A stretch of 64,000 nucleotides of DNA from Cyanobacteria bacterium FACHB-63 (GTDB taxonomy: Bacteria > Cyanobacteriota > Cyanobacteriia > Leptolyngbyales > Leptolyngbyaceae), in NCBI GenBank assembly GCA_014695255.1, contig JACJNX010000070.1, forward strand, positions 1 to 64,000, given 5' to 3'. Position numbers and translations under genes: made by a program. Shown piece by piece: positions 1 to 64,000 of this stretch. Each line of letters opens with the position of its first letter. Position 1 is the stretch's first letter. Under the pieces are notes generated by a model that did not search any database, had not been told where the DNA came from, and saw only the letters and a program-made list of their open reading frames with translations.

Positions 1-15
1 CTTGTACTACCTGAC

Positions 16-2001
16 TCATACAGTAATTTCCTCTTTGATCGTTCCATTAATGACTTTGATCTTGTCTGTCTTGGTGAGGCTAGAGATTCGCGATGGGAAC
101 TCAGCCACAAACAATTGATTCACCAACTGAGTAGAAATAACTCCTGCGATCGCCATGTCATCACTTTCACTCAACGGTCTACCGCTTTCTGTCTTACGTA
201 CCAATTGCGCGATCGCACTGGGATTAAACAGCCCTGTCGCTCGGATGGCTGACTCTGACAATAACTCGGACACATAATCGGGTGTGTGAGTATGAAAGAA
301 GCATCGATGAATCGGAGCGCGATAAGGACGCTTGCGGCGTTGCCAAATCTCCGCAGGTAGCATTTGACTTGCAAGCTGCCGCAGTAACCATTTTTCGGTT
401 AATCCCCGCAGCTTGAGCGAATCAGGCAGGCGATTGCAAAACTCCACGACTCGGTAATCGAGAAATGGAAAGCGTCCTTCAACGGAATGAGCCATACTGA
501 CACGATCGCTCTGGCATGACAGCAAATACGGAGCGAGAAAGGTTGTCATTTCTAAATATTGAGCTTGTCCTAAAGATGACCAACTGCCGAACTTTGCTGG
601 CAGTGGAAGTCGATCCTCGATCCACGTGTTGAGAGAGTCGATCGGAGGTTGCAGCAACAAGCGTCTTAGTCTTGCAGTATTCGACCAGCGAAGCCAGTGA
701 GAATAGATATTGAAATCTGTGTCAGTGAGCCTTTGCTTGAAAAAAGCAGTTAGAAAGGCTTCAGCACTGCCAAACTGAGAAATTTCAGGATACAACCGCT
801 TGAGCAGGAGCGGACGCAGTTTAGAATCCGGTTGTTTACTCCAAAACCGTCGGATGGTCATCTCTTTAAAAAGGTCGTAACCTCCCAAAATTTCATCTGC
901 CCCCTCTCCAGTAATGACCACCTTTAAGTTATGTTGATGAACCAAGCGAGACAGCAAAAACATCGGTGCAGGTGCAGTCCGCAGCATTGGCGTTTCTGTG
1001 TGCCAAACTACCTCTGGAAAGATATCGCCAATCTCAGATTGAGTGCAATGCACAACTTGATGATTCGTACCTAAAAGCGCGGACATTTGCCGCTGAAAGT
1101 GACTTTCATCGAATTCGGGATCAGAAAAGGCGATCGAGAATGTATCCAGTCGATTTTGAGTGTATTTGCGAATCAAGGCAGTGGTCGTTGATGAATCTAA
1201 TCCACCGCTTAGATAAGCACCCACAGGAACATCAGACCGCAGCCGCATTAAAGTCGCATCAATCAGCAAATGTTCAAACTCATCAAGATAATCCTGAGTG
1301 CTGCGATCGCGCTCAACATCTTCAGTAAAATCTAATTCCCAATAGCGATCGATGCTCAGATAACCTTCCCGCACTATCATGTAATGAGCAGGCGGAAGCG
1401 TTTGAATTCCTTCAAAGATAGTTCTTGGAGGGAGTATACTCCAGAAGGTAAAGACCTGAGCTAACGCATCGGTATCAATCCGAGCAGTGACACTGGGATG
1501 AGCAAGTAGCGTCTTGATTTCTGATCCGAAAATGAGTTGACCTTTGCAAACGGTGTAGAACAAAGGACGAATCCCCAGTCGATCGCGCCCTAAAAACAGC
1601 GTGTAGCTGCGAGTATCCCAGAGTGCGATCGCAAACTGTCCATTTAGATAATTGAGACAGTCCGCACCATATTCCTCATACAGATGTAGAACAACTTCGG
1701 TATCACAATCCGTCTTGAAGCGATGTCCTTGAGCTTCTAGTTGGGATCGTAGCTTTGGGTAATTAAAGATCTCACCATTGAAAACAATCCAAAGAGTTTC
1801 ATCTTCATTGCTAATTGGTTGCTGTCCACCACTCAGATCCACAATGCTGAGACGAGCATTGCCCAAATTTGCCCATTCATCTCGATAGATTCCGAACTCG
1901 TCTGAACCCCGATGACGAATCATGCCCAACATTTGCCGCAAAATTTCGACAGGGACAGGAGCAGAATCAAATAAATTCAGAACACCCACAATGCCACACA
2001 T
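16..2001 (-). CDS. AsnB-type glutamine-dependent amidotransferase (asparagine synthase family)
   Basis: The 661-residue protein starts MCGIVG, so Cys2 would be the N-terminal nucleophile of a class II glutaminase domain (about residues 2-190). The synthetase domain carries the PP-loop SGGLDSS at 265-271. The family hydrolyses glutamine, channels ammonia and transfers it to an adenylated carboxylate. It is the last gene of a minus-strand run with an AMP-ligase (26 bases upstream), an ACP and two precursor-like peptides, so it may amidate a carrier-bound acyl group or a peptide rather than make free asparagine. That substrate is inference. Amidotransferases of exosortase-associated clusters keep similar company, but no PEP-CTERM protein is seen here. 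Confidence 0.9.
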   Translation of the reverse strand: MCGIVGVLNLFDSAPVPVEILRQMLGMIRHRGSDEFGIYRDEWANLGNARLSIVDLSGGQQPISNEDETLWIVFNGEIFNYPKLRSQLEAQGHRFKTDCDTEVVLHLYEEYGADCLNYLNGQFAIALWDTRSYTLFLGRDRLGIRPLFYTVCKGQLIFGSEIKTLLAHPSVTARIDTDALAQVFTFWSILPPRTIFEGIQTLPPAHYMIVREGYLSIDRYWELDFTEDVERDRSTQDYLDEFEHLLIDATLMRLRSDVPVGAYLSGGLDSSTTTALIRKYTQNRLDTFSIAFSDPEFDESHFQRQMSALLGTNHQVVHCTQSEIGDIFPEVVWHTETPMLRTAPAPMFLLSRLVHQHNLKVVITGEGADEILGGYDLFKEMTIRRFWSKQPDSKLRPLLLKRLYPEISQFGSAEAFLTAFFKQRLTDTDFNIYSHWLRWSNTARLRRLLLQPPIDSLNTWIEDRLPLPAKFGSWSSLGQAQYLEMTTFLAPYLLSCQSDRVSMAHSVEGRFPFLDYRVVEFCNRLPDSLKLRGLTEKWLLRQLASQMLPAEIWQRRKRPYRAPIHRCFFHTHTPDYVSELLSESAIRATGLFNPSAIAQLVRKTESGRPLSESDDMAIAGVISTQLVNQLFVAEFPSRISSLTKTDKIKVINGTIKEEITV

Positions 2002-2027
2002 TGCTAACTCCCGCCGTGTTGCTTGAA

Positions 2028-3554
2028 TTAGGTCAACTCAGTCTTCTTAATCTTGCCTGTGGAAGTTTTAGGCAGTTCGCGACAAAATTCCACCCATTGA
2101 GGCATCATAAAATCTTCCAGATGCTCATGACAATGCCGCAGAACATGCGCTTCCGTGATTTCTGCATCGTTCTCTATGACTACAAATGCTTTCACGGCTT
2201 GACCCAATCGGGCATCAGGCACACCGATTACCGCAGCTTCTCGAACACCGGACAAAGCATACAGCACATTCTCAACTTCTTTGGGCGCAACTTTTTCGCC
2301 TCGGCTTTTAATCATGTCATCTTTGCGGGCAACAAAGTACAGATAGCCCTCTTCATCCATCCGAAAAAGATCCCCCGTATAACACAAGCGATCGCCGAGT
2401 GGAGTAGACCGAAACCGCAGCGTCGATCGTTCTGGGTCATTCCAGTAGCCGCGCATCACATGGCGACCCCGAACAACCAGCTCTCCGACTTCACCCGCTC
2501 TCAATCGCTCTCCCCGCTCATCTTCAATCCAGACTTCCGTACCAGGAATAGCAATGCCAACTGATCCAGGACGGTGATTCAACTGTTCGGGAGGAAGATA
2601 GAGCGTGCGCTTCGTTTCGGTAAGACCGTACATCGAGAACAATTTGACCGTAGGGAACATTGCGCGAATTGCTGCAATATGGGAAGCAGGAAGGGCGGCT
2701 GCGGTGTTCGTAATGTATCGTAAGCTAGATAAATCATAGCGGCTTAGATCAGTGTGCAGCAGTACCGAGAACAGGGTAGGCACACCTGGAAATCCTGTAA
2801 CCCGCTCAGTCTCAATCCGCTTAAGCACGATCGCCGGAAACGTAAAGCCTCGCTCTAGCACCAAAGTTCCACCAAAGTAGAACGACATAATCAATTGATA
2901 TAAGCCATAGTCAAACGACAAAGGCAGCGCATTGATAATCGTGTCGCTCTCAACATTTTCAAGATATTGAATAATAGAACTAGCAGCAAAGACAACATTG
3001 CTATGATCTGACATCACGCCTTTTGGATCACCCGTGCTACCAGATGTATAAATTAGACAGGCTAAATCCAGATCAATGTTGATCGAAGACAACCGATGTT
3101 CTGGATAATCTGCTTGAATCGCATCATAATGCAGCATCGCGTGATCTTCCTCGATTGCGGGAATCGGAGCCGTAAGAATTATTGCTTTTAGCGAAGAAAC
3201 CCTTTGAGCTAGCTGGCTTGCCAAGGTTGCTTGCCGTCCACTTGTGATTAAGACCCGCGCCTGACAATGGTTCAGAACATAAGCGCACTTTTCTAGCCGG
3301 GTCGTGTGATTAATCGGAACAAACACGCCTCCGGTCTTGAGACTAGCAAAGATGCTAATCACAAGCTCAGTACAGTTGGGCAGAAAGAGCGCAATTCGAT
3401 CGCCCCGCTGCACTCCCAGAGCGCGAAGTGCATGAGCTAAACGATTGGCTTGACACTCAATTCCTGCATAGGTCAAGCGCTCTTCACCACAAATAAGTGC
3501 AACTTTATCTGCTAATCGATCGGCACTCCGCTCTAGTAACTGATGAACTAACAT
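2028..3554 (-). CDS. AMP-dependent acyl/amino-acid ligase (ANL superfamily)
   Basis: The 508-residue ligase has the ANL P-loop YTSGSTGDPKG at 169-179, a YTGDLF element in the C-terminal third, and a terminal STGKIKK around 500 that supplies the usual adenylation lysine. The family activates a carboxylate as acyl-AMP and passes it to CoA or to a carrier-protein phosphopantetheine arm. The acyl carrier protein gene lies 35 bases upstream on the same strand, so loading of that ACP is the natural guess. Substrate specificity cannot be read from the sequence. The gene order ACP, ligase, amidotransferase resembles the ligase/amidotransferase/ACP sets of exosortase-type loci (family knowledge), here placed beside RiPP genes. 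Confidence 0.9.
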   Translation of the reverse strand: MLVHQLLERSADRLADKVALICGEERLTYAGIECQANRLAHALRALGVQRGDRIALFLPNCTELVISIFASLKTGGVFVPINHTTRLEKCAYVLNHCQARVLITSGRQATLASQLAQRVSSLKAIILTAPIPAIEEDHAMLHYDAIQADYPEHRLSSINIDLDLACLIYTSGSTGDPKGVMSDHSNVVFAASSIIQYLENVESDTIINALPLSFDYGLYQLIMSFYFGGTLVLERGFTFPAIVLKRIETERVTGFPGVPTLFSVLLHTDLSRYDLSSLRYITNTAAALPASHIAAIRAMFPTVKLFSMYGLTETKRTLYLPPEQLNHRPGSVGIAIPGTEVWIEDERGERLRAGEVGELVVRGRHVMRGYWNDPERSTLRFRSTPLGDRLCYTGDLFRMDEEGYLYFVARKDDMIKSRGEKVAPKEVENVLYALSGVREAAVIGVPDARLGQAVKAFVVIENDAEITEAHVLRHCHEHLEDFMMPQWVEFCRELPKTSTGKIKKTELT

Positions 3555-3589
3555 GACAGTGTTTGAATTTAGGGGTTGAATCGCAATGC

Positions 3590-3844
3590 TCAGACCGCCA
3601 AAAGCTGCTTGCGCTGCACATAGGCAGCTAAACCATTTACCGAGTCAAAGTTATCGGGACTAATTTCATGATCCTCGACTTGAATGTTCATGTTTTCCTC
3701 TAAAAACACCACGAGTTCCATTACATTCATCGAATCAATGATGCCGTTTTCTAAAAGCGAGTCTTCATCCGCATACGGATAACTTTGACTAAACAAGATG
3801 GTTTCTGAAATATACTTGCGAATGATGTCCTTAACGTTTTGCAT
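3590..3844 (-). CDS. Acyl carrier protein
   Basis: The 84-residue acidic protein has the carrier motif IIDSMNVMELV with Ser38 as the phosphopantetheine site. Length and motif position fit a free-standing ACP or peptidyl carrier protein. It sits between the AMP-ligase (35 bases downstream) and a small peptide gene (45 bases upstream), all on the minus strand, and presumably holds the acyl or aminoacyl group made by that ligase. DSM replaces the DSL of the housekeeping AcpP, and the location away from fatty-acid synthesis genes argues for a specialised carrier. Confidence 0.88.
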   Translation of the reverse strand: MQNVKDIIRKYISETILFSQSYPYADEDSLLENGIIDSMNVMELVVFLEENMNIQVEDHEISPDNFDSVNGLAAYVQRKQLLAV

Positions 3845-3889
3845 TTCAGTCTTCCTGCTCTCTTACAACGCTCTGCTAGATTGATCCAG

Positions 3890-4222
3890 CTAGGGTTTAT
3901 CCTTTACCATCACAAAACCCCTGACAACGAGCATATCCTTGTTTGGAAAGTATTTCTCCTTTATCTTCATCTTCACACTGTCGCCGACACCGATTAGGTT
4001 CACTCCCGCAGAAACATCATCGCCGATCGCAACAGCAATTCCATGTCCTTTTCCCATAGAGCCACCATTTCCCAGCATTCTCACTGTGGCGGTTGTATCT
4101 GTTAAGGTAGCGCTTGGATCACCAAGAGCAAGTGCATCGGCTGTTACACCTACGAGAACTCCTCCTGAAATGGTATTGTTCTCTGCAATCTCTTCCAAGT
4201 AGCTCAAATCATTGATCAGCAT
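3890..4222 (-). CDS. Putative secreted peptide precursor with NDLSYLE...GG leader (A)
   Basis: This 110-residue product starts MLINDLSYLEEIAENN and reaches ISGG at about residue 21. That fits a double-glycine leader of the kind cut by C39 peptidase exporters, and such an exporter is encoded 4 kb away. The remaining roughly 89 residues are rich in Gly, Val, Thr and Asp, contain no Cys, and end in a basic stretch, so they are long for a modified peptide. The first ten residues match those of the neighbouring product at 4329-4616, but the cores do not, which is typical of leader-sharing precursor families. The core function is unknown. A C-rich minus-strand match of 14 bases lies just after its stop and again near 4703. 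Confidence 0.6.
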   Translation of the reverse strand: MLINDLSYLEEIAENNTISGGVLVGVTADALALGDPSATLTDTTATVRMLGNGGSMGKGHGIAVAIGDDVSAGVNLIGVGDSVKMKIKEKYFPNKDMLVVRGFVMVKDKP

Positions 4223-4328
4223 AAAATCAATCCTATAGACTGTTACTAGACGCTAGGCTTTGTTGAACAAGTTGTAATGTAAGTTAACTCTGCGATCGCA
4301 GCACAAAAAATGCTTCAATCGAAGAGGC

Positions 4329-4616
4329 TCAAGCCGGGCTTAACTCGCCGAAAAATATACTCGTAAACGATTCGATGTTCCCATTAATGTTTTGAGTGCG
4401 ACTCGTAACCCCTACAACTGGCATCCCAGAAACGGTAAGAGCAACCTGAGTCGGTGTTGATGAAAGCGTTGTTTCAAACAAGGGTTTAGAACCATACTGA
4501 AGAACAAGCGCTTTATCCTTGATAGACAAAAGCAAAAGACCAAAAGGGAGAACGCCACCGGAACAATCGGGTACCTGACCTAGAGTTTCCAGATAAGATA
4601 AGTCATTGATTAGCAT
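4329..4616 (-). CDS. Putative secreted peptide precursor with NDLSYLE...GG leader (B)
   Basis: This 95-residue product starts MLINDLSYLETLGQ and reaches CSGG at about residue 21. The first ten residues equal those of the 3890-4222 product. The remaining roughly 74 residues (hydrophobic VLPFGLLLLS, then Ser/Thr-rich) are unrelated to the partner's core. The shared leader, double glycine and nearby C39 exporter support export after leader removal. It is the first gene of the minus-strand run leading through precursor A, the ACP, the ligase and the amidotransferase. A TGCCA-N3-TGGCA palindrome lies 53 bases before its start. No known bacteriocin family was recognised in the core. Confidence 0.58.
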   Translation of the reverse strand: MLINDLSYLETLGQVPDCSGGVLPFGLLLLSIKDKALVLQYGSKPLFETTLSSTPTQVALTVSGMPVVGVTSRTQNINGNIESFTSIFFGELSPA

Positions 4617-4668
4617 AGCGGTACTTTCAAACTGTATGACCAGCTTAGTAAATTAGTCAGGAACAATG

Positions 4669-4683
4669 CTGCCACTTTGGCAA
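4669..4683. promoter_or_regulatory. Palindrome CTGCCACTTTGGCAA upstream of precursor B
   Basis: The site is an inverted repeat with a 3-base spacer (one mismatch), 53 bases before the precursor B start and 113 bases before the divergent ATP-grasp gene. The nearly identical TTGCCACACTGGCAA lies at 6148-6162, 63 bases before the graspetide precursor. Matching form and distance suggest a shared operator. It could instead be a remnant of a duplicated segment, because an alternative frame in both places reads a similar SP(E/G)E-type peptide. Confidence 0.4.
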
Positions 4684-4795
4684 TTTCTTCAGGGCTGACG
4701 AATGCTAGATTGATCCGTTAAATCAAAGTTTAGTGATCCGAGATGAGTTCTTGAACTTTTAGCATCCGTGATTGAAGTAGTATTGAGAACAACCC

Positions 4796-5701
4796 ATGAA
4801 AATTCTAGTATTGGGGAATGCGACCGATGCTCACGCGGCTCACGTCTTTCAAGCATTGACTGAGTTTGGAGCCACAGTCGCCTATTGGGATACTGCTCTA
4901 TTTCCCCGGCGATCGCGCCTGTCCTGGTATCCCCAAACCGCATTGGGCAGCATTGTCCTGCCTGATCAACAACAATGGCTGCTAGAAGAGATTCAGAGCG
5001 TTTTCTGGCGCTCCTTTGCTGGCGTACAGATTCCTTCTCTATCAGAACCCGATCAAGAACAAATTGCCCTACAGGATGCAATGAGCGTGTTGCGATCGCT
5101 GCTGCACACAGAATCGATTCGCTGGGTGAATTCTTGGCAGGCATACCAGTTCCATAAAGAAAAACCGCGTCAACTCAGTCAGGTCTATCAATTGGGAGTT
5201 CAGATTCCAGCAACCCTAGTGAGCAATGATGCAGACGCAATTATCAGGTTTGTGCAGCAACATTCTAAGGTGATCTTTAAGCCGGTTTATGGCGGTGCTC
5301 ATACCCAGTTTGTTACCCCTGAACATTTAGATTCTTCTCGGCTTCAAGCGGCTTTGAGCATTGCTCCTGCCACCTTTCAGGAATATATTCCGGGTACAAA
5401 TCTACGGAGTTATGTGATTGGCGATGCTGTGTACACCGCTGAAATTCGTAGTCCTGACCTTGATTTTCGACAAGATCTATCTGCTGAACTCATTCCGATC
5501 GCTCTACCCGACTCCATTCATCAGCAATGTCTTGCGATCGCTCGTGCCCTACTGCTGGAATGGACTGCGATCGATTGGCGACTGACTCCTGAAGGAGAGT
5601 ACATTTTTCTAGAAGCAAATCCCAGTCCAATGTTTCTTCATTTTGAACGGCAAACGGGCTATCCCATTACTCAACACCTCATTCAGCAATTGATCTGTTA
5701 A
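4796..5701 (+). CDS. RimK/MvdD-like ATP-grasp peptide ligase (putative graspetide macrocyclase)
   Basis: The 301-residue ATP-grasp protein has a Rossmann-like start (MKILVLGNATDAH), the nucleotide-lysine segment KPVYGG around 162-167, a QEYIPG hinge, and the C-terminal metal-ligand segment FLEANPSP at about 271-278. The architecture fits ligases that join Thr/Ser or Lys side chains of a precursor to Glu/Asp side chains, as in microviridin-type graspetides. The likely substrate is the convergent gene at 5783-6085, whose TT(L/M)ALGEEGG cores supply Thr donors and Glu acceptors. It is the only plus-strand gene in the cluster and faces its substrate across a shared terminator. The substrate pairing is inferred from proximity and core composition. 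Confidence 0.82.
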   Translation: MKILVLGNATDAHAAHVFQALTEFGATVAYWDTALFPRRSRLSWYPQTALGSIVLPDQQQWLLEEIQSVFWRSFAGVQIPSLSEPDQEQIALQDAMSVLRSLLHTESIRWVNSWQAYQFHKEKPRQLSQVYQLGVQIPATLVSNDADAIIRFVQQHSKVIFKPVYGGAHTQFVTPEHLDSSRLQAALSIAPATFQEYIPGTNLRSYVIGDAVYTAEIRSPDLDFRQDLSAELIPIALPDSIHQQCLAIARALLLEWTAIDWRLTPEGEYIFLEANPSPMFLHFERQTGYPITQHLIQQLIC

Positions 5702-5716
5702 CAAAGCATTAAAAAG

Positions 5717-5742
5717 GGCAGCAACTATTTCTAGTTGCTGCC
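5717..5742 (-). terminator. Intrinsic terminator after the graspetide precursor
   Basis: A perfect 11-bp stem (GGCAGCAACTA / TAGTTGCTGCC) closes a 4-base loop. Read on the minus strand it is followed by CTTTTTAA, so it ends the exporter-adaptor-HetP-precursor transcript 40 bases past the precursor stop. It also lies 15 bases past the convergent ATP-grasp stop, but has no T-run on that side. Confidence 0.8.
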
Positions 5743-5782
5743 AAGGGGCGCTGGGATGTTGATCAACGCGAACAACCTAAGA

Positions 5783-6085
5783 TCACAGTAGAGAATCCGG
5801 GTATCCACCTTCTTCCCCTAATGCCAAGGTCGTCACTCCGCCTTCTTCTCCTAGAGCCATAGTGGTCATTTCTGGCGGAGGAATCGGGACTGGGCGCGGG
5901 CAAATCGGAGGAACCTTGGGAGGGCGAGGAAAATAATCCCCCCTTCCGCCTTCTTCTCCAAGCGCTAAGGTGGTTAAAGTTAGTCCACCTGCAACCGCTT
6001 CAGCCGCATCTAGCATCAAGTCTTCTTCAAAGTCTAAATCAAGAGTTTTTAGTTCAGTAACACTTAGATCAAATGGGTGTCTCAT
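5783..6085 (-). CDS. Graspetide-like RiPP precursor with three TT(L/M)ALGEEGG cores
   Basis: The 100-residue precursor has a leader with PFDLSVTELKTLDLDFEE, related in style to ATP-grasp-recognised leaders, and reaches a double glycine at 33-34 (AVAGG), a natural C39 cleavage site. The core region holds three near-identical units: TTLALGEEGG at 38-47, TTMALGEEGG at 74-83 and TTLALGEEGG at 85-94. Units 1 and 2 are separated by a Pro-rich linker with one Cys (Cys62). Each unit offers two Thr and two Glu for omega-ester closure by the ATP-grasp enzyme. The unit codons differ synonymously, so the repeats are not recent copies. It is the last gene of the exporter operon, 82 bases after the HetP-fusion gene. 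Confidence 0.82.
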   Translation of the reverse strand: MRHPFDLSVTELKTLDLDFEEDLMLDAAEAVAGGLTLTTLALGEEGGRGDYFPRPPKVPPICPRPVPIPPPEMTTMALGEEGGVTTLALGEEGGYPDSLL

Positions 6086-6147
6086 AATGATCCTCTGCGT
6101 CTGTTAAATGAGCATTCATACAATAAATTTGAATCGGATCAGTGATG

Positions 6148-6162
6148 TTGCCACACTGGCAA
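6148..6162. promoter_or_regulatory. Palindrome TTGCCACACTGGCAA upstream of the graspetide precursor
   Basis: A perfect 6-bp inverted repeat with a 3-base spacer sits in the gap between the HetP-fusion stop and the precursor start. It is the partner of the site at 4669-4683, with 15 of 18 bases matching over the extended block. It may be an operator or part of an internal promoter. Confidence 0.42.
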
Positions 6163-6167
6163 TGATT

Positions 6168-6572
6168 TCACCCGGCGAACCAGCCATTCAACCAGGTAAA
6201 GCAATATCCACCCTTCACCTGCTGTTTTTCCTGAGCCGCTTCAACGTAAGCGAGATCTCGAATGGGATAGAGCGGCGAATTTTGATTAGCACTTGAAAAA
6301 GATTTCCGACCCGCCGCGACACTCGTTTGTTTTTGGGGCTTATCTTCCTGAGACGAAGATCTAGATAGCATATTGTCCTTTACCAGCCGATTGTAAGTCC
6401 GGTAGGGAATGTAGTGGAGTGGATTGTATCCAGCAAATCGCAAAATTAGCACACAAGCCCATGAATACTTGCCCGCTAAAATCGCCTCAACGACTTGAGC
6501 AAACTGATCGGCTTCCATCACTTTATCGACCTTTGCGCGATGGGTTTCGGAGTAAGAAGTGGAATAGTTCAT
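6168..6572 (-). CDS. HetP-domain protein with C-terminal double-glycine leader and short peptide tail
   Basis: The start ATG at 6572 is preceded by GGGAGA at good spacing. Residues 13-67 form a HetP-type domain: VVEAILAGKYSWACVLILR then YNPLHYIPYRTYNRL. In Anabaena HetP acts with HetR in commitment to heterocyst formation and lies next to hetC. After a Ser/Gln-rich linker the protein ends PIRDLAYVEAAQEKQQVKGG (104-122) plus the 12 residues YCFTWLNGWFAG. The DLxYxE...GG stretch matches the leaders of the two precursors at 3890-4616. The gene follows the C39 exporter and HlyD genes. I read it as a HetP domain fused to a peptide to be cut and exported. The domain call is strong; the export role is inference. 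Confidence 0.8.
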   Translation of the reverse strand: MNYSTSYSETHRAKVDKVMEADQFAQVVEAILAGKYSWACVLILRFAGYNPLHYIPYRTYNRLVKDNMLSRSSSQEDKPQKQTSVAAGRKSFSSANQNSPLYPIRDLAYVEAAQEKQQVKGGYCFTWLNGWFAG

Positions 6573-6613
6573 TAACTTTTCTCCCGATGTAAACACAATG
6601 ATTGCTCTGTTGT

Positions 6614-7942
6614 TTATAAATTCGCACCGTTCTGTAACTTCTTCAAAGGATCTAACAGCACATCTGCAACCCGACGTTGACGAGTCACAATCTCAGCAAC
6701 CGCAGTTTGTCCAGGCTTAAACTGAAAGGTTTGTCCTTTGGCATTGATGCTGTCACGATCGAGCGCCACTTCAACTCGATAGCTCTGCCCGAATTGTTCG
6801 TTCGGTTTGCTATCCGGAGAAATCGTGCTGACTCGACCGGGAACAATCCCATAGTCTTGATAAGGATAAGCATCCAATTTGACTTTAACAGGCAGACCCG
6901 GTTTGACAAATCCCATCTCTGCGCTAGGTAAGATAGCAGAAATGACCAGGGGTTGACCTTGAGGCGCGATCTCAGCGATCGTTTGTCCGGGTTGAGTAAA
7001 GACTCCACTACGACGAACGTTAAGCGATAGAACCACGCCCTTTGCGGGTGATCGCAGGAAACGCTGCTTCAGCTTAGTTCGATTTTCCTCTAGAAGAAAC
7101 CCTGTCTCTTTGACCTTCGCTTGCAGTTCTGTCAGCTTTACCGTGAGTTGTTGAATTTCCTGCTGTGCTTCTAACTGACTTTGTTGTGCCTCATCTTTTT
7201 TCTGAGCTAGTTCAATCTGCAAGCGTCTTGCCTCAGCTTGGGTTTGTTCTAACGCATTTTGTCGTTCTGTAATGCTGCGAGTTCGATCGCGCAATTGTTG
7301 TTCTGCGGTAAATACATTTTCTTGAGAAATAGCACCTTGTTCAACCAAGGGTTTTAATCGTTCCAGGCGTTTTTCTTGAGCATGAGCATCGGTTTCAAAC
7401 TGAGCGAGTAACTCTTGATTGCTTTCGGCATTGTTTTTCGATTGAGTGATCGCAACCTCCTGCATACTGATACTCGTTTTGGCGATCGCGGCGCGTGTTT
7501 CTGCCTGTAACCGAGTTTTGTCGAGTAGGTCTTGAGTTTGTAATTTCTCCATCTCAGACGATTGCAGCAGGTGTTCTAAGCGGTGCACCTCTTTCTCAGC
7601 AAGCTCAGTATCTAGCTCCATCAGAACTTGTCCTGCTTCTACGGTTTGACCTTCCTGCACCGCAATGCGAACCACTTTGCCAGAATCGATCGAATGAACT
7701 TGAAAAACTTCTCCTTTGGGAATTAACTTCCCTTTCGCTTGGGCAACTTCGTCGGTATGTCCATACCAAGACCAGACCGCAAACAGTAAGCAAAATGTTG
7801 TTCCGCCTAGAATCAATCGACTCGGTAAATTTGAAGGCGGCTGGTCTAGAACAGTTTGTAGAGGCAACGACCATTGAGTCGCGACTGCGTTGGCATGAAG
7901 TCTTGTCGCTTCCTCTGGAGATGATTTAGGCGTAGAAACCAT
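6614..7942 (-). CDS. HlyD-family membrane fusion protein
   Basis: I place the start at the ATG at 7942 (MVSTPKSSPEEA), because the open frame upstream to 8182 looks non-conserved; no strong ribosome site decides this. The 442-residue protein has one N-terminal membrane segment (LILGGTTFCLLFAVWSWYG), a lipoyl-like hairpin (SIDSGKVVRIAVQEGQTVEAGQVLMELD), a long Gln/Glu-rich coiled coil and a C-terminal beta-barrel region. It would bridge the inner-membrane ABC exporter encoded just upstream to the outer membrane for type I-like secretion of the cluster's peptides. Order and strand place it in one operon with the exporter and the two precursor genes. Confidence 0.9.
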   Translation of the reverse strand: MVSTPKSSPEEATRLHANAVATQWSLPLQTVLDQPPSNLPSRLILGGTTFCLLFAVWSWYGHTDEVAQAKGKLIPKGEVFQVHSIDSGKVVRIAVQEGQTVEAGQVLMELDTELAEKEVHRLEHLLQSSEMEKLQTQDLLDKTRLQAETRAAIAKTSISMQEVAITQSKNNAESNQELLAQFETDAHAQEKRLERLKPLVEQGAISQENVFTAEQQLRDRTRSITERQNALEQTQAEARRLQIELAQKKDEAQQSQLEAQQEIQQLTVKLTELQAKVKETGFLLEENRTKLKQRFLRSPAKGVVLSLNVRRSGVFTQPGQTIAEIAPQGQPLVISAILPSAEMGFVKPGLPVKVKLDAYPYQDYGIVPGRVSTISPDSKPNEQFGQSYRVEVALDRDSINAKGQTFQFKPGQTAVAEIVTRQRRVADVLLDPLKKLQNGANL

Positions 7943-8199
7943 AATGTTATACCGAAGAAATGATCTGAGCATTAGTTCTGTCAATTCGCTAAGGCAAAAT
8001 GACAAGGTTTCGAGAGGGTTGAGGCTAGAGAGCCGATGATGAAAGACTCCAAAATCAATCGTAAACAGTAGGAAAGCTATTTGAAGTAATGTCTGCGAAC
8101 AATAAAATGTGCTATGACACTTGAAGCTTTGCTTCATGATAGTTGTAACTCGGAGTTCGCTCTGCCAGATTGGCAGGAACATTGTTTAGCTTTCTTAAG

Positions 8200-11100
8200 C
8201 TATAGATTTAACTGCTGTTGTGCCAGGTTGTAATACAATCCTTGCTGGGCAATCAACTCCGAATGAGTTCCCTGTTCAACTAACACACCTTGATCGATGA
8301 CTAAAATTCGATCAGCGTTCTGCACCGTAGACAATCGATGAGCAATGATGAATGTAGTGCGATCGCGGCTAATTCGCGCTAAATTCTGCTGAAACCGCCG
8401 TTCAGATTCTGTATCTAGCGAACTGGTCGCTTCATCGAGCAATAGAATTGCCGGGTTTCCAAGCAGCGCACGAGCGATCGCAATTCGTTGGCGTTGTCCA
8501 CCAGATAAATTTGCTCCCCGTTCTCCTACTTTGGTGCTATAGCCCAAAGGCAAATCTTGAATAAATCCATGAGCTTCTGCCAGCTTTGCCACCTGAATCA
8601 CATCTTCTAGGGTAAATTCAGACCGAAAGAGCGTAATGTTCTCTAGAATCGTGCCTGAGAACAAGAAACACTCTTGAGGAACGACACCCAACTGCGATCG
8701 CAGCGAAGGCGGAGAAACATGACGAATATCATGCCCATCAATCCAGATTCGACCCGTCGTGGGATGATAAAGACCTTGCAAGAGTTTGACGAGCGTACTT
8801 TTTCCAGAACCACTCCGTCCTACGATCGCGATCGTCTGTCCAGGTTGGATTGCCAAAGTAATGTTCTGAAGCACATTCTTCTCAGTATCTTGATAGCGAA
8901 AAGTCACATCCTCGAACTGAATTTCACCCTTTAACTGTGGCAATACAAGCATCGGAGCGTGAGAAGACTCTTCCGGTTGAGTCGAAAACACATCATCCAA
9001 ACGCTCGACAGAAACAAGCACTTCCTGACACTCATCCCACAATCCGACCAACGACAACACTGGATTCGTAACATTCCCAATCAACATATTGAACGCAACA
9101 AACTGCCCGATCGTTAACTGGTCTTGAATCACCAAGTTTGCGCCAAACCAGAGTAAGGCGGTACTGCCCAAGGTATTAATCAATCCGCTTGTCGTTTGCA
9201 GCCCCAGCGAAAACTTCTGACCCCGAAATCGTTCATTCAGCATTGAGGTAAAGCGCTCCTCCCACAGCCAGCGCATTTCGCGCTCAGCCGCAGATGCCTT
9301 CACGGTTGCGATCCCCGTAATCATCTCGACGAGCGAAGAGTTTTGCGCGGCAGCTTCTTTGAAAATAGAACGAGAAATGCGACGGAGAAACGGACTCGCC
9401 ACGATCGTCAGAATAATAATCGGCGGTAAAAGTGCTAGAACCAGCAGCGTGAGTTGCCAATTGTAGTAGGCCATCAAGCCCACATAAACCACTGCGGTAA
9501 GCGCATTTAACCAAGCTGTCACGGCTTGCCGAGTCAGAAACGCCTGAATCTTCTGGTTTTCCTGAACCCGCGTGATAATGTCCCCGACCTGACGAGATTC
9601 AAAAAATTGCAGGGGTAGCTTTAGCGTGTGGTTAATAAACGCGCTGATAAAACTGAGATCGAGGCGGTTAGAGAAATAATCCAGCAAGTATTGGCGAACC
9701 GCTACTAAGCCGATCTGCCACACGCTGAATAACACTAACCCGATCGCAAAGACATTCAGGGCGGCTGGACTTTTTTGTACAATCACGCGATCGAGAATGA
9801 TTTGCGTGAACAGGGGCGTGATCAATCCAAACACCTGAAGCAACAGGGAAGTCAGAATAATTTGTACTAGAACTGAACGGTAGGGGGATAGGGCAGACCA
9901 GAACCGATTGAGCGACAGCTTTTCGCTTTTCGTTGCTCGAAACTGCTCACCTGGCTCCAATAAGAGAGCATATCCTGTCCAATTGCTCTGAAACTCTTCC
10001 GGTGTAAGTGTTTGCTTTCCAACCGCAGGATCAGCAATCAAAATCTGGCGATGTTTGGCACGATAGACCACGACATAGTGATCGCCCTGCCAGTGAGCAA
10101 TCCAAGGCTGATTCAGTTCGATTAAACGCCCCAAACTAGCTCGAACCGGACGGGATTGAAATCCAACTCGTTCAGCCGCCTCAGCGAGATTTTTTAGGGA
10201 AGTCCCCGATCGCCCTACATTTGCTAAATTCCGCAATGTATTGATGCTCCGTCGCTTGCCCCAATACTGACCGATCATGGCGAGACAGGCGATCCCACAG
10301 TCAGACGAGCTTTGCTGTTGGATAAAAGAGTAGGAAGCCCACAATCGCTTGCGCGATCGTCGTCGAGTTGGAGTTGGAAACGCCACTTCGGGTTGCTCAG
10401 AAGCCGTTTCTGGGGATCGGTCTGAGCGTGCGGGATAAGCAGTCGGCGCGACTTTCGGGGCAGCCAAATAATGTGGCTGCGATTGAGCGCCTCTACTCAC
10501 CCTGATCTCCAATGGCATTGGCTGGAAAATCGATCGATTCCCAGAAGCAGATTCCCGATTCAAAAGCACAGGAGCGATCGCGCAAGCCGCTTGCCAATGT
10601 TCTTCTGACAACTTGTAAATTGTCAGTTCTGTTTCAGCGACCCAATGAGAGGGAACTGGGTCAGGATAGCCCCAAAATTCTCCAAGCTGAGGAACTTGTT
10701 CAGCATTCCCCTGGTTCGCAATGCGTCCCGATCGTAGCCAGCAATGATTGATTCGGCAAAGATTCGAGTCCGAGAGTCGCTCTCCGGCGGCAATTCGATC
10801 TTCCGCAAGTAGCGGTAACAATTGCTGGAGTTGATCGCTAGGCAGCGATTGCAGCACTGTGGAAGTTTTGAAGAAGATTAAATGTTCGCGTTGTCGCGTT
10901 CGCTGCTCTAAGAAGTCCCGCAGATCCGGTAGTTGTTGCAGCCAGTATTGCACTTTCTCCTGGTCGAGGCGAGCGATTTGACTGGCGGAGGCGGCGATCG
11001 CTTGGTAAGGGAGCGGGGTATCTGAAAACAGCCGATCCCCGCCGAAGACTTCGCCGACTTCTAGGCTTTTGACTGAAACCCATCTTTGCCGCCTGGGATC

Positions 11101-11382
11101 AAAAGAGAGCAATCGCACTCGACCCTGACACACAATGAATAAGTCGCTCAGTTCAGTGCGGTTTTGTTCAGTAAGCACAGAATTGTCTTTGCGATCGTCT
11201 GTAGAATCAGTACAGATCGGCTGACCGAGCTGAAGCGAAATTAATTCAAACTCTTGAGAAAAGCGTACAAGCAGTGTCGGTTCTGCTTGAGACAGTGGGA
11301 GTTGTCTCAGAAGGTCTGGAACTGTTGCAACCGTTACATCTTCGATTCTTGACCGTGAACGGCTATCCACACGCGGATTCAT
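8200..11382 (-). CDS. HetC-like peptidase-containing ABC exporter
   Basis: The 1060-residue fused exporter has an N-terminal cNMP-binding-like domain (about 80-150) and a second weaker one (175-265), then a C39 peptidase with Cys362 (SSDCGIACLAM), His435 (GDHYVVVY) and Asp451 (ADPAVG). A six-helix membrane domain follows (about 500-780), then an ATPase with Walker A GRSGSGKST (855-863), LSGGQRQR and ILLLDEATSSLD. All catalytic residues are present. This layout matches HetC of Anabaena and cyanobacterial bacteriocin exporters. The peptidase would remove double-glycine leaders while the ATPase drives export. Cargo candidates lie in the same operon (HetP-fusion and graspetide precursor) and at 3890-4616. 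The N-terminal domains may gate transport by a small ligand. Confidence 0.92.
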   Translation of the reverse strand: MNPRVDSRSRSRIEDVTVATVPDLLRQLPLSQAEPTLLVRFSQEFELISLQLGQPICTDSTDDRKDNSVLTEQNRTELSDLFIVCQGRVRLLSFDPRRQRWVSVKSLEVGEVFGGDRLFSDTPLPYQAIAASASQIARLDQEKVQYWLQQLPDLRDFLEQRTRQREHLIFFKTSTVLQSLPSDQLQQLLPLLAEDRIAAGERLSDSNLCRINHCWLRSGRIANQGNAEQVPQLGEFWGYPDPVPSHWVAETELTIYKLSEEHWQAACAIAPVLLNRESASGNRSIFQPMPLEIRVSRGAQSQPHYLAAPKVAPTAYPARSDRSPETASEQPEVAFPTPTRRRSRKRLWASYSFIQQQSSSDCGIACLAMIGQYWGKRRSINTLRNLANVGRSGTSLKNLAEAAERVGFQSRPVRASLGRLIELNQPWIAHWQGDHYVVVYRAKHRQILIADPAVGKQTLTPEEFQSNWTGYALLLEPGEQFRATKSEKLSLNRFWSALSPYRSVLVQIILTSLLLQVFGLITPLFTQIILDRVIVQKSPAALNVFAIGLVLFSVWQIGLVAVRQYLLDYFSNRLDLSFISAFINHTLKLPLQFFESRQVGDIITRVQENQKIQAFLTRQAVTAWLNALTAVVYVGLMAYYNWQLTLLVLALLPPIIILTIVASPFLRRISRSIFKEAAAQNSSLVEMITGIATVKASAAEREMRWLWEERFTSMLNERFRGQKFSLGLQTTSGLINTLGSTALLWFGANLVIQDQLTIGQFVAFNMLIGNVTNPVLSLVGLWDECQEVLVSVERLDDVFSTQPEESSHAPMLVLPQLKGEIQFEDVTFRYQDTEKNVLQNITLAIQPGQTIAIVGRSGSGKSTLVKLLQGLYHPTTGRIWIDGHDIRHVSPPSLRSQLGVVPQECFLFSGTILENITLFRSEFTLEDVIQVAKLAEAHGFIQDLPLGYSTKVGERGANLSGGQRQRIAIARALLGNPAILLLDEATSSLDTESERRFQQNLARISRDRTTFIIAHRLSTVQNADRILVIDQGVLVEQGTHSELIAQQGLYYNLAQQQLNL

Positions 11383-12390
11383 AATTGCAATCCTCTAGTG
11401 AGTGTTCAGGCGAAACAGAGCGATTGATACTGACTTGCTTTTCTAAGTTGATCGACAAGTTAGAAGAGCGATGGAGTAGATTTTGAGATTAATACCTCGC
11501 CGGATTGCTAGCTTATGATTGCTTGACAACAGCAATTCTTCAGAAGCTCCTAACCCTTCGGAGTTTCAAGCGACTTCACAAATTTAACTCTTAGTCGAGC
11601 CTCATCTATTTGAAGGGGATGAAACGATCGTCTTCTAGCCTGCCGAATTTACTCTTTTGATATGATGCTAAATGTTGTTGTTTTCTTGAAACTAGAGTTC
11701 AGGGTTAAAGCAAGATTCAGAGAATAGCAAGAATCCCTGAAATTTCAATTAGATTGAAATCGGGTCAGGAGAGAAAGGCTCCAGTGACCAGACGCTTGCT
11801 TACAGCCGACTGTGCAATCAACTGGTTAATAAAATGACTAAATTGCGATTGGATCTAGTGTCTCTGAACAAAGTATATAAAGAAGCTTCCGTACCTTGTT
11901 GAAGTAGCTCACTAAACAGAAATAAATTATCGTTCTCAGAGCTTGATTCTGCTTCAATCGAGAAATCGAATACTGAAACTGGTTAACAATTTGAATTGTT
12001 ACGGATGCAACTTGTTGAATAAAGGAATCAGGCAAGTTGCAGGTTGAGATCGAATCGTAGCGCACCATTATAAAGGAAATCTCCTCGCTTTACAGGACTA
12101 GGGGGCGTAACCTGATGTGCGATTTCCAGCCGTCAAAGCAACGTTTTTCGACACTTTATTGGCCTCGGACTTGATCTAAATTGTCGCTCTTCGTAAGAAG
12201 TGCTGACCCATGTTGTAACAGCTATCCGTTCGTATATCAAGCTCAACTGATCGGACTACGAACTTGCGATTAAGAAACTAGCGTCCAGTACTTATAAATA
12301 CAGATATTTATAAACAATGTCAAGGGTATTAGTTTCTGCTTCATATAATGTTTATCAATACTTCGGACAAAATTAAGCAGCAATAGTACC
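11383..12390. other. About 1 kb intergenic region upstream of the exporter operon
   Basis: AT-rich, with no clear gene. It contains an imperfect inverted repeat at 11438-11468 (cttttctaagttg / caagttagaagag, 11 of 13 pairing), 56-86 bases before the exporter start, which could be an operator or a leader hairpin. A 76-codon minus-strand frame at 11838-12068 is preceded by GAGGAG, but its composition does not resemble a known family. Near 12300 there is a run of short A/T repeats. The exporter promoter must lie here but could not be fixed. Confidence 0.5.
11838..12068 (-). CDS. Doubtful small hypothetical protein
   Basis: This 76-residue frame starts MVRYDSISTCNLPDSF, with GAGGAG about 12 bases before the ATG. 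It has a hydrophobic, Ile/Gln-rich middle (IQIVNQFQYSIS) and no recognisable domain. It lies alone on the minus strand in the long gap before the exporter operon, next to the gene-remnant region. The ribosome-binding sequence is its only support, so it may be chance. Confidence 0.22.
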   Translation of the reverse strand: MVRYDSISTCNLPDSFIQQVASVTIQIVNQFQYSISRLKQNQALRTIIYFCLVSYFNKVRKLLYILCSETLDPIAI

Positions 12391-13053
12391 CTAAGCGCGC
12401 AAGGATTCGTAGTTGGGATGAGATTTAATCAAAGTGGGCGATCGCTTTAACTTTGAAATAAAGGCATCGAGCAAGAAATCATTAAGGGCGCGGCGGTTGA
12501 GACTGGTCATCGAGAGGACAAATGGCTGTTCTAAGTCACGGGCTTGCCAAGCTTGCAGTTCAGCGAGATTGAGCGCACTCAAACTAGCATTGACGTGAAA
12601 ATCAAGTTTTTTGGCATGACGGGATTGGCAATCTTCGAGACCTGTAAATTGCTTGCTGTCACGGAAGAGAAATTCGATTTGAAAGCGCAAATGGTACAGT
12701 GTCACCATTTCTTTTGGGCAGAAATCGAGGTCGGTGGAAAAGAGGACGATGCAAAATTGCATAGACTTTGGGAACTTCCAAACTTTTGGTGATTCATATA
12801 GGCGATCGCAAACCCTCATGAATGCTGATTCAATAGTTCTGTTAATTTGACATGCTTCATCTATCACATGGAGTAATTTCACATCATCCATGAGATATTG
12901 GCAAACATAAGGCATTGTCAAATCTGCACGGGGCGGCAAAAAGTCGATTGGTGTTCGCCACCTTAGAAATATTGAACGAGATTTCAAAGGTTTTGACTCT
13001 ATTGATCCGGGGATCGAAGCGGTGCTAGAGATTTTTTGCTGCCCTGTCCACAA
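12391..13053 (-). pseudogene. C-terminal remnant of an IS4-type DDE transposase
   Basis: The last roughly 135 codons (to about 12800) read VLFSTDLDF...YHLRFQIEFLFRDSKQFTGLEDCQSR...FHVNASLSALNLAELQ. This is the conserved C-terminal catalytic block of IS4-type (IS701-like) transposases, with the Glu of the DDE set in the IEFLFRD segment. The N-terminal half with the two catalytic Asp residues is missing; the open frame further upstream looks unrelated. No inverted repeats were recognised. It is a truncated, dead element at the edge of a stretch of broken genes. Confidence 0.75.
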
Positions 13054-13131
13054 ACTAGGTGGAAAGCATTCTCATATACGAGAATTGAGATAGCAGGCAT
13101 TGTTGCCCAAAATGTGTGTGCAAGTCCAGAA

Positions 13132-13566
13132 TTACTCCGTAAATTTGCAGACATGAATTTGGCAGCTTCCACCAGCCGTCGCAATCATCTTTCCATCTGC
13201 ACTAAATGCGATCGCGGTAAGCTTCTTGGAATACATCTTTGATCGATAAACCTCCTCAAACATTTCTAGATCCCACAGATGCAAATTTCCGTCGTCGTCA
13301 CCACTCGCTAGAATTGCTCCTGTCGGACTAAATACCAAAACCTTGACGGATGCCAGCACTCGCAATGCTCTAATTTCTGCTCCAGTTTGAGCATTCCAAA
13401 GTCGGATCTTATTGTCTGGAGCGGAACTTGCAATCGTCTGTCCATCCGGACTAAATGCGATTGCATCCGTCCAACCTGAATAATCGCCAAATTGACGGAT
13501 TGCTGTTTTCGATCGCACATCCCACAGTTCAAACATTCCCTTACGCCCAGTCGCTAAATATTCTCT
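13132..13566 (-). pseudogene. WD40-repeat gene fragment
   Basis: About 145 codons encode three WD40 blades: ...MFELWDVRSK, AIAFSPDGQTIASSAPDNKIRLWNAQTG, VLVFSPTGAILASGDDDGNLHLWD, and a last partial one. Cyanobacterial WD40 proteins normally have many more blades and an N-terminal domain. Here the homology starts abruptly at 13566, just where cysE homology ends. An open frame to 13731 exists only because it reads through the cysE remnant in another frame. I therefore call a 5'-truncated fragment rather than a 199-residue protein. Confidence 0.7.
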
Positions 13567-13579
13567 AGTAGGACGGAGC

Positions 13580-13786
13580 GCGAGCGGCAGGGTGAACTTC
13601 AACACCCGTGAGAAAGCGATTGAGAAATCAATCGGGGCAGAACAGGAACCTGGAATCGGCATCAAGCATGAGCAAAGCGATGCAACCAAATCGTTTGCAG
13701 TCCTGGATAGCAAAACAGAACCTCTAACCAATTTCGAGCAGCAGGATCGCGCTCAAGAATCACTTGCAAGTCAGATAAGAACATAG
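13580..13786 (-). pseudogene. cysE: 5' remnant of serine acetyltransferase gene (cysE)
   Basis: From the ATG at 13786 the frame reads [19 protein letters not shown], then [21 protein letters not shown]: the unmistakable N-terminus of CysE, which makes O-acetylserine. An in-frame TGA follows (13645-13647). The homology continues as PVLPRLISQ, and after a frameshift as FLTGVEVHPAAR, stopping at about 13580. The hexapeptide catalytic domain is absent. So about 70 codons survive with a stop, a frameshift and a 3' truncation. The downstream sequence is the WD40 fragment in another frame. A functional cysE would have to be elsewhere. Confidence 0.85.
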
Positions 13787-13814
13787 ATTAGGTTTGATGA
13801 GAATGAATAGGGCT

Positions 13815-13901
13815 TTAGAGGGTGTGTTGTGCAATTGCAGCATTCCAATCACCGTAGATGATGTGATAGAACGGCGCAAGTTGGTCATAAAAATTGGTCA
13901 T
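13815..13901 (-). pseudogene. N-terminal remnant of a class I methyltransferase
   Basis: A 28-codon frame reads MTNFYDQLAPFYHIIYGDW, then NAAIAQHTL and a stop. FYDQLAPFYHLIY is the conserved start of a family of SAM-dependent methyltransferases. The SAM-binding motifs that should follow are missing. It adds a fourth broken gene to this 1.5 kb stretch. It could in principle be translated, but not as an enzyme. Confidence 0.65.
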
Positions 13902-13963
13902 GGTAGTATTTCTAATTCACGCTCGTAAATAGCATTGAGCACGATTAGTTCACATAATGTAGT

Positions 13964-15838
13964 TTATAGTCTCCGAAGTTTTTGTGCGTGCCAGTTCAAC
14001 TCACAGTGCATTCCTTTCGGTTTGTTGGGCAATCGTTGGAATGTGCCTCGAAGTTTTTGTGCTAGAGTTTCTGCTTGACGAGTACCCAATCCAGCAGCAG
14101 CCTTCCCACTGAAATCAGTGTTGCCATGATCAATCACTCGAATGACTTGTTTGCTATTTTCTTCAGCGCAAATCACTGTAATTCGAGTGGTGTCGATCGC
14201 ATACTTGCCTACATTACACAATGCTTCTTCTAGAAATCGACACAAGTTTCGCTTTTGCTCTAGGCTGAGACCGCGATCGTTCATGGGTTCAAATTTGACA
14301 ATGCGTGACCGAATCGTTTTGAAGTAAGGTAAATCTCGCTCCATCGTCTGCAAGTAGACTTCATACAGGAGCGTATGGAGCGGTGCTTGTAGATCTAGGA
14401 TAGAGTTCGCGTCGAGCTGAAAGCTTGTTTCCTGCTCTAGAGTTTCTCGCTGGATGACTTCATAGACGGAACGCAATTCTTGATTGAGATGCTTTAGATC
14501 TGGTAGCAGAGGATGAGTTGCATCCTGCATTTGCACATCCCGCAACATTTTTGCCAGCGTTTGCAAAGCGCCATTGTGAATCGTGGTGAATGTCTGATCG
14601 ATCACAGCCTGACGATCGCGCAATCGCTCCCGTAATGATTGTTCGTAACGGTAAATTGATGCTGCTGCTAATCCTGCACCGTTGAATACTAGAACGATCA
14701 ATGCTGGGACGACTGGAATCCACCAGCCAATCCAGATCAGCCCATACGAGATCGCAATTAATCCAACTGATGAGAGCGCGACACCTAGTAAAATGCGCCC
14801 AGGCGATCGTGCCACTCGTCCGAAACTGATGCCAACAATTCCCCACGCAACAATCCAAAGATATTCCCACCCGTCTGACCAAACTTGCAGGAGTGGTCGA
14901 TCGTCTAAAGTAGCGCTCAAGATTTGGCTGACAGCGTGCGCCTGCATTTCTACACCATTAACCAAGCCATAGATTGCACTAGGTACGGCATCTGAGTTAA
15001 CAACATCCTTGGTGCTAATTCCAGTCAAGCCAATTAAAACAATTCGTCCTCGAATCCAATCAGGATTTACTGTGCCCGATTGCAAGTCGCGCCAGGAGAC
15101 GATCCGAAACGGTTTACGCCCAGCCCGTGGATACAATAGAACCTGATTTCCACCTGCATCTGCATTGATATATCCCCCAGAATGCGGCTGAAACCTTGTC
15201 AGTTCTGCTTGACCGAATCGCATCGCGACACGATCGCGCACCCCATTTTCTAACTGAATTCCTTGAGTTGATAGATACGATCGTGCTAACTGAAGTGCTA
15301 AAGAAAATCGGTACTGTCGTTTTGGGTTCGTTGCACCTAGTAACCAACGTCGCAATCTCCCATCCTGATCGGGTAGCACATCAGAAAAGCCGATCTGTTG
15401 TGTGGGAATGTTCGGAGGGGCTGCAACACTAAATCCGCCTTGTACAGGAAGCGCTTTCTCAATTGCAATCACATTTGGAGATTGAAGCGCCTTAAGAAAA
15501 GCTTCGCGTCCCGGTGAAACGGGAACATCCCGTAAGAAGTCAAGCCCAATGACATTCGGTTGATCTGCTTGAACTCGCTGAATAATCGTTGCAAGATCGC
15601 GATCGGGAAGCGGATAGGTGCCAATGCGATGAATGTCCTCGTCGGTAATGCCAACAATCAAAATTCGCTCATCTATCGGTTCTGCGGGACGCGATCGTAG
15701 TGCGGCATCGAATGCCATTAATTCTAAAGGTTGAAGAAATCCGAAGGCACGAAGCGCGATCGTACTAGCAATCACAGCTAATCCAGGAATTGCACCGACT
15801 CGCCACAGTAACAGTTCTGCTTTTAGTTTGCGAATCAT
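13964..15838 (-). CDS. CHASE2-domain sensor histidine kinase
   Basis: The 624-residue protein has an N-terminal membrane anchor, then an extracytoplasmic CHASE2 domain (about 35-310: LELMAFDAALRSRP, ILIVGITDEDI). Two or three membrane helices follow at about 325-400, then a coiled segment with TIHNGALQTLAKML, which I read as a HisKA_3-type phosphoacceptor box. A HATPase_c-like end carries VIDHGN and a GLGTRQAETLA G-box. The response regulator gene ends 6 bases upstream in the same operon, so the two form a two-component pair. The signal is unknown. CHASE2 proteins in cyanobacteria often lie near DUF928 and CHAT genes, as here. Confidence 0.88.
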   Translation of the reverse strand: MIRKLKAELLLWRVGAIPGLAVIASTIALRAFGFLQPLELMAFDAALRSRPAEPIDERILIVGITDEDIHRIGTYPLPDRDLATIIQRVQADQPNVIGLDFLRDVPVSPGREAFLKALQSPNVIAIEKALPVQGGFSVAAPPNIPTQQIGFSDVLPDQDGRLRRWLLGATNPKRQYRFSLALQLARSYLSTQGIQLENGVRDRVAMRFGQAELTRFQPHSGGYINADAGGNQVLLYPRAGRKPFRIVSWRDLQSGTVNPDWIRGRIVLIGLTGISTKDVVNSDAVPSAIYGLVNGVEMQAHAVSQILSATLDDRPLLQVWSDGWEYLWIVAWGIVGISFGRVARSPGRILLGVALSSVGLIAISYGLIWIGWWIPVVPALIVLVFNGAGLAAASIYRYEQSLRERLRDRQAVIDQTFTTIHNGALQTLAKMLRDVQMQDATHPLLPDLKHLNQELRSVYEVIQRETLEQETSFQLDANSILDLQAPLHTLLYEVYLQTMERDLPYFKTIRSRIVKFEPMNDRGLSLEQKRNLCRFLEEALCNVGKYAIDTTRITVICAEENSKQVIRVIDHGNTDFSGKAAAGLGTRQAETLAQKLRGTFQRLPNKPKGMHCELNWHAQKLRRL

Positions 15839-15844
15839 GATCGT

Positions 15845-16495
15845 TTAGTCGATTAATCCTTCTTCACGCGATCGCATTTCCGTTTGAATCCGAATGTTCT
15901 TACCTGCGTCGGGGTAGACTTCTAGCGCATCCTGGATCTTAGACCAGTAGTGCCGGACTGAGCGTTCAGACACTCGCATTCGTTCTGCGATCGCTTTGTC
16001 TTGCAATCCTTCTCCAAATGCAAGCTGCAACACTTCTAACCATTCTGGTTTAATCTCTAATCCGGTTCGCATCTCCTTGGGCGTGTAGAGTAATCCTTGC
16101 AGTGCCCAATCGACTCGCGTCAGCATATCCTTCATGGGTAAGCTTTTATCTACCACGGCAAAACCGCCTTCGTGGGTGCTAATTTCAGGCTTGAGACGAA
16201 CGAGCGATCGGACATGGGCGCTCTGCACCACAATATTGAGGCTTGGATAGTTCTTTAGTAAGGTTTTGAGCAGTTGAATGCCTACATCCGGTCGCGCCGT
16301 TGCTCCCGGTACGTCGGGTATTGCTAAATCCATCACGACTAAATCTGGCTTAGTGCCTTCAATCTGCTGTAGGGCTTGTTGTGCAGTCTGCGCGATCGTA
16401 ATCTCAACGTCTGGATAGTGTTGACGGAGTACCGCAACCGTTCCACTTAACACGGCTTCATGATCATCGATGACCACAAATTTCGAGCTTGCCAT
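15845..16495 (-). CDS. NarL/FixJ-type response regulator
   Basis: The 216-residue regulator has a receiver domain with acidic pocket Asp10/Asp11, phosphoacceptor Asp56 (VVMDLAIPD) and Lys117 (VVDKSLP), all present. The C-terminal LuxR-type helix-turn-helix is visible as FGEGLQDKAIAERMRVSERSVRHYWSKIQDAL (about 160-190). It lies 6 bases upstream of the CHASE2 kinase gene on the same strand and is the probable phosphorylation partner. Targets are unknown; the divergent DUF928-CHAT genes are attractive candidates by position. Confidence 0.9.
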   Translation of the reverse strand: MASSKFVVIDDHEAVLSGTVAVLRQHYPDVEITIAQTAQQALQQIEGTKPDLVVMDLAIPDVPGATARPDVGIQLLKTLLKNYPSLNIVVQSAHVRSLVRLKPEISTHEGGFAVVDKSLPMKDMLTRVDWALQGLLYTPKEMRTGLEIKPEWLEVLQLAFGEGLQDKAIAERMRVSERSVRHYWSKIQDALEVYPDAGKNIRIQTEMRSREEGLID

Positions 16496-16502
16496 AATGT
16501 TT

Positions 16503-16541
16503 AACCTTTTATCGTGTTTAACCTTTTGTTTCTAACCTTTT
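16503..16541. repeat. Three spaced AACCTTTT direct repeats
   Basis: AACCTTTT occurs at 16503-16510, 16520-16527 and 16534-16541, between the regulator start and the membrane kinase-like gene. Spacings are 17 and 14 bases. Read on the minus strand (AAAAGGTT) they precede the regulator start at 16495. They could be regulator-binding half-sites or slippage; too short to decide. Confidence 0.3.
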
Positions 16542-16548
16542 GTATAGT

Positions 16549-17268
16549 CTATGACCATTGCAGTAACCATTTCAGCGTCGCATTATCGAAGTGATAAGTA
16601 CAGGTTCCGGCTGTTAAAAATTGTGCAGCCCGCCTCAGGTGGGACAGTTCTGTGAGTTGAGTCTGAAAGGTTTGACGATCGTCGTTTGAATAGAAAATCT
16701 GAATCATGAATTCATGAGTTGTAGTACGCTGAGTCAAACACGCTGAAATGGATTCAACCGAGGGCGCGATCGCAATGCGAAGCAATTCATCAATGGCGAT
16801 CCAAACGACACGACTTTGCTCATAGGAATTCGGTTGCCATTTTTCAGGAAGAGAGAAATTTAACACCACATTGGGATGTTGATGCGATCGCAGCAAATGT
16901 TCGATCGACATGGGAAAGCTATCTTCAAGGTAGGGAGGCGATAGAAAATCACTAAATCGTTTGAGGGAATCGTGCAGTTCTCCCAAGGTCATGAGCAATT
17001 TTTCTTCATCTGCCTTTTTTAGGGCTTGGTGCTGTATTGACGATAGTTCTACAGTACGTCTCAGGGTAAAAGCATCTTGAAGCACACCGTTCCGCACAGC
17101 TTCCGCTTCATCAAATAATCGCAATACGTGCTGCCGATACCACCACTGCAACGCTTGCTGAAGTCGATGCCACCGGAGAACAAACCATGCTCCCAATAAG
17201 AGCATTCCTATCAATCCAAGAATGAGGCTCACGCAATTTGATCCAGAATGGTAAATTACAAAAATCAT
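16549..17268 (-). CDS. Membrane-anchored degenerate histidine-kinase-like protein
   Basis: The 239-residue protein has one N-terminal membrane helix (LILGLIGMLLLGAWFVLRW), then a helical segment similar in layout to kinase dimerisation regions (RRTVELSSIQHQALKKADEEKLLMTLGELHDSL). A C-terminal domain has WIAIDELLRIAIAP, resembling the N-box region of HATPase_c folds, but no glycine boxes. ATP binding is therefore doubtful. It lies 53 bases upstream of the regulator and shares its strand, so it may feed the same CHASE2 two-component system as a non-catalytic partner. Confidence 0.6.
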   Translation of the reverse strand: MIFVIYHSGSNCVSLILGLIGMLLLGAWFVLRWHRLQQALQWWYRQHVLRLFDEAEAVRNGVLQDAFTLRRTVELSSIQHQALKKADEEKLLMTLGELHDSLKRFSDFLSPPYLEDSFPMSIEHLLRSHQHPNVVLNFSLPEKWQPNSYEQSRVVWIAIDELLRIAIAPSVESISACLTQRTTTHEFMIQIFYSNDDRQTFQTQLTELSHLRRAAQFLTAGTCTYHFDNATLKWLLQWS

Positions 17269-17459
17269 TTTAAAGACTTGAAAACATGATTTGCACGAGC
17301 CTTTTACGCTAACGCAGTGTCATAAAGTAGAAATTTCGATCGCAGAAAAGTGCAATTAGGTTTGCACTTTTCAATCTGTAAATTTATTGTTATCAGCCTA
17401 GGAGGGTGGGCAGCGATCTAGTAAAGTGAAAACAAATTGTCAGCGCTTTTGAGAAAACG

Positions 17460-18215
17460 ATGTTTCTGGCTCTTAAAAAACGGTTACTTACTGTATCGGT
17501 TCAAACCGCGATCGGGTTAATCTTGAGCATTGGCTCATTAGAAACACGACCTGCCCATGCCGATTACCAACCTCCCAGCGAACCTTCTGCACCGGCTGGA
17601 GGAACTTCAACGGCAGGGACACGCGGCGGGTGTTCTGGAAACTCTGAAGCTGGCTTAACGGTGCTAGCACCCCTAAGCTATGCGGGTCAAACCGTCTCGA
17701 CCCGTCCAACCTTTATTTGGTTTGTAACAGATACGCAATCTTACCCCTTAGAGTTTCGGCTCTATCAGGAAGGTAGTGGAAGGCGTCAACTGCTGAGAAA
17801 AGTTCAAATGCAGAGTCAATCTGGGCTGATGAAGTTTTCACTGCCCCCAAGCCAGCCTGAATTACAACCTGGAAAACTCTACAGTTGGCAAGTCATCCTA
17901 ACGTGTAATCCGAATCATCCGTCACAAGATTTGGTTGCAAGTGCAACGCTGCAAATCTTGCCATTTCCGGCTACTTTGCGATCGCAACTTAACAGCGCCA
18001 AGAGTGAGATTGAACGAGCCGAGCTGTATGCCAAAAACAGCTTTTGGTATGATGCGATCGCTGAAGTTACACAGCCTAATCCGTCTATTGCGGTCAAACA
18101 ATTGCAGCATTCATTGCTCAATGATTTAGCGAAGTCGGAAAAAGAAACGCCGCAGCTAGGAGCGATTATTCAAGAGCAAAAAGCTCGTTTACAACAACTT
18201 GCCACCCTTAAATAG
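17460..18215 (+). CDS. DUF928 secreted protein
   Basis: The 251-residue protein has a signal peptide (KKRLLTVSVQTAIGLILSIGSL...AHA), a Gly/Thr linker with one Cys, then the DUF928 pattern: LAPLSYAGQTVSTRPTFIWFV, LEFRLYQ, YSWQVILTCNPNHPS, and ending FWYDAIAEV...LLNDL. The family is typical of cyanobacteria and its function is not known. The start follows a 190-base gap divergent from the regulator operon. It lies 18 bases before the CHAT gene, so the two are surely co-transcribed. Confidence 0.85.
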   Translation: MFLALKKRLLTVSVQTAIGLILSIGSLETRPAHADYQPPSEPSAPAGGTSTAGTRGGCSGNSEAGLTVLAPLSYAGQTVSTRPTFIWFVTDTQSYPLEFRLYQEGSGRRQLLRKVQMQSQSGLMKFSLPPSQPELQPGKLYSWQVILTCNPNHPSQDLVASATLQILPFPATLRSQLNSAKSEIERAELYAKNSFWYDAIAEVTQPNPSIAVKQLQHSLLNDLAKSEKETPQLGAIIQEQKARLQQLATLK

Positions 18216-18233
18216 TAATGATTCCTGCTGCTC

Positions 18234-20816
18234 ATGCCGATTCGCCTTAACTACACTCGTTGGCATCTTTGGGTTCTTTTTTTAGGCACGTTAGTTTTGT
18301 GTCTTTGGTTTGGGACGGCAGCAAACAGCCAATCTAGAGTAGATGCCTCGCAATGGGTACAACAGGGCGTGAGTCAATATCGATCGGGCAACTATCAAAA
18401 AGCGATCGAAGCGTGGCAAACTGCAACCCAAACGCTTCAAGGAGAACAAAATACCCCTGAGTTGGCGATCGTTCAAGAAAATCTTGCGCGTGCCTATCAC
18501 CAACTTGGCGATATCTCTCGAACCCTCAAAAGCTGGGATCAAACGATTGCACTCTATCAACGACTCAAACAATCGGGTGAAGTTGGACGGATTCTAGTCG
18601 AGAAAGCACAGCTTTATAGTCAAATTGGACAACCCAAACAAGCGATCGCATTGGTTTGTCAATCAGATTCGAGTGGACTGTGTAAACCAGGAAGCGCACT
18701 GCAACTTGCAAGAGCCAGCCAAAATCAAGCGATCGAAGCGGCTGCATTGGGGAGTTTAGCAGAAGCTTATCGATTGACAGGAAACCATGAGGCTGCGATC
18801 GCAACGGCTGAATCTGGACTCAAGATAGCGCAGGCTTTGGGACTCAAGGACTATCAAGCGATCGCACTTTTGAGCTTGGGAAATAGTTATAGTAACTTAG
18901 CACAAATCAACTATCATCGTGCTGAGTCGTCATCGCAACGAGACGATCAAATCGAAGCAAAACGCTATCAGCAAATCGGAAAGGAAGCAGATCAGCAAGC
19001 AATTACCTATCTCAAAAGAAGCTTAGAAATTCTAAACCCTCAAAGTCAGCCACTTATCAGACTGCAAGTTTTGCAAGGTCTGATCCCAATTTACTATCGC
19101 ATAGGTGATCCAAAGTCAGCACAGTCTACCCATCAGCAAGCAATAACGGCACTGCAACAGCTTCCAGAAAACCGCGATCGCGTTTATGCCAGCATTACCT
19201 TAGCTCATTTACTCGAACCAGTCCGACCCACTGAGTCTTTTGTAAAACCCCGTTGTTTATCCAAGGCTTCGATTCTCACTGAAGAACGGTTACTGAACCA
19301 AGCGCAGCAAGTTGCTAGTCGAATTCGCAATCCACGCGCAGAATCATTTGCCTTAGGAGAGTTGGGTCATTTAGCGGAGTGTCAAGGCGATTTCGCGACT
19401 GCAACTCGACTGACGCAGCAAGCGCGGTGGGCAGCAGAACAAGAGAAAGATAGTCTTTACCTCTGGGAATGGCAAGCAGCACGATTGCTCACAGCGCAAA
19501 ATCAACGAAAAGCAGCGATCGCAATGTACGATCGCACGATTAAAACTCTAGAAAGTATTCGCGGCGATATTCTCACCAGCGATCGGGAACTCCAGCTAGA
19601 TTTTCGAGACACGGTTGAACCGATTTACCGTGAGCGAATTGCATTAGGATTACAGGCAGACAAATCTAGTTCTAAAGCAACGGCATCGGAGTTAGGCGAT
19701 GTGTTGAAAACAATGGATTCGCTCAAGTTAGCAGAATTACAGAACTATTTTGGCAATGATTGTGTGATTAAGATTGCCAATATTAGCGAAAAATCAGCGA
19801 TCAATGCATCAACTACAGCCGTTTTTAGTTCAATCATTCTAGACAATCGGACTGCAATTATTCTCAGTCTGCCTAATCAAGCACCGCAGATTGCTTGGGT
19901 TGATACGGACAATCGCACTCTAAGAGCAACGGTGAATGAGTTTCGACGGGGACTAGAGCGCTTTTATGATGACTATGATTCCAAGCCAGCTCAGCAGCTT
20001 TATGATTGGGTGATTCGTCCCTTTGCATCGTTGATCGCAAACTCCAAAGTAACCACGTTAGTCTTTGTTCAAGATGGAATTTTACGCAGTGTTCCGATGG
20101 CAGCGCTGCACGATGGTAAACAGTTTCTCATTCAAAAATATGCAGTAGTCACAACTCCAAGCCTGGCATTCACCGAAGCATCAACGCCTTCTACAAGACC
20201 TCTACGCGCTCTGATCTTAGGGCTAACTCAAGGAGCAACGATCGCGGGACGAACGTTTCAGCCGCTCCCCTACGTGACCCAGGAAATTCAAAATGTAGAA
20301 CGCCTGATTCCAGAAAGTAAACCGCTTTTAGATCAATCTTTTACTCGCGCTCGACTTCAGAAAGAACTCGCCCAGGAAAGCTATCCGATTTTGCACATTG
20401 CAACTCACGGAGAATTTAGCAGCGATCCTGAAAATTCGTTTTTAATCACAGGCGATCGACAGAAGCTCACCCTCAATCAATTAGATGTCCTAATTCGCAG
20501 TACGGTTCGACAGAATGATCCCTTGGAACTGCTAACATTAACCGCTTGTCAAAGTGCCGCAGGAGATGAGCGGGCTGCACTGGGTTTAGCTGGAATCGCG
20601 ATTCAAGCGGGTGCAAAAAGTGCATTAGCCTCGCTTTGGTTTATTAACGATGCAGCGACTGCTAAGCTATCGAGCCAGTTTTATCAGGGATTACGGAGCC
20701 ATTTGAGTAAGACTGAGGCTTTAAGGGCGGCTCAGCGATCGCTACTAGAATCTGATAGTCAATATTCTCATCCAGCCTATTGGGCAGCATTTGTTCTAGT
20801 CGGCAACTGGAACTAA
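18234..20816 (+). CDS. TPR-CHAT caspase-like protease
   Basis: The 860-residue protein has an N-terminal signal or membrane helix (HLWVLFLGTLVLCLWFGTAANS), tetratricopeptide repeats (about 40-460), and a C-terminal CHAT domain. The caspase-type dyad is visible as His725 (HIATHGEF) and Cys772 (LTLTACQSAAG), followed by GLAGIAIQAGAKSALASLW. CHAT proteases are clan CD peptidases; in other systems they are activated by protein interaction through repeats. Operon position after DUF928 and near the CHASE2 two-component genes suggests a regulated envelope function. The substrate is unknown. Confidence 0.9.
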   Translation: MPIRLNYTRWHLWVLFLGTLVLCLWFGTAANSQSRVDASQWVQQGVSQYRSGNYQKAIEAWQTATQTLQGEQNTPELAIVQENLARAYHQLGDISRTLKSWDQTIALYQRLKQSGEVGRILVEKAQLYSQIGQPKQAIALVCQSDSSGLCKPGSALQLARASQNQAIEAAALGSLAEAYRLTGNHEAAIATAESGLKIAQALGLKDYQAIALLSLGNSYSNLAQINYHRAESSSQRDDQIEAKRYQQIGKEADQQAITYLKRSLEILNPQSQPLIRLQVLQGLIPIYYRIGDPKSAQSTHQQAITALQQLPENRDRVYASITLAHLLEPVRPTESFVKPRCLSKASILTEERLLNQAQQVASRIRNPRAESFALGELGHLAECQGDFATATRLTQQARWAAEQEKDSLYLWEWQAARLLTAQNQRKAAIAMYDRTIKTLESIRGDILTSDRELQLDFRDTVEPIYRERIALGLQADKSSSKATASELGDVLKTMDSLKLAELQNYFGNDCVIKIANISEKSAINASTTAVFSSIILDNRTAIILSLPNQAPQIAWVDTDNRTLRATVNEFRRGLERFYDDYDSKPAQQLYDWVIRPFASLIANSKVTTLVFVQDGILRSVPMAALHDGKQFLIQKYAVVTTPSLAFTEASTPSTRPLRALILGLTQGATIAGRTFQPLPYVTQEIQNVERLIPESKPLLDQSFTRARLQKELAQESYPILHIATHGEFSSDPENSFLITGDRQKLTLNQLDVLIRSTVRQNDPLELLTLTACQSAAGDERAALGLAGIAIQAGAKSALASLWFINDAATAKLSSQFYQGLRSHLSKTEALRAAQRSLLESDSQYSHPAYWAAFVLVGNWN

Positions 20817-21020
20817 CAGAATTGGAATAGATTGCGCGTTGTTTTCTGCAATTGAGTTGGCGAGATTGTACAGCGAATTAATCTGATTTGTGCGATCGTA
20901 TTTACAGAAATAGTACGTGCTTCTGAGTCGCAATCTCTCTACTCTAGTAATTAAGCAATCCAACACATCAACCGATTGCTTCTAAAAAATCAGTACCCTA
21001 TCCATTGAGGAATTCATTCT

Positions 21021-21491
21021 ATGTTGCATCACATTTCCATCGATGTTAAAAATCCCCGCCGTGTTGCTGAAGTGCTCGCTAAAGTAATGCGTGGACAAGT
21101 CTTTCCGTTCCCGGTACATGAGGGTAGCTATATTGTTGTTGCAGGTGATCAATATGGGACTGCGATCGAGCTGCTCCCTGCTGGGACAAGTCTTGTTCCA
21201 GGCTTAGAAGAGGTGGAATTTAAGGCAACCTCGATTGCGCCCCGATTTGGCTCAGTTCACGCAGCGCTCTCGGTTCCTACCAGCCTGCAAGAAATTGAAG
21301 CGATTGGAGTCCAAGAAGAATGGATTGTTAGACTCTGCGATCGAGGCCCATTCAAAGTAATTGAATTCTGGGTCGAGGATCAATTTGCCTTTGAGTTTCT
21401 CAGCCCTGAGATTGTATCGGAGTATTTGGAGTTTATGCAGCTTGGTAAGTGTGAAGCTTTCCTGAATCAAGAAGTACCCGCCGTTGCCTAA
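21021..21491 (+). CDS. Conserved hypothetical protein, glyoxalase/VOC-like
   Basis: The 156-residue protein starts MLHHISIDVKNPRRVAEVLAKVMRG and continues PFPVHEGSYIVVAGDQYGTAIELLP. This beta-alpha-beta-beta-beta pattern with an early His and a central Glu resembles one half of a vicinal-oxygen-chelate fold. The rest (KVIEFWVEDQFAFEFLSPE) is less telling. A GAGG sequence precedes the ATG. It lies 13 bases before a small secreted protein gene. No enzymatic role can be assigned. Confidence 0.6.
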   Translation: MLHHISIDVKNPRRVAEVLAKVMRGQVFPFPVHEGSYIVVAGDQYGTAIELLPAGTSLVPGLEEVEFKATSIAPRFGSVHAALSVPTSLQEIEAIGVQEEWIVRLCDRGPFKVIEFWVEDQFAFEFLSPEIVSEYLEFMQLGKCEAFLNQEVPAVA

Positions 21492-21503
21492 AAGGAAAGA
21501 CTC

Positions 21504-21749
21504 ATGAAATACAACCTCCTAGCTACAGCAATGATTTTAACCACCTCGATCGCAGCTCTTATCAGTCCGCCGAATGTTCTTGCCAATCCAAATTCGGGTC
21601 ATTGTGAAAGTTCAAGTTCTTTGGTTTTGAATCTAGGAGGTTCAAAATCGTTACCGACTCGGTTGCTATCTTTCTGTCTCAAACTCTCCAATCAGTCAGG
21701 AAGTCCCGCATTTGTAAAGCTCTCAGTTATTGCAAATTCAGAGTTGTAG
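21504..21749 (+). CDS. Small secreted hypothetical protein
   Basis: The 81-residue product begins with a clear signal peptide (MKYNLLATAMILTTSIAALISPPNVLA, cut after LA). The mature part has two Cys (HCESSSSLV and SFCLKLS), which could form one disulfide. AGGAAAG precedes the ATG at good distance. No family is recognised. It follows the VOC-like gene by 13 bases and precedes another small secreted protein, suggesting a small exported set. Confidence 0.6.
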   Translation: MKYNLLATAMILTTSIAALISPPNVLANPNSGHCESSSSLVLNLGGSKSLPTRLLSFCLKLSNQSGSPAFVKLSVIANSEL

Positions 21750-21832
21750 CTGCTTTCCTTCCTGCGTGGGCATTGCATCTCATACCTGCTCGAATCTATC
21801 TCAAACTCATCATCACTCTAGGAGAACTCTCA

Positions 21833-22237
21833 ATGTTCATGAAAAACACATCTAAAACTATCACTTCACTGCTCTCGATCGGGGTTGCCGCCACAGTAGC
21901 GCTCTGTGCATTTCCAAGCATTGCAAAAGCCGATATTCGAGTACAAATTCCGGCAAAACGCCATTGCAAACCCTATTCTGTCTCTTACGCCTACAACAAG
22001 CAAGAATCCTTTCCAGTGTATATGATGCGCTTGAAAGCTGGACAGCGCTTTGAGGTTCGCAACATGGATGAGTATGTTTCTTTAGTTACCTTAATCAATC
22101 CCCAAGGACAACAAATTCAAGATTTTCTCATGTCAGCCGGAGAAGTTGGATCAGTCACAGTTCCTCAAACTGGAGACTATCGAATTCAACTTGCTAGCGA
22201 TAAAGATTACTATGATTTACGCTTTTGTGCGTACTGA
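21833..22237 (+). CDS. Small secreted hypothetical protein, pre-peptidase-like beta fold
   Basis: The start at 21833 is chosen because AGGAG lies 8 bases before it; the frame is open further upstream. The 135-residue product has a signal peptide (TSLLSIGVAATVALCAFPSIAKA) and a beta-rich mature part (MMRLKAGQRFEVRNMDEYVSLVTLINPQGQ, VTVPQTGDYRIQLAS). It resembles the C-terminal pre-peptidase/bacterial pre-peptidase beta-sandwich style. Two Cys remain in the mature protein. A hairpin with a T-run follows at 22338. Function is unknown. Confidence 0.6.
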   Translation: MFMKNTSKTITSLLSIGVAATVALCAFPSIAKADIRVQIPAKRHCKPYSVSYAYNKQESFPVYMMRLKAGQRFEVRNMDEYVSLVTLINPQGQQIQDFLMSAGEVGSVTVPQTGDYRIQLASDKDYYDLRFCAY

Positions 22238-22337
22238 TTAGCTCTCGCATTAGTATTGTATCAATGCAACTTCCAAACGAGATCAAGAATTGCAAGATTG
22301 CAGAATATGCAAATGTGAGGCTATAAAATATCTACAG

Positions 22338-22392
22338 AAACCGATCGTCGATCCATTCTCTGGAGAAGCGATCGGTTTTTGACCACTCATGC
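22338..22392 (+). terminator. Probable terminator after the small secreted protein genes
   Basis: AAACCGATCG at 22338-22347 pairs with CGATCGGTTT at 22379-22388 and runs into TTTT. The loop of about 31 bases can fold further. It sits 100 bases past the stop at 22237. Confidence 0.6.
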
Positions 22393-22541
22393 TTTAAAGT
22401 TTAAACACGGCTGATAAGCAAGCACTATCCTAAGCTTAAGAACGTTTGTCGTAATCGAGATAGAAACGACACCGTATCGAACAGAGTAGAACCGCGAATC
22501 TGTTGGGCAGAATAACAATAAATCTTTTTAGTCAAGTATTT

Positions 22542-24269
22542 ATGGAAAAAAAGGCACATTTTGTCATAGTAGTCGCGATCGCCTTAAGTAGTTCCAATAA
22601 CATCGCAACAGCGCAAGACCCACCTTCTTCTTTTCCAATTCCATCCATAGTTCCTAATATTACCGAGCAAACCATTTCAAAACCTACAGGACCCTTCCCG
22701 TCAACGCCCCTAGCATCGATTGATTCACCACCACAACCTCTGCTTCAGATCCCCACTCCAAGCCAATCTGAAAGTCAATCTGAAATTCCTGCAAACTCTG
22801 ACCTTCGCTTCAAAGCACGAAAAATTGAAGTTGTAGGCAATACTGTTCTTAAAGAAGAAATTGCAAACCTAATTCGTACTTATGAGAACCGAGAGACTAC
22901 CTTTGATGATCTGATTGCATTGCGTTCTGCAATTACCCAACTGTATATCAAGAGTGGTTATGTAACATCAGGAGCATATCTTCCAAACAATCAAGTTTTG
23001 GATCAAGGAATTGTTAAAATTCAAGTAATTGAAGGTGTGCTAGAACGAATTGAAATCAGTGGACTTCGGCGATTGCACGATCGCTATGTGAGAAAGCGCT
23101 TAGAACTCGTAACGAGTGCCCCCTTAAATCAGCAGAAACTCGAACGTGCCTTACAACTTTTGCAGTTGAATCCATTAATTGCCAAAGTCAATGCAGAACT
23201 GAGTGCAGGCAGTGTTCCAGGTCGCAATGTTTTGCGTGTGCAACTTCTCGAAGCACCTGCACTCCACATCGGATTTGGGCTAGACAATCATCAATCCCCT
23301 AGTATCGGTTCGGTTCAAGGCTCAGTGTTTGTGAACCACGATAACCTATTAGGACTTGGCGATCGCTTCAGTGCAGAATATGGACGCACTGAGGGTTTGA
23401 ACTTGTATGACCTGAGCTATTCTGTGCCGATTAGTGCTAATGATGCTACGATCTCGCTTCGCTATGGCAACAATAGCAGCAGAATTACCGATGAAATTTT
23501 TCGCGATTATGGGATTAGAAGCAAAACGCGCACCTTTGCGATCTCGTTTCGTCAACCGATCATTCGCACTCCTCAAACCGAATTTGCACTGGGGCTTTCT
23601 CTCGATTTACGCCGCAGTCAGACCTTTCTGCTCGATAATATTCCGTTCTCGTTCTCAGAAGGTGCAGAGACTGGAGAATCTAAGGTGACGGTACTGAGGG
23701 TTTCTCAAGATTGGGTGAACCGTGCACCGAATCGAGTCTTGGCAGCTCGATCGCAGTTCAGTTTTGGAATTGATGCTTTGGATGCAACAGTTAATGAGAC
23801 AGGCACGGATGGGCAATTCTTTAGCTGGCTAGGTCAGTTTCAGTGGGTGCAACAGTTGTCGCCGCGAGTGTTGTTACTCACGCGAACTGCTGCTCAAATT
23901 ACACCAGATTCGCTCCTATCTTTAGAAAGATTTAGTCTGGGTGGAGTTGGGACAGTCCGCGGCTATGGTCAGAATCAGCTTGTCACAGATAATGGCGTTT
24001 TAGGTTCGATTGAACTTCGCCTTCCTTTGACAAAAGACCCAAATGTTTTGCAGATTGCCCCGTTTTTTGACATTGGTAAAGGTTGGAATCGCAAAGCAAC
24101 AGATCTAGACTCTTTACTGATGGGAATTGGGGTGGGATTGGAATGGAATCCTAGTTCTAGTGTGAATGTTCGGATCGATTATGGGATTCCGCTCAAATCA
24201 GTTTCTGGGCGTGGAAATTCTTTGCAGGAGAATGGGTTGTATTTCTCAGTGCGGTATCAACCACTTTAA
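22542..24269 (+). CDS. ShlB/FhaC/HecB-family outer-membrane transporter (TpsB)
   Basis: I place the start at the ATG at 22542 (MEKKAHFVIVVAIALSSS), a signal peptide; an earlier TTG is less likely. The 575-residue protein has a Pro/Ser-rich linker, then a POTRA domain (FKARKIEVVGNTVLKEEI... SGYVTSGAYLPNNQ... IQVIEGVLERIEISG), and a C-terminal 16-strand-type barrel with the conserved VRGYGQNQL segment and a terminal VRYQPL strand. TpsB proteins pass a partner (TpsA) with a filamentous-haemagglutinin N-domain across the outer membrane. No such partner is in this window. Nearby CHAT, DUF928 and CHASE2 genes often accompany it in cyanobacteria. Confidence 0.9.
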   Translation: MEKKAHFVIVVAIALSSSNNIATAQDPPSSFPIPSIVPNITEQTISKPTGPFPSTPLASIDSPPQPLLQIPTPSQSESQSEIPANSDLRFKARKIEVVGNTVLKEEIANLIRTYENRETTFDDLIALRSAITQLYIKSGYVTSGAYLPNNQVLDQGIVKIQVIEGVLERIEISGLRRLHDRYVRKRLELVTSAPLNQQKLERALQLLQLNPLIAKVNAELSAGSVPGRNVLRVQLLEAPALHIGFGLDNHQSPSIGSVQGSVFVNHDNLLGLGDRFSAEYGRTEGLNLYDLSYSVPISANDATISLRYGNNSSRITDEIFRDYGIRSKTRTFAISFRQPIIRTPQTEFALGLSLDLRRSQTFLLDNIPFSFSEGAETGESKVTVLRVSQDWVNRAPNRVLAARSQFSFGIDALDATVNETGTDGQFFSWLGQFQWVQQLSPRVLLLTRTAAQITPDSLLSLERFSLGGVGTVRGYGQNQLVTDNGVLGSIELRLPLTKDPNVLQIAPFFDIGKGWNRKATDLDSLLMGIGVGLEWNPSSSVNVRIDYGIPLKSVSGRGNSLQENGLYFSVRYQPL

Positions 24270-24270
24270 A

Positions 24271-24534
24271 CTAGCAATAGGTAGTGATATCTTCACCACA
24301 ACTATCTGCAAGATAGCACAATGCTCGGAAACGTAAGCTCACTAGCTGTTCATAGAATGGGTTAAGTTTGCAAAGCGGTGGGATGTAGAGTAAGGTTCGA
24401 CCAAAACAGGAAATGGTGCGTTCAAAGGGACATTGAGCAGGAATGAGTCGGCAGAAAAAATGTGCCATGTTTGCGCTTTGAATTTCGAGGACATCGAGCT
24501 TGGATGCGATCGTGTCAAGGATTGGGGGTAACAT
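24271..24534 (-). CDS. Mo-dependent nitrogenase C-terminal-like protein (Mo-nitro_C family)
   Basis: The ATG at 24534 is favoured by AAGGAGAA 8 bases upstream. The 87-residue product reads HFFCRLIPAQCPFER, FGRTLLYIPPLCKLNPFYEQ, LRFRALCYLADSCGED. This is the Cys-rich pattern of the Mo-nitro_C family, small proteins widespread in cyanobacteria including non-fixers. Despite the family name it is not a nitrogenase subunit. It is convergent with the TpsB gene, with stops almost touching. Function is unknown. Confidence 0.82.
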   Translation of the reverse strand: MLPPILDTIASKLDVLEIQSANMAHFFCRLIPAQCPFERTISCFGRTLLYIPPLCKLNPFYEQLVSLRFRALCYLADSCGEDITTYC

Positions 24535-24799
24535 GATTCGGTTCTCCTTTGGTATTGCTTGATTACTTTTACAGTAGAGTGAGCCTCCCAAGAACACACG
24601 ACCTGTTTCGACCAAGTTGCTGACACAATGTTGTAGAGAATATTGCCCAATCAAGTCCCTGACTTTGCCGAAAACGGTAATCAGACAACTGAAGCCGTTA
24701 ACCTAAGAGAAGTTTTTGAACTACAATTTTTCTTCTAAATCTCTGAGTTGCTTGAAACGGCCTTCCTGCTTACCTTTGTATTCCAAGAAGAGATCCCAA

Positions 24800-25093
24800 A
24801 TGGGTTCTATAGAAGAATTAAAGGTCTTTCGGCAATTGCTGAATGCTCAACTCACATCGCTACAGAAACGCAACCTTGAAGCAAAATTTTCAGGGTTCAG
24901 CCGAGTCACCATCGGTAGCATACTTGCATAAGGTGAAACCATCGTCGCTCTCGAAACCGCAGAACGCTACAAAAATCGCTGTCTCACTTGGATTCTCGAC
25001 GAATGGAAAGAACAAGTCATCAGCCCAAGCTATGCCGAAATGCGCCAACTACTCGATCCACAAACCGCGATCGTCTATTGGCATCACCCTTGA
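24800..25093 (+). pseudogene. Small hypothetical gene interrupted by an in-frame TAA
   Basis: One reading frame runs MGSIEELKVFRQLLNAQLTSL ... VTIGSILA, then TAA at 24929-24931, and continues in the same frame without a shift as GETIVALETAERYKNRCLTWILDEWKEQ...YAEMRQLLDPQTAIVYWHHP before a true TGA at 25091-25093. The second half has strong protein-like composition and no start of its own. So a gene of about 97 codons appears split by one nonsense change. The family is not recognised. It precedes a small membrane protein gene by 16 bases. Confidence 0.6.
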
Positions 25094-25109
25094 AAAAACG
25101 GGAACTGAT

Positions 25110-25442
25110 ATGGATGTTATACCAGCTCCGCCAAATTTAGATCTATTGGGACCCGCCGATAAATCTGCTGTTTACAGTTTGGGAATTTGCTCGATCCTAT
25201 TTATTGCCATTCTTACAGCAGTTAAGATGCGTCGAGGTCAACCGATTCCACCACTAGAGGAAGTTGTAGATCTAGCCTTTGGTGTTGGAAGTACAATCGT
25301 CGGATTTCAGCTACTTTACCAGGCATTTACAATACAGAAAGTGCAGGAATGCTTGGGCTGGGATGGCTTAATTGCCTTTGCGGTTGGTGAATTTTGTGCA
25401 GTTTGGGTTGGTGGAAAACTCATCCGGAGCAAGTTTGCATAG
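25110..25442 (+). CDS. Small membrane hypothetical protein
   Basis: I start this at the ATG at 25110; a longer frame upstream overlaps the broken gene in another frame. The 110-residue product has a short polar start (MDVIPAPPNLDLLGPADK), then three hydrophobic segments: YSLGICSILFIAILTAV, a middle one ending VGFQLLYQAF, and LIAFAVGEFCAVWVGGKLI. A charged loop with PIPPLEEVVDLAFG separates the first two. No family is recognised. It is convergent with rplL, and the rplL terminator lies in the gap. Confidence 0.5.
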   Translation: MDVIPAPPNLDLLGPADKSAVYSLGICSILFIAILTAVKMRRGQPIPPLEEVVDLAFGVGSTIVGFQLLYQAFTIQKVQECLGWDGLIAFAVGEFCAVWVGGKLIRSKFA

Positions 25443-25451
25443 TTGCCAATT

Positions 25452-25478
25452 AAAAAAGGAGCCTCTAATCGAGACTCC
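25452..25478 (-). terminator. Intrinsic terminator of the rplJ-rplL transcript
   Basis: On the minus strand GGAGTCTC pairs with GAGGCTCC (one G-T pair) around a 5-base loop, followed by TTTTTT. It lies about 25 bases past the rplL stop. Confidence 0.85.
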
Positions 25479-25503
25479 CAACATCATCAGAATCAAGCAA
25501 CGA

Positions 25504-25896
25504 CTATTTAACCGAAACCTTACCGCCAGCTTCTTCGATTTGCTTCTTGATGTCTTCAGCTTCAGCCTTCGCAACCCCTTCTTTGATCGGCTTCGGAGCA
25601 GCTTCAACCAGATCTTTCGCTTCTTTCAGACCCAGGCCTGTGATACCGCGAACAACCTTCAGAACCGCAATCTTCTTATCAGCCGGAACTTCTTCCAGAA
25701 CTGCGTCAAATTCGGTCTTCTCTTCGACTTCTTCAGCCGGAGCCGCACCCGCACCCGGAGCCATCATCATCATGCCGCCAGCCGGAGCCGCAGCACTGAC
25801 ACCGAAAGCTTCTTCGATTTGTTTGACCAATTCGGACGCTTCGAGCAGGGTCAAACCCTTCAACTTTTCAACAATTTCATCAGTTACAGCAGACAT
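25504..25896 (-). CDS. rplL: 50S ribosomal protein L7/L12
   Basis: The 130-residue acidic protein has the N-terminal dimerisation part ([21 protein letters not shown]), the Ala/Gly/Met hinge, and the conserved C-terminal domain ([41 protein letters not shown]). It forms the ribosomal stalk that recruits translation GTPases. It lies 40 bases after rplJ, as usual, and ends the ribosomal operon before a strong terminator. Confidence 0.98.
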
Positions 25897-25936
25897 GGAT
25901 TAACTCCCTAAACAATTGAAATTTTTACAGATGCAA

Positions 25937-26467
25937 CTATGCTGCATCTTCTTTTTCGGACAGTTGTTGGATCGCTCTTGCCAATCCAGACGGCACCTCG
26001 TTGATCGCAACCGCCAGTTGAGTTGCAACTCCATTGATTGCGCCTGCAATTTGCGCGATCAGTTGTTCCTTGGACGGTAAATCTGCGATCGCTTTTAAGT
26101 CAGCTTCTCTCAGAAGTTTGCCATCCATCACACCGCCGCGAATCTCAGTCTTCTTGGCAGCCTTTTGGAACTCTTGGTATGCCTTGATTGCACCACCAAA
26201 ATCGTCTTTGACCATGACAAATGCAGAATCGCCTTTCAGCAATTCGTTCACCGCTTGCCAGCGATCGTCGCCTTCAGTTGCTTTCTCCATAAAGGTGTTT
26301 TTTGCCACTCGGCAAGTCGCACCTTTCGGACGCAAGCGATTCCGCAAATCTGAAATCTCCGCCACGCTCAAACCACTGTAGTTAATGATGAACATCAACT
26401 GCGATTCGTTTAGCGTTTCTTTCAGTTCAGCAACAATCTCTTTCTTGCTTGCTAACGTTCTTCCCAC
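25937..26467 (-). CDS. rplJ: 50S ribosomal protein L10
   Basis: The 176-residue protein carries the typical start MGRTLASKKEIVAELKE and the RNA-binding block FIINYSGLSVAEISDLRNRLR, with a C-terminal helix that binds L7/L12. A GGAGGTGAG ribosome site lies just before the start. A terminator-like hairpin in the 190-base leader upstream (26508-26541) suggests L10-linked attenuation, the known mode of control for rplJL. Confidence 0.98.
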   Translation of the reverse strand: MGRTLASKKEIVAELKETLNESQLMFIINYSGLSVAEISDLRNRLRPKGATCRVAKNTFMEKATEGDDRWQAVNELLKGDSAFVMVKDDFGGAIKAYQEFQKAAKKTEIRGGVMDGKLLREADLKAIADLPSKEQLIAQIAGAINGVATQLAVAINEVPSGLARAIQQLSEKEDAA

Positions 26468-26507
26468 TCTTTCTCACCTCCTGGTTTTGGGATGTCGAGA
26501 ATATCCA

Positions 26508-26541
26508 AAAACAAAAACTCGACTTGATTAGAAGCCGAGTT
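26508..26541 (-). terminator. Hairpin with T-run in the rplA-rplJ gap (attenuator candidate)
   Basis: On the minus strand AACTCGGCTT pairs with AAGTCGAGTT (one G-T pair) across a 6-base loop and is followed by TTTTTGTTTTT. It lies about 45 bases before the rplJ start and 120 bases after rplA. It can serve as a partial terminator or as the L10-controlled attenuator of rplJL. Confidence 0.75.
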
Positions 26542-26660
26542 TGCGTGATTTCTTTAGAACACAGGAATTGTGTCTCGAAAAATCAAACCTCGGCAGGACA
26601 TTAAGTGAAAAACTCACACCCGCTGTCTTTGGCTTGGATATTCAGTTGAAAAACTTTTGT

Positions 26661-27377
26661 CTAAGCGGCATCTCCGACTTTAAGGTCGCGCAGGCTATTG
26701 ATATCGACCTCGATCGAAGGACCCATCGTTGACGACACATACATTGTACGCCAATAGCGTCCTTTTGCACCGGAAGGTCTATTTCTGTCGATCGTTTCTT
26801 GCAGCGCTTTCAGGTTGGTGAGCAAATCTTCAGCCGAGAAGTTCGCTTTACCAAATAGGACGTGAACGATCCCGGTACGATCTGCCCGGAATTCGAGCTT
26901 ACCTGCTTTGAACTCTGCGATCGCTTGCGCTAAGTCGAATGTAACGGTACCGCCCTTCGGTGATGGCATCAAGCCACGCGGACCCAATACCCGACCCAGC
27001 TTCGCAACTTGCGGCATCACATCCGGAGTCGCAATCAACAAATCGAAATCCATCCGTCCTTTTTGGATTTCATCGATCAGTTCTTCTGAACCTGCGATAT
27101 CTGCTCCCGCGTTCGTTGCTGCGGTCACGTTCTCGCCTCGCGCAATCACCGCCACTCGAACTTCTTGTCCAGTCCCCTTCGGTAGTGCGACGGTGGTTCT
27201 GAGCTGTTGGTCGCTGTACTTCGGATCAATACCGAGTCGGATGTGCGCTTCTGCGGATTCGGGAAATTTCGCCGTTGCCGTCTCTTTTAGCAGTTCTAAG
27301 GCTTCTAAAGGTGCGTAAGCCTTGTCTTGGACTTTGGCACGCAGTTCTCTCGTGCGCTTTGATAGTTTCTTTACCAT
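26661..27377 (-). CDS. rplA: 50S ribosomal protein L1
   Basis: The 238-residue protein shows the L1 signature: [34 protein letters not shown], and [14 protein letters not shown] in the second domain. L1 forms the ribosomal L1 stalk and in many bacteria represses its own operon by binding the rplK leader. It lies 46 bases after rplK and before the attenuator hairpin of rplJL. Confidence 0.98.
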
Positions 27378-27423
27378 GTGTCTCCTGGGGTAATCGCGAG
27401 AAATTCTCTCCCCCGAATAAAGG

Positions 27424-27849
27424 TTAGTCGGTGATGGTTACGCCCATGTTACGAGCGGTTCCTTCGATGATCTTCATTGCCGCTTCGACATCGTTTGCGT
27501 TGAGGTCGGGCATTTTGGTTTTGGCGATGTCTTCCAATTGAGCGCGGGAGATTTTGCCCACTTTCTTTTTGTTCGGTTCGCCAGATCCAGTCTCAATTCC
27601 AGCTGCTTTTGCAATCAGTTTTGATGCGGGCGGGGTTTTGAGAACAAACGTAAAACTACGGTCTTCGTAAACTGAGATTTCTACAGGAACGACCATACCC
27701 GCTTGATCGGCGGTTCTGGCGTTGTATTCCTTACAGAACATCATGATATTGACCCCGTGCTGACCGAGCGCAGGGCCGATCGGCGGTGCGGGGTTCGCCT
27801 TGCCAGCATTAATCGCCAGCTTAATCACTGCGGTTACTTTTTTTGCCAT
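27424..27849 (-). CDS. rplK: 50S ribosomal protein L11
   Basis: The 141-residue protein starts [36 protein letters not shown], the invariant N-terminal domain, and continues [13 protein letters not shown]11 builds the GTPase-associated centre of the 50S subunit. Order nusG-rplK-rplA is the standard one; spacing to nusG is 25 bases. Confidence 0.98.
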
Positions 27850-27874
27850 CGATTCTTGACTTTCTAGAAGTCGG

Positions 27875-28501
27875 TTAGATTTTCTCTACTTGGTTTACTT
27901 CGAGTTCAACCGGGGTTTCTCGCCCAAAGATTGACAGAAGTGCTTTGAGCTTGTTCCGCTCTGGGCTAACTTCGATTACTTCCCCTTCAAAGTCCTTAAA
28001 CGGACCTGAAAGCACTGTAATCTTGTCGCCTGTTGCCATGTCGATTTTTCTGACTGGCTCCTGCTCTTCGGACTGCTTGAAGATGCGTTCGACTTCTCCA
28101 TGTCCGAGTGGCATTGGTTTGACGTGACCCCGCCCGCGTCCGTAGCGGCGCTTTTGTTCTGCGCCGACGAAGTTGATCACGTTGGGGGTGTTCTTAATCA
28201 CCTGCCACGTTTCATCATCCATCACCATTTTCACAAGAACGTAGCCCGGAAAAACTTTCTCAGCGGCTTCCTTGGCTCGTCCGTCTTTCTGGTGTCTGAG
28301 AATCGGCGTTTCAGGAATTTGAACTTCCAAAATCCGGTTGGCGACATCAAGGGTTTCGATGCGCTGCTCTAAGTTCATCTTCACACGCTTTTCACAGCCC
28401 GATGCCACTTGCACAGCATACCAACGGGCACTTTTTGATAACACCTCATCCTGGTTGTCGTCAGCGCGATTGTTTTGCGTTTCGTCTGAAGTGTATGTCA
28501 T
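27875..28501 (-). CDS. nusG: Transcription termination/antitermination factor NusG
   Basis: I place the start at 28501 (MTYTSDETQ), where ATG overlaps the secE TGA as ATGA; a longer frame enters secE. The 208-residue protein has an acidic N-terminal extension, the NGN domain ([25 protein letters not shown]... [30 protein letters not shown]) and a C-terminal KOW domain ([21 protein letters not shown]). It binds RNA polymerase and affects pausing and termination. Translational coupling to secE is likely. Confidence 0.97.
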
Positions 28502-28782
28502 CCGAACACCTTCACTTGTGCCCAATGAAAGAGTTGATCGACGAGATAAATCGTGGTTGCCGAGAGCGTGACCATCAAAATGACCGAGACGGATTCACCG
28601 ATCAGTTGCTGACGGCTGGGCCAAACGACCTTATCAAGTTCTTCCTTCGTTTCCTTAGCAAACTCGTTCGGGTCAAATCCTGATTTTTGGGGAGTTAAGA
28701 CCTCTTCTTTCTTTGCCACCGCTGGTGCTCCATTAGCGCTCGACCGACTTTCTATGATAAAGACTTTTCTCGATCGCGGCAC
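28498..28782 (-). CDS. secE: Preprotein translocase subunit SecE
   Basis: The 94-residue product carries the SecE core FAKETKEELDKVVWPSRQQLIGESVSVILMVTLSATTIYLVDQLF, with one amphipathic helix and one membrane helix, the short bacterial form. It stabilises SecY in the plasma or thylakoid membrane. The N-terminal 25 residues may not all be real; a GTG at VAKKEEV is an alternative start. The stop overlaps the nusG start by four bases. Confidence 0.95.
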   Translation of the reverse strand: MPRSRKVFIIESRSSANGAPAVAKKEEVLTPQKSGFDPNEFAKETKEELDKVVWPSRQQLIGESVSVILMVTLSATTIYLVDQLFHWAQVKVFG

Positions 28783-28828
28783 ACGATTCGATCAAAATCG
28801 ATACTCATGCAAAATCAGAGTAATTCAG

Positions 28829-28901
28829 CGCGCCCTGGAGGACTTGAACCCCCGACATCAGGTTTTGGAGACCTGCGTTCTACCAACTGAACTAAGAGCG
28901 C
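28829..28901 (-). tRNA. trnW: tRNA-Trp (CCA)
   Basis: The cloverleaf is complete on the minus strand: acceptor GCGCTCT / AGGGCGC, D arm TTAGTTCAGTTGGTAGAA, anticodon arm CAGGT-CTCCAAA-ACCTG giving CCA, and T arm GGGGGTTCAAGTCCTCC. The 3' CCA is not encoded. It sits between rplS and secE, a common cyanobacterial arrangement. Confidence 0.97.
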
Positions 28902-28957
28902 ATACGCTGAACGACTCTGATTGCGTTCTGTATCTAGTTTATCAGGGAATGGACAAA

Positions 28958-29323
28958 CTAGGTCAAGGGACGATCGAAACGCTGCTTCAAGCGAGTTGCC
29001 TTACCCACACGATCGCGCAGGTAGTACAGTTTCGCCCGACGCACTTTCGCCCGACGAATCACTTTGATGCTTTCAATGCGTGGAGAGTGAATGAGGAAGA
29101 CTCGCTCAACTCCAACACCTTGAAACACGCGCCGCACTGTGATGTTATGCGTGATGCCTGTACTGCCTTTTGCAATAACGACACCTTCATAGGGCTGCGT
29201 CCGTTCCTTGTCGCCCTCTTGAATGATCACGCCGACTCGAACTGTATCCCCGATATAGATCGTGGGGATATTGTCTTTCATTTGTTCCGCTTCGATCGAG
29301 CGGATGATTTCTTGCGCTTTCAT
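28958..29323 (-). CDS. rplS: 50S ribosomal protein L19
   Basis: The 121-residue protein has the L19 core: [65 protein letters not shown], then [21 protein letters not shown]. It bridges the 30S and 50S subunits. It heads the minus-strand block continuing through tRNA-Trp, secE and nusG. Confidence 0.98.
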
Positions 29324-29491
29324 AAAGGGCGTTAAAACTCACAATCGCGTATCTTAGCGCATCAATTGTCGTTTCGTCTATAGAAACGTTAGAAGTTTTT
29401 TGGAAGAAAAGGTTTGAATCTTAAGTCAGGCTTAAATTCGAGCGATTATCCCCCCAGGCAGGATTGAATTCATAGAGAGCGATCGACTCTA

Positions 29492-29503
29492 CTAAACGTT
29501 TAG
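29492..29503. promoter_or_regulatory. 12-base palindrome CTAAACGTTTAG upstream of cbiM
   Basis: The perfect palindrome lies 48 bases before the cbiM start, where an operator for a metal-sensing repressor could sit. No B12-box-like or other riboswitch elements were seen in the 228-base leader. The regulator is unknown. Confidence 0.3.
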
Positions 29504-29551
29504 AACTCGCTACAGGTTTTCTCACAAGGATGTCTCGTTGGAGATCAGTTC

Positions 29552-30268
29552 ATGCTTTCTGCGCTATTTTTTCCGCATCATTTGGCGTTGCATATTCCAG
29601 ATGGTTTCTTAAATTTACCTGTCACATTGCTGACTTGGGTATTTGCGATCGCTTTGATTGCAATCAGTCTCAACCGAGTTCAGGCAGAGTATCAAGACCG
29701 TGTGGTTCCCCTGATGGGGGTGTGTGCGGCATTTATCTTTGCAGCTCAGATGATCAATTTTCCGATTCCGGGGGGAACGTCAGGACACTTGCTCGGCGGA
29801 ACGTTGGCGGGTGTTTTGTTAGGTCCTTGGGCGGGATCGCTAGTCATGACCGTCGTCTTTATTGTTCAGTCCCTATTGTTTCAAGATGGCGGAATCACTG
29901 CGCTGGGAGCCAACATCTTTAACATGGGATTAATTGGTACGTTTGGTGGCTACTACTTGTATCGATCAATTCGCAATATAGTCGGGCGCGACTCCACGAA
30001 ATCTGTGCTGATTGGAGCTGCGATCGCGGCTTGGACAAGCGTTGTGATTGCGGCACTGGTTTGTGCGGTTCAGCTTGCGATTTCAGGAGCTGTACCGCTC
30101 ATCGTTGCGCTGATTGCAATGCTGTCTTGGCACGTCATGATCGGGATTGGTGAAGCAATCATTACCGTCGTGGCATTAAGCTACATCTTGAAAACTCGCC
30201 CGGATATGGTTTACAGAGCACCCCGTGCTGCTATGCAAGAGCTTCCTCGATCGTACTCTTCACGTTAA
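29552..30268 (+). CDS. cbiM: ECF cobalt/nickel transporter substrate-binding membrane protein CbiM
   Basis: The 238-residue polytopic protein contains the CbiM/NikM signature HIPDGFL, normally at the very N-terminus, and later MINFPIPGGTSGHLLGGTLAG, HxxG-type metal-site features and LFQDGGITALGANIFNMG. GGAG precedes the ATG. Here HIPDGFL follows a 13-residue extension (MLSALFFPHHLAL), so the usual metal ligation by the second-residue His and amino terminus would need cleavage or a different start. It is followed by the PDGLE protein, cbiQ and cbiO, forming a complete ECF importer for Co or Ni. Confidence 0.93.
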   Translation: MLSALFFPHHLALHIPDGFLNLPVTLLTWVFAIALIAISLNRVQAEYQDRVVPLMGVCAAFIFAAQMINFPIPGGTSGHLLGGTLAGVLLGPWAGSLVMTVVFIVQSLLFQDGGITALGANIFNMGLIGTFGGYYLYRSIRNIVGRDSTKSVLIGAAIAAWTSVVIAALVCAVQLAISGAVPLIVALIAMLSWHVMIGIGEAIITVVALSYILKTRPDMVYRAPRAAMQELPRSYSSR

Positions 30269-30280
30269 AAAGGTAGTGCT

Positions 30281-30610
30281 ATGACTCAAGCTTCACAAAC
30301 TCGAAATCGCGCTTTTATTATCTCCGGTTTAGGAATTGCTTTGCTGGTTGCAGTGTTTCTTTCTCCGTTTGCTAGTTCTGATCCAGACGGACTCGATCGC
30401 GTCGCCCAAGACCAAGGCTTTGAGAAAAAAGCGGTAGAAGAGCCGATCTCGCACAAGTTACCGTTTTATCAAATCTTTGAGGAATATCAGTTGCGGGGTG
30501 TTCCTGAACAAATTGCCACTCCCGCAGCAGGCTTGGTCGGAACATTAGTTGCGTTTGGATTAGCTTGGGGGGCTGGAAAGGTTCTGGTTCGTAATCGTGA
30601 GCAGGATTGA
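30281..30610 (+). CDS. PDGLE-domain protein (CbiN-like component)
   Basis: The 109-residue protein has two membrane helices (AFIISGLGIALLVAVFLSPFA and VGTLVAFGLAWGAGKVLV) flanking an external loop that starts SSDPDGLDRVAQDQGF, the PDGLE-domain motif. Such proteins replace or accompany CbiN beside CbiM and help metal loading. It lies 12 bases after cbiM and before a palindromic repeat and cbiQ. Confidence 0.88.
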   Translation: MTQASQTRNRAFIISGLGIALLVAVFLSPFASSDPDGLDRVAQDQGFEKKAVEEPISHKLPFYQIFEEYQLRGVPEQIATPAAGLVGTLVAFGLAWGAGKVLVRNREQD

Positions 30611-30620
30611 TTAGAATTTG

Positions 30621-30657
30621 CTTCAAAGTCCCCCACTTGTGGGGGATTTAGAAGGCG
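30621..30657. repeat. Intergenic palindromic repeat (copy 1)
   Basis: The core CCCCCAC-TT-GTGGGGG (30630-30645) is flanked by CAAAGT and ATTTAGAAGGC. A second, oppositely oriented copy of the same design occurs at 43976-44016. Similar AAAGTCCCCC...GGGGGATTTAGGGGGC elements are widespread in cyanobacterial intergenic DNA. Here it lies within the ECF operon and could modulate cbiQO expression. Confidence 0.65.
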
Positions 30658-30700
30658 AATCTCAACGCTTCAATGACTCAAGTAATCCAATTTAGACTCG

Positions 30701-31486
30701 ATGATTTTATTGCACATTGGCGCACTTCATCTCGCTGAAGCTGAAGAAAAGAAAACGGTTTGGCATCGATTGACACCACGATCGCGCGTGTTGTGCGTGT
30801 TGTTATTAGTATTCGCGATCGCGTTAACTCCGAATGGTCGCTGGTGGACTTGGGCAATTTATGGCAGCGCGATCGCGCTAATTATCCTAGCGAGCCGTGT
30901 TCGATTATCAGTTTTATTGAAACGAGTTGCGGTTGAATTTGTTTTTATTGGCGTAGTTATTCTTGGAACCTTGTTTCGAGGCGGCGGTGATGTTTTATTC
31001 CAATGGGGTTGGATACAAATTACAACGGAAGGCTTAACTATTTTAGGAAGTATTGCCCTTAAAGCGCTCTTATCATTACTGATTCTGAATACTTTAATTC
31101 TCACAACCTCGATTCCAGCATTACTTCATGCGTTGGCTGCACTGAAGATGCCGCCGTTGCTCGTTGCGATTCTTGCGTCGATGTACCGGTATATTTCCGT
31201 GTTGAGTGATGAATTTAGCTCGATGCAGAAAGCGGCTCGATCGCGCAACTTGTTGAGCAATCCTAAACGTCAGCGCACGGTCATCGGTAATATGTTCGGC
31301 TCATTGTTTATTCGCACTTATGAGCGCGGCGAACGAGTGCATCAAGCGATGTTAGCGCGGGGTTATCAAGGTTTACCTCCGATTGCAGAGGTTCAGAAAG
31401 GGGGACGGCGCGATATTTTAGCGTTAACGATTACTATCGTAGTTTCATTGTTCGGTCAAGCACTTTACCTATTTCATGCACCATAA
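30701..31486 (+). CDS. cbiQ: ECF transporter transmembrane protein CbiQ
   Basis: The 261-residue membrane protein has hydrophobic segments near residues 30-65, 75-95, 110-135 and 240-260, and the coupling-helix motifs ARSRNL (SSMQKAARSRNLL) and ERVHQAMLARGYQG typical of the EcfT/CbiQ family. It connects CbiM to the ATPase. The end overlaps the cbiO start by 11 bases, pointing to translational coupling. Confidence 0.93.
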   Translation: MILLHIGALHLAEAEEKKTVWHRLTPRSRVLCVLLLVFAIALTPNGRWWTWAIYGSAIALIILASRVRLSVLLKRVAVEFVFIGVVILGTLFRGGGDVLFQWGWIQITTEGLTILGSIALKALLSLLILNTLILTTSIPALLHALAALKMPPLLVAILASMYRYISVLSDEFSSMQKAARSRNLLSNPKRQRTVIGNMFGSLFIRTYERGERVHQAMLARGYQGLPPIAEVQKGGRRDILALTITIVVSLFGQALYLFHAP

Positions 31487-32249
31487 TCCGATCGACATCT
31501 ACAATCTTTCCTATGCTTATCCAGACGGCACTCAAGCCCTCAATGGTGTAACCGTTTCCATTGCGGCGACTGAACGAGTCGCGTTAGTCGGTGCAAACGG
31601 ATCTGGGAAATCAACTTTATTGATGCACTTTAATGGCTTGATTACGCCGCAAGTTGGGCAAGTGATCGTCGGGACGCTGCCAGTTGAGGCGCAGAATCTA
31701 AAACGGATTCGCGATTTTGTTGGTTTAGTCTTTCAGAACCCGGATGATCAACTGTTTATGCCAACGGTTTGGGAAGACATTACCTTTGGACCGATGAATC
31801 AAGGCATTGCTGGACAGGAACTTACGGATCGATCTGTTCATGCAATGCACTGTGTTGGACTCGATCTCGAAGCGTATGGATCGCGCAGTGCAAACGGTTT
31901 ATCTGGTGGGGAAAAGAAACGAGTCGCGATCGCGGGAGTGCTGGCAATGCAGCCTCAAGTTCTCGTTCTCGATGAACCGTCTGCACAGCTTGATCCACGA
32001 TCGCGTCGTCAGTTGATTGAGCTGTTAGATACGCTGCCGTTAACGCAGCTAATTGCAACTCATGATTTAGATTTGGCGTTAGAACTGTGCAATCGAACGA
32101 TCGTTCTCAGCAAAGGGCGAATTGTATTCGATGGTGAAACTGAGCGAATTATGAGCAATCCAGAACTATTAGCTGAACACGCTCTAGAACCACCCTTGAG
32201 CTACAGCCGCCCTTACTGCCAGATTGAAGATGCTTACAGCAAAGCTTGA
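31476..32249 (+). CDS. cbiO: ECF transporter ATP-binding protein CbiO
   Basis: The 257-residue ATPase has Walker A GANGSGKST (about 40-48), Q-loop LVFQNPDDQLFMPTVWEDITFGP, signature LSGGEKKRVAIAG and Walker B VLVLDEPSAQLD. The VFQNPDDQ segment is characteristic of ECF-type ATPases. It powers the Co/Ni importer. Its 3' end overlaps the convergent glutathione peroxidase gene by 16 bases. Confidence 0.95.
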   Translation: MHHNPIDIYNLSYAYPDGTQALNGVTVSIAATERVALVGANGSGKSTLLMHFNGLITPQVGQVIVGTLPVEAQNLKRIRDFVGLVFQNPDDQLFMPTVWEDITFGPMNQGIAGQELTDRSVHAMHCVGLDLEAYGSRSANGLSGGEKKRVAIAGVLAMQPQVLVLDEPSAQLDPRSRRQLIELLDTLPLTQLIATHDLDLALELCNRTIVLSKGRIVFDGETERIMSNPELLAEHALEPPLSYSRPYCQIEDAYSKA

Positions 32250-32728
32250 ATGTCTTTTTCGATGTCTTCGGGCTTGGTCGTCGAAGGATAACGTTTGACG
32301 ACTTGACCGGAGCGATCGACTAAGAACTTTGTGAAGTTCCATTTGATTCCTTCCGTACCAAAGATTCCAGGAGCAGCTTTGGTGAGAAACTTAAACAACG
32401 GGTGTGCGTTTTCTCCGTTAACATCAACTTTCTCAAATAGCGGGAACGTTACACCGAATCGAGTTTCACAGAAGGATTGAATTTCGTTAGCGCTTCCAGG
32501 TTCTTGTTGTCCAAACTGATTACAAGGAAATCCTAAAACTGCAAATCCTTGATTCTCGTACTTGTTATGAACTGATTGTAAACCTTGATATTGAGGTGTA
32601 AATCCGCACTGGCTTGCAGTGTTCACAATTAGCAGCACTTTATCCTTGTAAGTGCTGAGTGAAACCGGTTGACCTTCGATGCTATTGGCTGAAAAGTCGT
32701 AGATAGAGGGCGATGTTTGTGTCGTCAT
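32234..32728 (-). CDS. Glutathione peroxidase family protein
   Basis: The 164-residue protein has the peroxidatic site NTASQCGFTPQY with Cys41 (Cys, not selenocysteine), then LGFPCNQFGQQEPGS and KWNFTKFLVDR, with the catalytic Gln, Trp and Asn segments. Cys-type family members in plants and cyanobacteria often use thioredoxin rather than glutathione to reduce lipid and hydrogen peroxides. It is monocistronic, divergent from the M16 protease gene and convergent with cbiO. Confidence 0.95.
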   Translation of the reverse strand: MTTQTSPSIYDFSANSIEGQPVSLSTYKDKVLLIVNTASQCGFTPQYQGLQSVHNKYENQGFAVLGFPCNQFGQQEPGSANEIQSFCETRFGVTFPLFEKVDVNGENAHPLFKFLTKAAPGIFGTEGIKWNFTKFLVDRSGQVVKRYPSTTKPEDIEKDIQALL

Positions 32729-32922
32729 AATGGCGCGATCGTGTGAAACTGCTTCTCTCAGTTTACTACTGCTTTATATTTCTTTACTGGGCTTGCAGGT
32801 CGATCAATTCACGATCGACACCTCGCTTACACCTGCAAACGCTAGAGTGGAACCTGCTTGACGTTCTAAAGTCTAGGCTTTACAGACCAAATATTTTCTA
32901 CCATAGGTGCTTTAATCTTCCT

Positions 32923-35679
32923 ATGCCTTTTCTAAAATTTCTTCAGCAATATCGCTTTGCCAGCTTTCTGTTTGTGCTCTGTCTCAGCGCGGTACTGCTA
33001 TCCAACTCAGTCCCTTTTCTGCAATCTGCATCTGCGGCGGTTCCAGCTTCCGTCACTACGACAGATACCGTTCGCAAGACTGTCCTTGATAACGGATTAA
33101 CGGTATTAACCAAAGAAGTTCCAACGGCTCCAGTCGTCACGGTACAAGTTTGGTATCGCATTGGATCGCGGGATGAAACCGCAGGCGTTAACGGCATTGC
33201 CCACCAATTAGAACACTTGATGTTCAAAGGAACGACCGATCGACCCATCCAATTCGGTCGCCTGTTTAACGCTTTAGGCAGTCAATCGAATGCGTTCACA
33301 AGCTACGATCAGACTGCTTATTTCGGCACTGTTCAACGAGATAAATTACGATCGCTCCTTGCCCTCGAAGCCGATCGAATGCAGAATGCCTTGATCAATC
33401 CCGATTCACTGACCAGTGAAAAGCGAGTGGTAATCTCCGAACTGCAAGGGTATGAAAACAGCCCGGATTATCGGCTCGATCGAGCGGTGATGAGAGCAGC
33501 TTTGCCAAATTCACCGTATGGATTACCTGTAGGTGGCACAAAAGCGGATGTCGAGAAATTTGAAGTCGAGCAAGTTCGGAACTACTACAGCAACTATTAC
33601 AGCCCGGACAATGCCACATTAATTCTGGTTGGCGACTTCAAAACAGAACCCACGCTGCAAGCGGTAAAAGAATTGTTTGGCAAAGTTCCGAAGCGAGAAA
33701 GAACGAATACTCAGACCCCGGCTCCAACGGCTGTCAAATCTGCAAAGCAATCTCAGCCGATCGTGCTACGAGAGCCAGGTAGCGCTCCTTTGCTCAGTGC
33801 CGTTTATCCTTTACCGATCGCGACTCATCCGGATGTGCCAGCGCTGCACGTTCTGGATCTCGTCCTTACTCAAGGTCGCAGTTCTCGGTTGTATCAAGCC
33901 CTCGTCGAAACTGGTCTGGTTAGCGGTTTTAGCGGCTATCCCGCAAACATGATTTCAGGCGGATGGTATGACCTTTCTGCCACTGCTGCCCCCAATCAGG
34001 ACTTGACTAAGGTTAACGAGGCGATTCAAACAGTATTAGCGGATATTCGATCGCAGGGTGTAACCCAAGAAGAACTCACCCGCGCTAAAACTCAGCTAAA
34101 ATCCTCGGTGCTTCTAAGAAATCGTGACATTACTAGCCAAGCGTTTCAACTTGGGGACGATCAAACTACCACAGGAGATTACAAATACACCGATCGCTTT
34201 CTGGCAAACGTCGATCGTGTGACTCCTGCTGATTTACAGCGAGTGGCTAAAACTTATTTCACCCTGGATAAAGCTACGATCGGATTCTTTCAACCGACAA
34301 CGATCGATGGCAAATCTGGGAGCGCTGTGAATGCAGGTCAAACCAGCGAGAAGTTTAATGCGGGACTGCCTGTTGATCCGGCTCAGGTGGCAAAATACCT
34401 GCCTGCGGTGCAACAAGGCGATCGCACTCCACAAGCTCTACCTGAGAAATACGTGCTGCCAAACGGCTTGAGAGTTCTACTCATGCGCGATACCAGCACG
34501 CCGACAATCTCGCTTAGTGCTGCGATTCAAGCGGGTTCAGAATTTGATTCCAACACAAAAGCAGGACTAGCAAAACTAACGGCGGATAACTTAACGAACG
34601 GCACAACGACCAAAGATGCGCTAACTCTGGCGAAAACGCTTGAAGATCGAGGAATTGATTTTGGCGTTGAAACCAGTAGAGAAAGCGTTTTAGTGAACGC
34701 TAATGCGCTATCTGAACACCTGCCGATCGTGCTGCAAACTTTATCAGACATCGCGCAGAAAGCAACGTTCCCCGATCGAGAACTCGAACTTGCTCGCGCA
34801 AGATCGCTGACCGCGCTCAAAGTTCAACTTGATAACCCTGCCGTTCTTGCTCGTCGTGTCTTTCAGCAAACGGTTTACCCGAAAAATCATCCGTTCTACA
34901 GCTTCCCCACTGAAGCCAGCCTAAAAGCCATTCAGCGTCAGGATTTAATTAACTTCTACCGATCGCACTACCGACCGGATAGAACGATCGTCGCGCTAGT
35001 AGGCAACTTTGATCCAACGGCAGTCAAATCGCTAATTGAAAAAGAATTAGGCGGATGGAAAGCGACCGGAAAAGCGCCAACCCTGACCTTCCCGCCTGTT
35101 TCATCTCCGAGTGCAACCGTTCGCCGTTACGCTGCGATTCCCGGCAAAACTCAAACTGTGACGCTAATTGGCTCAGCCGGAATCGATCGTCGCGATCCAC
35201 GCTTTTATAACGCTTCCGTGATGAATCAAATTCTTGGCGGCGACACCTTATCGAGTCGATTGGGGTCAGAAGTGCGCGATCGTCAAGGACTCACTTACGG
35301 AATTTACAGTTTCTTTCAAGCAGGAAACCGTCCGGGTCCCTTCGTGATCTCGATGCAAACGGCTCCCGAAGATGCTGATAAGGCGATCGCTAGCGCGGTC
35401 AATCTCTTAGACCAAATCCGCACCAAAGGCGTGAGTGCAACCGAAGTCGTGACGGCGCAGCGATCGATCACCAACAGCTACCCTGTTGACTTGGCAAGCC
35501 CCGATCAACTTGCTAGCGTTCTCTTGATGAACGAGATGTACGGCTTGAACCCGATCGAGCTGCGACAGTATCCGAATCAAATTGATGCGGTGACGCAAGC
35601 CCAAGTGAATCAGGCTGCCCAAGACCTACTTCGACCCGAACAGGTCATCATCGTTACAGCAGGACCACCGAAGCCGTAA
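32923..35679 (+). CDS. M16-family zinc metalloprotease (two-domain, exported)
   Basis: I place the start at the ATG at 32923, which opens a signal peptide (FLFVLCLSAVLLSNSVPFLQSASA); the open frame upstream to 32743 lacks protein character. The 918-residue protein has two M16 halves. The first holds the inverted zinc motif HQLEH (His94, Glu97, His98) and later GYENSPDYRLDRAV. The second begins near LPNGLRVLLMRDTSTPTIS and lacks the motif, as usual for the inactive half. Pitrilysin-type enzymes degrade peptides in the periplasm. No operon partner is seen. Confidence 0.93.
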   Translation: MPFLKFLQQYRFASFLFVLCLSAVLLSNSVPFLQSASAAVPASVTTTDTVRKTVLDNGLTVLTKEVPTAPVVTVQVWYRIGSRDETAGVNGIAHQLEHLMFKGTTDRPIQFGRLFNALGSQSNAFTSYDQTAYFGTVQRDKLRSLLALEADRMQNALINPDSLTSEKRVVISELQGYENSPDYRLDRAVMRAALPNSPYGLPVGGTKADVEKFEVEQVRNYYSNYYSPDNATLILVGDFKTEPTLQAVKELFGKVPKRERTNTQTPAPTAVKSAKQSQPIVLREPGSAPLLSAVYPLPIATHPDVPALHVLDLVLTQGRSSRLYQALVETGLVSGFSGYPANMISGGWYDLSATAAPNQDLTKVNEAIQTVLADIRSQGVTQEELTRAKTQLKSSVLLRNRDITSQAFQLGDDQTTTGDYKYTDRFLANVDRVTPADLQRVAKTYFTLDKATIGFFQPTTIDGKSGSAVNAGQTSEKFNAGLPVDPAQVAKYLPAVQQGDRTPQALPEKYVLPNGLRVLLMRDTSTPTISLSAAIQAGSEFDSNTKAGLAKLTADNLTNGTTTKDALTLAKTLEDRGIDFGVETSRESVLVNANALSEHLPIVLQTLSDIAQKATFPDRELELARARSLTALKVQLDNPAVLARRVFQQTVYPKNHPFYSFPTEASLKAIQRQDLINFYRSHYRPDRTIVALVGNFDPTAVKSLIEKELGGWKATGKAPTLTFPPVSSPSATVRRYAAIPGKTQTVTLIGSAGIDRRDPRFYNASVMNQILGGDTLSSRLGSEVRDRQGLTYGIYSFFQAGNRPGPFVISMQTAPEDADKAIASAVNLLDQIRTKGVSATEVVTAQRSITNSYPVDLASPDQLASVLLMNEMYGLNPIELRQYPNQIDAVTQAQVNQAAQDLLRPEQVIIVTAGPPKP

Positions 35680-36244
35680 TTTCTCGCAGTAAGATTAAGT
35701 TTTCTTAAAGGGTGTGTCCAAGCTGTCACATCCTTTTATTTTTTTAATAGGAACGCGCAGAACAATTCAAATCTAGTAGGGGTGTTCTATTCAATCGACA
35801 ATCAGTTCGTTAAAATGGAAGTAGAATTAAGTACCTGTTGGTTTATTGCCTTCAGGAACCCTTGATACGCGATTTCAAGCCTTTGGCTACCTCCGGATTA
35901 CCAGCGTTATCTACCGATTTGAATTGAGCTTGTCTCGATTCAGATTTTGCGCCAAGTCCCTTTACTGCCTCAACAATGACTTTAAGAGTGTCTCCCCAGT
36001 CCCGACTCCCAAGCTACGACCGTGTTGCGCTTCAAATCCTGTCCTTGGTGAGAAAGCTTTTGCCTGATTCAGCGTTAGGCTTGATCGTATGAATACATCG
36101 CCCCTGGATCAGATGCACCGAATCGCGATCGCACCCCACCCATCCCGTGACATTGCGTTCAAATCTGTTTGATGAAAGACGGCAGCAGAATCGAAGCTGC
36201 GGTCTAATTTAGTGATATTCGAGTAATTCGCTCAGGAGAAGCAT
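35680..36244. other. 565-base gap with a possible terminator and a broken coding remnant
   Basis: Just after the M16 stop lies GGGTGTGT...CACATCC followed by a T-rich run (35710-35747), a weak terminator. On the minus strand 35852-36013 is an open stretch of 53 codons reading RDWGDTLKVIVEAVKGLGAK then SESRQAQFKSVDNAGNPEVAKGLKSRIKGS, ending in TGA. It looks like a true protein C-terminus, but there is no start codon and a TAG precedes it. I read it as the decayed or frameshifted end of a small gene. A GAGAA ribosome site for the next gene lies at 36233-36240. Confidence 0.4.
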
Positions 36245-36556
36245 ATGCTACACCGCAAGATCTATCAACTCTGTTGTGATGGTCGTGAAGTTTGGATCTT
36301 CTTGCGGGATCAACAACGCTGGATCGAACGCGCCAAGATTCTAGATATCGAAGGAGACTTGGTGACGCTGCGTTATGAGACCGACGAAGAAGACGAGAAC
36401 TGCTCTTGGGAAGAAATGGTACGGCTCGAAAGCATTGGAGCGGTCACTCAAAAACTCTCCTCTGTGCCGAAAGGATGTGTTGATCCGCTCGTGTCGGATG
36501 ATTGTCCCGAAGCCGAACAGCTCTCTAATCCTCCGTTTGATAAGCGCGAAGATTAA
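36245..36556 (+). CDS. Conserved cyanobacterial hypothetical protein (probably DUF6679)
   Basis: The 103-residue protein begins MLHRKIYQLCCDGREVWIFLRDQQRWIERAKI and continues LVTLRYETDEEDENCSWEEMVRLESIGAVT. I recognise it as a widely conserved cyanobacterial small protein, which I believe is DUF6679. The first 70 residues form a compact beta-rich, acidic domain; the tail is variable. A strong terminator follows immediately. Function is unknown. Confidence 0.8.
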   Translation: MLHRKIYQLCCDGREVWIFLRDQQRWIERAKILDIEGDLVTLRYETDEEDENCSWEEMVRLESIGAVTQKLSSVPKGCVDPLVSDDCPEAEQLSNPPFDKRED

Positions 36557-36575
36557 GAGAACCGAGAAAGAAGGA

Positions 36576-36602
36576 GAAGGGTGTTGCACCCTTCTTTTTT
36601 TT
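36576..36602 (+). terminator. Intrinsic terminator
   Basis: GAAGGGTG pairs with CACCCTTC across a TTG loop, followed by eight T. It starts 20 bases past the stop of the preceding hypothetical gene and lies just before the convergent GFA gene end. Confidence 0.92.
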
Positions 36603-36610
36603 GTTTTGAC

Positions 36611-37021
36611 TTAACTCTCTCCAGGGGATGCAAATTTAGCGAATACTTCTGCTTCTGTTAAATTCACCGTTTGATTCGCAAACTCGTAATAACTAGGTTT
36701 TCTGTCGATAAAAATCTGCTCTGTGAACTCGAACTCGATTCCATCTTGAAAAAGACCCGCCGGAAGAAAGTAATCGTTTGTCGGTAGTAGCTTATAGAAG
36801 ATGTGCGTACCGCATTCACCACAGAACGATCGTTCAGCCCATTCTGACGATCGGTATACTTTCAGTTTGTCTGCGCCCTCTATTTGCACATCTGAACCGC
36901 AGGATATCCCTAATGCTGGACTCCCTCCCCACCGCCGACACATTCCACAGTGACAAGCATCAATACTCTTTTTGTCCGGTGTTCTGACAGTAATTGCACC
37001 ACAAAGACACTGACCTTCCAT
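36611..37021 (-). CDS. GFA/CENP-V-family zinc protein
   Basis: The 136-residue protein has the family zinc ligands: CLC at 5-7, CHCGMC in the next block and CGECG around 92-96, with GSDVQI and HIFYKLLP between them. The family includes glutathione-dependent formaldehyde-activating enzymes, but most members have no proven reaction. It is a single gene convergent with the preceding hypothetical. Confidence 0.88.
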   Translation of the reverse strand: MEGQCLCGAITVRTPDKKSIDACHCGMCRRWGGSPALGISCGSDVQIEGADKLKVYRSSEWAERSFCGECGTHIFYKLLPTNDYFLPAGLFQDGIEFEFTEQIFIDRKPSYYEFANQTVNLTEAEVFAKFASPGES

Positions 37022-37143
37022 TTCTACTTCCCCTACTTTCAGTAATCTCTATTCTTGCCGCAAAATGCCTGCGAATCGATTCCAGTAGACCGCAGAAAAT
37101 GGGGCGAGAACAATCCCACCCCAGCCTAAATTCATTGAGTTGT

Positions 37144-39768
37144 TTACTGAGTTGTCAGCACTTCAGAGGGCAAGCGCTTGAACTCTAAGCGCTCGGTCTC
37201 ACCGACATCGACAAAGATCGTATCGCCTTTGGTATAGTTGCCGCGCAGGATTTCTTTCGCGATCGCTGTTTCCAACTCCCTTTGAATCGCCCGCTTCAAT
37301 GGACGCGCACCGTATACCGGATCAAAGCCCACTTCAGCTAAGAAATCTAAGGCAGCCTCGGACAGCTTCAGCGACATCTTGCGCTCCGCCAATCGACTCT
37401 CCAACCGCTTGACTTGAATCTTGACGATTTCGCGCAGTTGCGATTTTTGCAGACTGTGGAAGATGATGATTTCGTCAATCCGGTTCAAGAACTCAGGACG
37501 GAAGCTCGATCGCATCGCATCCATCACCCGCGATCTCATTTCTTCGTAGCGATCGTCGTCCCCACCGTATTCAAAGATGTACTGTGAACCGATGTTCGAG
37601 GTCATGATGATGATGGCATTTTTGAAGTCAACGGTGCGACCCTGCGAATCAGTCACCCGACCATCATCGAGAATTTGCAGCATCACATTGAATACGTCTG
37701 GGTGTGCTTTCTCGATTTCGTCGAATAGAATCACCGAGTACGGACGACGACGAACGGCTTCGGTTAACTGTCCGCCTTCTTCGTAACCCACGTATCCAGG
37801 AGGCGCACCAATCAAGCGTGAGACGGAATGCTTCTCCATGTACTCAGACATATCGATCCGCACCATCGCTTCTTCGGTATCAAACAGGTAAGCAGCAAGC
37901 GCTTTTGCAAGCTCGGTCTTACCAACCCCGGTTGGACCTAAGAAGATAAAGCTAGCAGTGGGACGGTTTGGATCAGCAAGTCCGGCTCTTGATCGCTGAA
38001 TTGCATCGGATACTGCGGTCACCGCTTCATCTTGTCCGATCACTCGCTTATGCAGAACATCTTCAAGCTGTAATAGCTTCTGCATTTCAGATTCAACCAG
38101 CTTACTAACTGGAATACCTGTCCACTTAGAAATGATTTCAGCAATATCTGCTTCAATCACCTCTTCACGCAGCAGAGAAGTACCAGATTTTTGAGCTTGA
38201 GTCAGACGAGCTTCGGCTTCTTCAACTTTACGGTTCAATTCATTGAGCTTGCCGTACTTCAATTCAGCCGCTCTGTTAAGGTCATAATCGCGCTCAGCTT
38301 GCTGAACCTCAAGGTTAATCTGATCAATCTCTTCTTTTAGCTTCTTAAGTTCATCAATCACGCCCTTTTCAGCTTGCCATTGAGCATTGAGCTTCGATTG
38401 GTCTTCTTTGAGATCTGCCAGTTCGCGATCGAGTCGTTCTAAACGATCACGTGAAGCTGCATCACTTTCTCCCTTAAACGAGAGCTTCTCCATTTCAAGC
38501 TGGAGAATCTTGCGATCGACTTCATCTAGCTCCTCTGGCTTCGAGGTAATCTCCATTTTCAACTTAGCCGCAGCTTCGTCTACAAGGTCGATCGCTTTGT
38601 CAGGCAAGAAGCGATCGCTAATATAACGAGTCGAAAGCGTTGCGGCTGCAATCAAAGCAGAGTCCGAAATCTTAACCCCGTGGTGAACTTCATAGCGTTC
38701 CTTCAGTCCGCGCAGAATCGAAATGGTATCTTCAACCGAGGGCTGATCGACAAACACCTGCTGGAATCGCCGTTCGAGTGCTGCATCTTTCTCGATGTAC
38801 TTGCGATATTCATCTAAGGTTGTTGCACCAATACAGCGCAACTCACCCCGCGCCAACATCGGTTTCAGTAAATTACCCGCATCCATTGCGCCTTGAGTGG
38901 CACCTGCACCGACGACCGTATGAATTTCGTCAATAAACAGAATAATATTGCCGCGAGAATCAGTAACTTCTTTGAGAACAGCCTTCAAGCGCTCTTCAAA
39001 CTCACCGCGATACTTCGCACCTGCAATCAGCGCACCCATATCTAACGCAATTAGCTTGCGGTCTTTCAGCGATTGCGGCACATCCCCGCTTAAGATGCGC
39101 TGGGCTAGACCTTCGGCGATCGCAGTCTTACCCACACCCGGTTCCCCAATTAGAACCGGATTGTTCTTCGTTCGACGAGACAGAATTTGAATCGTACGGC
39201 GAATTTCATCATCTCGTCCAATCACTGGATCGAGCTTCCCTTCGCGAGCATACTGAGTCAAATCACGCCCGTATTTCTCTAGCGCTTCGTACTTGTTTTC
39301 TGGCGTTTGATCCGTCACTTTTTGATTACCCCGAACTTGTTCGATCGCGTTTCTCAGCTTCGCTTCATCTACTCTAAATTCTGCCAGTAGAGCCTTCCCG
39401 AAGCGACTATCTTGGGCATACCCTAACAGCAAATGTTCGATCGAAATAAAATCATCCTCGAACTGTTTGCGATAGTCTTCAGCGCGATCGAGAAGCGTAT
39501 CGGCACTGCGTCCCCAATAGACATTTGTGCCACTTCCCGTTACTTTCGGCTGACGACGGGTAAATTCATCGGCTCGATCGCGCACTCGATCGACAGGAAC
39601 AGCCAGTTTATTGAAAATGCTAATCGCTAAACCGTCTTGTTCTAGCAGCGCTTTCATCAAGTGTTCGGTTTCGATCTGCTGTTGCTGTACCTGCTTGACA
39701 ATCTCTGGCGTGCGGACGATCGCTTCCCAGGCTTTTTCGGTAAATTTTTCGGCATTGGTTGGCTGCAT
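37144..39768 (-). CDS. clpB: ATP-dependent chaperone ClpB
   Basis: The start at 39768 ([16 protein letters not shown]) follows AGGGGAA at good spacing; a start five codons earlier lacks such a site. The 874-residue protein has the Clp N-domain, AAA1 with Walker [14 protein letters not shown], the long M-domain coiled coil (about 410-520), AAA2 with [12 protein letters not shown], and a C-terminal domain ending [13 protein letters not shown]. It works with DnaK to resolubilise aggregates. No heat-shock (CIRCE) element was seen in the short upstream gap. Confidence 0.97.
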
Positions 39769-39880
39769 CGCGTTCCCCTTCATAAGATCGATCGTGATAA
39801 AGACATTGTAGAGAAGCGATCGTCCTTGACGAGATCGGAGTACCGTCCTTTAGCCGTCCAAATACCCGAAAGTTCATGAC

Positions 39881-40420
39881 TCAATAGCGAAAGTATGAAG
39901 GCTTCAGGCAGGTGTTCGTTCGTAAAGCATCACAAAAATCGCGAAAAAACTCAAAGAAAGAACGTCCAGCGTAATAGACATTGCTTTCTAAATCCCAAAA
40001 TTCCGGGTAATCCTCTTGTATCCAATACAAATCATAGCTAGAGTCCCTTTCGCAATAAGTTTCCAAATCCCATACTAGACAGTAACCCGAGCTATCGATA
40101 CCAATCCAAAAGCTATTGTTCAATAAATTAATTTTTTCATTGTCTAAGTCATCACCACATGGAAATTCTCGAATATTGTTGACAATTAGTTGGCGCTTTT
40201 CTTGTCCCAGCAAAAGTTGGGAATTTCCAGGACAATAAATATCCAGCGTGTTACCGACGCAACCTGAACCGATAAGCTTACAAAACTCTCGGTAGTCTGG
40301 CGGAAAAACAATTTGATGCTTCTGCTCAAAAGCGGCAATGACTTCTTCATTGGAATTTTGACTTGCATTCTCCCCCTCAAATTCGAGAGTTTGCATTAAT
40401 TCATGCCAAGAATCACTCAT
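39881..40420 (-). CDS. SMI1/KNR4 (SUKH)-family protein
   Basis: The 179-residue protein has the SUKH layout: EEVIAAFEQKHQIVFPPDYREFCKLIGSGCVGNTLDIY, then FWIGIDSSGYCLVWDLETY and a C-terminal FFEFFRDFCDAL. The family includes immunity proteins to secreted toxins as well as stand-alone proteins. No toxin gene is adjacent, so an immunity role is only a possibility. Confidence 0.8.
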   Translation of the reverse strand: MSDSWHELMQTLEFEGENASQNSNEEVIAAFEQKHQIVFPPDYREFCKLIGSGCVGNTLDIYCPGNSQLLLGQEKRQLIVNNIREFPCGDDLDNEKINLLNNSFWIGIDSSGYCLVWDLETYCERDSSYDLYWIQEDYPEFWDLESNVYYAGRSFFEFFRDFCDALRTNTCLKPSYFRY

Positions 40421-40457
40421 AAAGCGAAGATAGCAATCTAGAAAGGTCTAAATTGGA

Positions 40458-40560
40458 CTAATCAAAATCGAGTTCGGTGAAAAGTTCAGCGATCGCTAAC
40501 CGAAATCCCTCAATCACTTCCTCACCGTCGAGAAAGTCAGTCTTTACTACCAAATTTCTG
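40458..40560 (-). pseudogene. C-terminal coding remnant overlapping the PCP_red gene end
   Basis: In the frame shifted by one from the PCP_red gene, the minus strand reads NLVVKTDFLDGEEVIEGFRL, then AIAELFTELDFD and TAG at 40458-40460. Its composition is clearly protein-like, and it resembles the tails of Uma2-type or similar small cyanobacterial proteins. It has no start codon. It is probably the end of a gene replaced or truncated by the neighbour. Confidence 0.35.
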
Positions 40561-40704
40561 TTTTGCTTGGTCGTAAATTTCAGGAGTGATTTGAGTTGCG
40601 CCTATTTCTAGAGCGAATTTTTCAATCTTCTTTCGGGCTGCCGGACGCACAAAGAAAGGGATTTCTTTTAACTTAGCTTCGGCTTCAGGTGTCCACTCGG
40701 TCAT
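40537..40704 (-). CDS. Free-standing PCP_red domain protein
   Basis: The 55-residue protein reads MTEWTPEAEAKLKEIPFFVR, then PAARKKIEKFALEIGATQIT and PEIYDQAKQKFGSKD. This is the C-terminal domain of the ChlB/BchB subunit of dark-operative protochlorophyllide reductase (PCP_red family) as a separate protein. GGAG precedes the ATG. It sits 150 bases beyond the chlN stop on the same strand, separated by the chlN terminator. ChlB itself is not in the window. It may assist or regulate the reductase; that is inference. Confidence 0.82.
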   Translation of the reverse strand: MTEWTPEAEAKLKEIPFFVRPAARKKIEKFALEIGATQITPEIYDQAKQKFGSKD

Positions 40705-40801
40705 ATTAGTTCTCCTGCACTTGTGATGTTTGTTCTCATGTTTAGTCTAGAAGAACTGTTCTGCTCGATCGATAACTTTGACAACTTGGACTCAAATATT
40801 G

Positions 40802-40839
40802 AAAAACCCCCTGGAAACGATCGTCCGTTTCTAGGGGGT
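40802..40839 (-). terminator. Intrinsic terminator of the chlL-chlN transcript
   Basis: On the minus strand ACCCCCTAGAAACG pairs with CGTTTCCAGGGGGT (one mismatch) around a 6-base loop and is followed by TTTTTC. It lies 17 bases past the chlN stop. Confidence 0.9.
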
Positions 40840-40856
40840 CAGGTTTATCTCAGTCC

Positions 40857-42272
<1,416 letters not shown>

Positions 42273-42285
42273 CTAAATGAGGGTT

Positions 42286-42693
42286 TTATCGAGGAGCGCG
42301 ATCCGATTGATGCGATCGATCCCGTCCTTCACAGGCTTCGTCTACTTCAGCAGGGCGGCGGGGTTTGACTTCAGGAGTAGAACTTGCAGGTAGATATTTC
42401 GGATTTTCGGTTTGAAGCTGCTTGAGATGAATCAGTTCTTGCTCTGGGTCAAAGTTCAGTCCGAGGGCAACAACGATGCGATCGGGATGATTGCTCAGAT
42501 CGACAATCAGCGGCAGGAGGTCAACGAGTCGGGGTTCTACACTGGAAAGCGCACCTAAGATGAAGCTGGATGACGGTCGCCGCTGTCCGTCGCAACTCAC
42601 CCAAATCGATAATCGAGTAATCCAAGCGCGGTTTTCCTGATAGTAGTCGAGCCAGCGATCTTTGAGCGATCGCCGCAGTTGATCAATGTTCAC
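42286..42693 (-). CDS. DUF5331 protein between chlL and chlN
   Basis: The 135-residue protein begins [56 protein letters not shown]. This is the DUF5331 family, commonly encoded between chlL and chlN. The tail after residue 95 is low-complexity and charged. It lies 25 bases before chlN, so co-expression is certain. It may help assembly of the reductase, but its role is unproven. Confidence 0.85.
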
Positions 42694-42781
42694 GAGTCAA
42701 ATCAAGATAACGATAAAGTCAGCCTCAATCTAATCACATATCGCGATTTGCTTTCTCTATCTGTTGCTCTTCATTCTTTCT

Positions 42782-43642
42782 TTAGACCATCATCAAATCG
42801 AGTTCTTCTTCGGCGGTTTTAGGCTGTTTTGGATTGAGGTAGAAGTCTGACAGCAGCGAGAACAATTCGCGGTCTTGAGCATCTTTCGGCACAACGCCTT
42901 CAGGATTTGCCAAAATTTGATCGGCGATGTTCAGGTAATAGTCACAGACGTAGTTCAGCGAGGGATCGGATTCTGCCATCTCGAACAGTGTTTTTCCTTT
43001 CACCCGCGATACGCGAATATCTTCGATGAGCGGTAGCACTTCTAACACAGGCATGGGAACGGCATCGACGTATTTATCAATCAAATCGCGTTTTGCAGTC
43101 CGATTCCCGATCAGTCCTGCTAATCGGAGTTGATGTGTCCGCGCTTTTTCGCGCACTGAAGCTGCAATCCGATTGGCTGCAAACAGGGCATCAAATCCGT
43201 TATCGGTCACGATCAGGCAGTAATCTGCGTAGTTCAAGGGTGCGGCAAATCCACCGCAAACTACGTCGCCAAGGACATCAAACAGAATGACATCGTATTC
43301 ATCAAACGCATTCAGTTCTTTGAGCAGTTTTACCGTTTCGCCAACCACGTAGCCACCGCAACCTGCACCTGCTGGCGGCCCGCCTGCTTCAACACAATCG
43401 ACTCCCCCATAGCCTTTGTAGATCACATCTTCAGCCCAGACATCCTCGTAGTGATAATCCTTTTCTTGAAGCGTATCGATAATCGTGGGGATGAGAAATC
43501 CAGTCAGGGTAAAGGTGCTGTCGTGTTTGGGGTCACAGCCGATTTGTAATACTTTTTTGCCGCGTTTTGCGAGTGCAACGGAGATGTTGCAGCTTGTCGT
43601 TGATTTGCCGATACCGCCTTTGCCGTAAACTGCGAGTTTCAC
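42782..43642 (-). CDS. chlL: Light-independent protochlorophyllide reductase iron-sulfur ATP-binding protein
   Basis: The 286-residue NifH-like protein has the P-loop GKGGIGKST (8-16), switch regions GCDPKHDST and [14 protein letters not shown], and the 4Fe-4S ligands Cys95 (GAGCGGYV) and Cys129. As a dimer it hydrolyses ATP and donates electrons to ChlNB. It is the first gene of the chl operon, with its promoter in the long upstream gap. Confidence 0.98.
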
Positions 43643-44187
43643 TCTGGTTTCTCCTGTCTTTTGTGAAGGGATGAGCGCGGGTACGTCTCTATTTGCATTG
43701 TTGATGATGTTTGCGGTTCTGACTAGGAGTCGAAAGAAGAAGTTACATTGATAGCAGAAGTCTGGTTTCGCTAAGAGTCAGAAGAACGTACCAATTAGCT
43801 CAGATCGTCCAGGAAATCCAGATTTAAGATTTTACCAGCTTTTATTATTTGAATTTTATAGAAAGAAGAACGATAAACAAAAAAAATCGAGATAGCTGTA
43901 TAGGCTTTTGTACTTGGCTTTTGTGAAAGATTTGACGCTTTAATACGGCTATTCGCTTCGTTGTGAAGGGCTTCTTGCCCCCTAAATCCCCTATGAGTGG
44001 GGAACTCTGAAAATTGGAGAATCTTGGGGATTCGGGAAATCCTTTTTCTCAAAGTTCCATCCTGGTATTGAGGAACGATCGAGCCTAATCATCAAAGCCG
44101 ATTCTATTAAGAATCATCAAACTTTCGGACAAAAAATCGTGCCTCTTGGAAAAAGCACGATCGCGGCATCACTAAATTGTGCAAACC
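43643..44187. other. 545-base gap upstream of chlL
   Basis: It should hold the chlL promoter, though no clear -35/-10 pair was fixed. It contains the second copy of the palindromic repeat (43976-44016). An 85-codon minus-strand frame at 43795-44052 reads through that repeat and has no protein-like features. Otherwise I see nothing. Confidence 0.6.
43976..44016. repeat. Intergenic palindromic repeat (copy 2)
   Basis: GCCCCCTAAATCCCC...GTGGGGAACTCTGA is the reverse complement of the design at 30621-30657. They share CAGAGT/CAAAGT, CCCCAC and GGGGATTTAG. The element is a dispersed hairpin-forming repeat, here between chlL and the DUF2141 gene. Confidence 0.65.
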
Positions 44188-44607
44188 CTACATCAGATAT
44201 TTCATGTCAATCTGAATTTTGGTATCGTTCCCAGAAACGCTTACAGCCGTTTCCTCAAATTTCGGCGCACTCATTCCGATCTTAGGATTGCGTGAAAAAC
44301 CAAATCCTTCTTTGGGAATGCCGAATATGCCTGTATTCAGTTTGCCATCCCCGTTATCGTCGTGAATTACAGCAACGGCATATTCACCTGGAGACAGTTG
44401 ATCAAATATGGCTGAAACCGAAGCTTCCTTCGCCTCAACAGAGCGAGACGCAATAGCACGATCGCTCTCGTTCGGAAAGCCCTGCTCACCTGAAAACAAG
44501 CTTAAACAGACAATCCCTTTCTGGTTTCTCAAGCCATTGATCTCAACCGTCAAGCATCCGTTAGCGATCGTATTCGTAGAAGATGACATTCTTGATTGTT
44601 CCAACAT
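44188..44607 (-). CDS. DUF2141 protein
   Basis: I take the ATG at 44607 (MLEQSRMSSSTN); a TTG three codons earlier also fits. The 139-residue protein has the DUF2141 pattern: LTVEINGLRNQKGIVCLSLFSGEQGFP, LSPGEYAVAVIHDDNGDGKLNTGIFGIPKEGFGFSRNPK, and a terminal beta strand IQIDMKYL. The family is usually exported, but no signal peptide is evident here. The DDNGDGKLN loop resembles a calcium-binding loop. Function is unknown. Confidence 0.88.
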   Translation of the reverse strand: MLEQSRMSSSTNTIANGCLTVEINGLRNQKGIVCLSLFSGEQGFPNESDRAIASRSVEAKEASVSAIFDQLSPGEYAVAVIHDDNGDGKLNTGIFGIPKEGFGFSRNPKIGMSAPKFEETAVSVSGNDTKIQIDMKYLM

Positions 44608-44798
44608 TGTTATCAACCGTATTTAAATTTAATCTTTTTTATATTCATATCGCTTCTACAAACAGGTCTCAACTCACTCTAGGATATATTTCGGTTAATT
44701 CTTCAATCGAATCAAGTGTCATGCCCCAACTTACGACAGAATCTCGGAGTGATACGATCGGGGCAGAACGCCTTTGAACGCCATTGTAGGACTGTTGT

Positions 44799-45185
44799 AT
44801 GTCGATTATCGTTTCACTAGAAGATCTTGAACTGTTCCGCGAACAACTTTCAGATCACCCAAACGCACTTGCAGCCTTGGACGTGATCGAAGATTGTGAC
44901 GGCGATCTTGAAGATGCCGCAATTTCTCTTGCGATCAAATCAGGACAGCTACCAGAAGCAAATGAGCGCTGGATCGATGGACTTGCTAAGCGATGGCGAC
45001 ATATTCTGTGTGAAGCGCAGATCAAAGAAGGACTCGAAGATGGATTATCCGGGGAGTTGGTCGATGCGGTCGTTGCACAAACAGGATTGCCGATGCGATT
45101 AGCTGTTCCCGTTGCAATTTATGTAGTCAAAACGGGAGTCCAGCCCTTTTGCCAGCCGATGCAAGAGAAGATTTTTGAGGCTTAA
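44799..45185 (+). CDS. Conserved cyanobacterial hypothetical protein
   Basis: The 128-residue acidic, all-helical protein reads LEDLELFREQLSDHPNALAALDVIEDCDGDLEDAAISLAIKSGQ, RWIDGLAKRWRHILCEA and LVDAVVAQTGLPMRLAVPVAIYVVKTGVQPFC. I recognise the type as a conserved cyanobacterial unknown. No motif suggests catalysis. A palindromic repeat follows 20 bases after the stop. Confidence 0.7.
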   Translation: MSIIVSLEDLELFREQLSDHPNALAALDVIEDCDGDLEDAAISLAIKSGQLPEANERWIDGLAKRWRHILCEAQIKEGLEDGLSGELVDAVVAQTGLPMRLAVPVAIYVVKTGVQPFCQPMQEKIFEA

Positions 45186-45205
45186 AAGGATGCGACGACT
45201 CATGG

Positions 45206-45258
45206 TGTAAAGACGCGATTAGGAGCTTCGCTGCACCTACGGTGTTCGCGTCTTTACA
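45206..45258. repeat. 13-bp palindromic repeat (TGTAAAGACGCGA / TCGCGTCTTTACA)
   Basis: The perfect 13-bp arms at 45206-45218 and 45246-45258 enclose a 27-base loop. A partial third arm (CGTCTTTAC) follows at 45262. Related TAGAGACGCGA...TCGCGTCTCTA elements are common dispersed repeats in filamentous cyanobacteria. It may act as a terminator for the preceding gene, though no T-run follows. Confidence 0.65.
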
Positions 45259-45326
45259 TCCCGTCTTTACGAGGGGACTGCTGTGTCGCAGGACTTTCGG
45301 GAGCTGGCATTACTCTCGATCGATCC

Positions 45327-46466
45327 CTAAGCAACCAGCGATTGGCAAATTTGTCCTTGCAGCTCTCCTTCTCGAACCTGCATTGCTTCAATCGATCGCA
45401 TCAGAATCTCGCGATTATCGAGTCCTTGTTCGCTCAGTTTAAGCCAGCGCTGGGCTTCATTGCCTTCGCGTAGAATCTTCTTCACCGGCAGTAAGAAACA
45501 GCTAAAGCCCTGTGCTTTCGCAATCCCGAACATTTCCCCATAAAGCTGCTCAACCCAATCCCGCGCCCGGATCGGCTGTCCATCTTTCCAATGTCTCAGT
45601 TCTGCATCTAAGCTCGATCGCGATGCTGCCGCCTCATTTGTATCGGTAATTTCAACCAAATCCTCTGCGCTCAATTGACTAAGCTGTAGTGGATCTAAGC
45701 TCGGATCTGCGATCACTTGATGCAATCGCGCCTCTAATAACGCAGTGATCGCCAACAGCGCGATCGGATCAGACACCAAATCACAAATCCGCAATTCCAA
45801 CCGATTCAAATTGTAAGGACGACGATCGCCATTCGGACGCACCGAAGACCAAAGATGGCGAACATTCTGCATTGTCCCGATGGCAATCTGTTCTTCTGTC
45901 CAACGAATATAGTGACCATGACTTTCAAACAGCGGCACATGAGCAGGCGTTTTCGGAAACAAACCCCATCGCGTGGAGTGATATCCAGTGATCTCACCGT
46001 TAAAGATTGGAGATGCCGCGCTTAACGCTAAATATAGCGGTGCTTCAACTCGCACTAATCGACAAGCCCGCATCAATACATCGGGATCACTCATGCCAAT
46101 ATTAATGTGAACGCTAGCGGTGACAACTTTTGTACCGTAAGTGTTTTCGATGTAATCGTGATAAGGATTTGTGGGATCAGAGCGCCAGAATCGATCGCCC
46201 TGTCCTTTAAGCGGCAAAGTGCTGCCCGGAATCAGCGTGTAATCACCCTTTGACTTGAGAAATTGACGCAACTGCAACCGAGGGGTGACTAAATCGCACA
46301 GCGATCGTTCATACCGAAAGCCGGGCGGTGTCGTGTACTCGACATTGCGGCTATCTGGTTCACGCACGAATCCATCCAATGCCGCCACAATCTGAGCCGA
46401 GAGTCCGACCACATCCCCTTGCGGAGTCCCTGTGTAGACTTCAATTTCAAATCCTTTCGATAACAT
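45327..46466 (-). CDS. gshA: Glutamate-cysteine ligase, cyanobacterial type
   Basis: The start at 46466 (MLSKGFEIEVYTGTPQGDVVGLS) matches the family's usual N-terminus; the open frame continues 20 codons further up. The 379-residue enzyme has the metal and substrate segments EVYTGTPQGD, SVHINIG, and LNRLELRICDLVSDP. It makes gamma-glutamylcysteine, the first step of glutathione synthesis, in the cytosol. It is monocistronic. Confidence 0.93.
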   Translation of the reverse strand: MLSKGFEIEVYTGTPQGDVVGLSAQIVAALDGFVREPDSRNVEYTTPPGFRYERSLCDLVTPRLQLRQFLKSKGDYTLIPGSTLPLKGQGDRFWRSDPTNPYHDYIENTYGTKVVTASVHINIGMSDPDVLMRACRLVRVEAPLYLALSAASPIFNGEITGYHSTRWGLFPKTPAHVPLFESHGHYIRWTEEQIAIGTMQNVRHLWSSVRPNGDRRPYNLNRLELRICDLVSDPIALLAITALLEARLHQVIADPSLDPLQLSQLSAEDLVEITDTNEAAASRSSLDAELRHWKDGQPIRARDWVEQLYGEMFGIAKAQGFSCFLLPVKKILREGNEAQRWLKLSEQGLDNREILMRSIEAMQVREGELQGQICQSLVA

Positions 46467-46692
46467 CGCTAACCCCTTTCTGACTGTCGCCTCTTCTAGT
46501 ATCCGAGAAAACCGAACGCCTGCCACGCTCTAAAGGAGTGCGATCGTATTTTCCTTACACAACTCTGCTTTGTATTTCGGATCGCCACTTCTTTGGAAGT
46601 TGTGTATATTGCAATAGCTCACAATTCGGGGAACTTGCATCTACTCTCGCTTGTCATCCCCCATAAGCAACACGCACGCACACGACTCTGAG

Positions 46693-48354
46693 ATGAGAGG
46701 ACTTATGGTACGTCTAGGCATTGGTAAATTTCCCTTTTCCCGCGCGATCGTTCCCACCCAACTGAGCTTACTCGCTTTACTGTGCTTGGGTACTCCCTTA
46801 ATGGCTCAAGCACCTACCGATAGCCAACTCCCAACCACCTCAACCCCATCGGTGACAAGCCCCACGATTACAACAGTTTTATACGTCAATCCTACAACTG
46901 GCAGCGATCAGCCCACGGCTGGAAAAACTGATGCTGCACCCTATCGCACCATTACGTTCGCACTCCAGCAAGCAACCGCAGGAACGCTAATTCAACTCGC
47001 TCCCGGTAACTACACCGAACAAACCGGCGAACAATTCCCGATCGTGCTGAAACCCGGTGTCGTCCTACGGGGCGACGAGAACAGTAAAGGCGCGAATTTC
47101 CTAATTCAAGGTAGTGGACTAACGCCGAGTAAAGTCTTTGGCAACCAAAACGCCACGATTCGAGCCGCCAATGGTGGTGAAATTCGCGGTGTAACCGTGA
47201 CGAATACTGTTACACGCGGCACTGGAATTTGGGTCGAAGATGTAGACTGCATTATTGCTAACAGCACATTTACCAATAGCAACCGGGAAGGTATTTTCAT
47301 TGTAGGTAACTCTAATCCGGTCGTAACTGACAGTGTGTTTACCAAGAACTCCGGCAATGGCCTCTCGATCACTGGTGGAGCGCGGGGCACAATCAGAAGC
47401 AATGTCTTTAACGACACCGGATTTGGATTGGCAATTGGTGGAACTTCAATCCCTAGACTAGAAGGCAACCAAATCACCCAAAACCAAACGGGCATCTACA
47501 TGGATGGCTCAACTCGACCGATCCTTCGCAATAACGTCATCACCGATAGTTTAGGCGATGGCATCGTTGTCCTGAATCGTGCCTTTCCCGATTTGGGAAC
47601 TGCCGACAGTTTAGGCAACAATACCATCCGCAACAATGGCAAAGACACAAAGCGCAAGCCACTCGGACTAGAGTTAAACAATACAACCAGCAACACCTTG
47701 CAGGCGGTCGGCAACAGCATTGATCCGAAAAAGATTGCAGGACTGATTAATTTTGTCGCGGGTGGAACGAATACAGCGTTTTCTGATGTCCAAGGGCATT
47801 GGGCACAACAGTACATTCAAGCGTTAGCATCTCAAGCGATCATCACAGGCTTCCCAGACGGCACATTCAAGCCGAATGAGCCAGTGACTCGCGCTCAGTT
47901 TGCGACGATCGTTTCCAAAGCCTTTAATCCGGCTCCTAAAAATCCGGCAGTCAACTTCTCTGATGTTCGCAGTAACTTCTGGGGCTTTGCGGCGATTCAA
48001 TCGGCTTCTCGCGGTGGCTTTATGACAGGTTTTCCAGGCGGCACGTTCCAACCGAATCAGCGAATTCCGAAGGTTCAGGCATTGGTCGCGCTGTCGAATG
48101 GCTTACAGTTTGGATCTGGAGATCCGAGCGCGCTTTCTCGCTTCCAGGATGCGAATTCGATTCCCGGCTGGGCAGCAAGCCCGATCGCGGCTGCTACCCA
48201 ACGCCAGATTGTCGTGAACTATCCAACAGTCGGGCAACTCACTCCTAATCGAGAAGCAACTCGCGCAGAAGTAGCCGCCTTTATTTACCAAGCACTGGTG
48301 AATCAGGGTAAAGCTCAAGCGATTCCGTCTCCATACGTTGTTGGAGCGCGTTAA
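46693..48354 (+). CDS. Parallel beta-helix (DUF1565) protein with three SLH domains
   Basis: ATGs at 46693 and 46705 are both possible; an upstream TTG is unlikely. The protein of about 553 residues has a signal peptide (LSLLALLCLGTPLMAQA) and a DUF1565/right-handed beta-helix region (YVNPTTGSDQPTAGKTDAAPYRTI... NREGIFIVGNSNPVVTDSVF). Three SLH domains follow: FSDVQGHWAQQYIQALASQAI, FSDVRSNFWGFAAIQSASRGG and a weaker FQDANSIPGWAASPI. SLH modules anchor proteins to peptidoglycan-linked cell-wall polymers. The beta-helix may bind or cleave a polysaccharide; no catalytic residues are identifiable. Confidence 0.9.
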   Translation: MRGLMVRLGIGKFPFSRAIVPTQLSLLALLCLGTPLMAQAPTDSQLPTTSTPSVTSPTITTVLYVNPTTGSDQPTAGKTDAAPYRTITFALQQATAGTLIQLAPGNYTEQTGEQFPIVLKPGVVLRGDENSKGANFLIQGSGLTPSKVFGNQNATIRAANGGEIRGVTVTNTVTRGTGIWVEDVDCIIANSTFTNSNREGIFIVGNSNPVVTDSVFTKNSGNGLSITGGARGTIRSNVFNDTGFGLAIGGTSIPRLEGNQITQNQTGIYMDGSTRPILRNNVITDSLGDGIVVLNRAFPDLGTADSLGNNTIRNNGKDTKRKPLGLELNNTTSNTLQAVGNSIDPKKIAGLINFVAGGTNTAFSDVQGHWAQQYIQALASQAIITGFPDGTFKPNEPVTRAQFATIVSKAFNPAPKNPAVNFSDVRSNFWGFAAIQSASRGGFMTGFPGGTFQPNQRIPKVQALVALSNGLQFGSGDPSALSRFQDANSIPGWAASPIAAATQRQIVVNYPTVGQLTPNREATRAEVAAFIYQALVNQGKAQAIPSPYVVGAR

Positions 48355-48372
48355 GTTGACCGAGCAGTTCTC

Positions 48373-48639
48373 TTAAGGCGTTTTGCGGCTTTCAAGGCGA
48401 AATAGCCAGACCATGAGCGCGACTAACCCAATTTGCAGGGCAAGATTTGGCACAGCCGTTTCTAAATCTCGCCCTGCAAGGGTTCGCGCCAAAAAGACGA
48501 CGGCACCGATCGCGCCTGATCCGCCAAAGGCAAGATAGATAAATTTCCGCAGTCCACGATAGGGTGCAGCAGCTTCAGCTTTGAGACGCGCATATTTTTT
48601 GGGGTCGGATCGCTTGAGTTGCTCGGATTGTTGATTCAT
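48373..48639 (-). CDS. DUF3493 membrane protein
   Basis: I place the start at the ATG at 48639 (MNQQSEQLKRSDPKKYARLKAEAAAPYRGLRKFIY), the family's usual N-terminus. The 88-residue protein has two membrane helices: FGGSGAIGAVVFLARTLAG and LALQIGLVALMVWLF. DUF3493 is conserved in cyanobacteria and chloroplasts, where plant relatives are linked to photosystem II accumulation. It is convergent with the SLH gene. Confidence 0.85.
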   Translation of the reverse strand: MNQQSEQLKRSDPKKYARLKAEAAAPYRGLRKFIYLAFGGSGAIGAVVFLARTLAGRDLETAVPNLALQIGLVALMVWLFRLESRKTP

Positions 48640-48739
48640 TAGGAGAGTCGAAGTTTTCTCGATCGTGACATGAGATCGAATTTTGTGCAATTTGTGTGAA
48701 TGAGCGATCGAGAATCTGCTATAATTTCTGAGATCTTAT

Positions 48740-48811
48740 GCCGATGTGGCTCAGGGGTAGAGCACTCGATTCGTAATCGAGCGGTCGCGGGTTCAAATCC
48801 CGCCATCGGCT
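48740..48811 (+). tRNA. tRNA-Thr (CGT)
   Basis: Acceptor GCCGATG / CATCGGC, D arm GGCTCAGGGGTAGAGC, anticodon arm CTCGA-TTCGTAA-TCGAG giving CGT, and T arm CGCGGGTTCAAATCCCG are complete; discriminator T, no encoded CCA. A tyrosine integrase starts 395 bases downstream, so the 3' half is the probable integration site. Confidence 0.97.
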
Positions 48812-49206
48812 TTCTAAGTAAATTGCTGGTTTCCGCGATTTGGTGGAGCTTTCAGACTTCGCTCTGTTCGTTTCGCGTCCCGCTTTACTCCAAATTGATC
48901 ACTCATGTTCGGTCAATTTGGGGCACGGATTGAGATAAGGATTGAGATAAAGATCTAACGAGAGCAAATCAATGCCCTGTTTTTGGGTTCAAGGAGGCTC
49001 TCTTGAGTAAAATTTTGTGAAGCTGGTAAGTTCTGAAAGCGAATTTCCTTGCCAGTACTGGCTTTCATTACCGTTTATCTCAATTGCTCACATCTCAGTC
49101 TTGAATACGGTATCAATTAGAGAAGCGGTATCGAAACCTTCTGAGCAACACAGTTCGCTTTCCTCAATTCCAATCTCAAACTTTTGGATTTAGGAGCAAT
49201 TTGTGT
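48812..49206. other. Gap between tRNA-Thr and integrase, probable attachment region
   Basis: Holds an inverted repeat CCAAATTGATC / GGTCAATTTGG (48890-48900, 48911-48921; one mismatch) and a tandem direct repeat GGATTGAGATAA at 48927-48938 and 48939-48950. Such arrays between an att site and int are typical of arm-binding sites for integrase or excisionase. AGGAG at about 49192 precedes the integrase start. The other att copy was not found and should lie beyond 64000. Confidence 0.5.
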
Positions 49207-50400
49207 ATGCACTCAAAGAATTCCCGCAATCGCAAGCGGGCAAAATCAAAAGCTGGAACGGTTCAGATTCGTTGTTCTAACGAACGCCTACAACTGGTGT
49301 TTACCTTTGGTGGGCAGCGTCGTTTTCTATCTCTCGGTCTTTCTGACACACCCTATCATCGAAAGCTGGCACAGGATCGAGCGTTAGAAATTGAGCGAGA
49401 TATTCAATATGGGGAATTTGATGTCACGCTGCAAAAATACAAGCCGCAATCTGTCCTGAGTACCGCAGACCCTGTGGCTCAGATTGCTGCAACCCCATTG
49501 ACGCTCGCTGAACTCTGGCAGCAGTACGTGGAGTATAAGCGTCCTCATGTTTCGCCCAAAACGATTAACGGGACGTATGACCCTGTGACCGCTCATCTTG
49601 GGAAATGCAGCACAGATGGTTTGGTTGAGGCATTGAAGTTTCGGCTAGAACTGCTGCAAGTCACAACCCAATCACAAGCGCGACGAACGTTGATGCAGCT
49701 TTCGGCTGCTTGCAAGTGGGGCATCCGGCATAGCTTATACAGTACGAATCCCTTTGACGGAATGTATGTGGAACTTGAAGCCACTATTCCTGATCCGCCA
49801 GTTGCCTTTACGGTCGAGGAGCGCGATCGTATCATCGCAGCATTTGAGAATCACTCAGGCAGTGGGATAACCTATCAGCACTACACTCCATTCGTCAAGT
49901 TCTTGTTCTGGACCGGATGCCGTCCTTGCGAAGCAGTTGGCTTACGTTGGGGCAGCATCACCGCCGATTGCAGTAAGATCCATTTCCATGAAAGCATCGT
50001 AGAAGTATCAGGCAAATTGGAACGACGGGCAGAAACAAAAACCGGAGTCAAACGCTGGTTTAGCTGTACACCAAAGTTGCAAGAGCTTTTGTTGTCAATT
50101 CGTCCTCCCAATCCTGCTGCTGAACGGCTCGTCTTTCTATCACCTAGAGGAAGTGTCATTCGTGAGAGTAACTTTGGCGATCGTGGATGGAGTCGAATTC
50201 TGACCAGTTTGGGATTAGCAGAAAAAGATGGCATCAAAATGACCCCCTACAACTGTCGTGATACGTTCATTACACTTCAGGCAATCGAGGGGAAGTCATC
50301 AACGACGATCGCACGTTGGGTGGGTAACTCCAGCAAAGTGATTGAGGAGAAATACCTCGATCGCGTGCAGCTAGAGCATCTGAGACCGTCAGACGTTTAG
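49207..50400 (+). CDS. Tyrosine-family site-specific integrase
   Basis: The ATG at 49207 follows AGGAG by 10 bases. The 397-residue protein has an Arg/Lys-rich arm-binding N-terminus (MHSKNSRNRKRAKSKAGTVQIR), a core-binding SAM-like domain (LAELWQQYVEYKRPHVSPKTINGTYD), and a catalytic domain with Arg in FWTGCRPCEAVGLRW, the second box TPYNCRDTFITL, and Tyr in SSKVIEEKYLDR. The second-box His is replaced by Cys/Asn context (YNCRDTF), seen in some integrases. Its place after tRNA-Thr marks the left end of an integrated element. Confidence 0.92.
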   Translation: MHSKNSRNRKRAKSKAGTVQIRCSNERLQLVFTFGGQRRFLSLGLSDTPYHRKLAQDRALEIERDIQYGEFDVTLQKYKPQSVLSTADPVAQIAATPLTLAELWQQYVEYKRPHVSPKTINGTYDPVTAHLGKCSTDGLVEALKFRLELLQVTTQSQARRTLMQLSAACKWGIRHSLYSTNPFDGMYVELEATIPDPPVAFTVEERDRIIAAFENHSGSGITYQHYTPFVKFLFWTGCRPCEAVGLRWGSITADCSKIHFHESIVEVSGKLERRAETKTGVKRWFSCTPKLQELLLSIRPPNPAAERLVFLSPRGSVIRESNFGDRGWSRILTSLGLAEKDGIKMTPYNCRDTFITLQAIEGKSSTTIARWVGNSSKVIEEKYLDRVQLEHLRPSDV

Positions 50401-50407
50401 AAGCAGC

Positions 50408-50448
50408 CTTAAGCCCACTCTGTTCACTAAGTGCAGAGTGGGCTTAAG
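50408..50448. terminator. 15-bp perfect hairpin between integrase and excisionase-like gene
   Basis: CTTAAGCCCACTCTG at 50408-50422 pairs perfectly with 50434-50448 around an 11-base loop that itself can form CAC/GTG. It starts 8 bases past the integrase stop and lies 60 bases beyond the convergent small gene's stop, so it can end both transcripts. Confidence 0.72.
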
Positions 50449-50507
50449 TTTACGTGATATGAAAAGCGGTGATCAAACACAATCAGCAACACAGCGGAGC
50501 TTTTATC

Positions 50508-50801
50508 TCAACTCATCAGCGGATCAGTTGTGGACATTCGAGCAGCAGACTTCTTCGCTGTTTTTTGATGACTCAACAGACTGGCTTGATAGGCTTCGAT
50601 TGCGCGTCGATGGGCAATGGGATTATTGCGATTGTGCAGCCAGTCCTGAAGTAGCTCCAGGTTGTAACGCACACAGCGACAGTTAATCCTTACCCAATGA
50701 ACTCCTTCAATCCATTCGCCTTGAACGCGATACCGTCGCATGGTTTCGCCGCTCAAGGCAAGCACTTGCGAAGCTTGTTGCTTACCAACGAATAACACCA
50801 T
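50508..50801 (-). CDS. Excisionase-like DNA-binding protein
   Basis: The 97-residue protein has a winged-helix/MerR-like reading: FVGKQQASQVLALSGETMRRYRVQGEWIEGVHWVRINCRCVRYNLELLQDWLHN. The second helix (SGETMRRYRVQGEW) and the strand with VHWVRI are typical of recombination directionality factors of tyrosine-integrase elements. It is convergent with the integrase. The C-terminal tail is basic and Ser-rich. It would favour excision or control integrase expression. Confidence 0.7.
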   Translation of the reverse strand: MVLFVGKQQASQVLALSGETMRRYRVQGEWIEGVHWVRINCRCVRYNLELLQDWLHNRNNPIAHRRAIEAYQASLLSHQKTAKKSAARMSTTDPLMS

Positions 50802-51351
50802 TGTTTCAGGCTCCTACCCAATTGAAATTTCAGTTAATTCAAGAATATGAAGCATGAACTCAGCACGCTGAATCCATTCGGCTTCAAACTTAGAAAAAGA
50901 AACAAACTATTCCCTGAACGCTAATTACTGCACCCAATCGATCTACACCTTCCGCGATCGCGACAAGTAAGAAGAGACACCAGATTTCAGTATTCCAAAA
51001 GCTAATAGGTTCTAATGAAACTAAGTTAGGCTCATCAAGGTAGATAGAAATATCATACATGAATTTTACAAGTTTGCTGAAGTAATGCTGATAAAATTAT
51101 CTGTTGATTATTTGTGCTGAATTAATGCTGAAATAGATATTTCTATTTGATGACACTGCAACTTTGGCTCTGATACGAGGCAGCCGCAGAATTCTGACCA
51201 CTGAGGCAGATTCTAACCCCTGATCGCTTTATTTCTTATGTTAAGAGGCATTGGGTGTGATATGAGTTTGTTTGCGTTACGGCAATTTAGTCGCTCTCCC
51301 ATTGTCTAAGTGTGATGTCCCCTTTGCTCTTTTATCGACTCCAAAGAACCC
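50802..51351. other. 550-base gap, no gene recognised
   Basis: AT-rich DNA between the excisionase-like gene and the phosphotransferase gene. Only short frames occur, such as one of 23 codons starting at 51239 (MLRGIGCDMSLF). It should contain the excisionase promoter near 50820-50900. No repeat or RNA gene was recognised. Confidence 0.5.
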
Positions 51352-52242
51352 ATGGAACCGATCGAGACCCGCTTACAACTAGCGCAGCGTGCTGTTTGTG
51401 AAGTTGCAACCGCACATGGACTGCCGTTTAACCAAGCTGTCGTGCTGCAAAACCTCAGTAACGTCATCATTCACCTCGCTCCCGCGTCCGTCGTTGCAAG
51501 AGTATTTACAACGACTGGCACTGTTCGGGTCGGAGAGGCTTGGTTTGCTCGTGAAGTGGCGGTGGCAAGGCATTTAACCGCAGCAGGCGCTCCGATTATT
51601 CCGCTCAGTTCAGAGATCGAACCAGGACCCCATCAGCACTTAGGCTTGGTTTTGAGTTTCTGGGAGTTTGTGCAGATTCTAGATGAACCGTTTGATCCTC
51701 ATCAGGCAGGTCGCGCTCTCAGGTCTTGTCATACAGCACTTCAGAACTTTCAGGGAACGCTGCCGATTCTGGCACTTATATCGGAGGCGCAACAGCTTCT
51801 GGATCAACTGATTGCCCAATCCGAGTTTGATGCAGCGGAGGCCGAAATGCTGTTGCGCGTCAGTCAACGAGTCGCTCATCAGATGCAACAGTTACCCATG
51901 CAACCGCTACACGGTGATCCGCATTCTGGCAATGTCCTCAATACAGCATGTGGAGTTTTATGGACAGATTGGGAAGATGTGATGATCGGACCCGTCGAGT
52001 GGGATTTAGCTTCGTTAGTTGCGACTCCTTTTGTGTTTGGTACCGACAGAGACAAAGCTGAAGCTGCGCTTGATGGATATGGTCGATCGTTTAACAATGA
52101 AGCCTTGGACTGGTGCATTGAGGCACGAACATTTGTGGCGCTCGTTTGGTCGATCATTCTGCATCGTCAGCATCCGAGTCCAGAGCGGCAAGCTCGAATT
52201 GCAAGACGGCTACAGTGGCTTCAGAGTCGTGAATGCAGGTAA
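51352..52242 (+). CDS. Phosphotransferase (APH/choline kinase-like) protein
   Basis: The 296-residue protein has the APH-family catalytic loop HGDPHSGNVLN (about 192-202), the metal-binding WTDWEDVMIGPVEWDLASL after it, and N-lobe elements SVVARVFTT and FAREVAVARHLTAAGAPI. The family phosphorylates small molecules such as aminoglycosides, choline or homoserine; the sequence does not tell which. It is a lone cargo gene between the integrase module and the IS630 element. Confidence 0.85.
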   Translation: MEPIETRLQLAQRAVCEVATAHGLPFNQAVVLQNLSNVIIHLAPASVVARVFTTTGTVRVGEAWFAREVAVARHLTAAGAPIIPLSSEIEPGPHQHLGLVLSFWEFVQILDEPFDPHQAGRALRSCHTALQNFQGTLPILALISEAQQLLDQLIAQSEFDAAEAEMLLRVSQRVAHQMQQLPMQPLHGDPHSGNVLNTACGVLWTDWEDVMIGPVEWDLASLVATPFVFGTDRDKAEAALDGYGRSFNNEALDWCIEARTFVALVWSIILHRQHPSPERQARIARRLQWLQSRECR

Positions 52243-52410
52243 AGTTCAGCGATGCTCACAGGGTTGCAGCACTGCATCGCAATCGTGGCTGTGATCGACA
52301 AGACGGAATTACGAAATTGGTGCATTACCACTCCGCGCTAAACAGAAACAGTTCGGCGTTGGTAAATTTGCAGATGAGTTTTAGAATCCTACTCGTTGCA
52401 ATATTATAGC

Positions 52411-53510
52411 AATCCTTTTTGAGTTGTAAGATTAACCATAGCGGTAGAGTTTCGGAAAATCAAACAGCGTATCCTGGAGAAATTGAACAAACAATTGCTT
52501 GACTTGAGCAAACGTTTCACAGCGGTAGTAACGCTGCCGCAGGTAGGTCTTTGCTTGCAGCCAGATGTCCTCAATTGGATTTTGCTCTGGAGCATTTGGC
52601 GCAAAGCAAATACAGTGAATTTGCCACTCAGCTTGGGGCTTGTCACCATTGATCTGCCTTAGAAACGCTTGCAATTCTTCAGAGCGATGGTACTTCGCTC
52701 CATCCCAAAGCAAGACCAAGCGTTGATTCGGATATTGTTTCAACAGCGCCTTGAGGAAGGTAATCGTGTGTTCGGAATTGCCTTTCGGCAGTCCCTTGAC
52801 AAACACTTCTCCGGTCAGATAGTCCACGGCTCCATAGTAGGTTTGTCGGGTTCGTGTGTTCAGAATCGGTACCTCAATCCGTTGACTGGTTCTGCCCCAA
52901 ACATAGCCGAGAATATTGCCCCACAGCAGATGGCACTCGTCTAACATCAATGCTCGCATTGCTCCCGACTCCAGTGCCACTTGATGCTGTCGGAGGAATT
53001 GCTCAATTTCGACTTTTTTGCGTCTACTGCTGCCTCGTCGTGTTTGGGATTGAGACTTTGACTCTTCTTCCAAGACAGTCCGGCTTGCCTCAGCAAGTCG
53101 TAGTAGCTTTGACGAGAGCGAAACTCAACTTGGTAGGTCTGCCACAGATAGCGTTGTAACTCTTCCAAGTGCCAATGGTCTTTTTGCTGGAGCCACTCAA
53201 TCACGGCTTGCTGTTCTTCAGTGCTGAGATATCCCACTCCGCCTTGATAGCCCAACTTCAGTGCAGATGCGCCTTGCTGCTGATAAATCCCTTTCCATTT
53301 GCTGATAAAGCCAGAGGTCACTTGTAACAGTGCCATGATCTCTCGCTGCATCACGCCTTGTAGAGTCATTTTTACGGCTAAGGCGCGTTTGAGTTCGCGG
53401 GCATCTTGCGTCTGTTGGATAAACTCTACCAAGTCTTCGAGCAAAGGTTCAGCCATCATGATTGAAAGTGAAATCAGTTTGATTCCTATCTTACAACCCT
53501 CTTAGGATTG
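52411..53510 (-). mobile_element. IS630-family insertion sequence
   Basis: Imperfect terminal inverted repeats of about 23 bases: left CAATCCTTTTTGAGTTGTAA and right (reverse complement) CAATCCTAAGAGGGTTGTAA, each continuing GAT. The ends abut TA-rich sequence, as expected of TA-targeting elements. Inside are two overlapping transposase frames. The right end lies directly against the truncated NTPase-WD40 gene. Confidence 0.88.
52432..53459 (-). CDS. IS630 transposase made by -1 frameshifting
   Basis: Frame A (53459 to 52947) gives the helix-turn-helix N-terminal domain: LKRALAVKMTLQGVMQREIMALLQVTSGFISKWKGIYQQ. Frame B (to 52432) gives the DDE domain: MLDECHLLWG, LVLLWDGAKYHRS and APEQNPIEDIW. 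In the overlap the zero frame reads GCA AAA AAG, so the canonical slippery heptamer A AAA AAG is present at 53013-53019; a -1 slip moves A-K-K into the frame continuing KVEIEQF. All three catalytic acids and the slip site are intact, so the element looks competent. Confidence 0.85.
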
Positions 53511-53518
53511 TATATCTT

Positions 53519-56401
53519 CCTGGCTATGAAGCATATGGAGAACTCTTGCAGCGCGTTGGAGAAGTTTCACACGCTAGCTGCTTGCTGCTGACAAGTCGCG
53601 AAAAACCCGCAGAGGTGGCAGCATTAGAAGGAGAAAACTTGCCTGTACGATCGTGTATTCTCTCAGGACTTGATCTCCTTGCTGCAAAAAACATTCTCAC
53701 AACCAAGGGACTCTCAGGCGGCCAAGCGGATACTGAAGCCTTGGTGCAAGGTTATCAAGGCAATCCCCTCGCACTGAAGATCGCCTCAACCTCGATCGTG
53801 GATATATTTGAAGGCGATATCCGAGAATTTTTAGATCAAGAAACGATCGTTTTTAATGGCATTCGGAATCTACTCGCTCGTCAAATTAGTAGATGCTCAG
53901 AAATCGAGACTCAAATTATGTATTGGTTGGCAATCAATCGAGAGCCTGTTTCCGTAACTGATTTGCAAACCGATCTTCATCCAACCGTCTCTAGAGCAAG
54001 GTTACTCGAAGCTTTAGAGTCGCTCCGATGGCGATCGTTGATCGAGAAGATCAAGCCACCTTTAATGGAAAAGAATGAGGGTTACTTCATACAGCAACCT
54101 GTCGTGATGGAATACATGACAGACCTGTCAATTGAGCAGATGACCCAAGCGTTGCTGACTGGGCAGGTTGATACCCTGAATCAATATGCACTAATCAAAG
54201 CGCAAGCAAAAGACTACATCCGAGAAAGTCAAATTCGAGTCATTTTAGACCCGATCGCGAACAATCTAAAGCGTCACTTCAACAGCCCAACCAAAATCGA
54301 ACAACACTGTCAGGAACTGCTCCAAACACTCCGCAAGCACTATCAAAATGTTGCAGGCTACGCAGCTGGAAATCTAATTAACTTACTGCGACATTTCAAC
54401 ATTGATCTCACTGGATACGATTTCTCAGAACTCGCGGTTTGGCAGGCTTACCTTCAAGGAGCCAATCTGAATCGAGTGAACTTTAGTCAAGCCGATCTGT
54501 CCTATTCCAGATTTACTAACGCACTGACTAACTCGGTTTGGGTCGAATTTAGCCCAGATGGAACTCACTTAGCCACGAGCGACGCAAATGGATCAATTCG
54601 ACTCTGGAACCCCGACAATGGTCAGGAAATTCTCAGCCTTGAAGGTCATTTGAGTTGGACGTGGGCAGTTCGATTTAGCCCAAAGCGTGACCTGCTTGCC
54701 AGTTGCAGTGGAGATTACACGATTCGCTTGTGGGATACCCACACTGGCTTATATTTACGCACATTGCTCGGTCATACCAGTAGCGTTTGGGCAGTCAGCT
54801 TTAGCCCAGATGGAAAACAGATCGCAAGTTCAAGCTTGGATCAAACGGTCAGAATCTGGGACATTCAGAGTGGGCTGTGTCTCTGTACGATTGAGCAAAC
54901 AGGCGGACGGTCGATCGCTTATAGTCCCGACGGCAAACAGCTTGCGATCGTTCAGCGTGATCAAACGACGATCTCGCTTTGGGACATCGAAAAACAGCAA
55001 ATGACTCAAACTCTCAGCGGTCATACAGATACCATTTGGTCACTCGCATTCAGTCCTGACGGAGCTTTGCTTGCAAGTGGTAGCGAAGACCAAACGGCAA
55101 GACTATGGCGGGTTGAATCGGGAGAGTGCCATGCCATTATACCGAGCCATATGGGATGTATTTGGACTGTTGCCTTCTCGCCAACTGACGCAGTTCTGGG
55201 CTTAGGCGGTGATTATGGTCTCATTACACTGTGGGATTTTAAGCAGCAGGCAGTCCGGCAAACGCTACAAGGGCACAGCGGACATCTTTGGTCAATCTCG
55301 TTTGCGCCAGATGGACAACGCCTAGCAAGTAGTGCTGAAGATCAAACAATCCGATTGTGGCTCGTCAAAGCTGGACAATGCTCAAGAATGCTGCAAGGGT
55401 ATAACAACCGAATTCGAGCAATGGCAATAAACTCCACCGGGCTACTGGCTTGTGCTACCAATGACAGTATTACACTGCGAAATCTTGCAGTTGAACACGG
55501 TGTAACCCATCTGAAGCGTCATGTTGGCGAAGTGTACTCGGTTGCTTTCAGTCCAGATGGGGGCTGGCTTGCAAGCGGCTGTAATGATGGAACTGTGAAA
55601 ATTTGGGATGTTAACACTGCTCATTGCTTACAGTCTTTTCGGGCACATACGGGTCGTATCTTTAAGGTTCTCTTTCATCCCACGCAATCCCTACTGATTA
55701 GCGCTGGATCTGATAGCACCGTTCGGATTTGGGATCTGTCTACTTTTCGATGCTTGTACACGCTGACAGGTCACACTGGATGGATCTTTTCTGCTGCTTT
55801 TAGTCCTGATGGTCAGCATTTGGCAACTGGAAGTGATGGAGAGATCAAATTGTGGGATACAAAAACTTGGCAGTGTCAGATGACGGTGCAAGCTCATCAG
55901 GGTTGGGTATGGGCGTTGGCATTTAATCCAAACAACTGTACGCTAGCGAGTGGTGGATTTGATCAAGTGATTCGGATTTGGGATCTTAACACTGGGCAGT
56001 GTCTACGATCGCTGACTGGACACTCCAAACCCATCTCAGATCTTCTCTACACACCCTCTGGAAAACAACTCCTGAGTTGTGGTCGAGATCAAACAATCAA
56101 GCTTTGGAATTTAGAGATAGGTAACTTCAAAACGCTTGAGGATCATCAAGGATGGGTTTGGTCAATTGGTTTGCTCGATTCGGAAATAAAGCAGCTTCCA
56201 AATCAGACGCTCATCAGTGGTAGCCAAGATGAAACGGTGAAGTTGTGGGATCTTGAAACGGCTGACTGTTTTGAGACATGGCGAGCACCACGCCCTTATG
56301 AATGCATGAACATTAGCAGGGTCACTGGATTAACAGATGCTCAGAAATTTACGCTCAGGATGCTAGGGGCTGTCGAAGGTGAAAGAGTAAACATTGCTTA
56401 A
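53519..56401 (+). pseudogene. 5'-truncated NB-ARC-type NTPase with WD40 repeats
   Basis: The open frame enters directly from the IS end as PGYEAYGELLQRVGEVSHAS, then CLLLTSREKP (the sensor segment of NB-ARC/AP-ATPases), GLSGGQADTEALVQGYQGNPLALKI, a winged-helix part, pentapeptide-like AYLQGANLNRVNFSQADLSYSRF, and about fourteen WD40 blades. The Walker A and B motifs that should precede LLLTSREKP are missing and are not on the far side of the IS. About 955 codons survive uninterrupted, but without nucleotide binding. A TTG at 53546 could restart translation. Intact relatives are STAND-type signalling proteins. Confidence 0.82.
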
Positions 56402-56480
56402 TCTGTGTTTCTTGATTGGGTTCCCTGTAGATCGCCCTCCCTCTGTCTCTGCTGAGAAAGCTGTGGCTGAAGCAATCTCT

Positions 56481-56528
56481 CTACCTGGCTATGATTTGAG
56501 TGAAGTAGTAGGAAAAGGCTGATGCAAG
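56481..56528 (+). repeat. 48-base duplicated upstream segment (copy 1)
   Basis: Matches 57270-57317 at 40 of 48 positions, including the AGGAAAAG ribosome site and the ATGCAAG start. Here the frame after ATG reads only MQVSPQS before a stop, so this is a promoter and start left from a lost relative of the 57311 gene. Confidence 0.7.
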
Positions 56529-56599
56529 TCTCACCCCAATCTTGAGCGAGCCATCGTCAAAATCGAGATAATACAGAAGAAGTCATTGCAGTTGTCGCT

Positions 56600-56860
56600 A
56601 TGCTACAAACATTTAGGGCAGTTCTCAAGGGAAACTCGATCGAGTGGATTGACGAAGCTCCTCAGTTGGGAGATCAGTCGATCGCGGTTCACATCACCGT
56701 ATTGGAAGAAAACGTAGGTTTAGACTCTGCCACTCGTGGTCAGAGAATGGCTGAAGTTTTGGAGAAGCTTGCATCGAATCGCGCCTTCTCAGACGTTGAT
56801 CCCGCAGTTTGGCAGCGTGAGGTGCGTCAAGATCGTTCGATTCCGGGACGAGACGACTAA
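56600..56860 (+). CDS. VapB-like antitoxin
   Basis: The 86-residue protein starts MLQTFRAVLKGNSIEWIDEAPQ with an AbrB/MraZ-like strand pattern, followed by VHITVLEE and a helical acidic tail. Its TAA overlaps the ATG of the PIN toxin gene (TAATG), the usual coupling of type II toxin-antitoxin pairs. It would bind and neutralise the VapC toxin and repress the operon. It lies within the integrated element, where it may stabilise inheritance. Confidence 0.8.
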   Translation: MLQTFRAVLKGNSIEWIDEAPQLGDQSIAVHITVLEENVGLDSATRGQRMAEVLEKLASNRAFSDVDPAVWQREVRQDRSIPGRDD

Positions 56861-57234
56861 TGCTTCTCGACAGCAACATTATTATTTACGCCATTCAGCC
56901 CGAAAATATTCAGCTTCGGCAATTCATTGCGGATCATACCCCCACTGTATCTGCACTAAGTTATGTTGAGGTACTTGGCTACCACCGCTTAACTGAGGCA
57001 GACCGCACAGATCTGGAGGAGTTCTTTCGCATTGCTTCAATGTTACCCATCACTCAGCCGATCTTGGAACAAGCCGTAGCACTCCGCCAAGTCCGAAGAA
57101 TGTCTCTCGGAGATTCGATTATTGCTGCAACTGCCCTCGTTCATAATTTAACGTTAGTGACGAGAAATACGAGCGATTTTCAATGGATTCAACACATTCG
57201 GTTGCTCAACCCATTTGAAGCAGATACAGAATAA
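56860..57234 (+). CDS. vapC: PIN-domain ribonuclease toxin VapC
   Basis: The 124-residue PIN protein has the four acidic residues of the active site: Asp4 (MLLDSNIIIYA), Glu37 (SYVEVLG), Asp85 (MSLGDSIIAATAL) and Asp106 (NTSDF). VapC toxins cut tRNA or rRNA. Overlap with the antitoxin gene and location in a mobile element support a functional addiction module. Confidence 0.9.
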   Translation: MLLDSNIIIYAIQPENIQLRQFIADHTPTVSALSYVEVLGYHRLTEADRTDLEEFFRIASMLPITQPILEQAVALRQVRRMSLGDSIIAATALVHNLTLVTRNTSDFQWIQHIRLLNPFEADTE

Positions 57235-57269
57235 GTGGTGTGATCACACTAACTTTGAGCGAGATCGCT

Positions 57270-57317
57270 CCACCTCGCTATAATTTAGGTGAAGCAGGAG
57301 GAAAAGACTGATGCAAG
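57270..57317 (+). repeat. 48-base duplicated upstream segment (copy 2)
   Basis: Partner of 56481-56528; includes AGGAGGAAAAG and the start ATGCAAG of the intact gene at 57311. Confidence 0.7.
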
Positions 57318-57703
57318 CCTCATCTGAGCAACTTCTAAACGCGATCGCACAAATGCCCCAACCCGAATTAGAGGCATTTGTTGAGCAGGTGTTAAAACTG
57401 CGTGCCCAACGTCAAGCACCCAGCGTTTCTTCTGCGGAATCCGAATTGCTGCTCAAAATTAATCAAGCCATTCCTGCGGATCTTCAGCATCGATTTAACG
57501 AACTTGTTGCCAAACGTCAAGCCCTCACATTGACTGAAGCAGAACACACAGAACTGATTCAACTGGGCGATCGCATCGAACAACTCGACGCGGAGCGCAT
57601 CGAACATTTAGCAGCGTTGGCAAAATTACGGAATCGATCGTTGAGAGAGATCATGCAAGATTTAGGAATTCAACCGCCCGCCTGTGTAAGTGCGATCGTG
57701 TGA
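57311..57703 (+). CDS. Helical hypothetical protein coupled to HNH nuclease
   Basis: The 130-residue protein is almost wholly alpha-helical: SSEQLLNAIAQMPQPELEAFVEQVLKLRAQRQ, then HRFNELVAKRQALTLTEAEHTELIQLGDRIEQLDAERIEHLAALAKL. AGGAGG precedes the ATG. The stop overlaps the GTG start of the HNH gene (GTGA), so the two are translated together. Small helical partners of this kind are often paired with HNH proteins in cyanobacteria. A broken copy of the same upstream segment lies before vapBC. Confidence 0.75.
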   Translation: MQASSEQLLNAIAQMPQPELEAFVEQVLKLRAQRQAPSVSSAESELLLKINQAIPADLQHRFNELVAKRQALTLTEAEHTELIQLGDRIEQLDAERIEHLAALAKLRNRSLREIMQDLGIQPPACVSAIV

Positions 57704-58122
57704 CCGCTCAACAGCGACGCTTGGTGATCGATCGAGCCAAGGGTTGTTGCGAATACTGCGTAAGCCAGATGAACTTTGCTACGCAGTCTTTTTCGGTTGA
57801 ACACATTTTACCTCGTGCTAAAGGCGGCTTATCAGAACTGGAAAATTTAGCGTTGTCCTGTCAGGGCTGTAATAATCACAAATCCACGAAGATCGAAGGG
57901 TTTGACCCTGTTGCCAAACAAACGGTTTCACTCTTTCGTCCCAGAGTGCAGCAATGGCGCGACCACTTTGCTTGGAACGAAGATTATACGATCGTCATTG
58001 GGACAACCTCAACAGGTCGCGCCACCGTCAACGAGCTAAATCTGAATCGCTTAGGCTTGATCAACCTTCGACGTGTTCTCTTCGCATCCGGTGAACATCC
58101 CCCCAGCGATACGCTACCTTAG
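57700..58122 (+). CDS. HNH endonuclease
   Basis: The GTG start overlaps the previous stop. The 140-residue protein has zinc-type cysteines CCEYC and CQGCN, and the HNH core VEHILPRAKGGLSELENLALSCQGCNNHKS. HNH nucleases nick or cut DNA; this compact form with an adjacent helical protein has no established role. It is the last plus-strand gene before the mobilisation module. Confidence 0.9.
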   Translation: MTAQQRRLVIDRAKGCCEYCVSQMNFATQSFSVEHILPRAKGGLSELENLALSCQGCNNHKSTKIEGFDPVAKQTVSLFRPRVQQWRDHFAWNEDYTIVIGTTSTGRATVNELNLNRLGLINLRRVLFASGEHPPSDTLP

Positions 58123-58142
58123 CGAAGACAATTCAGTTAAAT

Positions 58143-58613
58143 CTATCGAATCTGTTGACGGCTGCGATCGCGTTGTCGTTGTCTCTGCTTTTGAGATTTT
58201 TGCGATCGCTGATTCTCCCGATACGCTGCCTGAAGCGTCAGTTTGACATAACTGCGCGTTTTCTCAATTCCTTGCTCCTCCTGCAACCATTGAACATACG
58301 GACTCTGCCAGAGCAACTGTCTAACCTGCTGGAAATTATTGCGGGAAGTCACCCCAGCGTTTTGTCCTTCTGTTAATGCAAGTTGAGCCACGATTAAGTC
58401 TTGTTTGACGGGATTCTTTTCCTGGATTTGGTCGCTGTACGCTTGCCAGGATTTCAACTGCCTTGGCGGAGTTCCGCTTTCTTTTGGGTCTGATGCGGTT
58501 GATTGGGCTGATTGAGATTGAAGGTTGTTGCTGGCAGTAGGCGCAACATTAGAACGATCGTGCATCCGGTCGAGATCGCGAACAGCGCCATCAGCCCGTA
58601 AATCTTGAGCCAA
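58143..58613 (-). CDS. Hypothetical protein at the end of the mobilisation operon
   Basis: The 156-residue frame overlaps the preceding gene by 160 bases. It is Gln/Ser/Arg-rich with SWQAYSDQIQEKNPVKQDLIVAQLALTEGQNAG, SPYVQWLQEEQGIEKTRSYVKLTLQAAYRENQ and a very basic tail (QKQRQRQRDRSRQQ). Such basic C-termini occur in relaxase accessory proteins. Either it is a separate gene with a start inside the overlap, or the two frames were one protein before a frameshift. Confidence 0.55.
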   Translation of the reverse strand: MAQDLRADGAVRDLDRMHDRSNVAPTASNNLQSQSAQSTASDPKESGTPPRQLKSWQAYSDQIQEKNPVKQDLIVAQLALTEGQNAGVTSRNNFQQVRQLLWQSPYVQWLQEEQGIEKTRSYVKLTLQAAYRENQRSQKSQKQRQRQRDRSRQQIR

Positions 58614-59107
58614 TTGAGCTTGATCGGAACGGGTTGCTGAAGTACGTTCACTCGTTCCGTGATTTGGTCTAACTGTTTCTGCTGCTCGGTTATCTGAGTC
58701 TTGCCCTGCTCGATCAATTGTTGAAGTGTCGGAATCGCTTTCTGTAGCACTGTGGCACTCTCCTGAAATTCCTCCAGAATCAGATTCACTTGGGGAATCG
58801 TCTGCTGAAATCGCTGGTTCAGGGTGGTGATCTGCTGATTCAACTGTTGAAATTGCGATCGATTCTCTTGCTGGAATTTCTCTAGCTGTGGCTGAAGCTG
58901 ACTCTCCGGGGTCAAATTCCGCACCGCTTCGACCAACGCTTGCACAGGTTTCACTTGGCTCTCTAGTTGCTGCAAGAGTTCCAGACTGGTGATCAGCGAT
59001 CGTAGCGGAATTTCCGAGGGTGTCACTTCCTGCTGTAATGAATTCTCCTGCAATGGATTCGATTGCATCATCTTCTCTTTGGCACGTTGTCGAATTTGAT
59101 CATTCAT
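58454..59107 (-). CDS. Coiled-coil membrane protein of the mobilisation operon
   Basis: The 217-residue protein has a long Gln-rich coiled coil (about 30-165) and one membrane helix near the C-terminus (IYGLMALFAISTGCTIVLMLRLLP). The start overlaps the relaxase stop by eight bases. Layout and position resemble MobB-type accessory proteins that anchor the relaxosome to the membrane. The final part overlaps the next gene. Confidence 0.65.
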   Translation of the reverse strand: MNDQIRQRAKEKMMQSNPLQENSLQQEVTPSEIPLRSLITSLELLQQLESQVKPVQALVEAVRNLTPESQLQPQLEKFQQENRSQFQQLNQQITTLNQRFQQTIPQVNLILEEFQESATVLQKAIPTLQQLIEQGKTQITEQQKQLDQITERVNVLQQPVPIKLNWLKIYGLMALFAISTGCTIVLMLRLLPATTFNLNQPNQPHQTQKKAELRQGS

Positions 59108-59864
59108 AATTCATCTCCAATTGACTGTGAACTCGGCTCCAGGTGTAGCGTTTTCCCAGTTTGTAGCCTGGAAATGCCACTTTGTTGAGCTTGTATGAAA
59201 TGCCTGCAATGCCAGACTGGATTTGACGCAGCCGGACTGCTACACCCAGTTGGGCTAACTGATTCTGAAATTGTTCGATCGTGGTCGCCGTTGATAGTGC
59301 TTCACCGATCGCGACCTGCAACATCGCTCGAACGCTCGGCTCTCCGGTGCGGTGAAACTGTCGAATCTCTCCAACCGAAGCAGGCTTGATCTTAACCTCC
59401 CAACTTGGCGGTATCGATCGCAGTTGGTAGTCCTGCTCTAATTGGCGGAGAACTTGTTGCGCTTTATGGTAGTCGAGCCAAGTTTCGACAGTTGTGCCAT
59501 CGAGCCGCAAACGGGACACGACTAAATGAATGTGATCGTGCTGGGTATCGGTATGCCTCACCGCAATGAACTGATTGTTAGTAAAGCCCATTGCGGTCAG
59601 GTAGTCAGTTGCGATCGCATTCCACGTTGCATCATCCAAATTGCGCCCAACCTCGACGCTGAGACTGGTATGGCAAACTACTGCCTGCGTCACTTTCTGC
59701 GGCGATCGTCGCTCCTGGCGTTGCACCCCTAAATCAAATTCGCGCTGGAGTTCTGCTACGGTTGCACCCTCCATATTTCCGCCAATTCGTTCCGCCCCTG
59801 CTTTGCTCAAGACATAGCGCAAGCAGCCGGAGAAATTTTGTCCTTTTGTGATGTTGGCAAGCAT
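59100..59864 (-). CDS. MOB-family relaxase (MobA/VirD2-like)
   Basis: The 254-residue protein starts MLANITKGQNFSGCLRYVLSKAGAERIGGNM and carries the metal-binding triad region RHTDTQHDHIHLVVSR (His104, His109, His111, His113), typical of MOBP relaxases; Tyr18 in LRYVLS is a candidate catalytic tyrosine. Relaxases nick at oriT and lead transfer. The protein is short, holding essentially the nuclease domain. It follows the MobC-like gene by 2 bases and heads the accessory genes. Confidence 0.88.
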   Translation of the reverse strand: MLANITKGQNFSGCLRYVLSKAGAERIGGNMEGATVAELQREFDLGVQRQERRSPQKVTQAVVCHTSLSVEVGRNLDDATWNAIATDYLTAMGFTNNQFIAVRHTDTQHDHIHLVVSRLRLDGTTVETWLDYHKAQQVLRQLEQDYQLRSIPPSWEVKIKPASVGEIRQFHRTGEPSVRAMLQVAIGEALSTATTIEQFQNQLAQLGVAVRLRQIQSGIAGISYKLNKVAFPGYKLGKRYTWSRVHSQLEMNYE

Positions 59865-59866
59865 GA

Positions 59867-60250
59867 TTAGCGATCCTTTGTGTGAGGTGAATCGCGGTTG
59901 TGCTGAATTTCGTGATGCAGTCCTGACTCAGTGGAACGAATACCCGAAATCTCTGCCCGGATTTGGTGCAGCAGTTTGAGCAGTTCATTAATCCATTGCT
60001 GAGTTTCAAAATCTGTCTGTGACGATTGCTGAGCCAGAGTAATGCTGAGTTTATGAAGTTCTGCATAGGTCGAGATGGCAACGTCTGTCACCACGACAGG
60101 AAGCGTCTTTCCAAAACAAGCGGAGCGAATGTAGCGGCTCATCGACATTCCTGCTTGTTCGGAGAGAGTTTCAAGCTGTGATCGCTCTTCAGGGGATAAG
60201 CGAATTTCAACCCGATAACGAGTTGAAGTGCTGGACTGGGGTGAAGTCAT
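59867..60250 (-). CDS. MobC-like relaxosome accessory protein
   Basis: The start at 60250 (MTSPQSSTSTRYRVEIRLSPEERSQLETLSEQAGMSMSRYIRSACFG) gives a 127-residue protein with a ribbon-helix-helix N-terminus and a helical tail; the open frame upstream is not protein-like. MobC-type proteins bind oriT and help the relaxase. The oriT is expected in the 180 bases between this gene and the divergent parM-like gene. Confidence 0.8.
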   Translation of the reverse strand: MTSPQSSTSTRYRVEIRLSPEERSQLETLSEQAGMSMSRYIRSACFGKTLPVVVTDVAISTYAELHKLSITLAQQSSQTDFETQQWINELLKLLHQIRAEISGIRSTESGLHHEIQHNRDSPHTKDR

Positions 60251-60431
60251 AAGAATTTTTCCGGACGTTGAGTTTGCTTGCTGATAAATTATGCGGTATA
60301 TTGTCAGCATATCATCCGCAAACGTCATTGAACTCGATGAGATTCCGAAAATAACTCAGCATAATTCAGCACAAGGGCTAGACGCTACAAAACACGGGTT
60401 CAATGGCGCTCACACAAAGGAAGAATGAATC

Positions 60432-61517
60432 ATGTTAATTGCTTCACTTGATTTAGGCAGTTCGCTCACTAAAAGCTTCTACATCCGCGACAGAATGCCT
60501 TGTCCGCTAGTGATGGAACCGGAAATCGCCTGGGTGCAATCTGAGCTTTTGGGGAAATACCAAAGCGTGAATCACGATGCTCAACCGGAAAAGGTCGCCT
60601 GGGTACAGTTAGGGGATGAGATGGCAGCCGTTGGGCAATTTGCTCAAGGCTTTTCTGGCGACAACGGACTGATCGAGCGCAAAGAACGACGTGCCATCTA
60701 TAAGGTGTTAGCACTGTTAGGGGCTGTGCGAGAAAAACTTCAGTTGCCCACTACAACTACAGCAACGGTTGCGCTGATGCTGCCTGTGACTGAGTTTAGC
60801 GATCGCCAAAAACTCCAATCTGCGATCGCGGAATCTGCTCAGAATTTCATCTTCCGAGGACAACCGCTCTCAATTTCATTTGACAAGCTGCAAATTCTGC
60901 CCGAAGGATTCGGCTTGTTCCTGACCAAACGAGGTGAACTAATCAAGCGAGGCGTGAATCCCAAAAATCGCACCATCATCGTTCTGATGTTTGGGCATCG
61001 CAACCTGAGTATTCTGAGATTTCAGAATGGAGTTCTCCAAAGCAACTCTCGCAGTGACGGACCTGGATTTCTTCATGCCGTAGAAGTTGCAGCTTCGCTC
61101 AAGGGTTTGTCAACTACTACGCCGCATCTCATTGAAACGATCGCGCTCAATCAGCCCACGCTGCGAGTCGCAGGACAACTAATTCCGATGGACATGAAAG
61201 AAATTAATGGGACTGCTCGTGAAAGCTACTGGAAGCAAGTCAAAAGCTATCTTGAAAATCATTTGCCGGGAGGCAACTATGATGTGATCGTGGCAGGAGG
61301 CGCGGCTACAGTCATGCAATCAGAATTGATGGAGCTTTTTAGTGTGATGGGACTAACCAACCGAATTAGCTTTGGCGAAATTCTGCAACACCAACTGACG
61401 GCAGTGCTGCATGATGATCCTGATCTCTGTCAGCAATCGTCGCTGATTCCTCGCATGACCGATGCCTACGCAGTGTTCGGCGCACTCTGGGCAGCCCATC
61501 AACAAACTGCCGCTTAA
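60432..61517 (+). CDS. ParM/StbA-like actin-family plasmid segregation protein
   Basis: The 361-residue protein has the actin-fold phosphate loop ASLDLGSSLTKSFY at the N-terminus, a second phosphate segment IIVLMFGHRNLSILR, and the adenosine motif VIVAGGAATVM. ParM-type actins form filaments that push plasmid copies apart. Divergent from the mobilisation genes, it suggests the island derives from, or still cycles as, a plasmid-like form. The gene at 61534 is a candidate adaptor (ParR role). Confidence 0.85.
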   Translation: MLIASLDLGSSLTKSFYIRDRMPCPLVMEPEIAWVQSELLGKYQSVNHDAQPEKVAWVQLGDEMAAVGQFAQGFSGDNGLIERKERRAIYKVLALLGAVREKLQLPTTTTATVALMLPVTEFSDRQKLQSAIAESAQNFIFRGQPLSISFDKLQILPEGFGLFLTKRGELIKRGVNPKNRTIIVLMFGHRNLSILRFQNGVLQSNSRSDGPGFLHAVEVAASLKGLSTTTPHLIETIALNQPTLRVAGQLIPMDMKEINGTARESYWKQVKSYLENHLPGGNYDVIVAGGAATVMQSELMELFSVMGLTNRISFGEILQHQLTAVLHDDPDLCQQSSLIPRMTDAYAVFGALWAAHQQTAA

Positions 61518-61533
61518 CCTGTTGGAGTGACCT

Positions 61534-62004
61534 ATGCCCAGACCCCCGAAAAAGACCACGGATGCCACCCCGAAATACACCTCGAAGGAGCGTGTCCGGT
61601 TCATCTTTGAACCTGATCGCAATTCTCCAAATGGGCAGACTTACTCCTGGCTGATCCACACGACCTACGATGGCAAAGAAAAAGCTGCCTCTGCCACGCG
61701 ATCGTTCTGGATGCCGTTTGCTGCCCGTGACAGCGGCAAATACTCGGAAGCAGAGTTACAAGAATTGGCGAAACAGTGCATCTGGCGACTCGAAGAGCAA
61801 ATTCAGTTCATCCGCGAAAACTTCGGGGTAGACGTACCTGCTCGTCAAGTAATTGCTTCGCCTCCGGCAACCTCATCTACCGCAGAGAATGGTGCAGGGT
61901 CATCGACCTCCGAACCACAGACTGAGCAAGAACGCTTTTTCAATGATCTCGATCTCAGCATGGACGACAATATGTTGGGCGACATCGGCGACGCATTAAG
62001 TTAG
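61534..62004 (+). CDS. Hypothetical protein after the parM-like gene
   Basis: The 156-residue protein begins with a Lys/Pro-rich tail ([23 protein letters not shown]), a middle with [28 protein letters not shown] and a helix [14 protein letters not shown], and ends in a Ser/Thr linker and an acidic peptide ([21 protein letters not shown]). AGTGACC precedes the ATG, 16 bases after parM. The acidic C-terminus resembles single-strand-binding-type or adaptor tails. By position it may be the ParM partner; no homology is claimed. Confidence 0.6.
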
Positions 62005-62017
62005 GAGTTCGCAAATC

Positions 62018-62854
62018 GTGGCAAATCCAGATGATGATGAGTTAGATAGCGATGGGGATGGACTCACGAATCGAGAAGAACGAATCGCGGGAACCAGCCC
62101 CTACAGCAGTGACACAGATCTCGACGGTATAGACGACGCAACGGATATGGCAACTGGCAACCCCTTAGACTCAAATCCCAACACTCCACGCGACCCCGAA
62201 ACCGATAAGGCGAGGTTGATGCGCGAGCAATATTTGTCGTTTGCGAAATCAGTTCTCAGCGATGCGACTCTCAGTTATTCCGCACTGTATGAGCGGTATG
62301 CCAGCGATCGTGCCGACATCCAACAATCAGCGCGATCGCTTGACCAATCCGTTGCTACGGCTGCCCTAAAAGCAGGCCTCGATGCCAAAACCACGATTCA
62401 ACTTCTGGCACAAGGACCGAAAACTCAATATCAAACCCAGAGTCTGGACGCTGACGCGAAGAAAGCTGCTCTTCCTGGCATTCTGAAATATTCACAATCC
62501 ACGGTGGAAGCGATTCAACGTCAGCGATATACCGAGTATGCGATCGCAGTCACCGGACGGCAATGGACGTACCCCGATTTGTATCGAGAACACATCAGCA
62601 ATGATCTGATCGCAATTCAACTCGATCAGCGAGTGGCAGCGGCGGCTCTTCGTGCAGGAGAATCCCCAGAAGCGGTAACTTCCCTGCTTCAGCAAGGACC
62701 ATACTCTCAATTCCAGGTCGGACTCAAGCAGGTCAACCCTGCTGTGATCGAACAATACGGCAGAGGCACAGTTGCCCAAGTTCAGGAGATTCAATCCCTC
62801 CGACCACCAACCCCTGAACGGACTCGGCAACGCCCGAAAGACCTCGAACGATAA
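62018..62854 (+). CDS. Calcium-binding-repeat protein with tandem helical domains
   Basis: The GTG start at 62018 follows GGAG. The 278-residue protein opens with two thrombospondin type 3-like loops ([12 protein letters not shown] and [12 protein letters not shown]) that should bind calcium. Two related helical units of about 90 residues follow: [20 protein letters not shown]...[24 protein letters not shown] and [20 protein letters not shown]...[24 protein letters not shown]. There is no signal peptide, unusual for such calcium loops. It lies in the plasmid-type gene string; function unknown. Confidence 0.65.
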
Positions 62855-62872
62855 CCTTAACCAAATCGAATC

Positions 62873-63139
62873 ATGGATAACATTCTTCAGAAGCGCCTGG
62901 ACTACCTCGCGCTCGTTTCAAGCTACGCATCTGCGTTGCCCCAAGACTATCAACCCAAAACCGTTGAGATCTTTTGCAACGGTTACCGCGTTTTACGAAT
63001 CACTGATGGCACTCAGATTGAAATGCTGTCTGACGATCCAGAATTACTCGAAGTGCATTGGGATGGCGAAGTTGTACAAGCTCGAACCGCTGAGGGTGCA
63101 ATTTTGGTTGATCGCTTGCCTGCCGATCATCAAAGCTAA
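62873..63139 (+). CDS. Small hypothetical protein
   Basis: The 88-residue acidic protein reads MDNILQKRLDYLALVSSYAS, then VEIFCNGYRVLRITDGTQIEMLSDDPELLEVHWDGEVV. It follows the previous gene by 18 bases and precedes the next by 9, so it belongs to one transcript with them. It is typical of small conserved plasmid proteins; no domain is recognised. Confidence 0.55.
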   Translation: MDNILQKRLDYLALVSSYASALPQDYQPKTVEIFCNGYRVLRITDGTQIEMLSDDPELLEVHWDGEVVQARTAEGAILVDRLPADHQS

Positions 63140-63148
63140 TACTCAGCT

Positions 63149-63660
63149 ATGTCTCAAACCCATCTCTTGATTCCTGCTTTCGAGGAGTGGTTTCGAGAAG
63201 GGAAGCGATTTGCCACGATCGTTGAAGCTCGACAATTTGCGGCTTCCGTTCTTGAAACACCTGTTGCACCAGGGACTGCGATCGCAAAATTCGTCGATGA
63301 ATCGATCGAACGTTCCCTGGTTCGTATCGCTCGTGGAATTGCTCAAGCCAATCCTGATCGAGAAGCCGTTTTCGATCAACTGGTTGATCTCTACCAACGG
63401 CAACCGACCCTTGGAACCCGCTCCTCGACAAGCGTTTTGCAACAGGCATACAGCACTCCACTGCCGATCGCTTCTCTCGCTGCAACTCTGATCGGCATTA
63501 CTTCTGAATCTACCGTTTACGAACCGACTGCCGGAAATGGGGCGCTTCTACTCCATACAAACCCCGATCATGTCACTGCTAACGAACTCAACCCAGAAAG
63601 AGCGACCGAGTTACAGCATCAGGGTTACACCGTTAGAGGACGTTTGAGAAGTAGCAGATT
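63149..63660 (+). pseudogene. N-terminal part of a large methylase/helicase-type protein, cut by an IS
   Basis: About 168 codons encode a helical start, then GTRSSTSVLQQAYSTPLPIASLAATLIGI and YEPTAGNGALLLHTNPDHVTANELNPERATELQHQGYTVRG. The EPTAGNGALL segment is motif I of SAM-binding methylases found in very large plasmid and phage methylase-helicase proteins. The frame ends in unrelated sequence (SSRLYPLARMEG) just where the IS5-type element begins, at roughly 63645-63660. The rest of the gene may lie beyond the element. Confidence 0.7.
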
Positions 63661-63684
63661 ATACCCATTGGCTAGAATGGAAGG

Positions 63685-64000
63685 ATGAACCGAAAACCTT
63701 ACAACACTGATGTGACTGATGCTGAGTGGACAATCATCAAACCATTAATTCCAGCAGTTCAACCTGGCGGTCGCCCACGTTTTAGAAACATGCGCGAAGT
63801 TATTAACGCAATCTTCTACATTCAACGTGCTGGCTGTGCTTGGCGCTTATTACCGCATGAGTTTCCCCCTTGGCAAACGGTGTATTATTACTTTCGCACT
63901 TGGCGCATCGCGGGTGTGTGGCAAGTAATGCTCAAATCTATGCGTGAACAAGTGCGTCAGGCGTTGGGACGAGCCGCAACACCCAGTGCAGGCATTATTG
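63685..64000 (+). CDS. IS5-family transposase, N-terminal part (runs off the window)
   Basis: The frame from ATG 63685 reads MNRKPYNTDVTDAEWTIIKP, then LIPAVQPGGRPRFRNMREVI and YIQRAGCAWRLLPHEFPPWQTVYYYFRTWRIAGVW, the conserved N-terminal domain (DUF4096) of IS5-type (IS1031/IS402-like) transposases. AAGGATG gives a ribosome site. About 105 codons are visible with no stop. The left IS end should lie near 63645-63660; the inverted repeat cannot be verified without the right end. Confidence 0.9.
   Translation, partial: MNRKPYNTDVTDAEWTIIKPLIPAVQPGGRPRFRNMREVINAIFYIQRAGCAWRLLPHEFPPWQTVYYYFRTWRIAGVWQVMLKSMREQVRQALGRAATPSAGII

Follow-up and report, generated by a model that had tools for sequence, protein, structure and literature searches.

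Why should a HetP-family protein carry a double-glycine leader and a short tail behind its HetP domain, and what might this say about the hetC-hetP pair of heterocyst formers? The protein lies in the window, the 64,000-nucleotide stretch of DNA from Cyanobacteria bacterium FACHB-63 that was analyzed here and compared with HetP loci and exporters of other cyanobacteria.

The putative HetP-type precursor and its run of genes

An earlier note on this DNA had described a HetP domain joined to a double-glycine leader and a 12-residue tail beside a C39 exporter and HlyD, and the open reading frame (ORF), the match to family NF037966, and the conservation of the leader confirmed that description. On the minus strand, the genes run in the order PCAT exporter, HlyD, HetP-GG protein, second precursor, and terminator-like hairpin. 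The features of the locus are as follows:

8200..11382, minus strand: PCAT exporter, 1060 aa, with cNMP-binding, C39 peptidase, ABC membrane, and ABC ATPase domains; of the exporter group that includes HetC
6614..8182, minus strand: HlyD membrane-fusion protein (TIGR01843, 1.3e-65); coordinates of the listed ORF, the true start probably lying further in
6168..6572, minus strand: HetP-GG protein, 134 aa, made up of HetP domain, linker, double-glycine leader, and core
6372..6545, minus strand: HetP domain, residues 10-67; NF037966 match, three predicted helices
6207..6257, minus strand: double-glycine leader DLAYVEAAQEKQQVKGG, residues 106-122; predicted cut after GG; family-conserved
6171..6206, minus strand: predicted exported tail YCFTWLNGWFAG, residues 123-134, 12 aa; of the class of hypervariable aromatic-rich tails
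5783..6085, minus strand: second precursor of the run, with TLALGEEGG-type repeats; graspetide-like
5717..5742, minus strand: strong terminator-like hairpin that closes the run of genes
4796..5701, plus strand: ATP-grasp peptide maturase, MvdC/D/SAV_5884-like by family matches
4329..4616, minus strand: HetP-less precursor MLINDLSYLETLGQVPDCSGG..., leader same as that of HetP
3890..4222, minus strand: HetP-less precursor MLINDLSYLEEIAENNTISGG..., leader same as that of HetP

The HetP gene starts with the ATG at 6572, which has GGGAG 8 nt on its 5' side, and stops at 6168. Its product matched the NF037966 HetP_family profile at 2.3e-34 and 116.8 bits (cut-off 45), and a profile search found it to be the sole HetP of its genome; a Pfam search returned no HetP match and two weak matches, both under the cut-off. 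In an AlphaFold2 model, pLDDT was 88-96 over residues 21-70, and helices were confidently predicted at residues 21-32, 36-46, and 57-72. Linker, leader, and tail had no confident structure, which suits a stretch that has to be accessible to a peptidase. Comparison of the HetP-domain fold with solved structures gave no match.

Residues D106, L107, Y109, G121, and G122 are near-invariant across 20 diverse HetPs, nearly all PCAT-linked, and the leader is thus not a chance motif. Known PCAT substrates are recognized by GG (or GA) with a hydrophobic residue at position -4, and the predicted cut site QQVKGG, within the stretch ...QQVKGGYCFTWLNGWFAG, has this form. The gene also adjoins a C39 exporter whose catalytic residues, the Q/C/H/D of the C39 active site, are intact. 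The leader departs from the usual N-terminal position, as it starts at residue 106, behind the folded domain.

Other features were seen along the window. The ATP-grasp maturase faces the precursor with TLALGEEGG repeats (4796-6085), which looks like a graspetide cluster using the common exporter; profile searches gave no family match for this second precursor. An asparagine-synthase-like amidotransferase, an AMP-dependent ligase, and an acyl carrier protein stand in a row at 16-3844, adjoining the peptide cluster, and it is possible that the two sets co-operate in biosynthesis. An M16-like protease ORF lies at 32743-35679, 21 kb from the exporter. The region 56860-64000 is plasmid-like by eye, with a relaxase-like ORF (59100-59864), a ParM-like ATPase (60432-61517), and a PIN/VapC-like ORF (56860-57234), and may represent either a plasmid or an integrated element; an IS630-type transposase in two overlapping frames was likewise seen by eye at 52432-53459.

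A shared leader and the probable descent of hetC-hetP

Around the PCAT-HlyD-HetP cassettes of non-heterocystous cyanobacteria we found ~50 small ORFs without a HetP domain, two of them in the window, and most of these start M(I/L/V)(I/V)(S/N)DLxYLE...GG. The leader is a separate module of ~18 residues. Since HetP-less precursors bear the same leader in the same loci, the HetP domain is an add-on placed ahead of it, and HetP, to judge by its sequence, uses the ordinary leader of its exporter group set behind the HetP domain. It had been suggested in the earlier note that a HetP domain can act as, or derive from, the leader of an exported peptide. The leader-tail architecture is indeed present, but the domain is not itself the leader; that candidate was rejected because the HetP-less neighbors bear the same leader N-terminally.

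In an even sample of 386 genomes, 21 of the 25 HetPs outside the sampled Nostocales family lay no more than 6.5 kb from a PCAT on the same strand, and almost all carried the leader. A few PCAT-linked HetPs have no leader at all (L171, L236, and L250). Outside heterocyst formers, HetP tails vary between genomes and are often short and aromatic-rich: W, F, and Y make up 23.6% of 31 non-heterocystous tails (≤20 residues), one of which (L118) is probably a chance GS, versus 7.6% of control C-termini. Some tails outside Nostocales, such as FRYFWW in L140, AKNWWYF in L161, and VGLFGNFWRF in L094, are pheromone-like in make-up.

We inferred the direction of change from a tree of 138 exporters (FastTree), midpoint-rooted with no wide outgroup, in which two rows labelled HetC (L237 and L242) are mislabelled non-heterocystous exporters. 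All 45 heterocystous HetCs formed one clade with support of 100, and this clade grouped with cassette exporters, including that of the window. The second exporter that is often found downstream of hetP formed a group apart from the HetC clade. The grouping, together with the occurrence of non-heterocystous HetPs almost always in PCAT-HlyD-HetP-GG arrangements, supports the earlier proposal that the HetC-HetP pair has its origin in a cassette for peptide export.

A full HlyD adjoins 34 of the 35 exporters labelled non-heterocystous, upstream of HetP, and the sole one without it (L123) is a mislabelled member of the HetC clade. Within that clade, HlyD is absent or shortened. Fischerella, Chlorogloeopsis, and their relatives have an in-frame HlyD, mostly of ~305-340 residues, that keeps both ends and has lost much of the middle, the part that forms a hairpin reaching the outer-membrane channel. 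This shortened gene lies between hetC and hetP and is conserved in Fischerella relatives (L035, L036, L040, L044-L046, L048, and L063); at the same position Calothrix has a scrap, and nothing was detected in Anabaena and Nostoc. From this decay series, the HetC-HetP cassette looks to have shifted from export out of the cell toward cutting, or toward export to the periplasm.

A GG ending in other HetC-linked HetPs had been set as a check on the earlier proposal, and it is present in 43 of the 44 HetPs beside a catalytic HetC. These HetPs keep the 18-residue DLxYLE..I.GG motif, and the residue at -4 is I or V in 43 of 43 intact HetC-linked HetPs, under a search pattern that allowed I, V, L, A, and M. 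The Anabaena-type HetP adjoining HetC reads KIKDLAYLEVVGKQKTEIRGG followed by a ~36-aa tail. The HetPs nearest to that of PCC 7120, itself outside the comparison set, are L256 and L257, which have ~159 residues (...TEIHGGNLDQWLTEQVHEFQDMYLEPQAISNQDITFKLSDLDFIHN) and a GG-spanning stretch that reads KIKDLAYLEVVGKQTTEIHGGNLDQWLTE.

Joint decay of HetC and the HetP leader

To relate HetC to the HetP leader, we scored 87 heterocystous hetP loci with enough upstream sequence, taking as intact a leader plus a tail of at least 10 residues and as HetC a catalytically intact protein; two loci in which the contig ends within HetC and L066, with an alignment artefact at the end, were counted as having HetC. 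The two states agreed at 81 of the 87 loci, with catalytic HetC and intact leader and tail at 43, neither at 38, leader only at 5, and HetC only at 1 (Fisher p 5e-18, with kinship ignored and with a leader criterion drawn up once the data were known). Similarity to the window protein was the basis for picking the 80 named loci, which favors leader-bearing HetPs; the even sample of 386 genomes avoids this bias, at the cost of size. Decayed forms have GS, SG, AN, DS, or GV at the cut site, RPLLE, RAYLE, or YRE in the helix, or truncations.

hetC sits between a conserved GH116 gene and hetP, and the median gap between these two is 5.8 kb with HetC versus 2.75 kb without, which shows that hetC was deleted in place. 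A whole-genome search found no HetC elsewhere in 28 HetC-less genomes and so ruled out mere relocation of the gene in them. HetC was lost repeatedly and in place. On the tree of the syntenic GH116 gene, the HetC state changed 7 times, and six independent pairs on well-supported branches could be compared: the leader followed HetC in 4-5 and did the opposite in none, with a sign-test p of only ~0.06 because just six pairs are left once kinship is counted. A tree of hetP N-terminal sequences gave 10 changes for the HetC state and 10 for the leader state. The GH116 glycosidase gene was observed directly upstream of hetC on the same strand in L106 (2010-4427) and 69 other loci.

Members of the Nodularia group show what reads as a half-way state, with HetC present but its Cys lost and the tail shortened: in L128 and L142 the catalytic Cys has become Ser (QSDD, QSHD), and the HetP tail is down to 4 residues. 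The HetC of the L128 genome also reads with an internal TAG, and N. spumigena CCY9414 has no HetC, in agreement with its genome paper (PMC3610870). Among the exceptions, L133 has HetC and GR in place of GG; L067, L078, and L097 keep the leader with a broken hetC, a breakage that is perhaps recent; and Mastigocoleus (L087/L095) keeps a GA leader and tail with HetC fragments only and a leader dN/dS of 0.05.

Other causes of the decay were considered. The second downstream exporter is retained in 24 of the 38 decayed loci and thus does not maintain the leader; as it also belongs to a different clade, it was rejected as the processor of HetP. A single deletion taking both hetC and the hetP tail was rejected, as an intact HetP domain separates hetC, on the 5' side of hetP, from the tail at the 3' end. 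Genome reduction is unlikely, given that genomes of 8-9 Mb are in the set.

Selection on the parts of HetP was estimated as pairwise Nei-Gojobori dN/dS summed over pairs within a clade, which for these short segments gives point estimates without error bars. Domain/leader values were 0.13/0.05, 0.15/0.03, 0.08/0.01, 0.10/0.06, and 0.09/0.06 in five clades with HetC, and 0.11/0.11, 0.10/0.19, 0.16/0.20, and 0.15/0.31 in four clades with no HetC or a dead one; two HetC-less Mastigocoleus sequences that keep the motif gave 0.04/0.05. In all clades with a working HetC, constraint is stronger on the leader than on the domain; this holds for no clade without one. With HetC it is the most constrained part of HetP (0.01-0.06), and constraint on the domain is unchanged when HetC is lost. 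The tail with HetC has a dN/dS of 0.12-0.42, indicating purifying selection. The decayed leader of the Dolichospermum-type clade retains fair conservation (0.11) and may have some other role too.

Proposed processing, rival readings, and known systems

We consider it likely that HetP-family proteins of the leader-bearing kind are substrates of the adjoining C39 exporter, with the core exported and the domain staying behind, and that their cassette became hetC-hetP. As leader and tail decay upon loss of HetC across ~90 genomes, HetP is probably the long-sought substrate of HetC. The architecture, shared leader, orthology, joint decay, and selection on the leader, all read from the sequences, suggest a three-part substrate built of a small folded HetP domain, a flexible linker, and a C-terminal core, with the standard leader of the exporter, DLxYLE...GG, at the end of the linker. 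The C39 domain would bind this leader and cut after GG, the core would be translocated and exported, and the released HetP domain would remain in the cytoplasm. On the way from the PCAT-HlyD-HetP cassette of non-heterocyst formers to the hetC-hetP of heterocyst formers, HlyD would have been trimmed and lost, the tail would have become longer and more conserved, at ~36 residues, and the freed domain would have come to serve commitment. Here we infer the cleavage itself, which of its products matters, and where the tail goes.

Published experiments bear on this proposal. Expressed three- to four-fold, C-terminally tagged HetP fully makes up for a HetC peptidase mutation and gives many more contiguous heterocysts (PMC4133259). 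This fits HetP acting after HetC; dosage could account for it, and so could a tail that has ceased to inhibit. HetP-GFP fluorescence was alike with and without the HetC peptidase (PMC4133259), which counts against cleavage, though a C-terminal GFP would be expected to block export. Heterocyst formers without HetC have also lost the tail, which suggests that a HetP with no tail can come to do without processing.

The cut could be an activation switch only, in which HetC removes an inhibitory or anchoring tail to free the domain, and the tail itself does nothing once exported. HetC-less lineages drop tail and leader with normal domain constraint, raised HetP bypasses the peptidase mutant (PMC4133259), and the HetC line has lost HlyD, which would follow if secretion from the cell had ceased to matter; yet the tail beside HetC is under purifying selection and has a recognizable pattern, beyond the needs of a disposable end. 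This reading is plausible, although we lean against it. We tentatively put forward another, in which HetP would be a two-ended signal: the HetC cut in a committing cell would free a commitment factor and send out a ~36-residue peptide that restrains the neighbors, the whole built from an export cassette of non-heterocystous, including unicellular, cyanobacteria.

Alternatively, the tail may be the point, these being ordinary secreted bacteriocin- or pheromone-like peptides with the HetP domain as a long carrier, which is the reading of Wang et al. 2011. It accords with the hypervariable, short, W/F/Y-rich tails of non-heterocystous HetPs and with clusters full of other precursors and modifying enzymes. 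However, the HetP domain ranks everywhere with the best-conserved parts and stands alone in dozens of Nostocales paralogues, whereas the neighboring precursors have the same leader and a core without it, and we think this account unlikely. We strongly doubt that the leader is a fossil, with HetC now cutting PatS, HetN, or another substrate and HetP decaying with HetC via a common pathway. Processing of PatS and HetN by HetC has been proposed (PMC4133259), but in a fossil one would not expect the strongest constraint within HetP, above that on the domain, exactly where HetC is present. Moreover, decay strikes the GG and tail and not the domain, and loss of the catalytic Cys alone accompanies tail loss in Nodularia.

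If HetP is cut by HetC, the question of the HetC substrate is answered and the biochemical role of HetP reframed, and a bacterial cell-fate switch would have been assembled from a bacteriocin-type exporter. Natural mutants exist, in Nodularia with a dead HetC and in Nostoc and Brasilonema with hetC deletions, and indicate what to expect.

Thirteen HetP-like putative precursors lie close to C39 exporters in the analysis of Wang, Fewer & Sivonen 2011 (PMC3140520) and show the motif KIxDLxYLEx10GG: ten belong to group II clusters and one to group I, and the other two (159 residues) to unclassified clusters. They were read as bacteriocin precursors, the motif being tentatively ascribed to an M16 peptidase, and HetP plus GG precursors were reported again in 2015 for Subsection V (PMC4558948). 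The window has the combination that marks group II (long-type C39 exporter, HlyD, and HetP-type precursor) and shares with those clusters (PMC3140520; PMC4558948) the HetP domain and the KIxDLxYLEx10GG motif. The text of PMC3140520 does not hold an exporter-substrate link between HetC and HetP, their co-loss, or the decay of HlyD. A 2024 paper (PMC10986499) showed the peptidase activity of HetC, called its substrate unknown, a point that would suit a fossil leader, placed HetP among the candidates worth testing, and found no double-glycine leader gene near hetC. Among the papers searched, those on heterocysts do not pick up the HetP-type double-glycine precursors, and none tested HetP as a HetC substrate.

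EbfG1-4 and PteB of Synechococcus elongatus (PMC4997328) likewise pair a cyanobacterial C39 exporter with double-glycine small proteins, with a community function; that paper presents the EbfG proteins as small double-glycine proteins and mentions no HetP domain. HetC of Anabaena/Nostoc PCC 7120 (PMC4133259, PMC10986499) has the same cNMP, C39, and ABC parts as the window exporter, and HetP adjoins it. HetC, however, forms its own clade and has no full HlyD, whereas the window exporter lies outside that clade, groups with PCAT-HlyD-HetP exporters, and has a full HlyD (6614-8182); the HetPs of close relatives of PCC 7120 have the leader and a tail of roughly 33-42 residues, compared with 12 in the window. 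Taken alone, the window locus is one more of the class listed in 2011, and what is new is the evidence for an exporter-substrate pairing and its origin.
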